Origin: Coemansia sp. RSA 487
Lineage: Eukaryota; Kickxellomycota; Kickxellomycetes; Kickxellales; Kickxellaceae
Direction: 5' to 3'
NCBI GenBank assembly: GCA_027577595.1
Contig: JANBRJ010000014.1
Span: 1 to 64,000 of the forward strand
DNA: 64,000 nt
The notes under the pieces were generated by a model that did no database searches, was not told the DNA's origin, and worked only from the letters and a program-made list of their open reading frames with translations. Numbering within the stretch: position 1 is the first letter of the stretch; each line of letters starts with the position of its first letter. Positions 1 through 64,000 of this stretch are shown here, piece by piece. Made by a program: the position numbers and the translations under genes.

Positions 1-770
1 TCCACGATCTAAAGCTTTTGTGCAGTTGGCGTGCCTTTTTAACAAAAGCTGGCATTCCCGGTATAGTGGCATTGGTAGCGCGACTTGCATAGCGAGTGCG
101 TAGGCCATTTCTTTTTGGTTTCGGACGAACGAACGAAACCTCGTTGAACAGTGCGCTTATCGCAGCTTCAGCTGCTTTGGCTGTTTTGGCTCTACCGCTG
201 TCGAGCTCCTCAATCGTTCCCGAAATAAACTTTACAATATTTGCTGACAGTTCCCGCACAGTCCCCAGTCTAGGCTCAGCGAGTGTAAGCACACCGTCGC
301 TGTCTACTCGAACATACTCGTCAACCTGCGCAAGTGCTTCTTCTTTACGCCCCCTCTCGTGATCAGCACCGCTCTTTCCTGTGTTGCTCACCGCGCGCGC
401 ATCGCAGGCACTTTTTTTCATTGGTGTAACCAATTGAGGGTTTTCAACGATGGCTACAGGCGGTAAAAAAAAGGCACATAAACGCGCACTGGATTAGAGA
501 GGGTATTTGTGCCTGCTTCAAGCGATATTTTGTATTTTTCCGCCACTAAGTCATCATAAAAGTAGTGAGCAATCGGTTCTTACCTTGAGATGGCAAACTA
601 GCTTGGGACTTTTGTTTTTTCCTTGGGGAATTGTAATCTTCAGGTGCGTCATTGTCTTTGCGTTTACCAAGGGTTTGAGTGGGTTTAGGTTGAGCCCCTC
701 CTCGTTGAGCCCCTCCTCGTTGAGAAGCTCCGCGCCAAGCACCTCCGCGTTTAGGAGTAGACGTACTCAT
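1..770 (-). CDS. Unrecognised RGG-containing protein, 5' part (two exons, leaves window)
   Basis: I do not recognise this gene. Exon 1 (770-584) starts at an ATG and encodes a basic low-complexity stretch with repeated RGGA motifs (a 15-nt DNA repeat near 695-725) and a KRK...RKKQK cluster that could be a nuclear localisation signal. A clean GTAAGA donor lies at 583-578 and a CTGTAG acceptor at 459-454, giving a 130-nt intron. The phase matches (one base carried over), and exon 2 (453 to base 1) stays open to the window edge, about 150 codons. Exon 2 is charged and probably helical, rich in Glu, Lys and Ala, with a basic Arg-rich stretch towards the edge. The RGG repeats and basic patches suggest a nuclear or nucleic-acid-associated protein, but that is inference. 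The splice consensus and open frame are seen directly; the function is unknown and the 3' end is missing. Confidence 0.6.
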
Positions 771-1905
771 TATTGAACAAAGTAGTGTCTATAATTTAAA
801 AAAAAAAGTAGCTAAAACTAAAGAGAAAAATAATAAAACAGAGAAATAAGAAAGGGATAACTGCAGAGAAAAGGAAAAAAAACTTTGTTTATACAAAGAC
901 GAAAAAAACAGCCTTGTTTGGTTTTCATGATTTTGGCCAACTTCATTGGCTGGCGATGTTTACGCTTCCCCCACCATGTATTTACTTTTATTTCTCCGAT
1001 CACAGCGTATGAGAATCACGCTTCTGATTGATGCTTTGCTGATTCTGCTGCCCATGCAAGAAGCAGGACGAGGACTGGATGGACAAAGCTCTGGCAGAGC
1101 AAGCGGCGGCAGTGCGGTCTAACGAGGTAACACGTATCAGCACGGGCCGAGCTGGAGCAGTGCTATGGAGAGAACGCGATGCCAGCGACGCTGACAGCGG
1201 TCATAACATCATCATACGCACTGCAAATCACTCTCTGCAGTGAGCCAACGAGAGGGATGCAATTCCCTACTTTTTCGGCTTGAAAGCTCTTTCTATGCAC
1301 TCTACCCAGCCCGTGCAAATACGCTGCTGCTGCTGGAGCTGAAAACCCGATTCCTGTGATGCGCAGCATAGATAGAAGGCTAACAAACTGCTCATGGCAG
1401 ATGGCATTGTTGGTGTGTTTCGGCAGCTTCTTATTAAGCAAGCAATGGAACTCTGCCTCGTTGAATACGGCATTATTGCAGGAGTGGTCGCTATGATGTG
1501 TCCTTTACTACAACAGTTGGGCAAGAGCTGATGCTGTTGCTATCATCATCACCATCCTCAAGAACTTAAACATTCCAACTGTCATGCTTCTTATCAGGGA
1601 AAACAACAGTCGTATCCATACTGGTTGTTTTCGCGAGTGACCAATCCACAAATGGCTCAACAAACCAGCTTAGGTCATTTTCCTCTGACAACTCCATTGG
1701 CGATGATGCGAATTGATATAAACCTATTCCAAAAACATAACTAAAACTACTTTACCTACTTGTGAACAATATTTGTTCTGTCCACCGCTGGACACCTCCA
1801 AAAGCTATAATCCACTCTTGTTGTTGCTTATTCATGCCAGACAAAGTACACGAGCCACGCGACATGGCGCTGGTTTCGCTTTGGGAGTTTTTTGTTCAAG
1901 AGTGT
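771..1905. other. Gene-poor interval with coding-like scraps
   Basis: No intact gene is visible. 780-1000 is AT-rich. A plus-strand ORF at 1009-1122 (37 codons) begins with a hydrophobic stretch, and an overlapping plus frame (about 1053-1245) has balanced amino-acid use with a Cys-x-Cys near its start, but neither has a recognisable relative. On the minus strand 1163-1441 is open and could be the decayed C-terminal end of the helicase remnant at 1906-2622. I see nothing that would justify a firm gene call here. Confidence 0.4.
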
Positions 1906-2622
1906 TTATTCCAAAAGCGCTTGACAAAGAATGGCGATTCGTGCTTTGCCTGTGCCCGATGCATTGGTGACAATGACAACCCAAGTGCTATCCGACTCTA
2001 GTCTTTTGTATACTGTGTTTTTCTCACCGCCACCTAGCTTGCCGTGGAAGCATGCTGCTTCCCCGTCGATTCTGCCAGAAAGCATGTCGTATATCCTGTC
2101 TGCTTGTGCGACAGCCGTATTGTAAACAGTCACTTGGCTGTCTCGTGCAAATGTGACTACTTTTGCACTCTTCAGCGCAGTGCTCCGCATTCAGCCTGTC
2201 TGTTGGCATGCAACCAGCGAGATACAGTTTTGTTTCGGGGCTTGAAAAGAGCGCTGGCAAAGCCTTTGTCGCTTGCATATAAATGCCTTTGATCATCTCT
2301 GGTGGAGTCGTCGCCGACAGAATGAAGAATGGTGCTCCGAATTGGCGCAGTTCATGCAAACAATCCATAAAAGCACGGAAGCCGTGCATAGTCACGTACA
2401 GGTGTGCTTTATTAATTACGAACCGCTCGAGAATCCGCGCTTCCTTACAATGAATGCCTCAAGAGGTCTACGAATACTGCATGCATAGTGTTCTCGACCG
2501 CAACAACCAGAACGCCGCGGAAAGATAGCCAGCTCTTGTCGTTCGCGCTGCTTCGATTCTAAACCCGAGCTGCTATCCTGCGCCGGTGGGCTTGGTGCAG
2601 ATAACACCTTTGCCGGGCACAT
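1906..2622 (-). pseudogene. RecQ-like DNA helicase remnant
   Basis: Pieces of a superfamily-2 helicase lie in order on the minus strand but in more than one frame. One frame (2395-2024) carries the motif III signature LSATTPPEM shortly after a degraded DExH position, followed by a region resembling the interdomain segment of RecQ-like enzymes. Another frame (2190-1906) looks like the helicase C-terminal domain, with FHGKL near its middle and WVVIVTNAS where intact enzymes read VATxAFGMG. No single frame covers both domains, the Walker A region is not convincing, and the DECH box reads as NKAH, so this is almost certainly not functional. Related RecQ-like helicases in fungi include telomere-linked copies, so a subtelomeric origin is possible but not shown. 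Motif order and similarity are seen; the family assignment is moderate. Confidence 0.55.
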
Positions 2623-2824
2623 GTGTCAGGTAAATGGCACGCAGCTGGTCGTCGGAGCTGTTACAGGAATAAAATAGACGAGGAGATTTGGCTCCGTTTT
2701 GTCAAGCCCTTTAAAATAGTAGCAAGCAATACAAGAAACTGTTCAATACGTTTATTGAGAAAATACAAGAATTGCGATTTCAATGCTCGCTATGTTTTAT
2801 GTTTGATACACAATGTACAAAAAG

Positions 2825-5710
2825 CTAAAGTGTTAGGACCACAAGGTGGCCACCCACCATCATCTCCCGCAAGATGCCGTTTTCGGTATCCTCCAGCCTA
2901 TCTCCAAGCTGCTTGTACTCAACAGTAGCTTCAATTTCCACGCTACCTTCATAGCGAACAGCTGGCCAGCTGATTGCGCTGTCTGTGCTTTCCTCCCGCT
3001 TTCTTTTTGTAGCGATCATGCAGAACCGGTTCATGCAGAAGGATACCCCGACCACATGCACAAGATCGCATGTCTTGGCCTTTTCAGCCAGCGTCGGGTA
3101 GTAGCTCTCATAGATCTGCGCCTGGGCTTGCATGGCCTGCCTGAAAACATGCTTTGCAACCTTGCGCCGATTACCTACACTCGTCCGTTTTGAACTCGCC
3201 GGGGTGGTTTTGCCATCGTATCTCTTCAGCTCGAAGATGTAATACGACATAGGCGTGGCGTCGAAGCGAAGATGGCCAGGCGCAGGGAATAGCAACGTGT
3301 CAGCGCGACTGTTCTCCATCATGGCTTCGTTTTGGATCGCGTAGCCAGACCTTGTTGCTGGGAAGAGGTACGACGACAGAATGGTCTGGTAGAACCTTTC
3401 CGACGTGTCTTCCCCGATGCCAGGTATGCTCACCATGCACGAGTGAAGCGACCGCGAAAACCGCTGGAGATCGCACTTGTAGATGCCCATTTCCTCGTGT
3501 ATCGACTCAAGCAGGCTGGTGCTGATTTTAAGCTGCGCCGCTACACGCTCGTAAAACTGCTCAAGCGCTCTGTGGACCTCGGAATTCGGAATCCCAACAC
3601 GGTCTTTGGCGATGGGCACAATGTAGCCCGCCTGGTAAAGCAGGCGCATGATTGTGCTTGCTTGAAGCAGTCCGTGGCCTAGGCTTTGCATGTCGTGGAA
3701 CGTGTCGCTCGAGCGGACCATGCAGATGTCAGCAAGCTCCTCGCGTGTCTCCTTATCAACGTCGGGCGGAAACTGAGGCTGCTCCTGGCTTCCAATGCTT
3801 CCCACGGCGGCATCGTCGATAAAGTCCAGCGACATATGCTCTGCCAGTGGGCCCTGGTGCTGCCGATATTCGCTTTGCCGGAGAAACGACGACGAAAGAT
3901 ACTTGCAGTATCTGCTTAGATCCTGTGCAGAGCTGGCTTTAATCGTCTCGACCACTTTCATGGACCCTGTTTCGGTCCAGAAACTATATCTCGAGTAGTC
4001 GATATCATTGAGTGACTTGACCAAGCGAAGCTCACGAATCAAACTCAGAATAGCATGGGGGTTGAAGACATGATGTGCCTGGCCGATACGGTATCCATCA
4101 AAGTGCTGGATACATCCGACAAGAAGATCTCGCTTGAAGCGCCTGAGCTCCAAACTGGTGATAGCAGGACGATGCGGCCACTGGTTATCAACATAATCGT
4201 TGATCAGCCCCCAGACGTCATTGATAGTAAACCCGAATGCGTGCTGGAAGGGATTTTCTGTGGGCTGAGCCTCGACAAATCCCGAATGCGCCATGTAGCT
4301 CTCTACGTTATTCAGGCCCGACCCAAGCCCAATGCCCCGAACGTCGAACACGCCGACAAGTATTCCTTTCTTAAGATATCTGTTATTCTACACATGTAAA
4401 CCCCCGCAGACTTACAAAGTACAGCTCACATATGTAGTGTAGATAATTAGCAACTATAGTTAATCACATACCAATGATAGCTATTATGCAGCGTCGAGTA
4501 ATCTTACCTTTAGGCTTTCGCAAAGGAACTCGGAATATGTTTGTTGGATTTTAGCTTGCTCATCAGCATCCTTAACGTGGCATAGTGCGCTCATGAAGGG
4601 AGCATCATACTCGTCAACAATCAAAACAGATCTGCGCCCAAAAATTCTGTATAGAATCTCCATTATACCAGGGATTATTGCAGAAAGAGTCCGAACATGA
4701 GATGTGTTGAAGTCGACAGCTGATTGGAAATAGTCGAATTTGGTTATTAGCGAAGCAATAAACTCCTTTTCCCTTTGAACAGCACGTTTATCGATATTTA
4801 GGTGCTCATACTCGTCGTATGCGCCACTTAAAAGCTGGCGGAGCAGAGTTATGTGCTTCTTTGTTGCTGAAAGCACAGAGTCATAGATATTAGACGGAGT
4901 ATCCTTAAAAGCCTTGGGGCAGCTTGTCTAAAGAAAAAGCGCAAAAACATGAATTAATATCAAGAGCTAGTTGTAGAATATCACCATACGCGTTAGCAAG
5001 AGCATTAAAGAAGCAACAGTGCAACCTGCTAGCTTACCTTGAAATCAAGCATAATAACTGGATATTTTGCAAAGTTTGCCTCGAAAAACTCGGGATGCAT
5101 ATCGTACAAAGCGCATTGTCAGAATTGCTTCTCGCGTTGACTCCGTGGCATATCTCCAATAATATCCAGAAAGTTTGCCAGTGTCTGCAGAAAAGTTGTT
5201 TTTACCCATACGCCGCGGGTACATCCCAGCAATCACCTTCCCGGCGTCTGGGCTCATGACATCAGCAATCGCAGCAGACTTGTCAACAAAAGTAGCACCT
5301 TCGTCGATAAAATTAGCCCACTCGTAAAGGCCAATCTGAATAGTGCGACCAGATATCCTTGTCCTTGGTGGCCCCTGGAAAGCTGAAGGCAGAGAGGATC
5401 TATTCTCAGGTGTGCATGGTTGAGTATCCATCTCTTGAGAGCCAGGCTCGTGTCTACCCATTGCCAGCGAGTCGTCGGGCTGGCAAGAAGAGGAACCGTC
5501 AAGCACTTCACAAACCATGTTGTCGACCTCTGACCATGTGCAGACACCAAGCGCATCTTTCCATAGTCTCGAATCGTCTTCTGAATTGCTGGAGTGCGAT
5601 TCTGGCTGGAACTGATGCTGGTTGCTTTCGCGACGAAGCCTTTTCTCGTGCCCACTGTCCAAAGAACCTCTTCTTTTGTTGTTTGGATCCGCGTTTTTCT
5701 CAGAGGACAT
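2825..5710 (-). pseudogene. AAA-ATPase-like / PD-(D/E)XK nuclease-like gene, three exons, exon 1 frame interrupted
   Basis: Exon 1 (5710-5038) has a charged disordered start, then FVDKSAAI and the Walker-A-like YPRRMGKNNF typical of the AAA-ATPase-like family (Pfam AAA-ATPase_like). Exon 2 (4927-4508) carries the Walker-B-like VLIVDEYDAPFM. Exon 3 (4387-2825) starts with a segment ending in the family motif SGLNN, and near its end has an Asp (RADTLLF) followed by FELK, the spaced D...ExK of the fused PD-(D/E)XK-like domain. Introns are 5037-4928 and 4507-4388, both with GTAAG donors and TAG acceptors and consistent phase. After the Walker A region, however, exon 1 changes frame, and the continuing frame contains a stop, so the gene is probably dead unless this is a sequencing error. 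Family members occur in many copies in bacteria and some fungi; their role is not established. It lies 245 bases from the tryptophan synthase pseudogene, on the same strand. Confidence 0.7.
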
Positions 5711-5955
5711 TGACGTATGAAAAAAAAGTTTGCTAAACTGTTGAGAATGTAGATTTAAACACATTTACATAGTAAAATGAAAAGAGAAGGAAATTCATTT
5801 TCTTGCAAAAAAAGAACCCCTTTCTCGTACTGCACAGTTGATGCAGGTGGCTTTTGTTTTCGTTTTAATCATGTGATGTATTGGTGAAAAACTTGATTAA
5901 TTGAAACTGCAGAGCCATCCCACCAAAGCTAGAAACCAAAAGTGTGCTTATGAGA

Positions 5956-7740
5956 TTAGCTCAGGTCCTTGCCACCATTGCCACTGATGCAAATAACAAG
6001 TATCTCATTGCTGGTCATAGCTGAGGCAACTTGCATCGCTTGGTAGATTGCATGCGATGCTTCGAGTGACGGAAGGATGCCCTCCAGCTCGGCAAGGCTG
6101 CGGAAGCCCTCAAGCGCCTGGGCATCAGTGACAGCATGATTCTCAGCACGACCAGCCGACTTAAGCCACGAATGCTCGGGTCCAACGCCAGGATAGTGAA
6201 GTCCGGCTGCGATAGAGTGTGTTTCCGTGACCTGGCCTTTTTTGTCTTACAGAAGATACGCCTTGGCGCCGTGGAATACACCCGGAGCCCCAGCAGAAAT
6301 TGTTGCCGAATGTCTGGAAGTATCGACACCATTGCCTGCAGCCTCTGCGCCGACAAGACGGACATTCTTGTTCTTGATAAATGGATGGAACATGCCAATC
6401 GCGTTGCCGCCACCGCCAACGCATGCCACTGGTGTGTTGGGTAAACGCCCAACCAGCGCCTTCATCTGCTCTTTGGTCTCACTTCCAATGACACATTAAA
6501 AGTCGCGTGCCATTGTTGGGAATGGATAGCAGCCGATTGCCGAGCTGACAAGATGATATGTAGTATTGAGGTTTGAAACCAGGTCACGCATAGCCTCATT
6601 GATGGCATCCTTAAGAGTGCACGATCCCTTTGTTACTGGGCCAACTTTGCCGCCAAGCGCACGGATACGGAAGACATTGAGCGACTGGCAGCGCATGTCC
6701 TCGGAATCTATGTAGATAGTGCACTCGAGACCGAGCTTGGCGCAGATTGCCGCTGTAGCCACGCCGTGCTGGCCGGCGTCGGACCCTGCAATGCTGCGCG
6801 ACTTTCCAAGATGCTTTGCAATGAGGATTTGGCCAACAACGTTGTTGATCTTGTGCGAACCAGTGTGGCATAAATCCTCGCGCTTGAGGTAGATCTTGGT
6901 ACCACCGCACCTTTCGGTAAGGCGCTCAGCAAAATGCAGAGGGATCGGGCAACCCATGTACGGGCAGAAGCTGTGGAACTCTTCCCAGAACGCTGGGTCG
7001 TTCTTGCACGCGACGTATGTCTTTTCGAGCTCCAAAGCGCACTCGTACAGCGCTTCTGCGACGTACACCCCACCAAATATGCCAAACTTGTCTGGTAGAA
7101 ACGTACTCTTCTCCATCGTGCCCTCGTCGATCTTGGACAGAGGAGCTGCACACGGTGTGTTTTTCTTGGCTTTGGCAGACGCTTCTTCAGTATAGTGGCA
7201 GATATGCTTGGGGTTCCTGCCACGTTCAGCATTGCAGAAAACAGACCTGAGATGGCTGCCAATGTCTATAGTGGAAGGCAGGTCGGCGTATTTGTGGGCT
7301 TTGCTAAGCAGATGAGCGAAGGTACTTGCGTCAAGCGACTAGCGGATGCTTGCAATTCCAGAGTGTGTGACAAAGCAGACAAGTGAGCCAGCAGTTTTCA
7401 CACGACGCCTGACGAGCCCCTTCGACGTCAGTGGGGCAGTAAGAGGGATGTAGCCGACATAGCCAGTCTGGGTGTTGTTCTTTGCCAGAATGGTTTTGCC
7501 ATGCAGAGATTTGTGGCTATTGCTTCGATTGAATCGGACCGGAGCCTGGATACCACGCACATGAGTCTCTGAAACAATGCTCTGCTTTGCATCAGCATCA
7601 GCATCAGCATCAGCATCGGATTTGCTTGCGGGTTCATCCACAAGAGGTTCGGTGAATGAAGCGACAAAGTCGAGCATGTCAACACCGCCGCGCTCCAGCG
7701 CAAGCAAGATGTCGACAATCTAGCTGGTCGATGGATATCC
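5956..7740 (-). pseudogene. Tryptophan synthase (alpha-beta fusion) pseudogene
   Basis: The minus strand from 7116 to 6496 reads as the beta subunit: FLPDKFGIFGG at the start, then HTGSHKINN with the PLP-binding lysine, AGQHGVATAA, and PFPTMARDF before a TAA in the place of a Gln codon. The same frame resumes (6465-6247) with [14 protein letters not shown], the PLP-phosphate loop, then shifts to another frame that ends in the normal C-terminal sequence and a stop at 5956. Upstream, 7740-7339 keeps only scraps of the alpha domain (ALERGGVD, FTEPLVDE) around an expanded Asp-Ala repeat. Conserved sites have also drifted, for example AETGAGQ has become AGSDAGQ. In fungi the two activities are fused in one chain (TRP5 type), which matches the alpha-then-beta order here. 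This copy cannot make the enzyme, so either a functional copy sits elsewhere or the pathway is lost. The identity of the beta part is certain. Confidence 0.85.
7589..7618. repeat. Hexanucleotide microsatellite (GCATCA)n
   Basis: About five copies of GCATCA run through the alpha-domain relic of the tryptophan synthase pseudogene and would encode alternating Asp-Ala on the minus strand. No such repeat belongs to the enzyme family, so it probably expanded after the gene lost its function. Confidence 0.8.
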
Positions 7741-7989
7741 AGCAACAAGTGTTTTGGAAATGCGCCCGGTCATGACTACTATTATTGCTATTACGTATTA
7801 TTAGTATTCGAAATATGAGTCGAAAGAAAAGGCGATATTGTTTGGCGAGAAAGATGCTCCAAATGCTGCGAGCGCTCATCTATATTTATAATTGAATGCG
7901 AAATAATAGAGAATCCTCCAGGATGGTAATGCTACAGCGTTGGCTATAACCTCCAAATGCTTCTCTGACGAAATGCTAAGCAAGCTCTA

Positions 7990-8965
7990 TTATGATCACC
8001 GCTTTGTAATGCTTGGTGAAGAAGAAGGCGGGAATGTCTGATGCTCTGCCAATTTCTGCTGCAACGCTGGAAAGAAATTTTTCTACGATTTGCCATTCTT
8101 CGCTTTCACTTTCTATCTGTGTATCAATTAATTTAAAGCTCTGGTCATTGAACGCGTGCTAAAACGGAATGCAGCAAAAACAGCGTCTCCCTTTTAAGAG
8201 AAGCCAGCGTCATATGAACAGGACAACTACGCTTGCAACAGAGGAACAAAAGTAAGAAAAATCTCCTCTCGTTTTAAAGGCGCCCGTGGCGCGAAGGGGA
8301 GATGTTTCCATACGGGTTGCAAACAGCAGTTCAGTTCCTCTTTGACAAAAGAGCGGAGGACCAAGCGCTTTTGTTCATGCAAAACGGAAATGGCGTCTTG
8401 TAGATATTATCACCCAGACAATTAAATACGGACCACCACTATAAGTTTTGCAAGTCCGAGAGGCAAAAGCATAGCAGACGACGGAGATTGCCTCCATGCA
8501 GAAAGACGAAAAACCGTAGATGCAAGTCCGCTGTTTAGTGCCTGTTTCAAGAGTCCTATCCTGCAGAATGCATAGTATGTCGATAGCACTCGCACTTTGC
8601 ACCACAAAAACAAGACAAACGCGTGCTTTTTCTTTTGAAAGTGCGCCAGTTTTACACGGTGCACATGCACTGTGGCATGCAAATGGTCTTTGAGAGATAA
8701 AACAGTATCGCAGGAATGGTCCTCGTTGGCGCTTCCGACTTTCCTTTCTGTTGGCCTTTTGTAAAAATAAATACAGCTTTGGATCCCTCTGTCGTGCGAG
8801 GCTGCTTGCCTTGTCTATGCAGCACAAATTCCTTGGTAAACTTTGCCACTTGGCTGCATTTGTTGGCATCAATTGTTCTGAATGACAATGCTGATTTGGT
8901 ATTGGCTTGTGGAACAGGTGCCTAATCCATTTGAACAGCCATCTCTGTACTTGACTGCATCCCAT
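7990..8965 (-). other. Unassigned minus-strand coding remnants
   Basis: Two stretches look coding on the minus strand. The first, about 8147-7990, follows an acceptor-like TTTTAG and is acidic then hydrophobic (ends KAVIIIELA before a stop). The second covers 8965-8375 in overlapping open frames of 196 and 78 codons whose composition changes along their length, as in decayed genes. I could not match either to a family. They may be parts of one broken gene; no start, splice pattern or domain supports an intact product. Confidence 0.3.
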
Positions 8966-9100
8966 TATCTGCGATTACTATATTGCTGCGCAAGACATGC
9001 ACCCATTTCTTCTGTCTAACAAGCGCTTTACTTTCTCTTGAACTCATCAAGATTTTCTTGTTTAAAATTTCATTCGTAAATTCGTTGTTTATTGCTAAAT

Positions 9101-10831
9101 ATGCCCGCTTTATCCATCTTTCAGCACCTGCCGCCGCTTATCGCAGAATCGATTATGTACTACTTTAGCCCGCCGTTTGAAGACAACCCAGAGAAGGGGT
9201 GGCTTGTGCTGTACGACATTAGCCATTCGTGGAGAATGCTAGCCTTGGTGCATTTCCACAAAAAGGCATCAATAGTAGCATCAGTGACAAGCAGGATGGG
9301 CAGGCTCGAGTTCCCGCTTATGAAAGGCATAGTTAAAGCAAATACCGCGCTATTCAGCTGTGTCAGGGAGGTTGAGGTTATTTTCAAAGATGACAGTGAA
9401 CTTCCAAGCGTGGAGAAACGTAGCGACTTTTCGTCTACGTGGTCTGAAAGTCTGGTGTTTCCGTCAGCACGTTCCTTGAGCATCGATGTTGCCGGCTTTA
9501 TCAAACAGTACGAATCGATAAACAAAACTCCAGGGATTGAAGAGTATGCGTGGATTACAAAAAGCATAAGAACGTCAATGCCAAAGCTTCAAAAGATTGA
9601 TATTCACGACAGCGGATTACGGGATTATTTGATACAATCTATATACGGCAGGGCAGCATGGAATCCAGGTAACCTTTTGCTGGCTATCCTCGAAAATACG
9701 ACTAGCCTGGGTTTTGAAGCAAGACCAATTCGCTCGGCAAGTGAGGATTCATTTATGCAAAACTGCTCAAAGCTTACTCAGCTGGAATTTGGGTGCACGT
9801 ACAACGCTGCCCTTCTCCACCACATTGCCAAGAAGTCAGCACAAACACTGGAGTCGCTGAGAGTTTTGTACTACACTTTACCGGTGATAAGGCCGCTTAT
9901 TGTTGATTGCAAGGGTCAGCCAATTGTATATCCCCGAATGAAGAAACTCGATTTTGGCAAATACCCTTCTGACGGATGGGTTGTGAACAAAATTAAAATC
10001 GACAAATCTGTTAAACTATTCCCAGCCCTGCGTTCCCTTACGTGGGTACCAAGGTATATATTCGACGATGATGAACTATTTAGAGGAAACGACAATATTC
10101 TGGAATATCTCGATATGAATCTTGACAATAACTTGCTTGATCTTTGGCAAAAGCACGGGGTGTTTGCCAATGGTAAGTATTCACGACTTCGTTCCATCAA
10201 ACTGCGCAGAGACTGCAGTCCTGTCCCCAGCGGATCCTACCGTTTTGTCTACAGCGAATCCTACAATGCTTTATTTTTCAAATATGCTTTCGAACTTATC
10301 TCGCCATCGACACGGTTCTTTTCATTGTCTGAACCCTGCACTTATGAAAAGATCAGCGATGCCATTCGCACACACCCCTGTTGGGAAAATATCCAGGATT
10401 TACGCTTGAGACACCTCGAGCTCAGTTTACTTGATATGATTAGCCTTATCAAACAGTTGCCAAATTTGACGAGGTTTTTATGCTACTTCCGAGATGATGA
10501 TCTTGAATTGGAAGATGACAGAGACCTTGTAGATGATCTTTATGTCAAGCATTATCCGCTGAGCTGTCGCTTCAAACATTGGATGCCCATATTTGATAAT
10601 GATGGATCTGAGGAGCTGGTAGCGCTGGCGTCAATAGCTTTTGCTATTATATGCACCAACTTTGTCTTTACAGAAGTGCCATACGACCAAAGAGAAAACT
10701 ACCAATGGGAGCTAAAGGAAGCTATTACCAGCGGATTGTATGACAAACACAGGGAGACAATAGAGCGCCTACATAAAAAGTCGGTAGAGTTTTTTACTTG
10801 GCATCGGCATCGTCATTTTTTTTTAGAATAA
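9101..10831 (+). CDS. F-box-like / leucine-rich repeat protein
   Basis: An intact 576-codon single-exon gene. I chose the ATG at 9101 because the open frame's earlier start is a TTG. The first 45 residues (LSIFQHLPPLIAESIMYYF) have the Leu-Pro-x2-Leu pattern followed by a hydrophobic helix and a conserved Trp, as in F-box motifs. The rest consists of irregular leucine-rich segments (LQKIDIHDSGL, LTQLEFGC, LRSLTWVP, LRSIKLRR, IQDLRLRHLELSLLD) spaced like those of F-box/LRR substrate receptors. Such proteins bind Skp1 through the F-box and present targets to an SCF ubiquitin ligase. The N-terminal motif is weak, so ligase membership is inferred. Large families with this organisation exist in Kickxellomycotina. 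There is no signal peptide or membrane helix. It is the first clearly intact gene from the left edge after a run of pseudogenes. Confidence 0.75.
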   Translation: MPALSIFQHLPPLIAESIMYYFSPPFEDNPEKGWLVLYDISHSWRMLALVHFHKKASIVASVTSRMGRLEFPLMKGIVKANTALFSCVREVEVIFKDDSELPSVEKRSDFSSTWSESLVFPSARSLSIDVAGFIKQYESINKTPGIEEYAWITKSIRTSMPKLQKIDIHDSGLRDYLIQSIYGRAAWNPGNLLLAILENTTSLGFEARPIRSASEDSFMQNCSKLTQLEFGCTYNAALLHHIAKKSAQTLESLRVLYYTLPVIRPLIVDCKGQPIVYPRMKKLDFGKYPSDGWVVNKIKIDKSVKLFPALRSLTWVPRYIFDDDELFRGNDNILEYLDMNLDNNLLDLWQKHGVFANGKYSRLRSIKLRRDCSPVPSGSYRFVYSESYNALFFKYAFELISPSTRFFSLSEPCTYEKISDAIRTHPCWENIQDLRLRHLELSLLDMISLIKQLPNLTRFLCYFRDDDLELEDDRDLVDDLYVKHYPLSCRFKHWMPIFDNDGSEELVALASIAFAIICTNFVFTEVPYDQRENYQWELKEAITSGLYDKHRETIERLHKKSVEFFTWHRHRHFFLE

Positions 10832-11556
10832 GCTACCTTTTCAAATTTATCATCCAAGGCAGCGGGTGAGAAATTAAGTTTATCTAACTAATTAACCCTC
10901 AAATTAGTAAAATCCTTACTTTGATCAATTTGCTGCAAAGAGAGTAATATAAAGCAGTCCGCGACTTTTGAAACACAGGCAGCAATTTTAATCTGCCTTT
11001 TCCAACTAAATTGGTCAGTAATATTATAATTTAACCACACCTTCATACAAAATATTAATTGGCTATGACTTTTACTGGGGAGCTATGACGCACGCATGCT
11101 TTTCTTGCTTATATTAATCGAATACGTGTGTTTTTCCCAGTCAGCAATGGTGCAATTTCATATTCTACTTGCACACTCCAAGTTTCCGTCACATTTTGTG
11201 TCTGCCGTAAAAAGGAATTTCCCAATCATGTATTTTTTGTTGGGAATTTACGCCTACCAAACCCCTTTTTGCAAATGGATAGTATTTACAAACTTTTGCT
11301 TAAAAGGCTTTGTAAAATATCTATTTTTTTTGTATAAAAAAAGCCGCATGTGTCTTTATTGGTAGTTTTACACTACGTCATCTCAATATCTTACAGTGGA
11401 GAGAGTAACATGTCACACATGGAGTATCGAGTGGATAGTAACCGTATTTTCCTCTTGTTTCCTAACAGTGCTCTGCTGTCTCTAAATAGTAAAAGAGACA
11501 AATGTTGCTGTTGTTAAGAAACAAACATCCTCTGACTGAAGCAAGCCCATGTAACG
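10832..11556. other. AT-rich intergenic region
   Basis: This stretch is AT-rich with only short, low-quality open frames (for example near 11096-11365, rich in Phe, Tyr and Cys, unlike the neighbouring genes). I see no gene, RNA or repeat here. Confidence 0.5.
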
Positions 11557-11564
11557 TATATAAA
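11557..11564 (+). promoter_or_regulatory. TATA box upstream of the 11691 ORF
   Basis: TATATAAA lies about 127 bases before the ATG at 11691. A canonical TATA box in front of so short an ORF is the main reason to take that ORF seriously. Confidence 0.4.
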
Positions 11565-11690
11565 CCGACTCTGGGTTCCCATGTCCAAATGCAATCAAAA
11601 GCACAACATCCTTAAATAGCCATCCGACAACATACCCAGGATATCAACAGTTCTCCAGCACAAACAAAGACAAATTAAATACTCATTATA

Positions 11691-11822
11691 ATGGGCTCTA
11701 GTGAATCCACTCAAACATGCTTTGTCTGCAAAAACAACGGCAAGCCATACAATATCCCAGAATCAGAGTTTTACAAACACAGGTCGCATGATTCGAATGG
11801 AAATCCCAACGGGACAAAGTAA
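11691..11822 (+). CDS. Small CxxC protein, possibly with a second exon
   Basis: The 43-codon ORF starts with MGSSESTQTCFVCKNNGK, which has one Cys-x2-Cys pair, and ends HDSNGNPNGTK. The last codons contain AAAGTAAGC, a good donor, so translation may continue into a spliced exon. The likeliest downstream exon begins after TTTAG at 12105 and runs to a stop at 12227; its best-looking frame contains WKQVCANTFADETEYMAVV. That frame does not join in phase with the donor, so either the splice site differs or the gene is damaged. I recognise no family. One CxxC pair would be half a zinc site; a Cys in the downstream exon could contribute. Confidence in a real transcript is moderate, in the structure low. 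Confidence 0.4.
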   Translation: MGSSESTQTCFVCKNNGKPYNIPESEFYKHRSHDSNGNPNGTK

Positions 11823-12443
11823 GCACTTGGGCGCGACTTGGATCATTTTTGTCTAGCACTCTATCCAAGAACACGTATTCATTTTGAATGGGTGTGGTGG
11901 TGTGTACTCTTTTTATTTGGATCCAATCAATAAATCAACATCACTCTTTTCAAAACAACGTAAACTAGTGAGTTCTTTACATGTTTGCGGTCATAATGCT
12001 TCGAAAGTCACAACCAATTCATTAATTACTCCATTGCATGATACCAAATGGCTAATTCGCGTTTATAAAATCAATGAGCCCCAATGATGCCTTTCACAAT
12101 TTAGAACAACTGGAAGCAAGTGTGCGCAAATACTTTTGCCGATGAAACAGAGTATATGGCAGTTGTCACATTTTTCAATTTGATTAACAACCCTTTAAAG
12201 GCGAGTTTACAGCAATTTATGGTTTAAAAAATATATTCATTGATAAAACATGAAACTACGCGCTTCTGAACTAGCTCCAACGAATAATATTTGAACATCT
12301 GTCCTAAATATGTCCGGTGCATTGCTTGTTGACATGTTCATTGCGTTCGTTATTTGTCTTTTTACCACGCTGTACAATACGCATTGCCTAGATAGGTATC
12401 CAAACAAAGCACTGCTGAATTAGCAAACACTTATGATAATCCC

Positions 12444-12515
12444 CTATTTAGGTCTTGGTATGGGTCTAGGGTAAGGACGTGGAAGTGCTGGCTTGGTAGG
12501 TCTGTCTGGCGGCAT
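12444..12515 (-). CDS. Candidate 23-residue Pro/Arg-rich peptide
   Basis: A minus-strand ORF of 24 codons encodes MPPDRPTKPALPRP followed by three more Pro-Arg steps and a terminal Lys. About 10 of 23 residues are Pro and 7 are Arg or Lys. It has no signal peptide and is too short for standard gene finders. A TATAAAAA box sits about 100 bases upstream of the ATG, the same arrangement seen at the other short ORFs in this window (15831, 39559). The composition resembles proline-rich cationic peptides, but no relation is shown, and it could instead be an exon of a longer gene or chance. A role is not inferred. Confidence 0.3.
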   Translation of the reverse strand: MPPDRPTKPALPRPYPRPIPRPK

Positions 12516-12610
12516 ATTTTATCTTTAACTGTTGCTGGTATAGCCGAAAGCAATATGTTGAGTGGTGGGTTTGGTTTAGTTGTTTCAGAAAAGTAACGTA
12601 GGTGATTCGG

Positions 12611-12618
12611 TTTTTATA
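12611..12618 (-). promoter_or_regulatory. TATA box upstream of the 12515 ORF
   Basis: On the minus strand this reads TATAAAAA, about 100 bases before the ATG of the Pro/Arg-rich short ORF. Confidence 0.35.
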
Positions 12619-12954
12619 GGTCTCGCTGTACTTTTCCAGTCAACACAAGATGTCGAGATGTCGGGGTGTTTGATGTTATATCTTTCAAGAGACTTAAAGT
12701 AGAGCTTTTGTTATTTTTCAAAATTCATTTGAATAGAAAATCGTAATATGATTGGCTGGCATCTTGTTTTGGCATTTAATTTACCATTTTAAAAGCGTAA
12801 AGGACTTTATGTGTCCCTGCTCTAATTAAAATTTCTGCTCTATACAAATAATTGCATTCATTTGTAACCACCAGTTGCTCCTAGCGCTTCAAGTCAAACA
12901 ATTTATTTAATAAAAGATTAATGTTTCAGATAGATTGTACCAATCAGCAAGTTA

Positions 12955-14043
12955 CTACTTAAAGTAAATGTCATCTAGCTTTGCATCCACGTTTTGTGAA
13001 GTTTTTTGGAGTAACAGGCGTTCAGCTTCCGCACGTAGCATCTGCGACACAAGTGGTTTGGTCAAATGCCTTAGACCAACCATTGTTTTCGGCACAGGGG
13101 CCTCGACGCTTACATTCTCCGTAATATCAGCCTCGTACTTGTCACCTGTCTTATGTCCGAGCTGCGCAGCCGCCTCTATAGCTCGCGTTAAGCTGCCAAA
13201 CTTATCCACAAGCCCGTTTGCCTTGGTTTGTGCGCCTGTAAACACTTGGCCTTGGGCAACAGCCTCTGATTGTTTGGGTGTAAAGCTGCGGCTCTTGGAA
13301 ACACGACTGACAAAGTCGTTATAGGTCTGATTAATTCTCTTCTTGAAGCGCTGCAGCTCAGCGCTAGAAGGCTCTTCGATCAGTGAGAAAGTGCGGTTGT
13401 CGACGGTGCGCAGCTCCTCAATATTGAGACCCGCATAATCGAGCAATTTTTCTGTAAATACTGGCCGCACCGAAGCAACATCGATGCTGCTGGTGACAAT
13501 TGCTGGGTCAGCAAAGATTTTGCGGTACATGGCTGAGGCAAAGACAGCGCCTGACGCAGAAGTGCCTCCGTAGCTAGCAATGACAGGCTTTCCAGCCGTG
13601 TTCTTGCTATGGTCAGCTGCACAAGCAATTGTTTCGCTGGCAACGGCATCACTGCCACAAGAGTCGATGCGAAGGACAATGGCCGAGCCTAATGAGTCTT
13701 CAGCTGTGGCTAGCAAGATGTTGACAATAGGTCTGGCGCTATGCATTCCATTGCGTTGGATAGCGCCAAGAAGGTAAACAACACCAACGGTGTCTGTCAC
13801 TTTTGCATTTAGCCGATTCAACTCCTTTTGACGTGCAACTCTGTATGCGGAGATATCAAACGATTTTCGTGGCCCAATGATCGATTTCACATCAAGTGCG
13901 TAACCGCAGCGCGATATCAAATACCTGTCAACGGCTTCAGGTGCAGAGAGCGGGCCTTCAGCCATTGCTTTGCGCACAAACTTTATATACAATATATCTA
14001 CTATTCCCTCACAATCGAAGCAGGCAATATCAACTGCAAGCAT
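12955..14043 (-). CDS. SppA-type S49 peptidase homologue, 5'-truncated
   Basis: The 362-codon frame matches the C-terminal part of signal peptide peptidase A (protease IV, family S49): APEAVDRYLISR, VVYLLGAI, AIVLRIDS, GGTSASGAVF with the nucleophilic Ser of the SASG motif, KIFADPAIVTSSI, RPVFTEKLLD, and QVFTGAQTKANGLVDKFG. SppA cleaves leftover signal peptides or other membrane-associated peptides. The usual N-terminal half, which carries the general-base lysine in the long form, is absent, and the sequence upstream of 14043 is AT-rich and non-coding. The conserved IDSPGG loop reads IDSCGSDA. The residues upstream of the homology, beginning at the ATG at 14043, look like non-coding sequence read through. 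I infer a 5'-truncated and probably non-functional copy, although the remaining frame is intact. I used the ATG at 14043 because the longer frame opens with a non-ATG codon; MAEGPLSAP (ATG near 13966) is an alternative start. Confidence 0.6.
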   Translation of the reverse strand: MLAVDIACFDCEGIVDILYIKFVRKAMAEGPLSAPEAVDRYLISRCGYALDVKSIIGPRKSFDISAYRVARQKELNRLNAKVTDTVGVVYLLGAIQRNGMHSARPIVNILLATAEDSLGSAIVLRIDSCGSDAVASETIACAADHSKNTAGKPVIASYGGTSASGAVFASAMYRKIFADPAIVTSSIDVASVRPVFTEKLLDYAGLNIEELRTVDNRTFSLIEEPSSAELQRFKKRINQTYNDFVSRVSKSRSFTPKQSEAVAQGQVFTGAQTKANGLVDKFGSLTRAIEAAAQLGHKTGDKYEADITENVSVEAPVPKTMVGLRHLTKPLVSQMLRAEAERLLLQKTSQNVDAKLDDIYFK

Positions 14044-14286
14044 TATTTTCGTTTCCAAATCAGTCTAATCCATAACCTTGTGCTTTATTTCCTTCCTTGG
14101 TTTCATGTTCTGCGCTTGTGATTCCACATTTATTTTCCAAAAATGTGCCATGAAACTGAAAACTATCACTTATTCACCCCCATCGTGCTACATTATCTCA
14201 TTGCATCATTTGCCTGGAAACTTTGCTCATTATATTCAAGAATAAGATAAACGGAAATAGAAACATATAAAAGAAGGGATAGTAGA

Positions 14287-14297
14287 TATATAAAAAA
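14287..14297 (+). promoter_or_regulatory. TATA box upstream of the 14443 ORF
   Basis: TATATAAAAAA lies about 150 bases before the ATG at 14443. Confidence 0.35.
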
Positions 14298-14442
14298 GGT
14301 TGGGTACTTTTAAAAAAAGGCAGTGGCAGTCAAGGAGAATATAGTTGGCACAGTGCCATTATTATTTGAGAAGTATATAATAAGGAAAATATGTCCTCCA
14401 TTTTTTTTCGCTGAAAACACTTATTCTTCATTGTTCATAAAA

Positions 14443-14667
14443 ATGGGAGCTGGAACGACGGTTATTGTGCATTATAAACACCCTACTAGAAGGACAGTTG
14501 AGAGTTTAGAGTACTTTACTCATTTAGATGATCAGTACACGGCTAAAAAGGAAGCTAGTTCAATTCTAATGGGCCATCTTGAAGAAGAACTAAAAAACTG
14601 TGGATATTCTGATGCATACATTGCTATTGGCTTTAGCTTGATGCACTTGGTCTGTCGGTCGTACTAG
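14443..14667 (+). CDS. Small unrecognised protein (74 residues)
   Basis: The frame is open from 14323, but the ATG at 14443 gives the more protein-like product: MGAGTTVIVHYKHP at the start, a charged middle with a probable helix (LMGHLEEELKNCGY), and a hydrophobic end. The upstream part of the frame is AT-rich and rich in Phe and Ile. There is no signal peptide and no family I recognise. Support comes from the TATA box upstream, balanced composition and a predicted helix. It is a small cytosolic protein if real. Confidence 0.4.
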   Translation: MGAGTTVIVHYKHPTRRTVESLEYFTHLDDQYTAKKEASSILMGHLEEELKNCGYSDAYIAIGFSLMHLVCRSY

Positions 14668-14957
14668 TGCTTAAATTTAGCTGAAACAAAAATGTGTAGT
14701 ATATATGCTTTTATAAAAATATGTACCAATTGATAGAGGTTTTCAAAAGCTCCGAATTGTGGTTGTTCAATAACAGCCTAATCGGTATAAAAGTACACAC
14801 AAGCCCTATTAGCATTTAATGGGTCATCTTTAGCTATCAATTCAATGAACCTGGAGTCTATAGTGTTTACAAAAAATCTCCTTTGGTTACAGTTTGGCCC
14901 TCCTTTCTGTTAGTTTCATAGATTTGGTCAATAAAATAAATCATTTATATTGTTAAG

Positions 14958-15262
14958 TTACTCAAGCAGAGCTCCGTCATTATCTGTCTTGTCTAATTCC
15001 TTTTCGTTAGTTGTGGAAAGAGTGCCCAAGATACTTTGTGCAACTGTTTTCTGCGATTCGGTAAGCTTCAGAAATTCACAATGCTGCCATTTTAGGAAAG
15101 ACAGCAAAGATTACTACAATCAATTATGCTTCAGTGTAAATTTATTGCTAACTGCTAGTTACCACCCAATATTCAGAAGCTGCTACGCTTTTTGCTATGC
15201 AATAAGAGACCAGAGCTTGTGTCTCTGGTTGAGCTAATAGCAAGTAAGGAGTTTTGCTGACA
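14958..15262 (-). CDS. Probable 3' end of an unrecognised gene (two exons)
   Basis: The minus strand from 15083 to a stop at 14958 encodes 41 residues of soluble, charged sequence (FLKLTESQKTVAQSILG, then acidic to the C-terminus), clearly more protein-like than the flanks. A CAG acceptor with a pyrimidine tract precedes 15083. A GTAACT donor at 15162 follows another coding-like stretch (15262-15163, containing PETQALVSYCIAKSVAASEYW), and the two join in phase with a 79-nt intron. I cannot find a start codon or a family. The hydrophobic ORF at 15333-15689 may or may not belong to it. The gene may be damaged at its 5' end. Confidence 0.3.
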
Positions 15263-15830
15263 TATTTGGAAATTCAGCTTGTATTTGCCTTCTTTTATTT
15301 TATTTCTATGTAGGGTATCCCTACAATAAAATTTATAATCTTCCATGATACATTAAATGCGGTTCATTGCTTAAAAAGAGAAAAAGGCACGAAAACATGA
15401 TATATTTGTAGAATAATGCAAGAAACAGCCTTTTAGAAAAGAATACTTTGAATGGAAAGGATATTTCAAAGAACTGTCGCATAGACATACTACAATTTCT
15501 GTAATTATGGACACTAACATATCGTCGCCGCATAGCACACCGACGCAAAGGCATCACTACAAGTAAAATCATCCTGTTTACAACACTTTGTATTTTCTCT
15601 GGAACTAGTGGTACTCTGTTAAACTGTGTCGTTAAATAATAATGAGCAATAGAATAAAGAGCTACAGCAAATAAAAACAGCAATAACAACCTATGAGCGT
15701 GTCACATCTCTGGTTAGACACGATTTATTTCACTCAAACGCATGTATGTACACTATTGCAGCTTCTGCCTATGTGTGATAGGAATGCTATTGAAACAGAT
15801 TCACACTATTTGATTGGCTGCACTATGGAC

Positions 15831-15935
15831 CTACTTTTTGCCCTTAGGGGGAATATCGAGCTTAGTTACCTGCTCTGTGTCAAGCTCATCATCAGCTGTT
15901 GTTGTTGTCTGTGGCTCAATTGGTTGTCCTGGCAT
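15831..15935 (-). CDS. Short acidic ORF (34 residues)
   Basis: The ORF encodes MPGQPIEPQTTTTADDEL, then a mixed-charge end finishing PPKGKK. It is disordered, Thr- and Asp/Glu-rich, without Cys or a signal peptide. The frame extends upstream as a hydrophobic 67-codon ORF starting at 16034. A TATAAA element lies about 100 bases upstream, as for the similar-sized, similarly Thr/Glu-rich ORF at 39559-39696. A weak in-frame donor-like GTAACT is present. No function can be assigned. Confidence 0.35.
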   Translation of the reverse strand: MPGQPIEPQTTTTADDELDTEQVTKLDIPPKGKK

Positions 15936-16034
15936 CTTTATTATATCCTTTTCGAGAGTATCTGAAGATGAGATAGAAATGGAGGGCAATAGAGAATAGC
16001 AAAATAGAAGATGGGCAACAGATATCCAAGCCAA

Positions 16035-16041
16035 TTTATAT
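16035..16041 (-). promoter_or_regulatory. TATA box upstream of the 15935 ORF
   Basis: The minus strand reads CATATAAAT here, about 100 bases before the ATG at 15935. Confidence 0.35.
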
Positions 16042-17144
16042 GTTGACCAAAAGGAGATGCTTTATTTGTATGGAAATTCACATTGAATGAATTAAGACTC
16101 TATTTAATTTCCAAACAAACACAAGACTTTTTGTATAAATAAAGCTAAATTATTAAAACTAAAGAAGGAAAAAAAGGAAGCCATTCCCGACTTGTGCTGA
16201 CGTGACATATTCTTAGATAATGGTAAACATGCATCTGGTAATTAGATTTCGTGTCACAATAGTGGAGGGCCAATTCTGGTAACAAAGAAGGCGTATAGAA
16301 GGTAAAAATGCTGCTTTGAGAAAAGAGCTCCTACAAAGGCTATTGCTTTAGCTTGGTGCTGGATTTGTGTTTACGTAATGAATGCCACAAGGAAGAGCAT
16401 CTAACATATATTAATGTAGCACAGTATAATCAAATCTGCCGAGAGATTGTTTTTCTGCACAAAGTAACATATTACTTGACAATAGGCTCGCAACATGAAA
16501 CATGTCACGCTAATACTGCAATAGTGCACTATACGTAACGGCTCTCTATTATATATAAGGGCAACATTTCCCGTGGCCATTGCCTTTCAGAGAAAGAGGC
16601 ATTAATTTTTATTCATTATTTTTGGAAGAATAGAAGAAGCAAACATCTATAAACTACTCTGTTATTTTATCCTGGGTCCATGGTAAATCCGTCACAAAAC
16701 ATGTGTGTTACTGTACAAAGAATGGCGGACTATACAATCTCTGCTAATCTAATTTGAAAATTCTATTTGATAATATTATTGAAATTGTCGTAATCTGATT
16801 ATAACATGACCAGACTACGCTCTAAAATGCTAACCTCTCCTTCTATGTACTGCTCGGCATGGACTGACGTGTCCGAACAAACTTTAATAAAATAGCAACC
16901 CCACAAAGCACGATTCCTTTTATTTATTTTTCACATAAACTGCTTTACTCGCATATTTTTTCTATTTCAATACTATATCAGGATTCAGCACAAAAGAGGA
17001 TATGACGACACTTTTCAAAATGTGAGTTGCTAACAGCTATATCGCTTGGAAAGGCTAAAAAGAAAGTATTATCTTATTTCACATGTCAATTGAAACGAAT
17101 GAAGCGAAAAAAGACCCGATTTATTCACGAAAGCGGAAAATAGA
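16042..17144. other. AT-rich intergenic region
   Basis: No convincing gene. A plus-strand TATATATAAG near 16548 is followed by a 26-codon ORF at about 16680, which I regard as unsupported. The rest is AT-rich with frequent stops in all frames. A TATAAA at 17145-17150 may serve the ubiquitin-like gene downstream. Confidence 0.45.
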
Positions 17145-17393
17145 TATAAAGTAGGAATGCGCATGTATCCGCTGCTGTGCCCCTCTGCAGTCAACGTCCC
17201 CTGGAATCTCCCCAGTCAACGCTTTTTTGCACCGGCCACATCCTCCCTTTTTTGTCCCAAGTCATATCTTTTTGTGGAACACATGTCTCCACTGTGCCTT
17301 TTAAGGTCGGTTCTCTGGGCGATCGTATCTTCTCTTTCTTCTATATCTCTATCTCTATCTTTTTATTATTATAGCACCATTTGCATCCTAAAC

Positions 17394-17870
17394 ATGTATC
17401 TTGTTATTAAACAACTAAATGGCACAACAACACGAGTGCAAATGATGTCTCCACTCCAAATAGCAAAGCTAAAGCTATTGTTATTGAACCGATGGGACAT
17501 TCCAGTAGCGAATCAATGCATTATTCACCAGAACAAGGAGCTCTATGATAACGAAACAATTGGATACAGTACCAGGCGGCGGAAGAGGATCGTTCTGCGG
17601 CTGGTGATTACATATGTACTAACAGTTTGTGTAGATAACAACTACTTTAATTTAAAGATATGCGATTTTTGCACGCTTGCACAAGTCCGTGAGTTTGTAG
17701 GTACCCTTTTGCAAAAGCCAATAAATGATGCGACGATGGTGTGGAATGATACCAAGCTAAATCCACGCTCTTCCGTCTTCAAATCATTCCATAGCTCTAA
17801 AGAATTCAACCACCTTTTGTCTTTCCAGCAAAGCTATCCACGCGCTTCTCTCTTTCTTTGCTTAAATTAG
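17394..17870 (+). CDS. Protein of two divergent ubiquitin-like domains
   Basis: The 158-residue product from the ATG at 17394 aligns by pattern with two successive ubiquitin folds. Residues 1-73 (MYLVIKQLNGTTTRVQ at the start, IAKLKLLLLNRWDIPVANQ in the helix and turn, IIHQNKELYDNETIGY, then IVLRLV) follow ubiquitin strand for strand: hydrophobic beta1, turn, beta2, the alpha1 helix, the IPPDQQ-like turn, the LIFAGKQL-like strand and a final strand. Residues 74-150 repeat the scheme (VLTVCVDNNYFNLKI, LAQVREFVGTLLQKP, MVWNDTKLNP). There is no terminal Gly-Gly, so it is unlikely to be conjugated; it may act as a ubiquitin-like interaction module. The frame is open upstream to 17157, but that part is a low-complexity leader read-through. 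The fold assignment is inference from pattern, not high identity. Confidence 0.55.
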   Translation: MYLVIKQLNGTTTRVQMMSPLQIAKLKLLLLNRWDIPVANQCIIHQNKELYDNETIGYSTRRRKRIVLRLVITYVLTVCVDNNYFNLKICDFCTLAQVREFVGTLLQKPINDATMVWNDTKLNPRSSVFKSFHSSKEFNHLLSFQQSYPRASLFLCLN

Positions 17871-18104
17871 GTCATCCTTCATACGCTGGCCTTTATACTT
17901 TGAAAGAAGCTTCCATGAAGCAGAGCACGTTTTGTTCTATATTCCTATTTGCTTCTTTGCTACAAAAATGATTTTCTAGGTCTTTGCAATTGTCGCACGG
18001 TTCTCTATATTTATCAAGCCAAGAGTTTTGTTGCGTCATGTCTAAGCATATTTTCCTTTTCGTTATTATTACATTTTATTAATTTATTTCTAACATTAAC
18101 AGCA

Positions 18105-19049
18105 ATGTACTCCCAAGGGTATTTTCAGATAATTATTGTGCTGGTCGCTACGTTGATTTCATTTGCACAGGCTCATACGCAAGTCTATAATGCCGGAGCA
18201 AGTGGAAATCTGGGCGTGGATTTCCAGTATCAAATCAAGAATGACTACGGAAATGGACCTATTAAGGATCTTGATTCTGCAGACCTTCGTTGTCGCAGCA
18301 AGAGCGCTATTAGTGGAACCGGTGTTGACAAGATATCGATTAATGCTGGCGAATCGCTTGACATCAGGTGGCGCCACTACAACAACTCTGTATCTGTCCC
18401 AGTAATGTCGCGCTCCCATGTTGGGCCATGCATGATATACATGGCACCACTATCTAGCCAAGGTGATGGCGACGTCTGGTTCAAGATCTTTGAGGAGGGG
18501 TGGGATTCTAGTGCAAAAAAATGGTGCACTGTAAAGGTCATTGACAACGATGGATTCTTTAATGTCACGATTCCGTCAGAAATCCCAAGCGGCAACTACC
18601 TTGTGCGCGCAGAGCTATTGGCGCTGCATCAGGCAAACAAAGAAGGCGGTGCGCAGTTTTATCCAAATTGTCTAGCTGTCACAGTAAATAATGGCGTTGC
18701 TTCTAGCCAGCCCAAAGGATATGCTATTCCGGGAATATACAGTTCGCAGGACCCTGGCATATTATACGACCGCAAAAACGATCCAGCGACATACACGATA
18801 CCAGGGCCGCCTCTTTTCGTGCCAAATACCTCACAGAACAACAGTGAAGCAGTTTCACCCTCATTAGCATCATCGGAACCACAAAGTAGTAGCACTATTA
18901 AGCCTACATCGACAACAATTAAAGACCAGGAGCCAACTGTCCAGATACCACCTCAAGGCACGGTAAGAAAATGCAAACCACGTCCTCCTGGCACTAATAA
19001 GTGCCGTCGCTTCAGAAGGCGGTATGCTGGGCATTACCTTCAAATGTAG
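18105..19049 (+). CDS. Secreted AA9-like lytic polysaccharide monooxygenase 1
   Basis: The product has 314 residues. A signal peptide of 23 residues ends AQA, leaving His24 as the mature N-terminus, the first ligand of the copper histidine brace. The second His is His105 in SRSHVGPCMIYMAPL, matching the HxGP motif of AA9. Further AA9 features are VWFKIFEEGWD, the alternating DVTIP-type strand, YLVRAELLALHQA and GGAQFYPNC with the axial Tyr. These enzymes bind copper and cleave polysaccharide chains oxidatively outside the cell. After the domain come a Pro/Ser/Thr-rich linker (about 250-290) and a basic tail, VRKCKPRPP...KCRRFRRRY, also present in the neighbour. The ATG at 18105 was chosen because it starts the signal peptide; the frame is open further upstream. 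Substrate is unknown. Confidence 0.85.
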   Translation: MYSQGYFQIIIVLVATLISFAQAHTQVYNAGASGNLGVDFQYQIKNDYGNGPIKDLDSADLRCRSKSAISGTGVDKISINAGESLDIRWRHYNNSVSVPVMSRSHVGPCMIYMAPLSSQGDGDVWFKIFEEGWDSSAKKWCTVKVIDNDGFFNVTIPSEIPSGNYLVRAELLALHQANKEGGAQFYPNCLAVTVNNGVASSQPKGYAIPGIYSSQDPGILYDRKNDPATYTIPGPPLFVPNTSQNNSEAVSPSLASSEPQSSSTIKPTSTTIKDQEPTVQIPPQGTVRKCKPRPPGTNKCRRFRRRYAGHYLQM

Positions 19050-19329
19050 CTTTGTAATCCTTTTTATGGTAGTTCTTTGCACATGTATAAAGGACACGAG
19101 TAGCAACCATTGGTGGGTGGAAATGAGAGCAATGTTTCTTTGCTTCGTTCGTTTGACAAGTCATCTCTATCTAAAAAGCGCGAGTGTGACAAGTGCTTAC
19201 ATTTGCTTTGCGTCTATAGTTGAACAAAGCAAAGGAAAATAACTATTACATTACATTATACTCTTCTTCCTTCCATCTCCAGTCTTTTTTGGTTTTTATG
19301 CACTATCACCTTGTTTTTTCTTACGACAT

Positions 19330-20364
19330 ATGCAGCACAGAAATCGAATTAACCTATACTTTAGCTTGGCAATACTGTGTCAATGCATCGAGCTGGCCCG
19401 TGCACACACATTCCTCTGGGGAGTCACCACCAATGGAGTGACACACGGCATGACCGAGTGCGTTCGACCCTACATATCAAATAGCCTGCGCACATTCCCT
19501 GTTACCAGCGTCTCATCCACCGATCTTACTTGCAGGACAAGCAGCATGGATGCATCGGCAACAGAAAAGTGCCCAATCGCTGCTGGCAGCGTTATTTCGC
19601 TGCAGTGGAGCCACCACGACAATGACTTTACGTCGCCCATTTCACAGTCACACACCGGGCCAGTTATAGTCTACATGGCGCCGCTCGAATCCAACGGTGC
19701 TGGCAACGTGTGGTTCAAGATCTACGAGGAAGGATGGGACAGCAGCTCAAAGCAGTGGAGCACAGATAAGCTTATTGCCAACAACGGCAAGCGTGACGTC
19801 ACGATTCCGTCAGATATTAAGGCAGGTGATTACTTGTTGCGCTCAGAGATCATTGCCCTTCATAATGCGCGTACTGTAGGTGGAGCTCAGTTCTATCCAA
19901 ACTGTGTGCAGCTGACGGTGACTGGTGGCGGCAGCAATGTTCCGTCGGGCGTGGCTATTCCTGGCACCTATGGTGATCACGATCCGGGAATCCTGTATTC
20001 ACGTAGCAGCTCTGATAATTCTGACTATGTGATACCCGGCCCACCAGTATATGAATCAGGTGGTAGCGGTGGTAGCAACATCAGCACCAACAGCAAGTCA
20101 AATGAAACAAGCTCAGCCGCCAGCAATGAGCCTCCATCACTGCCATCTGAACCATCTGTCAACAGCCAAGCGTCATCGCAATCGTCCGAGCCGCCAGTTG
20201 AATCTTCTGTGCCAACACCCATCAACCTGACCCCAATAGTAAGCAAGTGCCGGCCAAGACCTCCCAGCTCCAAGTGCAGTCCTGGGTTTACAAGAAGAAT
20301 GATCAAACGTACAATGCAAGAGCAGCAGCAACCAACCAACCCTCCTCCGCGTGCAGAGCTGTAA
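19330..20364 (+). CDS. Secreted AA9-like lytic polysaccharide monooxygenase 2
   Basis: The product has 344 residues. The signal peptide ends ARA, giving His26 as the mature N-terminus; His108 in SQSHTGPVIVYMAPL completes the copper brace, and GGAQFYPNC carries the axial Tyr. The core (VWFKIYEEGWDSSSKQW, DVTIPSDIKAGDYLLRSE, GVAIPGTY) is closely similar to the preceding gene, 280 bases upstream on the same strand, so the two arose by tandem duplication. The function is oxidative cleavage of a polysaccharide outside the cell. The C-terminal linker is longer and rich in Ser, Glu and Pro, and ends in the shared motif KCRPRPPSSKC followed by basic residues. That tail is not a GPI signal or a carbohydrate-binding module I recognise. 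Confidence 0.88.
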   Translation: MQHRNRINLYFSLAILCQCIELARAHTFLWGVTTNGVTHGMTECVRPYISNSLRTFPVTSVSSTDLTCRTSSMDASATEKCPIAAGSVISLQWSHHDNDFTSPISQSHTGPVIVYMAPLESNGAGNVWFKIYEEGWDSSSKQWSTDKLIANNGKRDVTIPSDIKAGDYLLRSEIIALHNARTVGGAQFYPNCVQLTVTGGGSNVPSGVAIPGTYGDHDPGILYSRSSSDNSDYVIPGPPVYESGGSGGSNISTNSKSNETSSAASNEPPSLPSEPSVNSQASSQSSEPPVESSVPTPINLTPIVSKCRPRPPSSKCSPGFTRRMIKRTMQEQQQPTNPPPRAEL

Positions 20365-20689
20365 AGCGCATATAGCCAATCACCCACCACCAGAGCTTAT
20401 TATTTTCTTACTTGGCAAAGTCCATTCAATTGCCCCCGCGCTGTTCTGCCATGCTATTCTTTTTCACCTCTTTGAAATCATTTCATACAGCTTTATTGTA
20501 CACTTAGCGTTTATGAATAAAGTTTTTATACGTAATTTAAAAGGTAAATTTCTTCACTGCAAATGGCGCTGGGAAAACGAACCGAAAAGAAAAGAAGCAG
20601 CAACAACGATGCTAATAATTGAGAAATGACAAAACAATCTGTTCACAAAAACATTTACTGTATAGTTATATCGCATTCGTAATATTATC

Positions 20690-23600
20690 ATGTCTACGGC
20701 CGCTATTGCATCGCCAAATAGCGGCAACGAAAGTGCGCTTCTCCAAGCGCTTGGCGAGTGTCTTTTTAAGCTTGACGCCGGGAACTATTCCGGGTCGCTT
20801 GCCGCACTAAACAGGTACTCGCGCCCCACAGAATCTGAAGAGGAAGACGAGCCTACTTTTGACGACAGCCACAGCGACGCAAGCAGCAACAGCGACGATT
20901 ATAGAGACGCTAGTAGCTCACCTGGTTGGTTAAGCGACGAAGAAGGGCCTTCTATGCCGGCAGAGTTCTCTGTTGATGACGTTTTTGGCAAGCTCCGCCA
21001 ATTCGTGCAACGTGAGCAGAACCGCCAGAACATCACCACCACAAGCGGAAACAGTGCTCAGAAGCCAGCGACGCCCAATTGGTGGTCGACTTTTATGCCG
21101 GCTGATGTGCAGGCTGCACCTGCCACCTGGTCGCCTCCAGCAATGGTCATTCAGCCTCCACAGAATAACGACTCGTCGGCCATCGAGCCGGCTTACTTGG
21201 CGCCACCGACACTATCATCAGGCGATGGTCGCTTTCCGACTCCCGCCAGCCCGGCGCTTGCCGTGGTTGCATCGACCGGCGAGCAAGTGTGCGTCGAATG
21301 CATTCGTGCCTGTGAGAGCGTGGCCGACGCAGTTCTAAATGGCGACTTTAGCGCTCGTGTTCGCTGCAAGCGCTGCCACCCCAACAGCGATTCGAATACG
21401 CCGCTGATTGGGCGGCCGCAGACGCACACGCAGAAGCTGGCCAACCGCGTCAACCGCATGGCATCGCTTCTCTCTTTTGTGACGCGCGAGATCACCGAGG
21501 TCGCGCGCAATGACGGCGCTCGCGGGTTCCTCGGATCCCAGGGCAAGATTGACGGACTTAAAGGAAACTGGCTTGATTTGATGAACGAAGTGAACACGCT
21601 GACGATGATCCACACGGAGCAGGTCCGCAGCATCGCGCATGTGTGCAACGCTGTGGCTAACGGCGACTTGAGCGAGAAGCTGACTGTGAAGCTGAACGGC
21701 GAGATGGGCGACCTCAAGACCACCATCAACGGAATGGTCGACCAGCTAGGAGCCTTTTCGGTCGAGGTCACACGGGTCACGCATGCGGTCGGCACCGAGG
21801 GTATTTTGGGCGTCAGCGCCAACGTCCCCGGCGTCAATGGTGTTTGGAAACAGCTTACGGATAACGTCAACAACATGGCCAACAACCTGACGGTTCAGGT
21901 GCGCGGTATTTCAGCAGTGTGCAAGTCGGTTTCGCGCGGTGATCTGACTCAGACTATTGGGATCACAGCCAACGGCGAGATGCTTGAGCTGACGACTACA
22001 ATCAACGAGATGGTTTCCAAGCTGGACATGATGTCTGGCGAGGTTTCGCGCGTCGCAGTCGAGGTCGGAGTCCATGGCAAGCTGGGCGGCCAGGCGTACG
22101 TCACTGGGCTGGAGGGAACGTGGATGGCAATGACCGACAATGTCAACCACATGGCCAACAACCTGACTAGCCAGGTGCGGGAGATTAGCTTAGTTACCCG
22201 CGCTGTTGCCCAGGGCGATTTTACCCAGAAGGTCACATCCAACCTGAGCGGCGAGATGCTTACGCTCAAGCAGACAATCAACAACATGGTCAACCGGCTG
22301 TTGCACCTGACTGATGAGGTTACTCGCGTTGCCATAGAGGTCGGGCTGGAGGGCCGACTTGGCGCCCAGGCGCACACTGGCGATGCAGAGGGCGCGTGGA
22401 AAGATCTAGTTACCAACATCAACAAAATGGCGTACAATATCACCCGCCAGGTACGCACAATCAGCGAGGTTGCTGCGTCGGTCTCCGAAGGTGATCTGAG
22501 CAAGCTTGTCGACATTCCGTGCAAGGGCGAGATGGAGTCCCTGAAGATCACAATCAACGAGATGGTTGGCCGGTTTCATACGTTCTCGAGTGAAGTCACG
22601 CGCGTCGCTCGCGAGGTCGGCACGGATGGTGATCTTGGTGGCCAGGCATCTGTGCCCGATGTCGAAGGCATTTGGAAGGACCTGACCAACAATGTCAACA
22701 AGATGGCCAAAAACCTTACAGACCAAGTCAGGGACATTGCTGCCGTCACCAAGGCCGTCGCTGCTGGAGATCTGACAAGGAAGGTTGAGATTCCTCTGGA
22801 TGGCGAGATGGGCGAGCTCAAGACCACAATCAACACGATGGTTGACCAGCTGAGTACGTTTGCCTCAGAGGTGTCGCGTGTAGCCAAACAGGTCGGGACA
22901 GAGGGCAACTTGGGCGGTTCTGCAATTGTGCCCAATGTCGGCGGCACATGGAAAGACCTTACTGACAATGTCAACAACATGGCGAAAAACCTCACAGATC
23001 AAGTGCGAGACATTGCGACTGTCACAAAAGCTGTTGCAGCCGGCGATCTCACCCAGAAGGTCAATTCTGAACTTAAAGGAGAGATGGGTGAGCTCAAAAC
23101 CACCATCAATACCATGGTTGACCAACTCAGCGTGTTCGCAGCAGAGGTCACTCGTGTCGCCAAAGAAGTCGGCTCTGAGGGCAAATTAGGCGGTACTGCG
23201 AACGTTGAAGGTGTCGATGGAACCTGGAAGGATCTCACTGATAATGTCAATAACATGGCAAAGAACCTTACAGATCAGGTGCGAGATATAGCGAGAGTGA
23301 CCAAGGCCGTTGCAGCTGGTGACCTGACACGCCAAATCGAGATTCCTTTGAATGGCGAGATGGGCGAGCTGAAGGAGACTATCAACACGATGGTGGACCA
23401 GCTTAGCACCTTTGCCGCCGAAGTCACACGCGTAGCCAAGGAAGTAGGCACCGATGGGAATCTGGGTGGCGAAGCAAAGGTCAAGGGTGTGGATGGCACG
23501 TGGAAGGACCTCACCGACAATGTCAACGAGATGGCCAAGAATCTGACGGACCAAGTGCGAGATATTGCTGCTGTCACCAAAGCTGTTGCCGCTGGCGACC

Positions 23601-26600
23601 TCACCCGAAAAGTCGAGATTCCTCTGAACGGCGAAATGGGCGAATTAAAGTCGACTATTAACAGAATGGTTGACCAGCTTAGCACCTTTGCTTCTGAGGT
23701 CACCCGAGTTGCTCGAGAAGTCGGCACCGATGGCAACCTGGGCGGCGAAGCCGATGTCAAGGGCGTCGATGGCACTTGGAAGGACCTGACTGACAGTGTT
23801 AACAAGATGGCAAAGAACCTAACGGATCAGGTACGAGACATTGCTGCTGTCACTAAGGCTGTTGCTGCCGGCGATCTAACGCGGAAAGTGCAAGTGCCGT
23901 TGAGTGGCGAAATGGAAGAGCTGAAAACTACAATCAACACGATGGTTGATCAGCTTAGTACTTTCGCTGCTGAAGTTTCGCGAGTCGCCAAAGAGGTTGG
24001 TACCGAAGGTAAGCTTGGAGGCACAGCAAACGTTGAAGGTGTAGACGGTACATGGAAGGACCTGACCGACAATGTGAACAACATGGCGAAAAATCTTACG
24101 GATCAGGTGCGAGACATTGCCAATGTCACCAAGGCTGTTGCTGCTGGCGACCTCACTCGAAAAGTGCAAGTGCCGTTGAGCGGCGAGATGGAAGAGCTCA
24201 AACTCACCATCAACCGAATGGTCGACCAGCTCGGCACTTTTGCATCTGAAGTGTCTCGTGTCGCCAAGGAGGTCGGCACTGATGGCGAGCTCGGTGGGTC
24301 TGCGGATGTCCCCAATGTTGACGGCACGTGGAAGGACCTCACTGATAACGTCAACAACATGGCAAAGAACCTCACTGACCAAGTGCGAGACATTGCAACT
24401 GTCACCAAGGCTGTAGCCGCCGGCGATCTTACTCAAAAGGTCAACTCTGACCTCAAGGGCGAGATGGGTGAGCTCAAGACCACAATCAACACGATGGTTG
24501 ACCAGCTTAGTACTTTTGCTGCCGAGGTGTCCCGTGTGGCCAAAGAAGTCGGTACTGAGGGCAAGCTTGGAGGCGAAGCCAACGTCCCCAATGTAGACGG
24601 TACGTGGAAGGACCTCACATACAACGTCAACAACATGGCAAAGAACCTCACTGATCAAGTACGAGACATTGCGACTGTCACCAAGGCTGTTGCCGCCGGA
24701 GACCTCACGCGAAAGGTCCAGGTGCCATTAAGCGGCGAAATGGAAGACCTTAAACTCACCATCAACAGAATGGTCGACCAGCTCGGTACTTTTGCGGCCG
24801 AAGTTACCAGGGTTGCCAAAGAGGTCGGCACCGAAGGCAAGCTTGGTGGGTCTGCCATTGTCCCCAATGTCGACGGCACGTGGAAGGACCTGACTGATAA
24901 CGTCAACAACATGGCGCAGAACCTAACCAACCAAGTGCGAGACATTGCGACTGTCACTAAAGCCGTTGCCGCTGGTGATCTGACTAGGAAGGTGCAGGTG
25001 CCGTTGAGCGGCGAGATGGAGGAACTCAAGTTCACCATTAACACAATGGTCGACCAGCTCAACACTTTTGCGTTTGAGGTTACGCGAGTGGCCAAAGAGG
25101 TCGGCACTGACGGCAAGCTCGGTGGTGAAGCCAACGTTGAGGGCGTCGACGGCACTTGGAAAAATCTTACTGACAATGTCAATGAGATGGCCAAGAACCT
25201 CACTAACCAGGTGCGAGACATTGCCACTGTCACCAAAGCTGTAGCCGCCGGCGATCTTACGCAAAAGGTTAATTCCGAGTTGAACGGCGAAATGGGTGAA
25301 CTCAAAGCTACCATCAACACTATGGTCGACCAGCTCAGTGTCTTTGCCGCAGAAGTTTCACGAGTCGCCAAGGAGGTCGGTACCGAAGGCAAATTAGGCG
25401 GTACCGCCAACGTCCCCAACGTCGATGGTACGTGGAAGGACCTCACCGACAACGTCAACAACATGGCCAAGAACTTGACAGACCAAGTGCGAGATATTGC
25501 CACTGTCACCAAAGCTGTAGCCGCCGGCGATCTTACGCAAAAGGTTAATTCCGAGTTGAATGGCGAAATGGGAGAGCTCAAGGCGACTATTAACACTATG
25601 GTGGACCAGCTCAGCGTGTTTGCTGCAGAAGTGACTCGAGTCGCCAAAGAAGTCGGCACTGATGGCAAGCTTGGAGGCTCTGCGATCGTTCCTAATGTCG
25701 GCGGCACGTGGAAGGGCTTGACAGACAACGTCAACGAGATGGCGAAAAACCTCACTAACCAGGTGCGAGACATCGCCACTGTCACCAAAGCTGTTGCCGC
25801 TGGAGATCTCACGCAAAAGGTCAACTCTGAGCTAAAGGGAGAGATGGGCGAGCTAAAGGCCACCATCAACACGATGGTGGACCAACTTAGTGTATTTGCT
25901 GCAGAGGTCACTCGTGTTGCTAAAGAAGTCGGTACCGATGGCAAGCTCGGCGGTTCGGCAATTGTTCCAAATGTCGGCGGCACTTGGAAGGGGCTGACTG
26001 ATAACGTCAACGAGATGGCGAAAAATCTCACTAACCAAGTACGAGATATCGCTACCGTCACCAAAGCCGTCGCTGCTGGCGATCTCACCCAGAAGGTCAA
26101 CTCGGAGTTGAATGGCGAAATGGGTGAACTCAAAGCAACTATCAATACGATGGTCGATCAACTTAATACGTTTGCATTCGAAGTCACTCGAGTCGCCAAA
26201 GAAGTCGGCACTGATGGCAAGCTTGGAGGCTCTGCGATCGTTCCTAATGTCGGCGGCACGTGGAAGGGCTTGACAGACAACGTCAACGAGATGGCGAAAA
26301 ACCTCACTAACCAGGTGCGAGACATCGCCACTGTCACCAAAGCTGTTGCCGCTGGAGATCTCACGCAAAAGGTCAACTCTGAGCTAAAGGGAGAGATGGG
26401 CGAGCTGAAAGAAACCATCAACACGATGGTTGACCAGCTCAGCGTGTTTGCTGCAGAGGTCACTCGCGTTGCTAAAGAAGTTGGTACCGACGGCAAGCTT
26501 GGCGGCTCGGCATATGTTCCTAACGTTGGTGGAACCTGGAAGGGTCTGACAGACAATGTCAATGAAATGGCCAAAAACCTTACGGACCAAGTCAGAGATA

Positions 26601-29600
26601 TCGCACAAGTTACCAAAGCCGTCGCAGCTGGAGACCTGACGCAGAAGGTCAATTCGGAGCTCAAGGGCGAGATGGGCGAACTCAAGGAGACTATCAATAC
26701 GATGGTTGACCAGCTGAGTACTTTTGCTGCAGAGGTATCGCGAGTTGCCAAGGAGGTCGGCACCGATGGAAAACTTGGCGGTACTGCCAATGTCGAAGGT
26801 GTTGACGGCACCTGGAAAGATCTGACTGATAATGTCAACAACATGGCAAAGAACCTGACAGACCAAGTCAGAGACATTGCGCGAGTGACCAAGGCTGTTG
26901 CGGCAGGCGATTTGACGCGCCAGATCGAGATTCCTTTGAATGGCGAGATGGGCGGGCTCAAGTTTACAATCAACCGAATGGTCGATCAACTCAGTATCTT
27001 TGCTTCGGAAGTCACCCGAGTTGCCCGCGAAGTCGGTACTGATGGTAACCTGGGAGGCGAAGCTAATGTCAAGGGCGTCGACGGCACGTGGAAAGACCTG
27101 ACCGACAGTGTCAACAAGATGGCCAAGAACTTGACGGACCAAGTCAGAGACATTGCCGCTGTCACCAAAGCTGTAGCCGCTGGTGATCTAACGCGAAAGG
27201 TCCAAGTTCCATTGAGCGGTGAGATGGAAGAGCTGAAGCTGACGATTAATACAATGGTGGACCAGCTTGGCACTTTTGCCGCTGAAGTCACCCGAGTTGC
27301 CAAGGAGGTCGGCACCGAAGGCAAACTCGGGGGTACTGCGAATGTGCCCAATGTCGGCGGTACCTGGAAGGGCTTGACGGACAGTGTGAACAGCATGGCC
27401 AAGAATCTAACGGACCAAGTGCGCGACATCGCCCAAGTAACAAAGGCTGTTGCCAGTGGCGACCTCACCCGAAAGGTCCAGGTTCCTCTGAGCGGTGAAA
27501 TGGAAGAGCTTAAGACGACTATCAACACAATGGTTGACCAGCTCAGTACTTTCGCTGCTGAAGTTACCCGAGTTGCTAAAGAAGTCGGTACTGAGGGCAA
27601 GCTTGGTGGCGAAGCTAATGTCCCCAATGTAGATGGCACGTGGAAGGATCTCACCTTTAATGTCAACAACATGGCAAAGAACCTCACTGATCAAGTACGA
27701 GATATTGCGACCGTCACCAAAGCCGTTGCCGCTGGCGACCTCACTCGAAAGGTGCAAGTACCGTTGAGCGGTGAGATGGAAGAGCTCAAGCTTACCATCA
27801 ACCGAATGGTTGACCAGCTCAGTACTTTTGCATCAGAGGTTTCGCGTGTTGCAAAAGAAGTCGGTACTGAAGGCAAGCTTGGTGGCACAGCCAACGTGGA
27901 AGGTGTCGACGGTACGTGGAAAGACCTGACCGACAACGTCAACAACATGGCCAACAATCTAACCGACCAAGTGCGAGACATTGCGACTGTCACCAAGGCT
28001 GTTGCCGCCGGAGATCTCACGCGAAAGGTCCAGGTGCCATTAAGCGGCGAAATGGAAGACCTTAAACTCACCATCAATCGAATGGTCGACCAACTCGGCA
28101 CTTTCGCTTCTGAAGTGTCCCGTGTCGCCAAAGAGGTCGGCACCGAAGGCAAGCTTGGCGGCGAAGCCAATGTTGAAGGGGTCGACGGTACGTGGAAGGA
28201 TCTAACCGACAACGTCAACAACATGGCTAACAACCTGACCAACCAAGTGCGCGATATTGCCCAAGTAACCAAAGCTGTGGCTGCTGGAGACCTTACCCAG
28301 AAGGTTACGTCGGATCTTCAGGGCGAAATGGGAGAGCTCAAGGCTACCATTAACACGATGGTGGGTCAGCTCGGCACGTTTGCTGCTGAGGTTACTCGAG
28401 TCGCAAAGGAGGTCGGCACAGACGGTGAACTCGGCGGTGTGGCTAATGTTGAAGGCGTCGACGGCACGTGGAAGGATCTTACCGACAGTGTCAACAACAT
28501 GGCGAAAAACCTTACAGACCAGGTGCGAGATATCGCTCAAGTGACCAAAGCCGTTGCCGCTGGCGACCTCACTCGAAAGGTGCAAGTGCCGTTGAGCGGT
28601 GAGATGGAAGAGCTCAAGCTCACCATCAACCGAATGGTCGACCAGCTCGGCACTTTCGCCTCTGAAGTGTCCCGTGTTGCCAAAGAAGTCGGGACAGATG
28701 GCGATCTCGGCGGTGTTGCCAATGTCGAGGGGGTCGATGGCACGTGGAAGGACCTTACCGACAATGTAAACAACATGGCAAAGAACCTTACAGACCAGGT
28801 GCGAGACATTGCGACTGTCACCAAAGCTGTCGCCGCCGGAGATCTCACGCGAAAGGTGCAGGTCCCATTGAATGGCGAGATGGGTGAACTCAAGGCGACG
28901 ATAAACACGATGGTTGACCAGCTCAGCACTTTTGCCGTCGAAGTCACTCGTGTTTCCAAAGAGGTCGGTACCGAGGGTAAGCTTGGTGGTAAAGCAAACG
29001 TCGTTGGCGTCCATGGGACTTGGAGACGCCTTACCGATAATGTCAACGACATGGCCATGAACCTGACCAACCAGGTGCGGTCTGTAGTCGCTGTAACCAC
29101 GGCTATTGCCGATGGCGACCTGAGCAAAAAGGTCGACGTCGATGTGCAGGGCGAGATGCTGGATCTTAAGTTGACTATCAATGACATGGTGGACAAACTA
29201 CGCGAGATCGTATCATCGGTGTCCAGCGTTGCGCTGCAAGTCGGTACAGACGGTATTCTTGGTGGCCAGGCTACGTTACCAAACCTCGATGGTACGTGGA
29301 AGGACCTGACCAATAATGTCAATAAGATGGCGCAGAATCTGACCAACCAAGTACGAGATATCGCCCAAGTGACTAGAGCGGTTGCCGCTGGCGATCTGAC
29401 TAGGAAAGTGCAGGTTCCGTTGAGCGGCGAGATGGGCGAGCTCAAGACCACAATCAACACGATGGTTGACCAGCTGAGTACATTTGCCTCAGAGGTGTCG
29501 CGTGTAGCCAAGCAAGTCGGAACCGATGGCGAGCTGGGCGGTGAAGCCAACGTTGAGGGCGTCGACGGCACTTGGAAGGATCTAACTGACAATGTCAACG

Positions 29601-32600
29601 AGATGGCCAAGAACCTGACCAGCCAAGTCCGCTCGATCAGTCAGGTCACAACAGCCGTTGCTAACGGCGATTTGACCCAAAAGATCGAAGTCGATGCCAA
29701 GGGCGAGATGTTGGAGCTCAAGACTACCATCAACCGAATGGTCGACCAGCTTAATACGTTTGCTTCCGAAGTCACTCGAGTCGCTAAAGAAGTCGGCACT
29801 GATGGCAAGCTTGGAGGCTCTGCAATCGTTCCTAATGTCGGCGGCACGTGGAAGGGCTTGACAGACAACGTCAACGAGATGGCGAAAAACCTCACTAACC
29901 AGGTGCGAGACATCGCTACTATCACCAAAGCTGTTGCCGCTGGAGATCTCACGCAAAAGGTCAACTCTGAGCTAAAGGGAGAGATGGGCGAGCTGAAAGA
30001 AACCATCAACACGATGGTTGACCAGCTCAGCGTGTTTGCTTCTGAGGTTACCAGGGTCGCCAAGGAGGTCGGAACGGAAGGCAAACTTGGTGGCCAAGCC
30101 AATGTCGTTGGTGTCGATGGAACCTGGAAGGGTCTGACAGACAATGTCAATGAAATGGCCAAAAACCTTACGGACCAAGTCAGAGATATCGCACAAGTTA
30201 CCAAAGCCGTCGCAGCTGGAGACCTGACGCAGAAGGTCAATTCGGAGCTCAAGGGCGAGATGGGCGAACTCAAAGAGACTATCAATACGATGGTTGACCA
30301 GCTGAGTACTTTTGCTGCAGAGGTATCGCGAGTTGCCAAGGAGGTCGGCACCGATGGAAAACTCGGTGGCACTGCCAATGTTCCCAACGTTGATGGCACT
30401 TGGAAAGATCTGACCGATAATGTCAACAACATGGCCAAAAACTTGACAGATCAGGTCAGAGATATCGCCGCTGTGACCAAGGCTGTTGCGGCAGGCGATT
30501 TGACGCGCCAGATCGAGATTCCTTTGAACGGTGAAATGGGCGAGCTCAAGTCTACTATCAATCGAATGGTCGACCAGCTCAGCATCTTTGCATCCGAGGT
30601 CACTCGAGTCGCGCGCGAGGTCAGTTCTGATGGTGTTCTTGGCGGCATGGCTGAGGTCCCTAACGTCGACGGAACGTGGAAGGGCCTTACCGACAGTGTC
30701 AACAAGATGGTTCGCAATTTGACAGACCAGGTGCGAGACATCGCGACTGTCACCAAAGCTGTAGCTGCTGGCGATCTGACGCGAAAGGTCCAAGTTCCAT
30801 TGAGCGGTGAGATGGAAGAGCTGAAGCTGACGATTAATACAATGGTTGACCAGCTCAACACGTTTGCTTTCGAGGTCACTCGAGTCGCAAAGGAAGTCGG
30901 CACTGATGGCAAACTCGGGGGTACCGCAAACGTTCCCAATGTCGACGGGACGTGGAAGGATCTCACCGATAATGTCAACGAAATGGCCAAGAATCTCACT
31001 AACCAGGTACGCGATATTGCCCAAGTGACAAAGGCGGTCGCTGCCGGCGATCTCACCCAAAAGGTTAACTCTGAGCTTAAAGGAGAGATGGGTGAGCTCA
31101 AGGCCACCATCAACACCATGGTGGACCAACTCGGCACGTTTGCATCAGAGGTATCCCGCGTTGCCAAAGAAGTCGGTACTGACGGTGAACTTGGCGGTGT
31201 TGCTAATGTCGAGGGAGTCGACGGCACGTGGAAAGACTTGACTGACAACGTCAACAGTATGGCCAAGAATCTCACGGACCAAGTTAGAGATATCGCTCAA
31301 GTTACAAAAGCCGTTGCCGCTGGCGATTTGAACCTAAAGGTTAAAGTACCGCTAAATGGCGAGATGGGCGAACTCAAAGCGACAATAAACACGATGGTGG
31401 ACCAGCTCAGTACTTTTGCGTCGGAGGTATCGCGAGTCGCCAAGGAAGTCGGCACCGACGGCAATCTTGGTGGCGAGGCAAACGTCAAGGGCGTTGATGG
31501 CACATGGAAGGATCTCACTGACAATGTCAACCGTATGGCGCGTAACCTGACGGACCAAGTACGGTCGATCAGCGGAGTTACCAAAGCAGTGGCTCACGGT
31601 GATCTGACGCAGAAGATCGAGGTCGATGCCAAGGGCGAGATGTTAGAACTTAAGAACACCATTAACGTCATGGTGGACCAGCTGAGCACGTTTGCCTCTG
31701 AAGTCACTCGCGTTGCTCGAGAGGTCGGTACCGAGGGCAAGCTTGGCGGCACCGCAAATGTTCCTAATGTCGATGGAACGTGGAAGGACCTGACAGACAG
31801 CGTGAATGAGATGGCCAAAAACTTGACAGACCAGGTCAGGGACATCGCCCAAGTGACAAAGGCCGTTGCTAAAGGCGATCTCTCGCGAAAGGTGCAAGTT
31901 CCGCTGAGTGGCGAGATGGGCGAGCTCAAAACAACCATTAACGCGATGGTCCGGCGCCTCAGTAACTTTGCCGCTGAGGTCAACAAGGTTGCGCGCGAGG
32001 TCGGCACTGAAGGCAAGCTTGGCGTCCAGGCGCACGTGCTGGATGTCGACGGCATTTGGCGCGAGGTGACAACAAAGGTCAACAACATGGCACACAACTT
32101 AACAAACCAAGTGCGCGCGTTTGCGATGATTAGTGCGGCCGCAACGTTGGGCGACTACAGCTCGATGATCACCATCGACGCTATGGGTGAGATGGATGCA
32201 CTCAAGTCGCAGATCAATCGCATGGTTGAGTCGCTTCGTGAGAGCATTTCGCGTCATATGCAGGCCCGCGATGCAGCCGTGCTGGCTAACCGCGCAAAGA
32301 GCGAGTTCCTGGCGAATATGTCTCACGAGGTGCGCACGCCGCTGAACGGCATTCTAGGCATGACCAGCGCAACACTAGAGACAAACCTGACGCACGCGCA
32401 ACGCGATTCGCTATTGATTGTCTCGAGTCTGTCAAACTCGCTGTTGTCGATTCTCGATGACCTGCTTGATTTGTCCAAGATCGAGGCCGGACGCATGAGT
32501 ATTGAGAACATCCATTACACGCTGCGCTCTGCGATATACGGTGTTCTCAAGGCGGTGTCGCTAAAGTTTGTGCAAAAAGGCCTGGGAATTTCTCTGCACT

Positions 32601-35600
32601 GCGATTCGAATGTCCCGGATGACGTTATTGGCGATCCACACCGCTTGCGTCAAGTTATGACCAACCTTGTCGGCAACGCGCTCAAGTTCACGAATGAGGG
32701 CGGTGTGGGCATCAGCTGCCGCGTGGCTGCACACAAGCCTAACAACCACGTTATTCTGGAGGTATCTGTGCGCGACACAGGCATAGGTATCCAGCCCGAC
32801 AAACTGACGATGATCTTTGACTCTTTTGCGCAAGCGGACGGCTCGACAACGCGCAAGTATGGTGGCACGGGTCTTGGTCTGAGCATCTCGAAACGCCTGT
32901 GCGAGCTAATGGGCGGTGACATTCGTGTTGAGAGCGAGTACGGAGTTGGATCCAACTTTATCTTCACTGTTGACGTTGAGGCGCCGAATTTCAGCTTCCC
33001 GCACTACGAGCGGCGCATCCAGCCGTACCGCAACCGCAATGTGCTGATTATCCACGACCCAGCCCAGCGGCCGCAGACTCTAGACGATGTCCTCCATCTG
33101 CGCGGCTTGCTTGCCAAATTCCACCTCAGCTCTGCAACAGTTGAGTCTGCAGACCACGCATCAGCGATGACATGGCGCGGGGCGCAGGGCCGGCAGATCT
33201 TTGATACGATCATTGTCGACAGTCTGGAAACGGCGGACCGTCTGCGGTCCGCCGGCGTCTTTAACCTCAATATCATGCCGATTGTCTACTTCCCCGAACC
33301 GTGGAGCCCGGGGGTCAACATGAACCGGGTCATTGATCTTGGCATCTGTTCGATCCTCGACGCACCATTCACCTACGACAAGGTTGCATGCGCGATCCTG
33401 CCTGCGCTGGAGTCGCACTCGCTGATCCCCGACCTAGGCAAGTTCCGTCGCCGCCCGCTACACATCCTGCTTGCCGAGGACAATGTGGTCAACCAGAAGC
33501 TGGCGCTGCGCATCTTGCAAAAATGCAACCACAAGGTCGAGGTTGTTTCGAACGGCGAACTGGCTGTAGAGGCTGTGGTTGATCAGTGGCAGCGCAATTT
33601 GGCTATCTATGGCAGCCACATCAGGCATTCGTCGTCAAACTCGGCCAGCGATGATGACGAGAAGGCGTCGTGCCGAAGCAACGGTGGTGGTGGCTTGCAT
33701 AGCCGCTCGCCGTTTGCAATGGATCCTGACGACCCGTCGCCTGGAGATGAGCGTAGCGCCTATATCGCCAATTATACCATTCAGCAGCAACAGCAGCAAG
33801 AGCAAGAGCAGCAGCTTCAGCAAAATGAGCAAGAACAAGAGCAGCGACAGCGGCAGAGACATGCGGGCGCTACACCCAGCAATGGAAGCAGCTCAGAGTC
33901 CGATAGCAGCGATGATTCAACCAGCAGGAAGACTGGTGGCGATGGTAGCAGCAATAACACTGATGCCGTCAATGGTGGCGATGGCGCGGCTAGTGAAAAC
34001 GGCGATGGCGACACGCAGCATGCAATGTCAGAGGATGGTAAGCCCCAGTATGCAGACGGCACTATCTTTGCTGACAGCATCTATCCACCCGCAGTCAAGG
34101 TGCCCGACGACATGCCTCTGGTCCTTGAGGCGCTTATCATGCCAGATGACGAGCCTGGAACCACCAGGAAGCCTGCTGAGCCGCCGCTTCCGCCACAGCC
34201 GCCAGCAGCCAGTGAGGACGAGTTCTCAGTGCGCAAGCCGCCGGGTGTGCGCGACCCAAACAGCAAGTTCTTCTGCGTGCCGATGCCCTATGATATTATT
34301 CTTATGGATGTACAGATGCCGGTAATGGGCGGATTCGAGAGTACCAACTGCATCCGCATGTGGGAGGAGAAGGAGGGTGTAGACTTCCGCATCCCGATCA
34401 TTGCACTGACTGCCCATGCGATGCTAGGCGACCGCGAGCGGTGCCTTGCGGCTGGAATGGACGAATACGTGACCAAGCCGCTCCGCTTTGAGGCGCTGCT
34501 CTCCACAATCGACCGCTTCCACCCGCGCATGTACACCGAGTCTGGCGAGATTGTCCCGATTAACCCGCCCGAGCCTAGCGACCACAGCAGCGATGAGGAC
34601 GACAGTAGCTTCAGCGATGCGTCGGTGTCGGCGTCGGTGTCGGTGTCGGCGTCGGAGAGTAACTCCAGCTTCAGCGGTGGTGACAATGACAACGACGATG
34701 ACTATGTCAGTGATGTGCCTTCCGACTATGCTGGCGGCAAGAACAACACGCCTAGAAATACTCACAAGCACAAAGACGGCCATCCTCATCACCATCACAA
34801 CCATCACAATCACCACAAGCACAATACTTTGTTTACAAGGAGCGCCGAGCCGTTAAATCAGGAATGGCAGGATGCGCGCGACCGCAGCTTGCACGCCAAG
34901 GTGGACGACCCAAGCAACGTGGCATACAGTAATGCACGTGCCTTGGCCCGCGACCGAACGCACGAGGATATCCAGAACGAGGACATTGAGGCGCGCGTTG
35001 CGCGGCAGACTGCTGCTGCGCAGCTTTTGCGCAAGCACGTTGACTTGTACAAGCGCAAGTACGGTTCGGATTTGGCCAACTTGCCTGGAATGGAAGAAGC
35101 AAAATCTGACATCAAGAAGCAGGATGGAGACATCGACAACAATGAAGCGAATGAGCAGAAGAGTAAGGATCGCGAGACTGCTAGTGACAACGACAATGCT
35201 GGTGGCCGTGCTAGCAGTGGCATCGGCACCAGCAAAATCGGCAAGGAGGTTAGCAGAAGCGTCAGCCTCACTAATATAGCCGCTAGTAGCAACATCATTG
35301 AAATAGCAGAAGATCAGAACGACGACGATACCAATGTCACGCCTGTGGACGAGATTGATGGTGGTAGCAGCAGCATCAGCAGAAGCAGCAGCGCCGCGGT
35401 TGCCAATAAGCGGCCTCCCAAGGCGAGAAAATCGTCATCACAGCCGCCTGCTGCAGTAACGCCGCTACCGCTTCTTTCGTCGCACACGCACCATGGTCCA
35501 CCATTGCTTCCTGACCACGGCACACTCTCATTAACTGCTGCAAGCAGACAGGCCCAAAGATCGGCATTCAAGACCGACGCAACAGCAGTGATCAGATCGC

Positions 35601-36856
35601 CAAAGTCATCGACATCGTCGTCTAGTGGTAAGGTGCCAGGAAGAGAAACGTCGCCGCGCCATGGAAGCAAGAAGCATGGCAAGTCGCATATGTATGGCGG
35701 CGGTGGATCATTTGACGATCCCAGATATGGAGGCAATGAGAGGCACCATCGCCACCATGAAGGTGGTGGAAGTCGGCGCAACTCGAGTCGCCATTATGAC
35801 TTCCAGCGCCGTCGCAAAACCAAGGACATTTACGGCGTCGACTACAGCAGCAACAACAGGGAAACTCCAGACTTCAGCTCGAATTACCTGGATGTCCCGC
35901 GCCACAGCATCATTGACCCGACTATGCTGAGCTTTGATCTTCCTGGCGCGTCGTCGACGCAGCCAAGCTACGGTCGATTTGGAAGCGGTTCTGGTACCAG
36001 CGGCACCAACTACAACACTAACGCTGCTAGTGGCGATAGCACCGGCGCCGGTGATGCCAGTGGTAGCACTAGCGGTGCTGGCATGGTTGGATCGAGCTCG
36101 TTTGGCGGTCTTCTCCGTTCACAAAAGCGCAGCAACATTGCAGTCAGCAGCGGCGTGAAACAGCTCCAGCTCCAGCAGCAGCAGCTCCTACAACAACAGT
36201 ATCAGCAGCAACTGCTACAGGAACAGCAAAGCCGGAAGGATATCACCAGCGCATGGTCGATAGCCAAGCCCGTTGGCGAGAGCTTTTTGCCGTCGGCAAC
36301 CTCTACATCTACGCCGGGCGTTGCAGCTCCTCTTGGTGCCGACAGCGCAGTAGGAGCAGCATCATCGTCGTTGCTTGTGCCAGGCACTATTGCCCCCGAG
36401 TCTGCTTCTGCTTCTGCTTCTGCTTCTACAACGCAGCCACGCACCTATGCGCGGTTGAAGACCACTGCTGAGATTGCAGCAGCTATGGATGCTGCTGCTG
36501 CTGGAGATAAGAATGCTTTGCGCGCAATCCAGGCGACTGGGATGCTATCTGATCTGGATGACACTCCGACCGAGCCGGCGGATCCACGGATCGAGTTTTC
36601 AACGCATGGTTTGGAGGGTCCTGATCTATCTCTGCCCCAGCATCAAATTGAGGATCCGGTACAGCAACAGCCGTCGCCCCCGGTGGCGATAGAGGAGCCC
36701 AAGAGCCAGGTCAAGCTGTCACAGAGTGTGCGTGATCGGTTGATCAAGGCGCGTATGAAGCAAAAGCAGATGCAACAGCAGCGCCAGAAGCAACAGCAAG
36801 AAGATCCACCGGAGCAGCCGGAGAACAAGAACAGCAACGAAACGAACAACGCTTAA
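20690..36856 (+). CDS. Giant group III (Nik1/Os-1-type) hybrid histidine kinase with 39 HAMP units
   Basis: One 5388-codon frame without introns. Residues 1-265 are disordered and acidic with a four-Cys patch (about 205-228). Residues 267-3854 are 39 HAMP-type units of 92 residues. The dimerisation helix follows with His3879 in [12 protein letters not shown], then the ATPase domain with Asn3996 (N box), DTGIGI (4029-4034) and GGTGLGL (4058-4064). A degenerate receiver precedes the true receiver: acidic pair Glu4263/Asp4264, phospho-acceptor Asp4540 in [11 protein letters not shown], Lys4596. Between acidic pair and acceptor lie about 275 residues rather than about 45, because a Gln/Ser/Asp-rich segment is inserted. 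A tail of about 780 residues rich in Ser, His and Gln follows. Group III kinases are soluble sensors feeding the Hog1 osmotic-stress pathway and are the target of phenylpyrrole and dicarboximide fungicides. All catalytic residues are present. Usual members have about 5-9 HAMP repeats, so the repeat number is exceptional. Confidence 0.95.
21488..32251 (+). repeat. 39 tandem HAMP-coding units, 276 nt each
   Basis: From EITEVAR at 21488 to VESLRES at 32251 the coding sequence repeats every 276 nt (92 codons). The first and last equivalent positions (VNTL at 21590 and VNNM at 32078) are exactly 38 x 276 apart, so there is no net insertion or deletion. A typical unit reads [53 protein letters not shown] and INTMVDQL. 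Units 1-4, 28, 30, 37 and 39 are the most divergent; the rest are highly uniform. In Nik1 proteins each 92-residue unit contains a canonical HAMP and an intervening HAMP-like segment. Confidence 0.95.
26165..27255 (+). repeat. Internal segmental duplicate of four HAMP units (partner 29753-30843)
   Basis: About 1.1 kb here is nearly identical to 29753-30843 at a constant offset of 3588 bases, which is 13 units of 276. Matching checkpoints are TGCGATCGTTCC at 26233 with TGCAATCGTTCC at 29821, and AACCTGGAAGGGTCTGAC at 26533 with the same at 30121. A shorter stretch of about 220 bases at 25637 also matches 26189 at a two-unit offset. Confidence 0.85.
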
Positions 36857-36964
36857 TGGTACTGAAGCTCTTCTCTCTTGCCCTCCTGTTTTTTTTTACT
36901 TTCGTTCAGTTATTAGAGAATTTAATTTCTAACCCATCTATAAAATGTTTATTTTTATTTGTTG

Positions 36965-39104
36965 CTAGTTTGAAATCTTTAAGAATCGGTTCAGACTCTC
37001 CTGGGCTTCGCATGTTCCACCAGGCTGTAGAATTTCTCGACGATACTCGGCGCCCACCCTGCTCCCTGTGCACTCTTCTTCAGCCAGAAACCTGGTTCCG
37101 AGCATCCTTGTTGCATAAGCCGAGGACCACAGGTAACTGTAATACATCGAGCTGTAGCTGTCCATCAAATGGTCAACCACAGCTGCATCGCACAGTCCAG
37201 CTGGGCAATTTGACATTTGCTGATATAGCCTGGAACAGTTGACCTTGCCATCCCTGGTGCTGTGGATGGCCAGATCGTAGCGTGCCATCAGAAGTAGCTC
37301 CTTGTAGCTCATTCCGTCCTGCTGCTCGTAGTCGCAGAGCTTTTGCACCAAATCATCCGGCATCAAGGCACCAGTTTTGTAATTGAATGTCAGCTGGCGA
37401 AACACGGACGGCTGGGTGAATAGGCGCTCCATTATTAGCGCAGGTACTTCGACAAAGTCTTGTTCGACGCCAGACGTGCCTTGCAACATGCTCCATTTCG
37501 TTTTCGAGCACATTATGTGGAACGCGTGGCCTAGTTCGTGCACCAGTGTTTTGACTTGGCCGACAGAGAGCAATGCTGCTGGGTCATTAGCAGGGTTAGG
37601 CAGGTCGACCAAAACTGCAGCTGCCGGGTAGTTGTGAAGCTCTCCTGGCTTAGTAGCTTCAAAACCTTGTCGTATGTGGAATGTTGACCCGCTGCCAGTT
37701 GGCTTGCCGTTGCGAAAATATAGATCAAGATATACGTAGCCGACAAATATATCCATGTCATGCGCCTCCCAGACCTCGTACATGTCGACATCTGGGTGCC
37801 AAACATCGCCAGTTTTCCCTTTGTTATAAACCAACCGCAGCCCGAGCATTGTTTCATAGATAGCAAGTACCCTTTCAAGAACATGACGCAATGGCAAATA
37901 GGTGCGCACAACCTCTGAGTCGACTCCGTATTTGATACGTGTCATCTTGTTTGTATAGTATGCCTTGTCCCAGTCGTAGAAACCTTGGTAAGGTTTGCTG
38001 TTGACATCCATTTCCTGCATCTTCAGAGCAATGAGCCCGTCGCTGTCTATCTGCGTCAGTCCGCCAACATGTTGCTCCAAGTCAGCAAGGAACGCAATCA
38101 CTGCATCGGGGCTCTTTGCCATTGTATCTTGGAGCACCCACTCGGAGTAGTTTTCGTATCCAAGGATCCTCGCTGCCTTAAGCCGCAATAGTACCGTTTC
38201 TTGCAAAAGCTGCATGTTTTCGGGAGATCGACCTATATAAGCGGTATACATTTGTTTACGCGTCTCCTCGCTGGTGGCCAGCTTCACGACAGGAATAAAG
38301 TCAAGGATAGATGTGGTGACGATGTATTTTAATGTCCCTCGTCTACCCACCCTGCGCGTCCTTCTGTCTTTGAAAAAGGTATGCGGTAGGCCGTTGAGCT
38401 CGCTGCGATGGAACAGCATTTGCACAATGTCTGTACGGTTGTTGTGGCAGAACTTTTCTACTCTGCTGTTTATTTGCGCACCAATGGAAACAAGTCTGGC
38501 GTGCTTTTCGCTGTCTAGCACGGCTCCAAGTTTATTGAATTTGGTCACTAGCTTTTTGACAAGCAGCTTGTCTTCCTTTGAAAGCTCTGCCATTTCGTTC
38601 TCGTTATCGCGTACTGCGCATATCGACAAGTACAGGCTTTTTGTATATGATTTTGTATCCTGCTCCTACAAACACGACATAAACAAAATTTTAACCATTA
38701 ATACAAAAGAATATTTGATTTCACAAAACAAGATATAGCAAAACACAAGTAAAGCTTACGTATATCTGGGATAACGCCATTGTACATGCTTGTCGAATAT
38801 TTTTGTTTGCACTCACTAGCCTCAAGAATGTTATCAAGCTGATGTGGCTTCTATACTTGTTTTCAAAATTGGCCAATGGGACAATAACATTTAAAAATGC
38901 TGGTGTTTCCTCACGACTTGCTTTATCGAAAATCATTGCTTCATTTTTGACAATTTCGCCAGCAAGCTTGTATATTTCTGTTGAGCTTATATTAAAATTG
39001 GGAGGTTTAACTAATATGGCATCAGATAGCGTAGTTGCTGCGACATTTGTGTGCTGAGGATTGTTTTGCTGACGTTGGCGGAACCAGCAAGATAAAAGGC
39101 GCAT
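36965..39104 (-). CDS. M3-family metallopeptidase (thimet oligopeptidase / saccharolysin type)
   Basis: Two exons, 39104-38760 and 38665-36965, with a 94-nt intron (GTAAGC donor, TTTGTAG acceptor) joined in phase 0, give 681 residues, the usual length for family M3A. The N-terminal part (AFLNVIVPLANFENKY, ITFLRLVS) matches the helical domain that closes over the active-site channel. The zinc site is HELGH at 491-495 with the third ligand Glu521 in DFVEVP, and the substrate-binding YSYLW region follows near residue 610. Zn-dependent oligopeptidases of this group cut short peptides in the cytosol or mitochondrial intermembrane space. The N-terminus (MRLLSCWFRQRQQ) is short and basic and could be a weak mitochondrial signal; this is uncertain. 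It is transcribed towards the histidine kinase gene, with 108 bases between the two stop codons. Confidence 0.9.
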
Positions 39105-39558
39105 AATAGGATAAACTCTAAATTACTATTATCATACACGTTAATAACTAGTCAAGAAGGAAAGCGAATGAAAAATCGTGCAGAGGTCTTCTTTTCCCAT
39201 TCTTTATATCTTCATAATTAGATATAAAAAAAATACTATCTTTATACATCAGGCTTTATATAGTCTTTACAGATAGGGAAACGTGTCTTTGCTTCTCGCC
39301 TTTGTAAAAAAGATAGAGCAAATAGCAAGATATCTTCTTTTTTTCATTTATATATCCTTTCCGTTGAATAGGCAATTCCTTATATCTGAAGAGCTGATAC
39401 AACACTGATACATACTACAACTACAAATGATTAATAACTCGCTATATCGAATAAAAAATCTTGTCAATTCAGAACTAGAAAACTTTATTCTGTTCTTGGC
39501 TGGTTTACAATAATGGTTGCTGGGTACGTTCGCCTTCTTATCCTTGCCTTTTGGACAC

Positions 39559-39696
39559 CTATTTTTTCCTCGTACTACTAGTGTTAATATTAGCTGTACT
39601 ATCGGTTGTGTCCTGCCCAGATGACTCGTCAGTGGTGGTTTCAGCAGGGGCTTCCCCTGTTTCAAGATTATCACTATAGTTATTATCCGGTGCCAT
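39559..39696 (-). CDS. Short acidic Thr-rich ORF (45 residues)
   Basis: The ORF encodes MAPDNNYSDNLETGEAPAET followed by a Thr/Asp/Ser-rich stretch and ends STRKK. It is disordered and acidic with a basic end, lacks Cys and a signal peptide, and has no family I recognise. TATATAAA lies about 100 bases upstream. Size, composition, basic C-terminus and promoter layout resemble the ORF at 15831-15935, but the sequences do not align clearly. It could be a small regulatory protein or a chance ORF. Confidence 0.4.
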   Translation of the reverse strand: MAPDNNYSDNLETGEAPAETTTDESSGQDTTDSTANINTSSTRKK

Positions 39697-39795
39697 ACGG
39701 TTGTGCATAGTTGAAAGAAAAAGATTGTTTACGGGCTAGATAGTGAAAGAAAGGCAAATGAAAATATCTGTTGAAAAAGGTACAAGTAGAACCGA

Positions 39796-39803
39796 TTTAT
39801 ATA
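39796..39803 (-). promoter_or_regulatory. TATA box upstream of the 39696 ORF
   Basis: The minus strand reads CTATATAAATCGG here, about 100 bases before the ATG at 39696. Confidence 0.4.
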
Positions 39804-40049
39804 GCAAAGCAGAATGATATATGAATTTATATCACCCCTACTCACATCTGCTTTTCCGTGATACTCGGAGAGGAAGAGGCACACTAGTACATTTTCAGCA
39901 AGAATAAGATATAGCAAGATACGTGCGGAACAATAGGGCTACGGGATAAGGTGGCGGACATTGGAAAATGATTGAAAGTAGCAAGAAAGAGAAGGATGTT
40001 TTAAAGAAAAAGGAGATCAAGACTTTGGCACATATTAAAGTCTCATTTG

Positions 40050-43000
40050 TTAAAGCTGGCTGTGTGGCATTGGAAGCTCAGTGAAACGGCTGACTGGACG
40101 CACTCCATCGTTTCCAAACTCATCAATTGCCTGGGCAACCGCCTCCATCTGCTCGATTTGCATCTGACGCTCGAGAATTTCCGCCTCATAGTCTGCCCAA
40201 GTCTTCATGGGTACGTCGTCAGGATTGAAAGGGTCTTCATCCTTGACAAAAATCTGGCGCTTGCCGTCGTCGCCAACAACAATGCGCGTGTTTCCCCACG
40301 AAAAGTCGTCCATGTGCCAGAAGGCGTAGATAGGAATGAAAAACGACCACAGCGGATACGCAAGCAGGTAGATTATCATCCATCCGATGTGTTGCCACTG
40401 CCGCTTCAGCACAAAGATTACTGCCTGCAGCCCGTATATGGCGCCAATCAGAATCAGCGAAATATATCCAATGTCGGCAATCTTTGTTACCGCCAAGTAC
40501 ACCAGGTAGATCAGATAGAACAGCGTGCACGGCATCGTCAGCGTTCCGAGCAAATCAATAAACACCACAAAGCGCATCGAAAAGCAGCAGAACCCGCACA
40601 TCTCCGGAAGGAACACCAGCTCCACCAGGTTGTGCACAGTCGAGTTGATCCACCGGCGCCGCTGCGACAGCAGAACAGACCAGGTATCGGGCGCCGTTGT
40701 CTTGCTCTTGGCATCGGGCGTAAACGTCATCTTGTACTGTGGGAAGTACTTCATCATCAGAGTCGTCAGGTACCGGTCCTCGCCAAGCGACAGCAGATTC
40801 TTCTTGTGCAGCGTGTCGACGTGATTCTCCGAGTAGTCGCGCACCACGTTCTTGGAGATGATTAGCGGCAGCCCGCGGTTCGTGCGCAGGCGGTACATGC
40901 AGAAGCAGCCAGGCAAGCAAGTGACAGAGCCAAACAGCGATTCGAACGCCTTGGCCATATGGTGCGAGATAAAGTACTCGTAGACCTGGATCATCGTGGT
41001 CCACGAAAAGTCCTCGTTGGTCAGCATGGTCTCGCCGCAGATGCCAATGACCTTGGCGTCGTGGACCATGCACGATACAAGGCGTGTCAGCGAGTCTGGC
41101 AGCACCTCAGTGTCGGCGTCAACCATCAGCAGATACTCGTACAGCGACGGGTGGACGCCAATGACGTTCTTCATCTGGTGATAGATCTCCAGATCAAGCG
41201 GCGACATTGGCGCCTCAAAGTGCACGCGGTTGAGGAAGTGAAGCAGCAGCATCTGCGAGTCGCGCTTGCCACGGTTGCCGGGGCGAGACTTTTCAGACTG
41301 CTTTCCAATCTTTGCAACAACCAAATAAGGCACGACATGGCCCTCGTACTCGTACAGGCCAGAGTAGACCTTGGCGACGTTGTGCTGCTGCGCGCCCTCG
41401 CCGATGGAGCGGAACGCACGACCCGGTGGATCGAGCTTCGGGTCAACCCCTAGGATGTCAAGCACAATGCGCGGCGTCGGGCGGTCGTTCCCGGAGCCGA
41501 CAATGTTGCCGTCGCAGATGATGAACAACAGGCGATGCTTGTCGTTGTATCCCAGCGTGGCGAGCGTGTCGATTGTACGGCGCAGCGATGTCTCGCCCTC
41601 GGTGTAGCAGGGCACTTGGCAGATAACAAACTTGTCGTGCTTCTGCGGCTTGCGGCGCGATGACAGCTGCAGCGACGCCAGGAACTTGATGGTGATGACA
41701 AGCATGAGTAGGCAGGCAGCGGCCAGGAGCAGGAAGTTAGGGAACAAACAGCGGAAGCTGTGGCGCGTGTCGACGCGGCCAACGTAGAAGAGGCTCTTCA
41801 GGCAGCGGTAGTTTGCCTGACGTACACGACGCGTCAGCGGAAGCAAGTTCCAGTACTTTGTAATGTCGGTGTCGCGCGCACCGGCGTCCTCAAAGATCGA
41901 CTCGACCAGGCGATGCAGGAAATGCCACTTCTTGGAGTCAATGTTCTCCGGCGCATCGCGCGTCTGGAAGTAGGGCCCCATGTTGAAGACCTCGCCGTTG
42001 ATGACGCGCCAGTACTGGCCGGCCTTGTGGTGCATGGCCTGGATGTGCGCCAAGTCCCAAACGACGTCGCCAACGCGGAAGGGGCGCATCTTGGGTAGCA
42101 CTGAGCGGTAGTAAAAGTCCTGGCGCATCAGCTCCTTCGAGTTGGCCAGCGATCCAGCTCGATGAATGAACGGGAACGACATCTCAGTTTCGATGTCGGA
42201 CTTGAGATACATCAGCCAGTGCGGGTCGTCTTGCGCGGAGATGAGTTCAGGACAGGCGGCACGCAGCGTCAGTGGGAACGACGAGTTGATCTCCTGGCCA
42301 GAATACATGATCATGTCCTCAGGACTCGCACCGCCGCGGCTGCGCCCGTGCTCCTGATTCAAGAAGTTGGTGATGTCGTAGACGCGGCCGCGCATCGCAA
42401 CGTACGCGTCGCTGCGCTCGGTGTGGCCAGAGACCTCGTCCATAGTGTAGACATACTGCTTGGGGCACATGATCAGACCGAGTCCAATGATGAAGAACAG
42501 AACCAGGCCCCACATCCCAAGGATAATGATGCAGATTGCCACCTTCTCGCGCCATGCCATGCGTATGTCCTCGCGCTTCAGTCCGCAGCATCCCATTGCC
42601 CAGTCCGGCACCAGCCATGTCAGGCCCTTTGTTGTGCGTGACCAGCACCGCCGCGCACTCGTCGTCTCGATCTCCTCGACTGGCTGCTGGTGCAATCCGC
42701 CTGCCATTGCGCGCTTCTCACCGCCGCCGGCTGCCAGCCCACCACCGCCAGCAGAAATGCCCTCAGGGCCGTCTGCGTACGCAGCATTGTTGTCATCGTC
42801 CCAGTATGCGCCATCGCCGTCGCCATCGCTCCAGCACCCATCGTCCTCGGCGCCATCGCTCCAGGCCCCGCCTCCATAGCCCTCGGATCCGTCGACATCG
42901 CTGCCATACGTCGTACTGGCTGCATCATCGTCGTCTCCATCAAATGGCATGCGTGGCGGTGGATGCAGCTCGCCGTTGCTGTCCATCTGCGCTAGCGCCT

Positions 43001-45518
43001 CCAGCATCCCACTGCCGCCCATCCCAACCATACGCTGGTGCTGGCGCGCCGCACGCCGCTGCTTCTCATAGGCTCGCAGTTCAACCTCGATGCTGCGCCA
43101 GACACGCTCAGTCATAAACAGCATGTGGTGGCCGGTAGTGTAGTGCTGGTCGCGCACCCACCCGCGCGATGTGGCAATGCGCTCAGCCAGCAGAGCTGCA
43201 GTCAATGATGTTGCTTCCTCGTGCGCAATATCGACGTGTGCCACTGACGTGTATCTGGAGATGAATTCGTCAAAGGCCATGCTGACAGTGAACTCGACAG
43301 GGGCGCGGCGCTGCGACATCTCAACAATCCCCTGGCCATCCACCTGCTCGGCAAGGAACCGCTGGCTAAATGAATCATTAGCCACCGATGGGTCGTCTGG
43401 CCTGATATGCAGCACATGCCACAGCTTGCACTGATCCGCCGCTGTAAATACGTCCTCAAGCGCTGCGCCGACCTCACCGATAAATGTATTTGCTGGATCA
43501 TCATTGTCAGTTGCAGCAACCTCGGTAGCGCCGTCAGGGGATAGCCGCACGGTTGCACGCGTCGCTGGGCGTGTCGACAGGAACGTCCCGACGATTGCCG
43601 AATCCTCTTCAGGGTGGTAGTCCAGCGCAATCTGCGTAACACCAAACATCCTGCGGATCAATGCGCTTCGGCTCGAGTCCCTGAACAGCGTGTAGAAGTC
43701 TGGGCTTACCTCAAGATCCATGTTGTGCTGGCAGAACCCGTCGACGCTGTACATCATGCTGCCCAGGTAGTGGTGGACGCCGAACTGCGGCACTTGCTTG
43801 TCGCGTCTGTTCGGTGGCGGGCCTGGGATGAAGCGCGTGTTCTGACCATAGCTGCGGTTGATCGTGTTGACCAGCGCAATGTCGTCTGCTGCCTGCTCGC
43901 CCGATGCGTGCGTTTCTAGTGCGCCGACAATACCGTTTCTGTGTCTTCCCAGATAGTCTCCGTGCAGCATGTGCATTGTTTGCAGTCTCCCAGACCATGG
44001 CACATGCGTCAGCCCGGTCGCCGCATCGTCGTGCATCTGGCGCGCAATCCCGGTCTCCTCGCTCAGCACATCGCGCAGCACGAATCCGTGGAAGCGCTCG
44101 TTGGCTACGTTGATTGCAAACTGCTCAAATGAGCCGACATCGTCAGAAACCGTGTGCCTAGTGAATCCATACATATGCAGAACAGCGATGTGGTTGGTGG
44201 CATCGGCATCGCATGTGGTTTGGTTGATATGTTCGACCAGCCAGCAGTGGAGTAGGTGGTACAGTGCGCGCGCAAAGGCATCGCGCTGCCCAGCCGCGCC
44301 ATGGCTGTTGAGAAATACTGTGCAGAGATCGCTGCTCACCAGCGCTGTCTTGTAGCACAGCGCAGCAGTCAGAGCCGACGCCGACACGCCCAGATACTCA
44401 GCAACGAGCTCGACCTCCTCGGGATTGCGCACCACAGCGGCGTCCTCTTCGCGCTCGACGGCATCGGCAAACTCGACGTTGCCCAGGTGCACGATTGCCG
44501 CAAGTACTTGGAAGATTGCATGCTGCTGGCGCTCCCTGATCCCGCATGCCCTGAGCGCTGTGCGCAGCTGGTCCATCATGCCGGCATAGTGGTTTGGGCT
44601 AAGCATGGCTTTTGCCAATGGCGCAGATTTCCCCGACTGCTTCTCTGCTGACAGGTAGCGGAACCACGATTCGTCGCCACCATGGCGGAACTGCCACTGC
44701 TGGCGCTCGGCCGACGTCGAACCGTGCAAGAGATAGTAGAAAACGCTGAATGTGCGCTCGCCCGGCTGCACATGGGTGACGCGCCATCTGTCCAGTCCAA
44801 ACGCAACAACCTTGGTGCCTGAGATGTGTCCACGCTCGTTGAACTGCACCTCATGCCAGAGCCCCACACGCGTGGCGCCAAGACTCTCTGTGGTCTGTGC
44901 ACTCGAAAAGGCGTCGATTACTGTCCCGATGTACGACAGCTGGTGCTGCGCACGAGTGTTGTGGCGGCCCGAGTTTGACGCGAGTACGCACAGCTGGTCG
45001 GTGATAAGCCTGGCGGTCTCGGACTTGCCGCTCCCGCTGACACCACTCAGTACAATCGCTTGGTCCTGGCGCAGCCTGCGCATATGCGAGTAGGCGTCGG
45101 CAACCAGCTCAAACACATGCGGATCGAGCGAATCGCGTGCGGTAAAATCGCTCAAATCGTGATAACATGCGTCGCTGTACACGACGGAGGCCTCTTCCGA
45201 GAAAAGTCCGCTGGCCATCGCTTGCTCCGAATGGCAGGCAATCAGGATCGATGTGTGGATGCGGATGTATGGTACCGCGCGGTCAAAGCTTTCGGCTATG
45301 GCGTCTGCAATGTGGTCGGCCGTGGCTTCAGCGCCTAGAGCGATGCTTTCATCTTCTTCATCCGCCTCCATGCCTTTGTTATTGCGGTGGGCAAATGGAG
45401 CAGCAGGCGCTGCAGCGCCATTGCTGGCATGAAAGCCGTGGGACTCGGCAGCGGCCATTTGGACCATCTCCCCTCTGTCCTTGGGCTTTTCCTTTTGGGA
45501 CTTTTTAAAGAGCCCCAT
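40050..45518 (-). CDS. Chitin synthase with myosin motor-like head (class V/VII type)
   Basis: A single exon of 1822 codons. Residues about 60-790 form a myosin-like head with the P-loop GVSGSGKS (159-166). Switch I and switch II are degenerate: SLGATR stands where NxNSSR is expected, and HMYGFT where DIxGFE is expected. An acidic Gly-rich linker (about 840-930) follows, then two membrane helices (about 986-1012), a cytochrome-b5-like domain (about 1015-1090), a membrane helix near 1260-1280, and the chitin synthase catalytic domain with DAD at 1467-1469, EDR near 1570 and QRRRW at 1619-1623. Several C-terminal membrane helices lie at about 1640-1725. The enzyme polymerises GlcNAc from UDP-GlcNAc and extrudes chitin through the plasma membrane, usually at hyphal tips. 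The C-terminal DEK domain of class V is absent, which favours class VII or a basal form. All synthase motifs are intact. Confidence 0.95.
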   Translation of the reverse strand: MGLFKKSQKEKPKDRGEMVQMAAAESHGFHASNGAAAPAAPFAHRNNKGMEADEEDESIALGAEATADHIADAIAESFDRAVPYIRIHTSILIACHSEQAMASGLFSEEASVVYSDACYHDLSDFTARDSLDPHVFELVADAYSHMRRLRQDQAIVLSGVSGSGKSETARLITDQLCVLASNSGRHNTRAQHQLSYIGTVIDAFSSAQTTESLGATRVGLWHEVQFNERGHISGTKVVAFGLDRWRVTHVQPGERTFSVFYYLLHGSTSAERQQWQFRHGGDESWFRYLSAEKQSGKSAPLAKAMLSPNHYAGMMDQLRTALRACGIRERQQHAIFQVLAAIVHLGNVEFADAVEREEDAAVVRNPEEVELVAEYLGVSASALTAALCYKTALVSSDLCTVFLNSHGAAGQRDAFARALYHLLHCWLVEHINQTTCDADATNHIAVLHMYGFTRHTVSDDVGSFEQFAINVANERFHGFVLRDVLSEETGIARQMHDDAATGLTHVPWSGRLQTMHMLHGDYLGRHRNGIVGALETHASGEQAADDIALVNTINRSYGQNTRFIPGPPPNRRDKQVPQFGVHHYLGSMMYSVDGFCQHNMDLEVSPDFYTLFRDSSRSALIRRMFGVTQIALDYHPEEDSAIVGTFLSTRPATRATVRLSPDGATEVAATDNDDPANTFIGEVGAALEDVFTAADQCKLWHVLHIRPDDPSVANDSFSQRFLAEQVDGQGIVEMSQRRAPVEFTVSMAFDEFISRYTSVAHVDIAHEEATSLTAALLAERIATSRGWVRDQHYTTGHHMLFMTERVWRSIEVELRAYEKQRRAARQHQRMVGMGGSGMLEALAQMDSNGELHPPPRMPFDGDDDDAASTTYGSDVDGSEGYGGGAWSDGAEDDGCWSDGDGDGAYWDDDNNAAYADGPEGISAGGGGLAAGGGEKRAMAGGLHQQPVEEIETTSARRCWSRTTKGLTWLVPDWAMGCCGLKREDIRMAWREKVAICIIILGMWGLVLFFIIGLGLIMCPKQYVYTMDEVSGHTERSDAYVAMRGRVYDITNFLNQEHGRSRGGASPEDMIMYSGQEINSSFPLTLRAACPELISAQDDPHWLMYLKSDIETEMSFPFIHRAGSLANSKELMRQDFYYRSVLPKMRPFRVGDVVWDLAHIQAMHHKAGQYWRVINGEVFNMGPYFQTRDAPENIDSKKWHFLHRLVESIFEDAGARDTDITKYWNLLPLTRRVRQANYRCLKSLFYVGRVDTRHSFRCLFPNFLLLAAACLLMLVITIKFLASLQLSSRRKPQKHDKFVICQVPCYTEGETSLRRTIDTLATLGYNDKHRLLFIICDGNIVGSGNDRPTPRIVLDILGVDPKLDPPGRAFRSIGEGAQQHNVAKVYSGLYEYEGHVVPYLVVAKIGKQSEKSRPGNRGKRDSQMLLLHFLNRVHFEAPMSPLDLEIYHQMKNVIGVHPSLYEYLLMVDADTEVLPDSLTRLVSCMVHDAKVIGICGETMLTNEDFSWTTMIQVYEYFISHHMAKAFESLFGSVTCLPGCFCMYRLRTNRGLPLIISKNVVRDYSENHVDTLHKKNLLSLGEDRYLTTLMMKYFPQYKMTFTPDAKSKTTAPDTWSVLLSQRRRWINSTVHNLVELVFLPEMCGFCCFSMRFVVFIDLLGTLTMPCTLFYLIYLVYLAVTKIADIGYISLILIGAIYGLQAVIFVLKRQWQHIGWMIIYLLAYPLWSFFIPIYAFWHMDDFSWGNTRIVVGDDGKRQIFVKDEDPFNPDDVPMKTWADYEAEILERQMQIEQMEAVAQAIDEFGNDGVRPVSRFTELPMPHSQL

Positions 45519-46148
45519 GGTTAAGTCAATAAATAAATAAATAAATATAATGCTATTTTCCAGCTATTTGCAAATAAACAAGATATTGCTCTAGTGTGTG
45601 CAAGACTTAAACGCAAGAAAGCTAAAGTTAAAAAAGCAGAGAAGAAAGCTGTCAACCCTACATGCACATATGCGTATAGGCATATATTATATGCGTCGTG
45701 CAGCACTTTGACAGCGCATAAAATAAGGTAAAAGATATACGGATAGCGGATGCGGGACATTGCTACAGGTGGTCCATGTTTCATAGCAGCGGGAAGTGCA
45801 CACATTCCCACATGGTTGGAATTTTATACTATAAAGATATCCTCTTTTTTTATTCTCCACATTCAGCTGCTTGTTTCATCCAGATGGCATGGCCCACCAC
45901 GACTTTGTTCTTTAATGCATAGTTTTTTTTCTTTAGCTCTAACACATGGATGGGCTGGGGAAAATGACACTGAGCATTCTACATTTATATTTTTTCTGTT
46001 TGTATTTACATCACATTCCAGGTTCATAATGTAGCGATATTTAATTAAGATTATCGACATGTCAACTTGTCCTGATAAGATCTTTTTCTTGGCTGGTTCT
46101 TCAGTTAACCCTTCTTCCTTATATATAGCATTTACTCGATTTATAGTT
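45519..46148. other. Intergenic region between chitin synthase and serine protease
   Basis: This region holds the presumed promoter of the minus-strand chitin synthase gene and the 3' flank of the protease gene. It is AT-rich with T tracts. A (AAAT)n-like run lies just before the chitin synthase start (about 45529-45545). No coding region or RNA gene is apparent. Confidence 0.4.
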
Positions 46149-46994
46149 CTAGTATGTGCTCAGGTGCTTTTTAGAGAGCCCAGTCGCATCCATGATAAAC
46201 TTCAGGTGATAAATCGTATGCAAGTAGTAGTGTACCGACGTCTCGGCCGAGCACGTTCGCTTTCCATTCCAGCGGACGTGGCTATCAAACGCTGCAAGCA
46301 TTGGTGTGCCTTCGTTATTGATGGTCACGCCAGTGCCAGAATCACCATTGCATGAGCTGACACCTGGCGTGTATTTTCCTGGTGTGCATATCAGTGGCCC
46401 GTCAGCGTCAAAGCTCGAAAACAACAGCTTACAGTCAGATACTGTGCCTGTGACGAGCGTTGATCCACGCAGCGCGGTGCTCTGGAACCCTGTCTCGGTT
46501 TGTCCCCAGCCAATGGCCATAACTGGTTCTTTGGCTCCGATAGGCAAGCTGTACAACGCTATTCGCTGGACAGTGCCACTGAACACGAGCTTTGGGATCT
46601 GCATTATGGCTATATCGTTTGTTCGGTTCTTTTGCCCATTCACCATATAGTCTGGGTGTACCGTTGCCTTTATAACAGTGACTGTGGTTTGCCTGTACAG
46701 CTCAACGCTTCCGTAACCTACACTTATATCTGCGGCGGGTGTAACCGACAAGTTGGAGTCTATCACGCAATGCGCGGCAGTTACTATATGTTCAGAGGAA
46801 AGTATGCTTCCTCCGCACACATGGATAGCGCCATCGCTGTCTTTTCTTTTTATATAAACCGCATATGCTCCCTGCTGCTCTGGAATTAAAAAGCCGCCGA
46901 CTACTCGTTTTTCCAGTGCCCTTTCAGCCATTAGTGGTCCCGACATTAATAAGCAAATTGCCAGGAAAGCAAGTAACAGACGGCATGTACACAT
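46149..46994 (-). CDS. Secreted chymotrypsin/trypsin-fold serine protease (S1)
   Basis: The 281-residue protein has a signal peptide (to about residue 23) and a short propeptide ending EKR, followed by VVGGF, the activated N-terminus after Kex2-type or trypsin-like cleavage. The catalytic triad is complete: His75 in VTAAHC, Asp127 in NDIAIM and Ser219 in CNGDSGTG. The usual GDSGGP reads GDSGTG. The residue equivalent to trypsin Asp189 is Ser213, so the primary specificity is probably not for Lys or Arg. It is secreted and likely digests extracellular protein, or host protein if the fungus is associated with an animal. The C-terminal 30 residues (HHYLKFI-like helix and a short tail) are ordinary for the fold. 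It is transcribed divergently from the S1-like gene at 47902. Confidence 0.9.
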   Translation of the reverse strand: MCTCRLLLAFLAICLLMSGPLMAERALEKRVVGGFLIPEQQGAYAVYIKRKDSDGAIHVCGGSILSSEHIVTAAHCVIDSNLSVTPAADISVGYGSVELYRQTTVTVIKATVHPDYMVNGQKNRTNDIAIMQIPKLVFSGTVQRIALYSLPIGAKEPVMAIGWGQTETGFQSTALRGSTLVTGTVSDCKLLFSSFDADGPLICTPGKYTPGVSSCNGDSGTGVTINNEGTPMLAAFDSHVRWNGKRTCSAETSVHYYLHTIYHLKFIMDATGLSKKHLSTY

Positions 46995-47901
46995 AACTTA
47001 CAAAATAAAGTTAAATCATTGACGAGTGGTGCTGAATGTATCAAGAAAAACGCTAATAGGCAAACAACCTCATTTGATTCTTGGAACAAGCCCATGCAAG
47101 TCTTTTTTTGGAACAACATAACCCGGATATACGCATGATCCGATTCAATTTTGGAAACATATCCATATCTCAATATGGATTTTTGCTAATCAAAGTGGTG
47201 ATCAATTAAAACATTCTTCCCCTCTTCCTTTATCATGTGCGACATAGAACAGAATCCACGGTCGTCAGAAAATTAGACTTTTCCTTTTCCCACTCGTTTG
47301 CAAAAAGGAATAAAGATCTTTTACAACGACAAAATGGGCAAAGAAGATAGCGGCCTTTTCTCGCTTCCATATCGCATAAAGCACAATGAATAACCGAAAG
47401 CGGAAGGTGCAAAATAACCCTTCTGTTTGTTGAATATTGAAGCAAAGAAAAGCAAATAAAAAATTAAATAAAACTCCTTCCCAAGAAGTTTTCATTTGTA
47501 AAGAGACACATCTTTATGTTCCACTATTCTTTATAACTTTTGTCCTATATAAATGAAGTAGAATGGACGATGGTAAAGAAGTCGCAAAGTTATTGTGTAA
47601 AGATGTAAAGGGAATAAAGGATAAAGAAATAAAACCAAGGCCCATCTACTAGATATTTCATGTAAAGAACACTTTCTCTTAGCATTCCTTTTTTTAGTCC
47701 CGGAAAGAGGACAACCCTTCCTTCCTTCCGATATAACTAGCGTCTTTCTTTCTTTCGTAAGGCATTTATTATCCATATTTTCTAATTAACGCGCACTTTC
47801 TTGCATTTTAATGACCATCTGTTTACTTCCATTCACTGTTTTCATCTTACTCTGTTGATTATCTTGTATATACGTTCTATATTAAAATCTGTGTATCCTC
47901 G
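46995..47901. other. Shared divergent promoter region of the two S1 genes
   Basis: 907 bases separate the two divergent start codons. The stretch is AT-rich with A and T tracts and no protein-like ORF. TATATAAATG occurs near 47545 on the plus strand and TATATACG near 47866, possible TATA elements for the plus-strand gene. Nothing else is recognisable. Confidence 0.4.
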
Positions 47902-49638
47902 ATGCTCCTTAAATTCCTATATTATATAACCACGGCTGCATATTTGCTGTTGGCTGCTGGTGCACAAGATGTAGCAGTACCAAAGAACAATGGCAACGAC
48001 ATTGTGACCACAAGTACAACCACCAGCACTAGCGGCTCTACTGGCAGTATCAGCTCTGCGATATCGATGTTTCCTGATGGCGTGTTGATAATTGACGGCA
48101 AACAGACCTCGTGCATGGTAGCGCTAGTCAACGAGGCGTATGGGTTTGTTTCAGCCGCATGTCTGATGTCTGCAGGAGAAACCACGGCCAAGACTGCCGG
48201 CAGACTGAAGCTGGCCATCAATGGGCTGGAGGCATCCGGTTTGCTTTCAATTGCAGCAGCCGTAGTGCATCCGTCGTACAACGCAACCACACTGGCCAAC
48301 AACATTGGTGTGCTTTACTTTACGGCCAACCAGAGCAGCAAATCCAACAATGGGGATAGCGTTGCAGCTGCCAAATGCGACGTCACAAAGACGTACCTTG
48401 AGCGCAGGACATTGTCCAACCTAAGCCCGCTTACGTGGAATACACCGCCAACCATCGTTGCCTTTAAAAGCAACAGTAACGATGTGTGCACTATCGGGTC
48501 GCCCATCTACAGTGCAAACAAGGGTGACTTTATTTGCAACAACGCTGTAGCGTCCCCAGGTAGTGGTCTCTCCTCGTGCGCGCTTCCTTTGGGTCTAGGG
48601 TATACTGCGATTACGGCTAACAGCGCACTGCCATCTGCGGTGTACAGTCACTCTGTTGTGTTTGGTGACGGTCTCTGCAGCAATAACAAAATGGTCCACT
48701 ACTACGTGGTGCTTAGCAACTATTTAGCATGGGGTGCGCAAGTTGTTCAGAATCTCAAGACTGCAGGTGTTTCTGGAAAGAGCGCCAATGTTGCAGCTGA
48801 CTACTCGATGGACCCACCTGCAGAGATTGTCCCTGTTATCATGACATATTCGGGCGACCTGTACACACAGGCTCCGGTTCCTATGGCTACGCCAACGCCT
48901 AGCAGTGGTTCACACTCATACACTACATTCTATATTACCACATCCAGCTGCGATACAGACACTGGAGGTGGTGCTGGAGGCAATACTGGAGGCAATAATC
49001 CAGCACCAACAGCCACTAACACTCCTCCTCCACCAGCCACCGGTGGTGGCTCTGACTCATCTTCCAACACTGGTGGCAATGGTGGCAATGTACCATCTTC
49101 AGATATTGGTGCTGGCGATTCTGCAGGTACTGTAGGCGATACGTACGATACAGACTGCACTGAAACTGGTATGAGCGGTATGGATGACAACAGCATGCCA
49201 GACTGTGACGATTCAGACGACGGCGGCGATAACCCATTCTCAGGAATCGCTAATATTGTTACAATGCGCCAGTCCGGAAACGGTAACGTATACGTTCCCA
49301 TCGACAATAGCGCAGGACCCACACCCGGAAATACTGGCATGAATACTATAGTATCTGGCGACACTGATACTGGCACACCTACTGCACCATCCGGTGACTT
49401 GGATACAGAAACAAATCACATTGCCTCTGATGATACTGGAGATGTCTCTGAAGGCAGTAGCGAAACTGATGCGTCATCGGATGGGCAGACAGATTCGGCT
49501 GCTGAATCAAATGAAAAGTCGTCATCCGGTGGCATCTCACGCACCACAGCCATTCTTATTGCTGTGTTGGTCCCTCTTTCTGTGCTCGCTATCTTTGTAT
49601 GCTTGTATTTCTACTGGAGACGTAGAACTCATGTCTAA
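47902..49638 (+). CDS. Membrane-anchored inactive S1 serine-protease homologue
   Basis: The 578-residue protein starts with a signal peptide (cleavage after AGAQ). Residues about 55-310 follow the S1 fold: FPDGVLIIDG, CMVALVNEAYGFVSAACL in the place of the CGGxL...TAAHC segment, VVHPSYNATTLANNIGVLYF in the place of VHPxY...NDIAL. The catalytic His is Ala86 and the Asp is Asn134, and no GDSGG motif exists (GSGLSSCALPLG stands nearby). It therefore cannot be a protease. Residues about 330-540 are a long Gly/Ser/Thr/Asp-rich stalk, probably O-glycosylated, and about 549-571 is a transmembrane helix followed by WRRR, a stop-transfer signal. The inferred topology is an extracellular pseudoprotease domain on a stalk with a tiny cytosolic tail. 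It could bind a ligand or serve as a decoy for inhibitors; neither is shown. It is divergent to an active paralogue. Confidence 0.75.
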   Translation: MLLKFLYYITTAAYLLLAAGAQDVAVPKNNGNDIVTTSTTTSTSGSTGSISSAISMFPDGVLIIDGKQTSCMVALVNEAYGFVSAACLMSAGETTAKTAGRLKLAINGLEASGLLSIAAAVVHPSYNATTLANNIGVLYFTANQSSKSNNGDSVAAAKCDVTKTYLERRTLSNLSPLTWNTPPTIVAFKSNSNDVCTIGSPIYSANKGDFICNNAVASPGSGLSSCALPLGLGYTAITANSALPSAVYSHSVVFGDGLCSNNKMVHYYVVLSNYLAWGAQVVQNLKTAGVSGKSANVAADYSMDPPAEIVPVIMTYSGDLYTQAPVPMATPTPSSGSHSYTTFYITTSSCDTDTGGGAGGNTGGNNPAPTATNTPPPPATGGGSDSSSNTGGNGGNVPSSDIGAGDSAGTVGDTYDTDCTETGMSGMDDNSMPDCDDSDDGGDNPFSGIANIVTMRQSGNGNVYVPIDNSAGPTPGNTGMNTIVSGDTDTGTPTAPSGDLDTETNHIASDDTGDVSEGSSETDASSDGQTDSAAESNEKSSSGGISRTTAILIAVLVPLSVLAIFVCLYFYWRRRTHV

Positions 49639-49639
49639 T

Positions 49640-49775
49640 TTTATTTTTCTATAATATATATATTTTATTTTCCTATAATAAATATTTTTTATATAATAAA
49701 TATTTTTTTATATAATTAATATTTTTTTATATAATAAATATTTTTTTTATATAAAAAATATATATACAACAAATA
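49640..49775. repeat. AT-rich tandem repeat, about 23-nt unit
   Basis: About five imperfect copies of a unit like ATATAATAAATATTTTTTT follow the stop of the pseudoprotease gene. The sequence is almost pure A/T and may act as a 3' end or an AT-rich spacer. Length variation between strains is likely. Confidence 0.75.
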
Positions 49776-50037
49776 TATTCCCACTTTATCTATATTTAGA
49801 CTCATTATCTGTTTATTTAGGCTCACTATTTGCTGTATGGCTCCATTTTGCCTTAATTTGTATATAACGCTCACAGCTATCTCCGACAATGGAAACTATT
49901 TCTGTCACAATGTATCCGTGAACAATGTCCAACTTGTATAATAGTATCTGTATTGTCGAACTAGCAAAAAAAATTTTTCTCTGTTTTGCAGCCCATCTGT
50001 TTTCAAACTGCATCCAACTAATTAGTTCAGCTAGCAA

Positions 50038-50045
50038 TATAAAAA
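50038..50045 (+). promoter_or_regulatory. TATA box of the 50127 gene
   Basis: TATAAAAA lies 89 bases before the ATG at 50127, the normal fungal spacing for a TATA-driven secreted-protein gene. Confidence 0.5.
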
Positions 50046-50126
50046 GACCTGCAGGAGGATGAGTTCTTCCCATTCCCAAATGAAAAAAAAACTCTAATTT
50101 TCATCCATTCACCATTCATTAGCGAA

Positions 50127-50768
50127 ATGAAGTTTACATCCATTTTTACCCTCTGCACCCTTGGACTCGTGTCCCTTTTTGTAGCTCCTGGGGCAAACGC
50201 CGCTACAGCTATTACGATTGACCAGCTAAACAAGGCGATACCCGACCGTGTCGGAGACAACTCATGTGCAACTAACGTATGCGCAACCAATCCACAGGCA
50301 CTTTCCTCAATAAACAAAGCTATTGCTAAATACGAAGTGACAGAGAAGGGCGAGATTGCTGCGCTAATTGCCCTAATGGCATATGAGTCTGGCGATTGGC
50401 TATACAATTACAATGTCTATCCTGGGCGTCCAGGTCAAGGAACACGTGCCATGCTGATGTTCAACTTTATCGTTGAGTACGCAGCCAATCTGCACCCAGA
50501 TAGCACGAAGCAGATATTGGAGTCTGGACCTATGAGCGACATTATTATGGATGATGTACTCCGCTTGGTGCTTAACAACGACGATAGTTTTGGCGCAGCC
50601 TTCTGGTACTTGATCAACAAGGCTCCCACCTACCACAATAACCCGAACAAGCTACGTGTCGGTAATCTTGCTGACTTCCAGGACTATGTTACCAATGGTG
50701 TAGGAGCTACCTGGGATGATTCGCGCAAGGCTGCTTGGGACAAGACTAATGCAGCACTGAATGGCTAA
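50127..50768 (+). CDS. Secreted protein of unknown function, PGRPGQGTR family, copy 1
   Basis: The 213-residue protein has a signal peptide ending GANA (residue 25). The mature part begins with ITIDQLNKAIPDR, then has two closely spaced Cys (probably a disulfide), a helix with LIALMAYESGDWLYN, the motif PGRPGQGTRAM followed by MFNF, and a C-terminal half with DSFGAAFWYLI and DYVTNGVGATWDDSRKAAW. The same pattern occurs in secreted proteins of many filamentous fungi. I do not know its activity; the conserved Glu in YES and the helical layout recall lysozyme-like folds, but this is speculation. Two paralogues follow: a dead one at 51181 and one at 52635 with an added N-terminal repeat. The start fits the signal peptide and TATA box. 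Confidence 0.75.
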   Translation: MKFTSIFTLCTLGLVSLFVAPGANAATAITIDQLNKAIPDRVGDNSCATNVCATNPQALSSINKAIAKYEVTEKGEIAALIALMAYESGDWLYNYNVYPGRPGQGTRAMLMFNFIVEYAANLHPDSTKQILESGPMSDIIMDDVLRLVLNNDDSFGAAFWYLINKAPTYHNNPNKLRVGNLADFQDYVTNGVGATWDDSRKAAWDKTNAALNG

Positions 50769-51100
50769 ATGATAGTGTGTTTTCTTATTTCCAATAGCTC
50801 ATCTTTTTGTGTTAACTGTCAGTTTATAAAACACGTTTCTTTTTCATTTGGATATGGAAAACTTGTGTAGTTTTCACAGTTTCTGCCAATGTTTCATCTG
50901 AGAGGGTTTTTCTTTTGTTTTTACGTATGTTCACAACTGGTACTCTTCTTAGGTTCCATGTTTGGGCAGCTACGCAAAGATCAACCCAAAAACAAAATGT
51001 CCCTGCACAGATTTTGCAGCTTATGGCGCCTATTCAAATGCAATATACAAATACTGGCTAACGATTGATCACTGTGATCCTAACACTACTACATTCAAAG

Positions 51101-51110
51101 TATATAAATA
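51101..51110 (+). promoter_or_regulatory. TATA box of the dead paralogue
   Basis: TATATAAATA lies 71 bases before the remnant start at 51181, so the promoter of the pseudogene has outlived its coding sequence. Confidence 0.4.
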
Positions 51111-51180
51111 CCATGTTTCGAGAGAATGCTAGATTTTTCCATAGCATTTTTTCCATTTAATTCAATTTCCCTTCCTACCT

Positions 51181-51712
51181 ATGAGTTTAATGCCAGTTCT
51201 GTCTAATTCCAGCGCACCATCAATCGACACTACTGGTTCCTCTGACACTGACCAAGCATGATATCACAAGACGCGATGAAGCAAGTGCTGTTATTTCCCT
51301 AATGGTATACGAATCCGCCAGCTAGCAGTAAAACAAGAACCACTATCCTGGAAATCCCGGCCATGGAATACGCAACATGCAAGAGTGCAGCTTTAGCAAG
51401 GAGTATTCCAAGTATCTGTGTCCCACCGATTACGGTAAAATTCCAAACACAGAGTCAAATGTGGATTATAGTGCAAAATCCAACGCAGCCATGAACGCTG
51501 TTCTTAGCTTTGTTCTTAAAGACGATGGTAGCTTTGCCTCCAGCTTCTGGTGCCTTGTTAACAATGCCCCCATCTACCACACTAATCTGGATAAGCTGCG
51601 CGAGGATGATTTCGACGAATTTCATGAGTACATTATGAATGACGTCCAGAGTGGCTGGGAGGATAACCGCAAGGGCTATTGGAATAGTATTACACTGGGG
51701 CTGGGCAGCTAA
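51181..51712 (+). pseudogene. PGRPGQGTR-family copy 2, broken
   Basis: The second half (51377-51712, open) is clearly the family's C-terminal region: DDGSFASSFWCLV, YIMNDVQSGWEDNRKGYW, a stop at the family's position. The first half has lost its signal-peptide region and is in scrambled frames with stops; around 51270-51370 the remains of VISLMVYES and PGNPGHGIRNM can still be read. The gene once resembled copy 3 more than copy 1. It lies between two intact paralogues on the same strand, as expected of tandem duplication with loss of one copy. Confidence 0.8.
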
Positions 51713-51977
51713 GTAGTTCCTATTTTTACCTTATTATCTGTAGCTCGTGTTGAAGATACTGTTGCGGCAGCTGGAATAAATTCTACAAGGAAATGGAAAC
51801 AACGCAATGCACTTTTAGGTAGTAGCAAAGATTGACGCTCCGTTATGACATCTACAGCTCTTTGTGCCATATCAAAGGATAGTGCATTTATTTCCAGCCC
51901 GACGCTTGTTTGTATTTTCAGTGTTGGTGATCTCATACATCAATACCCGCTTTGCCGCACTACAATATACGCCCACT

Positions 51978-52006
51978 TTATTATTATTATTATTATTATT
52001 ATTATT
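51978..52006. repeat. (TTA)n microsatellite
   Basis: About ten TTA copies in an otherwise non-coding stretch. Confidence 0.85.
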
Positions 52007-52085
52007 TTTACCATATTTTCGTTTTACTTTTGCATCTTCAATTTATTGACCAAGCTTGAGAAGCATTCTCCTGGGATAATGCTTT

Positions 52086-52349
52086 TTATAAATGCTTAGT
52101 AGCCCCACTTGTAAAAGAAAATAACCTTTTGTTTTCAGGTTCGAACATGTAAACTCGGATTTTTCCAGACTTCTGTGAATGTATAGTATGGGAGAAGCTT
52201 TCGGAAAAGGACTCCTTGCTGATCTCCAGCTGTCTTTCCAGTTCCTTAAGGATGCAAAGCCCAGCTCTGAAAGACGTTAATTTTTGTACGTTGTTGCGCA
52301 TGCATGCAAATCTGCAGCGTATGACGTCTATCCAATTAAAACAGCACAA
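52086..52349 (-). other. Weak minus-strand ORF in the intergenic region
   Basis: An 87-codon minus-strand frame between copies 2 and 3 of the secreted family contains a charged helical stretch (ILKELERQLEISKESF). It has no promoter element, no recognised family and no neighbours that would explain it. I list it only because 51713-52634 otherwise holds nothing but the microsatellite and a TATAAATA near 52407. Confidence 0.2.
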
Positions 52350-52634
52350 AACCCACCAGTCTGGATGGCAAACATCAAGGCTCTTTTAGCGACAATGAAT
52401 AACATATAAATAACCTCTGGCCATGTCTCGCAAAGAACAAGCAAGTAAACTCATAGCATTCTCTCTTCTCCATCACTTCTGTTTTCCCCCTTCTTTTCAT
52501 TAAGTCAAATTCCGCAAGCGGAATAAACATACACTTTTTTAAGAAACTGGTTTTCTCAAAAATAGCATATAACGCATCGCTCCTTTCATCCCCTCATTCA
52601 CCTCCTTTATCCATAAAATCTCTAACAAAGCGAA

Positions 52635-53645
52635 ATGAAGTTCACTATTGCCCTTGGTTTCTTTAGCGCTCTGGCCCAGGTTGGCCTTGCTGGAAAGTGC
52701 CCTGAAGTTCCTTACTCTTCTACTCCTGAAGTGGTCCCTGCCTCTACTGCCCCTGCGCTATCTGATTACACACAGCCTACCGCTCCCGTGTACAGCACCA
52801 TCCCAATGCCTTCGGATTTCAGCAAAACTTACCTTGCTGGAACCGAGACTGACGAGCCCGTTGCTACTACTACTACTCCCGAAGTGATCCCTGCTTCTAC
52901 TGTTCCTGCACTGTCTGATTACACACAGCCTACCGTCCCCATGTACAGCACCATCCCAATGCCCTCGGATTTCAGCAAAACCTACCTTGCTGGAACCGAG
53001 ACTGACAAGCCTACTGCTTCTTCGGATGACATCTCGGCTTTGCCCACCCCTAGCTCTGGCAGCGCCTACCAGCTCACGCTGGACCAGCTGAACAAGGCTG
53101 TGCCCGATCGCGCCGGCGACGACTCGTGCAGCGCCGCCACGTTCCCTGATGAATGCGCTACGAACTCGCGTGCCCTAACGGCTATCAACAAGGCACTTAC
53201 CAAGTATGATATCACAGGACGCGGTGAAGCAGTGGCTGTCATTGCACTGATGGCATTCGAGTCTGAAAACTGGCTGTACAACAAGAACCATTGGCCTGGA
53301 CGTCCCGGCCAAGGCGCACGCAACATGCAAATGTTCAATTTTAACAGCGAATACGCTAAGCTTTTGCATCCCACCGAAGCTGCGGCGGTTCTTACGGCTA
53401 ACACAAGCAACGATACTAAGCAAGCAGATGCTGTTCTTGATTTGGTTCTTAACGACGACGATAGCTTTGGAGCCGGGTTCTGGTACCTCGTCAACCATGC
53501 TTCCAGCTATTACAACAATGCTGAAAAACTGCGTGACGGCAATTCGGCCGATTTCCAAGACTACATTGTCACTGGTGTTGGCGCTGGATGGTCTGACGAT
53601 CGTATGGCTACTTGGAAGACAGTCAATTCGGCTCTTTCTTCATAA
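52635..53645 (+). CDS. Secreted PGRPGQGTR-family protein, copy 3, with duplicated N-terminal segment
   Basis: The 336-residue protein has a signal peptide (to about residue 19), an N-terminal extension of two 51-residue repeats and a family domain from about residue 145. Each repeat contains ALSDYTQPT and STIPMPSDFSKTYLAG and is Pro/Thr-rich, so it is probably O-glycosylated and extended. The domain has LDQLNKAVPDR, VIALMAFESENWLYN, PGRPGQGARNMQMFNF, DSFGAGFWYLV and YIVTGVGAGWSDDRMATW, matching copy 1. It lacks a GPI signal or membrane helix. The extension may be a wall-binding or spacer region; the domain's activity is unknown. It is the last of three tandem family members. The ATG at 52635 fits the signal peptide. 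Confidence 0.75.
   Translation: MKFTIALGFFSALAQVGLAGKCPEVPYSSTPEVVPASTAPALSDYTQPTAPVYSTIPMPSDFSKTYLAGTETDEPVATTTTPEVIPASTVPALSDYTQPTVPMYSTIPMPSDFSKTYLAGTETDKPTASSDDISALPTPSSGSAYQLTLDQLNKAVPDRAGDDSCSAATFPDECATNSRALTAINKALTKYDITGRGEAVAVIALMAFESENWLYNKNHWPGRPGQGARNMQMFNFNSEYAKLLHPTEAAAVLTANTSNDTKQADAVLDLVLNDDDSFGAGFWYLVNHASSYYNNAEKLRDGNSADFQDYIVTGVGAGWSDDRMATWKTVNSALSS
52722..53024 (+). repeat. Two-copy 153-nt coding repeat
   Basis: Codons 30-80 and 81-130 of the 52635 gene are near-identical copies of a 51-residue unit beginning TPEV(V/I)PAST. The high DNA identity points to a recent duplication. Confidence 0.9.
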
Positions 53646-54160
53646 ACTAACGACTTTTTTTGTTTTCTCTTGCTAACTTGACGACCTCACCTCTTTCCCC
53701 TAAATAAACAAACTGACCCATCGAACGTTCAGTACACATTTATAAAACAAATGGACCTTGTTCCCGTGTATTAAACAAGGTGCTGGTAGAAAAAACAAAC
53801 TACATCCAAAGGTATGATGTGTTTTCGGTCAGGAACTGAATACTGCACATGCTATCCATAACCCTTGGAAAGCTACCAGAGCGAAAATCAAGTAGTGCCA
53901 AGGGACCTTTTTGCCAACACATGAGTTGCGAATGATTAAGACAGTAAAACCAATGTCGTAAAGCGCAATAGAAAAGGATAATAACCCTCCCATGTTTGCT
54001 TTTACAAGCCTGATTGATCTAATCTGATTGTAATCCCTATTTTCCTCTAAAGTGATAACGCAAAAAAATACTCAAGCTTTTTTTCCTTTTTGATCTCTTT
54101 CATCGTTTTGCTTATACACTTTTTCTTATTGATTCCTTTTTGTTCTCGAGATTAATTAGA
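53646..54160. other. Intergenic region upstream of mL44
   Basis: The first part is the AT-rich 3' flank of the 52635 gene, and the rest is the T-rich upstream region of the mL44 gene. No gene, RNA or repeat is recognised. Confidence 0.4.
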
Positions 54161-55075
54161 ATGAACCTTGCCAAATCGTTCGGTCTATTTGGTAGAAGGG
54201 CTGCCAGGCTGGCGGCTACCCGTGTGCAATCGTCAGGATTCAGCACTAGTACAGTCCGCCAGGTTTCGGTGTCGACAGAACCAGGCACCAGCACCTTTTC
54301 CGCCCTTGAATCGCGTTTAAACCTAAAGTTCAAGGATACGGAGCTAATGGAGCAGGTGTGTACACACAGATCATACGAACAAGGACGGGTTGCAACGAAC
54401 GAGCGGCTGGTGTGGATAGGCAAGCGAGTTCTGAATCTCCACGTAGGTGAGCATTTGCAAAAGACATACCCAAATTTGCCGCCAGAGATGCTGCAGGACG
54501 TACAGCATGCGAATTTCGGGCTAAGCGGGCTTGCTGAGGTAGCCAAGCACTTTGGTATGCAGCCAGCGATGCGGTGGAAGCCAGTGGTGAAGGAGGCACC
54601 GCAGGTGGGACTGACCAAGGTGCTTGGGAAGAGCGTTCAAGCGCTTGTTGGTGCGATTTACCAGGATCTTGGCGACGCTGCGGCAAGGGCGTTTGTTGCA
54701 CAGCATATTGTTCAAAGCAGACCTGTTGATGTTGAAAACGTTATGCTTATCAAGAACCCGAAGCTAATGCTCCGAGCGCTGTGCAAGCGCAAGAACCTAC
54801 CATATCCAGTGGCACGCATTCTCAAGGAAACTGGCCGCTTCACGTCGTCCCCTGTGTTTATTGTTGGCATTTTCACAGGGACCAGGATGATTGGAATGGG
54901 GTACGGGAGCTCCATCAAGATGGCAGAGTTCAGGGCTGCAAAGGATGCGCTGCTCAAGCACTACGCCAAGGAGATCAAGGACATTGAAATTAATGAGGAA
55001 GAGAGCGATGCTGACTTTACCTTTGTGCCGCAGAGCGGCGCTGACGCTAAAGCCGATGACAACGCACAGCAATGA
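54161..55075 (+). CDS. Mitochondrial large-subunit ribosomal protein mL44
   Basis: The 304-residue protein starts with a basic, Arg-rich mitochondrial targeting region (to about residue 45). It then has an RNase III-like domain (LESRLNLKFKDTELMEQVCTH...NERLVWIGKRVLNL) and a C-terminal double-stranded-RNA-binding fold (FIVGIFTGTRMIGMGYGSS, AEFRAAKDALL). In true RNase III the segment reads ERLEFLGDAVL; here the catalytic Asp is Lys and the Glu-rich active site is missing, as in mL44 (yeast MrpL3), which has a structural role in the mitochondrial large ribosomal subunit. The ATG at 54161 was chosen; the frame extends to 54140 only through a TTG. The tail (about 285-304) is acidic and disordered. 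Confidence 0.85.
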   Translation: MNLAKSFGLFGRRAARLAATRVQSSGFSTSTVRQVSVSTEPGTSTFSALESRLNLKFKDTELMEQVCTHRSYEQGRVATNERLVWIGKRVLNLHVGEHLQKTYPNLPPEMLQDVQHANFGLSGLAEVAKHFGMQPAMRWKPVVKEAPQVGLTKVLGKSVQALVGAIYQDLGDAAARAFVAQHIVQSRPVDVENVMLIKNPKLMLRALCKRKNLPYPVARILKETGRFTSSPVFIVGIFTGTRMIGMGYGSSIKMAEFRAAKDALLKHYAKEIKDIEINEEESDADFTFVPQSGADAKADDNAQQ

Positions 55076-55403
55076 AAAAAAAACTAAAACAAGATATCAC
55101 TGGTAAATTTTTTGGGCAAAGCAATAAACTCCAGCAAAAATGTTTGCGCCAAATTGACTTTTAAAAGACTATAACACGGAAAGAAAGGAGAGATGGAAAA
55201 ACGTCTGATGTGGTCCAATCATATGTCGCTGCATCTCTTTTTCAGCTTTGTTCAGCTTTGGTCCTTATTTTTCGCAGTCATTTCGTTTCTTTTTATTTTT
55301 ATGCATTCAGCGCACACGTTTTGGAAAATTGCAACGTCTTTCTCTCTTTCCAATAGCAGCACGGCTTTCTGGCATACTATATTTCTTGCACATCACAGCA
55401 ATC
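55076..55403. other. Intergenic region upstream of Arl1
   Basis: This T-rich stretch precedes the Arl1 start. It contains pyrimidine tracts (55220-55300) and no protein-like ORF. Confidence 0.4.
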
Positions 55404-56060
55404 ATGGGTAACTATCAACCAAGCGAATTCAACACGTCCGCAAAAAAGCCTTAGCTCAATTTTGCTTACAAACACAACTCCCCTACCCTCCCTTTAATTA
55501 AAGCAAGAATTGTAGGTGGATACATTAGCACGCTGTTCAATCGGCTGGTGTTTGGCGACAAGGAGGTGCGCATTCTTGTGCTTGGACTGGACGGAGCCGG
55601 CAAGACGACGATTCTGTACCGGATGCAGATAGGCGAGGTGGTTTCGACGATACCAACGATTGGGTTCAACGTAGAAACAGTGACGTATAAGAACATAAAG
55701 TTCCAGGTATGGGACCTCGGAGGTCAAACGAGTATCCGGCCATACTGGCGGTGCTACTATGCAAACACCGACGCCGTCATCTATGTTGTCGACAGCAGCG
55801 ACCGTGATCGAATAGGCACTTCGAGAGACGAGCTTGCGTCGATGCTGGGCGAGGAGGAGCTCAGAGACGCTGCGCTTCTTGTGCTTGCCAACAAACAGGA
55901 CATGAAGGGTGCAATGAGCTCTGCAGAGGTCAGCGATGCGCTGGGCTTGCCGCGCTTGAAAAACCGCCAGTGGACCATCTTCAAGACCAATGCGCTCAAA
56001 GGCGAGGGACTCAACGATGCTATGGACTGGCTAGTCAATGCGATCAAGGGTTCTGGTTAA
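55404..56060 (+). CDS. ARL1: ARF-like small GTPase Arl1
   Basis: The spliced product has 182 residues, the family length. Exon 1 contributes only ATGG (55404-55407), followed by a 108-nt intron (GTAACT donor, TTGTAG acceptor at 55510-55515). Exon 2 (55516-56060) starts GTGGATAC, so the protein begins MGGYIST with the N-myristoylation glycine at position 2. The G motifs are GLDGAGKT (25-32), the switch II WDLGGQ and NKQD; the stretch [16 protein letters not shown] is diagnostic of Arl1 rather than Arf1. Arl1 recruits GRIP-domain golgins at the trans-Golgi and directs membrane traffic. Without the intron the frame would begin inside the G domain and lack the myristoylated helix, which supports the splice. 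Confidence 0.92.
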
Positions 56061-56426
56061 TTAGTCTTTTTCACCACCCTTGCCGTTTTTGTTTTTCATG
56101 TCAATTTCAAAGTGTAATACGCCCCCTTCCCCTGCTGGGTTCCTGTTGCAAAGTCATGCTTCTTCATCTGAACCAAAGATGTTGATACACATTAAAAAGG
56201 AAAAAAAGACACGCGCATTCAGGTGACCTTTTTCATTGCGCGTACACCATCCACAAGTAAAGTTGATTACGCTCTGCCCCTCCCCTTGCCCCCTCTTTCC
56301 TTTTTCTTCAAAGCTTTCTTTAGTGTATTATTTGTTCCTGTTTTTTTTTTCCCGTTGAATTTGCCGTCTGTGACTGTTTTTCCTTTATTTATATACTCTA
56401 TTACTACCCTTGTATACTCTATCCGG

Positions 56427-59400
56427 ATGTACGGAAGCACCAACGACGGTCCACAGCACTTGTGGTACACAAACAACCAGCAGCAGCAGCAGCAACAGAC
56501 AGGGCGCCTTGCCACATGCCCGTCACTACCCACATCTACGCATGAAACTAGCAATACCACCCAAACACAGCAGTCACCGTTTTTGCATGACAGCGGCTAC
56601 GAGGATCTGATACGCACAATGGACAAAGGTAAGTGTGCTTGCGTTCCATCTGTTGAATAAAATGAGGCGGATGATCCAAAACAGAAATATATCCCCTCTC
56701 TTTCACCATGTTCCGCTGGCATCTTCACAAATCTATATCCGGATTACAATTCCATGCTGAATAATCTTGTTTCCGTGATCTCTTTACTGGACACGCTTAT
56801 AGTGCTTACGCAGGGGCCACCCATTGACATGGCTGCGGCAGCACCATCGTTTAAAATGATGGTCGACGGTATAGTTAGCAGCGGGGATTCCAACCCCAGT
56901 TCCACTAGTAATAAGATGTCGCCCACTTCGAGAAACGTGGAGTCGCACGCACTTGACATGGAGAAGCTGTGGAAGCTGTACACGCGATCGGAGTCGCTGT
57001 TGCCGCACGGAACGCGGATACGCAACCTCCTTTGGCGAATGGACAGAAAGCTAAAACCGCCTCGACAGCAGCAGGCAGAAAAGGTAAGAGAGAAAAAAAC
57101 GTTTAATGATATCTTGATGCCAATTGGCGTGAGTATCAAGTCATGCTTTTTTTTGCATACACTGGTTCTATTTTAGAACATTCCACTAACTTGGTAAATA
57201 CTCCGTGTCCTGCTTTTACTTTTATTGCTACTAGACCGCCACAACTACCGCTACAACGGCGGCAGCTACAGACGGGGGAAGAAGTGGAAGACAGAGGCAG
57301 CATATGTTTGGTGGTCCGCTAATGGCATCCCCAGAGGCTCTGCCATTCACCAGCGCCTTGACTATTCCACAAACGGCAGCAATTCCGCAACTCCACCAAT
57401 CATCGTTTCTATATAGTCCATCAGCCAGCAGTGCTATGGATATGCAGCGGCGCTCCTCGTCACACACAGCTGTTGGCAATAGCTTTGCAAATATCCAGCA
57501 ACGGGAGCAGCAGCCACAGCAGCAGCAGCAGCAGCAGCAAACGTCACTGCTTCTTGACTCTGCAGCGCCCACATTGCAAGCACAGCAGTCACACCCGCCG
57601 CCACAGCAGCAGACACTGGACCTAGATTTTCTGGACAACATGGAGCTGGCACGGCCACTGGAGCTCTGGAACAACATCCCACTCGGTGCGCCGCTGGAGC
57701 TCTGGCTACCCAACAATCCCGGCAATGGTATATATCCGGCAACGGCAGACGGGCAGGGATTTGCTGATGGGTTGCCTTTTGCGGCCGGGCCAACGCCAGC
57801 AGCACCAACGGTGGCAGAAGCGGCGGCTGTGCAGCCACATTACTTTATCAACGAGGGCCCGCACAACACAGGCGACATTGTATACGACACGCTTTTCATC
57901 GATGCGCGCTCGTCAGCCAACGGCGCTGACTCACAACCACAGCAGCAACAGCAACATTCGCAACAACACGAAAAAGGCAAGTTATGAATTTATTCCGGTT
58001 GGTTGTCTTTATTTTGTCTCCAGGAACAGCTCTGCTTTTATTGCCCATGCGAGATTATGCGCAAGGCCTTCCTTCGTTCCATGTGAGTGGGAGGGAAAAG
58101 GAGGATAAATGGCATGAGGTTTTGCTTCTCCCCAAACAAGTCTGAAATAGGCGCGGTTGGTGGAAATGGTGTCGATCACATCTGCTCCTTTCAGGCTTTT
58201 TCTCACTTTCTTTCTTTTTTGCTTCATTCCCCCCGCCCGCGTCTCGGAGCAGCCTGGAATCCCGGCTGTGGATGCAAAATGAATGGGCTTGGGCCATCCC
58301 TGCTTACATGCGCCTTTGTGCGCCGGAGCGGGAATTACCGAGCAACAATGGTAGCAAGAAGGGGAAAAACCCGCCTTGAAAACACAGGCTTTGTTAGTGT
58401 GATTTTGACTGAGCACAGACGGTTTTTTGCTGCTTGAACAAAAAAATTTTTATGTTGCCCCGAAACTCGCGCGGACTCTTTTCGCGTGTTCCAGCAGCAG
58501 AAGAAGCAACACCTCTTTCCCTCACATTTGTGTCCTTGGTCTCAGACTCTTCCCTCTCTTCTCCGCAGATAATATTTGTTCTTTATTCCATCAGTTTGTT
58601 GTTCGCCTTTTATTGCCTCTGGTCTGAAATGCCTTGTTGCCGGTGACACCTGGAAAGCCAGCCCACATCCATTTGTGCACTCTCCAAAAGTATTACCATC
58701 AGCAAAAGCGCCTTTCCCCCCTACTCCTTTTTCTATTGTCGCCGCTTGGGCTTGTGCGTATACCGTGACTGCTTTGGGTTTAGAGTATACGTTCTAGACT
58801 CCTTAATCCTTGGTCCCCTTTTTTACATCCCCACACATTTGCTGGATCCCACCCCTTCTTTCCCCCCTCCCCCACCTTTCTTCCACCCGGCTTGTCATCA
58901 TTCTGTGCTTCCTCTTTTTCTGTATTATACTAAGCAAGTTCCAATGTATCTAGGTCTGCACGGCACCCTCCTTACAGAAACGGCGGCTGCCGTCCACCAG
59001 CCGTCAGCCGATCTTGCATATGCACTAATCTCGCGCATGCGCGATTCGGACAGTCCTCTCAGGAATTCGGTTACTGCCGGCGGTTCGAATACGCAAGACG
59101 GCGCGGCTTCGGCCAACAACGATTTTGAAGAAGAGGTCGACTCTGTCCCTGACCCAGAGTCCTTTGTTGTCTCAGCGCCAGACTACCCCGAGGCCTTCTC
59201 TGTCGGCACCTCGGAGACGCTTTTCTCCGATGCATCGATATTTGCGCCCCCGAACGCGCTCTTTTTGCTGGACGACTACCAGCGCGACCTGAAGATCACA
59301 GCCTCCTCGGCATCGGGTTCTGCAAAGCACCATGGCAACTACTATACAGGCGGTGGCGCCCAGGTTTCGCTGTCAACTGCACTAGCCATAGCCGCTGCTG

Positions 59401-61925
59401 TTTCGCAAGATAGCCAGCAGACTGACGCCAACCAGGCCCCAGCTTCAGTAGCCTCCGAAAGCAGTTCAGGGGAGGAGGAAGAGGATGATGACGACAACGA
59501 TGACGAAAATGAAGTGGATGGCGACGAAAACTGCGAGGAAGAGGCCTCATCCGATGCCGACTCTAATGGCAAGAGCAGCAGCAGCAAATCTTCAGCCAGG
59601 GGCAGGAGAGCGCCGATGCATAACGAGTCCGACGATGACGAGCACAACAATGTCTTCTTTATGGACCCAAATGCCCCGTATATTGGCGATGGTGGGTTCA
59701 CCCGGTTCTTACGTATGCATGTAAAGCATCAACCCGACCAGCCTGGTGCTGCTACCTCCTCCTCTGAAAAACAGGTGTCTCCGATTCCCAGAAACAACAG
59801 CAACAACGTAGCCGGTGCTGCTCAGCTGAGAAGAGACAGTGTGGTCACTGCTGTATCCGGTGATATAGAGATGACCGATTCTTCCACTGCTGCTGGTCAG
59901 CCTGAATCCAACAGGCGCCAGAGCTACCCTGCTGGCCTGTTTTCCTCCTCTGGCACAAACAACAATATCAGCCAGCAGCATCAACAGCGGCAACAGCATC
60001 GCATGGGTAGTGGTGGTGGTGGGTCGTCACTTCCATTCATTCCTGCTCCCACGGCTGTCAGTGGCGGTCTTTTGCTAGACACCGACTTGCTCGCCAACCC
60101 TGGCGTATCGCCCAGCTTCACCAGCCCTGCCCTGAGCTCGTTCATGTCTCCGACGTTGGACACCGCTGGTCGCTTTGGCGGCTTTGGAAATAATAACAGC
60201 GGCATAAATGGGATGCTGTCTGCACACCACCTCGTCGGTAGTAATAACAGCTTCGGCAGCATTGGTAGTGGTGGTGTCCCGCAATCATCGGCAGCATCGG
60301 CGCTATCGATGACAGCTGTTCCGAGCTCAAATCCGCTTATGCTCCCCGGGAGTGGGCACGGTCCCGTGGGCGATTCCGACCCGATAACCAACGCCTTCTA
60401 CAGCGCCTTTGGCTTGCCATCAAGCAACTTGTCTTCGTCGGTTGCTGCTGCCCTGGCGGCAGCTGCTAGCTTTGGTGGGCCTTTGCAATCGCCTGGCTCT
60501 GGACTCAACCCCTCAGCGGCTGCCGCGCTAGCATCGCAACTCGCACGCCACCAGCTGTCAACGGCAGCCTCTGTACACAGACAGCAGCAACAACGGTCAG
60601 TGTCTGGCACAAAAAACACCAGCAACAATGCCAGTGGAAAGAAGGGTGATCTCGGCAATGTAGCTGCCAATCAGGTTGCACCAGGAACAAATGTGGATCA
60701 GGTGCTGGGAAACGCGGCTGCAACGAAAGACAATGGCGCATCATCTGCCATCTCATCGCAATTTCCCACGATGCAGCCATCCAAGTATCCCCAACAGAAA
60801 CAGGAACAAAGGCAGCGCATTCCCAGCAACCACAACATGCCGCCCAACTCTGAAGCCCTCCAGATGCTTTACTTTACGCAGCTCGCGAGCAAAGCTGCTG
60901 CCGCTGCTGCAGCAACAACCAATGCTGAAAACGCAATAAACATCCCACGTTCCGCTGCTGCTGCCTTTTCTGGTGTAGCAAGCATCCAGTCGTCACTGTA
61001 CGGAATGGGTGCGGTGGTTCCTGCTAGCAGACCTGGCGGCAATGATATGGGTGGAAGGACGTCAGCTGTAGGCACTGGCGAAAGCGCTGACACGAACGGG
61101 GTTCCGAGAACTATCAATCCAAGTGCCATCGACCTTCCTGCGCCCGTCGGCAGCCAAGCCGGCGGTGCGCTGGAGCCCATGGCTGTGGACGACAGCAAGC
61201 ACCAGTCGTCGAGCAAGCGCAGCCAGTCGCCCAGCACCGCCTCGGCTGCCACCAACGGAACAGCAGGGGCGTCATCAAAGCGTGCCAAGACTTTGGCTGG
61301 CAGCAGACCAACAAAGTGGCATACGTCAGGATCGTCAACCACATTGAAGCCGCCTGCATTGCCACTAAACAAGGCGCAGATCAACGATACCCACCAACAA
61401 TCTGCGAAGCAACAGAGCCAAGGCGCGTCGCCAGTGACGCCCGGCAATGACAAGTCCGGTGGCAACAACAGCAACGGACACCCGCTCATTTGCTCCAACT
61501 GCTCGACAACAACGACACCGCTTTGGCGAAGAGACCCCGAGGGAAAGCCCCTGTGCAACGCCTGCGGTCTGTTCTACAAGCTCCATGGCGTCACGCGTCC
61601 GCTGAGCCTGAAAACCAACGTCATCAAGAAGCGCAACCGCACGACCTCCAAGAAAAACGGCGCGAACGGAGGAGAGGCCGGCAACACGCCTGACCAGCAG
61701 CAGCAGCAGCAGCCTCCCGCAGTGGAGAAGAAGCCAATGGCTGTTGCAATGAAGACAAAGGTTCCAACGATAAAGAACGAGTTCGATCCAATCCAGCAAT
61801 TCCACCAAACCCAGCAGTCGCCTAGTCAGCAACAGATCGGCTCCGCATCCGCCTCTCCGTCAATGGCTGTTGCTGCCACCGGGTTCCATGCTCACCATAC
61901 GCATCAACTACCCAACCATCGTTAG
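56427..61925 (+). CDS. AreA/Nit2-type GATA transcription factor (four exons)
   Basis: Exons are 56427-56628, 56803-57083, 57235-57976 and 58954-61925, in phase throughout, giving 1398 residues. Exon 2 contains [20 protein letters not shown] followed by LLWRM (residues about 123-147), the conserved N-terminal region of AreA-like nitrogen regulators (PF08550). Exon 4 carries one GATA zinc finger, Cys1255-x2-Cys-x17-Cys1276-x2-Cys1279, with [18 protein letters not shown] and a basic tail [12 protein letters not shown]. The remainder is low-complexity Gln, Ser, Ala and acidic sequence, as expected of activation regions. AreA/Nit2 activates genes for secondary nitrogen sources when ammonium and glutamine are scarce. 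The donors of introns 1 and 2 are GTAAG, but intron 3 (57977-58953) starts GCAAGT. Both regions being on one chain fixes the gene model; the long intron is the least certain junction. Confidence 0.85.
57977..58953 (+). other. 977-nt GC-AG intron of the GATA gene
   Basis: The donor reads AAAG then GCAAGT, the consensus for the minor GC-AG class, and the acceptor is ATCTAG after a branch-like TACTAAG (58928-58934). Joining them carries one base across and keeps the reading frame. The intron is about six times longer than the others in the window. It contains several short open frames (for example 58087-58437) that I regard as non-coding. Confidence 0.65.
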
Positions 61926-62170
61926 CAGATATCGAGTGCTTGTGTTTTTTTTTTGGTTTCTTTGCTCCATGCTGTTTATAGTGTACAATTTTTATTTGTA
62001 AGAATCGAAATCTGGTTTCGCGTATCTTCAAAGTTAACCTGTGGATCAAACCACTGTAAAAAATATCCACCAATCAAGCTTTTTCCATCTGTATTTTTTG
62101 TTTTCAATGTTCAATTTAATTTATTGTTTGTTTACTGTATTTCCTCAATTCAATTAATGCATTTTGAAAA
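61926..62170. other. Intergenic region between the GATA gene and the FunK1 kinase
   Basis: The 245 bases are AT-rich and hold the 3' flank of the GATA gene and the short upstream region of the kinase gene. No coding or RNA feature is visible. Confidence 0.4.
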
Positions 62171-64000
62171 ATGTCCGCGCTACCACGACCTTTAAACGGC
62201 AATGAAAGAGCCACCCGTGGCATTTATCATACTGGAATTCAGCAGCTCCTAGCCCCGTCGTTTGGAACAGCCATTAATTTAGGCACATGCGCCAACGTAC
62301 CATATGACACTACCGACGACCCGAGCCAAGTGAAACGGCATATTGAAAACGGCCTTCTGCTCATTAATCATGTCAAATATGTTACTCCACTTCATCTTAT
62401 TGAGCAGCTGGGAGTACTCGATCTTTATATAAAGTTCGACGACGCAGCCAAGGGAAGTGGTTCCTTAGCTGACAACTCTGACGATACAGGCATTTTTGCT
62501 GAGCTTGCTTCAGCAGCACCTAGACGCTCAGGAGAACATCTTATATATCCGGCCAAAACGGCTAACCGAATGGTAGAGGCTTGCATTTCAGACTCCTCCG
62601 GCAAAAGTATCTGCTCTTCCAAAACAGCACTAGCTGCTCATTTCAAGTGGCTTTTCGAAAGAATGCGGAATGCAGACAAATCCAAGTGGCCAGGTATCCA
62701 GCAGCAATCATCACTTGTGTATGACGATCTACAGTGCAAGCCGATCCCGGGGTCAAATACTAAGCCCGATGGGCTCTTCTTCCTTAGACACTGTGGGTCC
62801 ACAGCTCTACAGGCAGCACAAATGGTTTTGGTAGCTAAACCTGTTTCTTTAGACGACGGACTACTTCCTGCGAATATAGTTGGAGAGCTCGGAGATTATG
62901 TGCTCCACATGTGGACAGAGCAGTTTACACGAATATACGTTCCAATATTACTGCTGCATGGAGAAAAACTATCATTGGTCGTATTCATGAGGAGTGGGGT
63001 GGTGCTGGTTGCTTGTCTCGGGCCTGTAATATCCTCCAATTCAAGGACCGAACTTGTCATTATCAAACGAACGCTCAGGTGCTTGTGGTTCTTTGCAACG
63101 TTAGGATCTTCTAAATTTGGACATGTCTGTGACATTCCAAGCGAATATCTTGGGATTAGATTTGCCACGCCCAATAATGACGGCTTCACCAACATCAGCC
63201 TTGCGCTTAGCACAACTGGAAAGAGAATAGCAGGCATGCGCGAGTGGATTCAGGGCCCTGTTCGGCTTTTTGGCCGCGTTTCGTATTTGTATCGAGTGAC
63301 ATTTGAGAGCAAGGATGCTGTGCTAAAGTTCACTTGGATGTCTGTCCATCAGCTTCCCGAAGGCGCTGTATATCAATTACTAAACGAACGCTGCAAAGCC
63401 TTTATACCAGAGGTCTATGCGAGCGGCATTGTCGAGAAAGACTGGCTTGGCTACCAACTTGTGTTTCAGATTACCGAATATTCAGGTATCCCAATAGACC
63501 TGTGTATTCGAGAATACAAGCACGGCGGCCGAACCCAGAGCTACATGGAAGAAACCATTTGCAACACACTCAAGGAATCGTCAAACTGCGTTGCAAAGGC
63601 ATATCTGGCTGGTATACTGCATCGTGACATTTCTTACAGGAACATTTTGATCAAGGATGGCAAGACCAAAATCGTAAGCTGGGGACTTTCCAGGCTGCAC
63701 AGAGATATCGGAATAAAACATATAAAGAGTGCTGAGCGTACATGGCGCTTTGACTTGGAAACCGTACTCAGGGAGGAGCCGAAATATGACGCGCTTGCTG
63801 ATATGAATTTTTCGATGAGTATCCAGGTACTTCTTGGAACACTATCGCGCAATCTGACGCATGACCTGGAGTCCATATTTTATATTGCACTTTATGCGCT
63901 GACATTAGTCGAAGCGACTGTCGATTCCTACAAATACACGCCTATTGGATTCCACTTTGTCGGAAACCACCCGACTGCTGCCGCAAGAGTCGGCTGCTTA
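62171..64000 (+). CDS. FunK1 fungal-type protein kinase, partial (leaves window)
   Basis: The frame runs 610 codons from the ATG at 62171 to the right edge without a stop, so the C-terminal end is missing. The N-terminal 350 residues are the variable FunK1 leader. The kinase region has Lys386 in AVLKF (the ATP-anchoring lysine), HRDISYRNIL (484-493) with catalytic Asp486 and Asn491, and then KIVSWGLSRL where the DFG/DWG motif should be. The metal-binding Asp is therefore Ser503. FunK1 kinases are fungal-specific and often occur in large families; their substrates are largely unknown. This copy may be catalytically weak or dead, though the rest of the active site is intact. There are no introns in the visible part, and it starts 245 bases after the GATA gene. 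Confidence 0.8.
   Translation, partial: MSALPRPLNGNERATRGIYHTGIQQLLAPSFGTAINLGTCANVPYDTTDDPSQVKRHIENGLLLINHVKYVTPLHLIEQLGVLDLYIKFDDAAKGSGSLADNSDDTGIFAELASAAPRRSGEHLIYPAKTANRMVEACISDSSGKSICSSKTALAAHFKWLFERMRNADKSKWPGIQQQSSLVYDDLQCKPIPGSNTKPDGLFFLRHCGSTALQAAQMVLVAKPVSLDDGLLPANIVGELGDYVLHMWTEQFTRIYVPILLLHGEKLSLVVFMRSGVVLVACLGPVISSNSRTELVIIKRTLRCLWFFATLGSSKFGHVCDIPSEYLGIRFATPNNDGFTNISLALSTTGKRIAGMREWIQGPVRLFGRVSYLYRVTFESKDAVLKFTWMSVHQLPEGAVYQLLNERCKAFIPEVYASGIVEKDWLGYQLVFQITEYSGIPIDLCIREYKHGGRTQSYMEETICNTLKESSNCVAKAYLAGILHRDISYRNILIKDGKTKIVSWGLSRLHRDIGIKHIKSAERTWRFDLETVLREEPKYDALADMNFSMSIQVLLGTLSRNLTHDLESIFYIALYALTLVEATVDSYKYTPIGFHFVGNHPTAAARVGCL

Follow-up and report, generated by a model that had tools for sequence, protein, structure and literature searches.

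Phenylpyrrole and related fungicides need group III (Nik1-type) histidine kinases to act, and both the way in which HAMP arrays transmit signals and the reason why fungal Nik1 kinases need several HAMPs are open questions. The published maximum lies, to our knowledge, near 31 HAMPs. Kinases of this group work in the HOG phosphorelay and make cells sensitive to fludioxonil. They usually have five to six repeats (PMC3418262, PMC3848655), and the five repeats of CaNik1 amount to nine HAMPs (PMC3848655). Cells with CaNik1 from which every HAMP has been removed activate Hog1 (PMC3848655), and Drk1 turns from a kinase into a phosphatase acting on Ypd1, in part through a cysteine of its HAMP region (PMC6433957). 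In the bacterial chemoreceptor Aer2, HAMP1 and HAMP2 impose opposite outputs (PMC3570549). Early-diverging fungi also have group III kinases, according to a survey (PMC5285503).

The window, i.e. the whole stretch of 64,000 nucleotides that was analyzed, contains a forward-strand coding frame at 20690-36856 that starts with ATG, runs for 5388 codons with its sole stop at the end, and needs no intron. The nearest in-frame stop 5' of this ATG lies 8 codons upstream, and intron-like sites are no commoner within the frame (6) than in codon-shuffled sequence (4.7). For the array and the kinase core, the open frame and these counts support the claim of an earlier note on this DNA that the 5388 codons form a single exon. 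We considered that the gene could come from a bacterial contaminant or transfer and rejected this idea. The neighboring frames have the Pfam domains of a chitin synthase with a myosin motor, an AA9 oxygenase, a GATA factor, and an M3 peptidase, which point to a fungus; the myosin-motor chitin synthase and the GATA factor in particular speak against a bacterial genome. By these signs, the kinase frame is a genuine gene with one exon, and the genome around it is of fungal type. Its features are collected in Table 1.

Table 1. Features of the kinase frame and of one neighboring gene, with the evidence for each.
Feature	Position	Strand	Evidence
N-terminal 200 residues, acidic, low-complexity, without Pfam domain	20690-21289	+	Sequence, Pfam
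Cysteine cluster CVECIRAC...CKRC (Cys201, 204, 208, 226, 229), within the degenerate first HAMP	21290-21376	+	Sequence
Degenerate first canonical HAMP (c0), connector carries an insertion	21293-21472	+	Weak match to the profile (residues 202-228, 2.5 bits), by-eye reading
39 d-c HAMP pairs of 276 nt each, with 78 modules of 46 aa	21473-32236	+	TRF, Pfam, half-unit profiles
Diverged flanking units 1-4	21473-22576	+	Mean identity to others 0.49-0.58 vs 0.72-0.80 for most inner units
Expanded inner units 5-38, without cysteine	22577-31960	+	Grouped apart from bacterial units; units 28, 30, and 37 least typical
Units 18-21, source or copy in a duplication with a 13-unit period (partner 31-34)	26165-27268	+	Nucleotide identities 0.946, 0.935, 0.848, 0.819
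Units 31-34, partners of 18-21	29753-30856	+	Nucleotide identity
Diverged last unit 39, adjoins the kinase	31961-32236	+	Mean amino-acid identity 0.41
HisKA; phospho-acceptor His3879 at 32324-32326	32294-32491	+	Pfam, motif
HATPase_c with N, G1, F, and G2 boxes	32630-32980	+	Pfam, motifs
Interval between ATPase and receiver, without Pfam match; presumably the place at which Drk1 has a pseudo-receiver	33011-33424	+	PMC6433957
Receiver, first part (LLAEDN)	33452-33580	+	Best PDB match 8PHN residues 16-58, E 7e-11
Low-complexity insert of 235 residues (S/D/P/Q/G), flanked by the equivalents of 8PHN residues 58 and 61	33581-34285	+	
Receiver, second part, with Asp4540 (34307-34309), Thr, and Lys	34286-34510	+	8PHN residues 61-135, E 8.6e-24 (piece alone)
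Ser-rich low-complexity tail, ~780 aa, without domain	34511-36853	+	Pfam, sequence
Chitin synthase (myosin motor head, Cyt-b5 domain)	40050-45518	-	Pfam

Most of the protein consists of a HAMP array of 3588 aa (residues 262-3849). TRF found a period of 276 nt with 33.7 copies in the kinase frame, and Pfam, applied to each half of the protein, detected 27 + 11 stretches of HAMP and 27 + 11 of HAMP_2, with an E-value of 1e-265 for HAMP. Using half-unit profiles, we counted 39 full canonical (c) and 39 full divergent (d) HAMP modules, each of 46 aa, which alternate strictly and with zero indels over the entire array. Thus, the 39 uninterrupted units of 92 residues that had been reported from the sequence were confirmed. 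Each such unit is, as in Nik1, a HAMP pair with one c and one d module. Together with the degenerate HAMP in front of the array, this makes 79 modules and not 39; the whole follows the pattern c-d-...-c with 40 c and 39 d modules, 78 of them full and one degenerate, an arrangement also found in CaNik1. The array had been put at about five times the usual length. It is indeed far longer than usual, but the ratio is ~9-fold in modules (79 versus 9), or 39 versus 5-6 in repeats. Along the array Pfam also gave names such as ATG17_like, Syntaxin_2, GLE1, and apolipoprotein, which scored below HAMP and which we discarded as cross-hits to helical repeats. The five-cysteine cluster of the first HAMP is a candidate metal or redox/thiol site and a putative input site. 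Units 5-39 lack cysteine; as the inner units were copied from one unit, their scarcity of cysteine is no independent evidence for a sensing end.

The array leads into an intact kinase core, in which Pfam recognized HisKA, HATPase_c, and, for the receiver, Response_reg. Besides His3879, the N box, and the two G boxes, which had already been recognized and were all found, the F box and the receiver residues (acidic pair, Asp, Thr, Lys) are present. An insert of ~235 residues interrupts the receiver, a feature that the earlier note passes over. This insert stands in for about 2 residues of the loop just before the strand bearing Asp4540 and leaves the catalytic residues in place, although it might impair phosphotransfer. 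A retained intron seems an unlikely explanation for the insert, which has no in-frame stop in 235 codons, resembles the tail in its codon-position GC, and has intron-like sites at chance level.

We assigned the protein to group III because of its HAMP-array anatomy, the lack of a membrane span, and the two receiver halves, both of which are nearest to 8PHN, the REC domain of the Nik1 orthologue hHK3 from C. thermophilum (PMC11224324). For the second half, 8PHN came ahead of the group IV and group VI receivers among the solved structures. The highest 19-residue hydropathy in the protein was 1.53, within the HisKA region, and no membrane span was detected. The protein has further traits of the Nik1 type, namely HAMP-pair repeats of ~90 aa followed by HisKA, HATPase_c, and a C-terminal receiver with its catalytic residues; the usual Nik1 size of 5-6 repeats, which is typical but not defining, is exceeded by its 39 repeats. 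Overall, this anatomy identifies the protein as a soluble group III (Nik1-type) hybrid histidine kinase and an extreme case within a known family, in agreement with the family named in the earlier note but not with its suggestion of an undescribed system. Like Nik1/Os-1, CaNik1, TcsC, Bos1, and Drk1, it is soluble and has N-terminal c-d HAMP pairs of ~92 aa, the order HisKA-HATPase-receiver, and an 8PHN-like receiver. It differs from these kinases in having 39 pairs instead of 5-6, the 235-residue insert in the receiver, and the tail of ~780 residues; the cysteine cluster of the first HAMP may be a further distinguishing feature. Our literature search found no paper on a fungal kinase with an array of this length. 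Judged by its sequence, what is new is the rod of 39 pairs in a Nik1-type kinase, while the kinase family and the c-d pair design are already known.

We compared the units with each other. All 39 are distinct, with a mean nucleotide identity of 0.69 (maximum 0.96) and a mean amino-acid identity of 0.73. Differences among units 5-38 numbered 8023, 6041, and 28162 at the three codon positions, a clear excess at the third. The median dN/dS was 0.094 for all units (528 computable pairs) and 0.074 for units 5-38 (391 pairs), with synonymous sites saturated in 213 of the 741 unit pairs, and dN was well below dS even in the youngest pairs (16-18 and 18-31). Hydrophobic and glycine positions had an entropy of 0.18 bits, compared to 0.82 bits for polar positions. 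This codon-level pattern indicates that the array is coding and that every unit is under purifying selection. It also bears on the possibility that the array was inflated or mis-ordered during assembly. The longest exact repeat, 221 nt between units 16 and 18 (nucleotide identity 0.960), could mislead a short-read assembler, and the count could then be off by a few units, but the array itself would not arise in this way. Copies made in error would be identical, whereas no two of the 39 units are, and the changes between them are codon-structured, which a neutral repeat would lack; a collapse with loss of units is as likely as a gain. We therefore regard an assembly artefact as very improbable.

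The differences between units also contain a record of how the array grew. In a FastTree phylogeny the 34 inner units clustered together (support 0.79), separate from bacterial units and with units 1-4 outside, and 31 of them grouped with a support of 0.98; units 28, 30, and 37 attached first, and unit 28 is diverged within the inner block (0.58). IQ-TREE likewise grouped the inner units, except that unit 3, which has a long branch, was placed inside, whereas FastTree has it outside. The trees rest on 88 columns only, which limits their resolution, and support for the inner group is moderate. The simplest reading of these sequences is an ancestor with about the unit number of Nik1, the middle of which was then amplified. 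Such growth may have been neutral: the protein would work just like a Nik1 with 5-6 units, harmless extra pairs would have piled up by unequal crossing-over, and each would be conserved since a misfolded module breaks the rod. Duplications of differing age are visible, as expected in this case (units 16/18 and 18-21/31-34), and duplication of a pair keeps the register and, if the rules of Aer2 apply, the sign of the output. On the other hand, ~3600 residues are costly to keep. The sequence of one genome does not separate neutral elongation from a function tuned by length, and we consider the neutral account a serious but less probable alternative to the reading proposed below.

We next compared the array with bacterial HAMP arrays. 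Among solved structures, its units matched the bacterial HAMP array 9trk with an E-value of 4e-72, and 9trj was also matched. A scan of bacterial and archaeal genomes gave at least 79 loci with a poly-HAMP match, plus one contig from a viral collection. This contig (L080, from IMG/VR) has a bacterial-like poly-HAMP array and is perhaps a misfiled bacterial contig. Among the matches listed, the bacterial loci are 63-71% identical to the window array over five modules, strict alternation was present in 80 of the 81 related arrays with at least 6 modules, and 79 of the 81 have a c module last. The arrays of the bacterial kinases range from 7 to 30 modules among the matches listed, a wide variation in length that is consistent with neutral elongation, and the largest related array listed has 30 full modules. 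We also searched ~1800 bacterial genomes (bacteria only, no eukaryotes), covering the phylum of locus L021 (Myxococcota), the order of L038, and the phyla of L002, L069, L045, L028, L074, and L043, and mostly scored the best few candidates per genome. No matching open frame in this set exceeded 2876 aa, versus 3588 aa for the window array alone, which is longer than every poly-HAMP found in these genomes (mostly among the best few candidates of each). The group III-like AskA, AskB, and Amb07 of myxobacteria and 9trk/9trj share with the window protein the 92-residue pair, the strict alternation, and the c module in last position. The window protein differs from the bacterial poly-HAMP kinases by its 78 full modules, compared to at most 30 among the matches listed, and by inner units that group apart. 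Aer2, with its tri-HAMP structures 3LNR and 3VOL, resembles the window protein in its concatenated canonical and divergent HAMPs, and the match to 3vol is weak; it has three HAMPs and a chemoreceptor output, and its chain contains no kinase.

We propose that the protein is a soluble Nik1-type stress sensor whose rod was lengthened to 79 modules by whole c-d pairs, and we give this proposal, with the mechanism described here, a probability of about 0.62. The protein would be a parallel dimer with its modules stacked into a continuous four-helix rod, which would keep the kinase in a default state. Stress inside the cell, whether osmotic, aldehyde/thiol, or fungicide-like, could act on the rod or on the end that bears the cysteines and shift the c/d conformers, upon which the core would flip between kinase and phosphatase activity on a Ypd1-type phosphotransfer protein of the HOG branch. 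Unequal exchange of whole c-d pairs would have lengthened the rod. If adjacent HAMPs transmit opposite states, as they do in Aer2, a pair would be sign-neutral, and length could therefore change freely with no inversion of the output, so that expansion would be tolerated; the strict alternation in 80 of 81 arrays among the matches listed is compatible with such sign-neutral pairs. An AlphaFold model of five modules as a monomer had low confidence (pLDDT 48) and showed helices over ~30 residues per 46-residue module. Hence, the rod model is based on homology and the helix pattern only. From these helices we estimate a rise of ~15 residues or ~2.2 nm per module, so that 79 modules would extend over ~0.17-0.18 μm.

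A rod of this length could have a mechanical or spatial role over a long range, holding a sensing end, with the cysteines and the acidic N terminus, at a long distance from the kinase, for example between cortex or organelle and cytosol. The continuous module register is consistent with this idea, as are the predicted helix pattern and the position of the cysteine cluster at the far end, with zero cysteines in units 5-39. However, the copying of one unit accounts for the scarcity of cysteine in the inner units, and Pfam and hydropathy analysis revealed no anchor, membrane span, or wall-binding domain. We consider a spatial role improbable. The suggestion that the array measures cell-wall distance likewise found no support, the protein having neither a membrane anchor nor a recognized cell-wall domain. 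Alternatively, the array could be a long-range allosteric cable that was selected as such, its length itself setting threshold, gain, or reach and its input being the cysteine-bearing first HAMP at ~0.17-0.18 μm from the kinase; this seems unlikely, though somewhat less so than the spatial role. For the stress sensor that we favor, length would most likely tune gain, threshold, or stability and would not measure distance.

With about nine times the modules of Nik1, each still constrained, the protein offers a natural experiment on the effect of rod length. Under a model in which the state alternates from one module to the next, a pair is predicted to be sign-neutral, and its removal should not invert the output. 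The relation between array length and response is also of practical interest, given the dependence of fungicides on group III kinases.

Several other frames of the window were noted. Directly upstream of the kinase (17919-20364), an AA9-type polysaccharide oxygenase frame is followed by a similar-looking second frame (19330-20364), and the two probably form a tandem pair. At 46149-49638, a trypsin-like frame on the reverse strand lies beside a Ser/Gly-rich frame of 578 aa, which has no Pfam match and a possible C-terminal membrane span. The secreted-looking frames at 50127-50768 and 52635-53645, the latter without a Pfam match, have similar C-terminal regions and are possible tandem duplicates.
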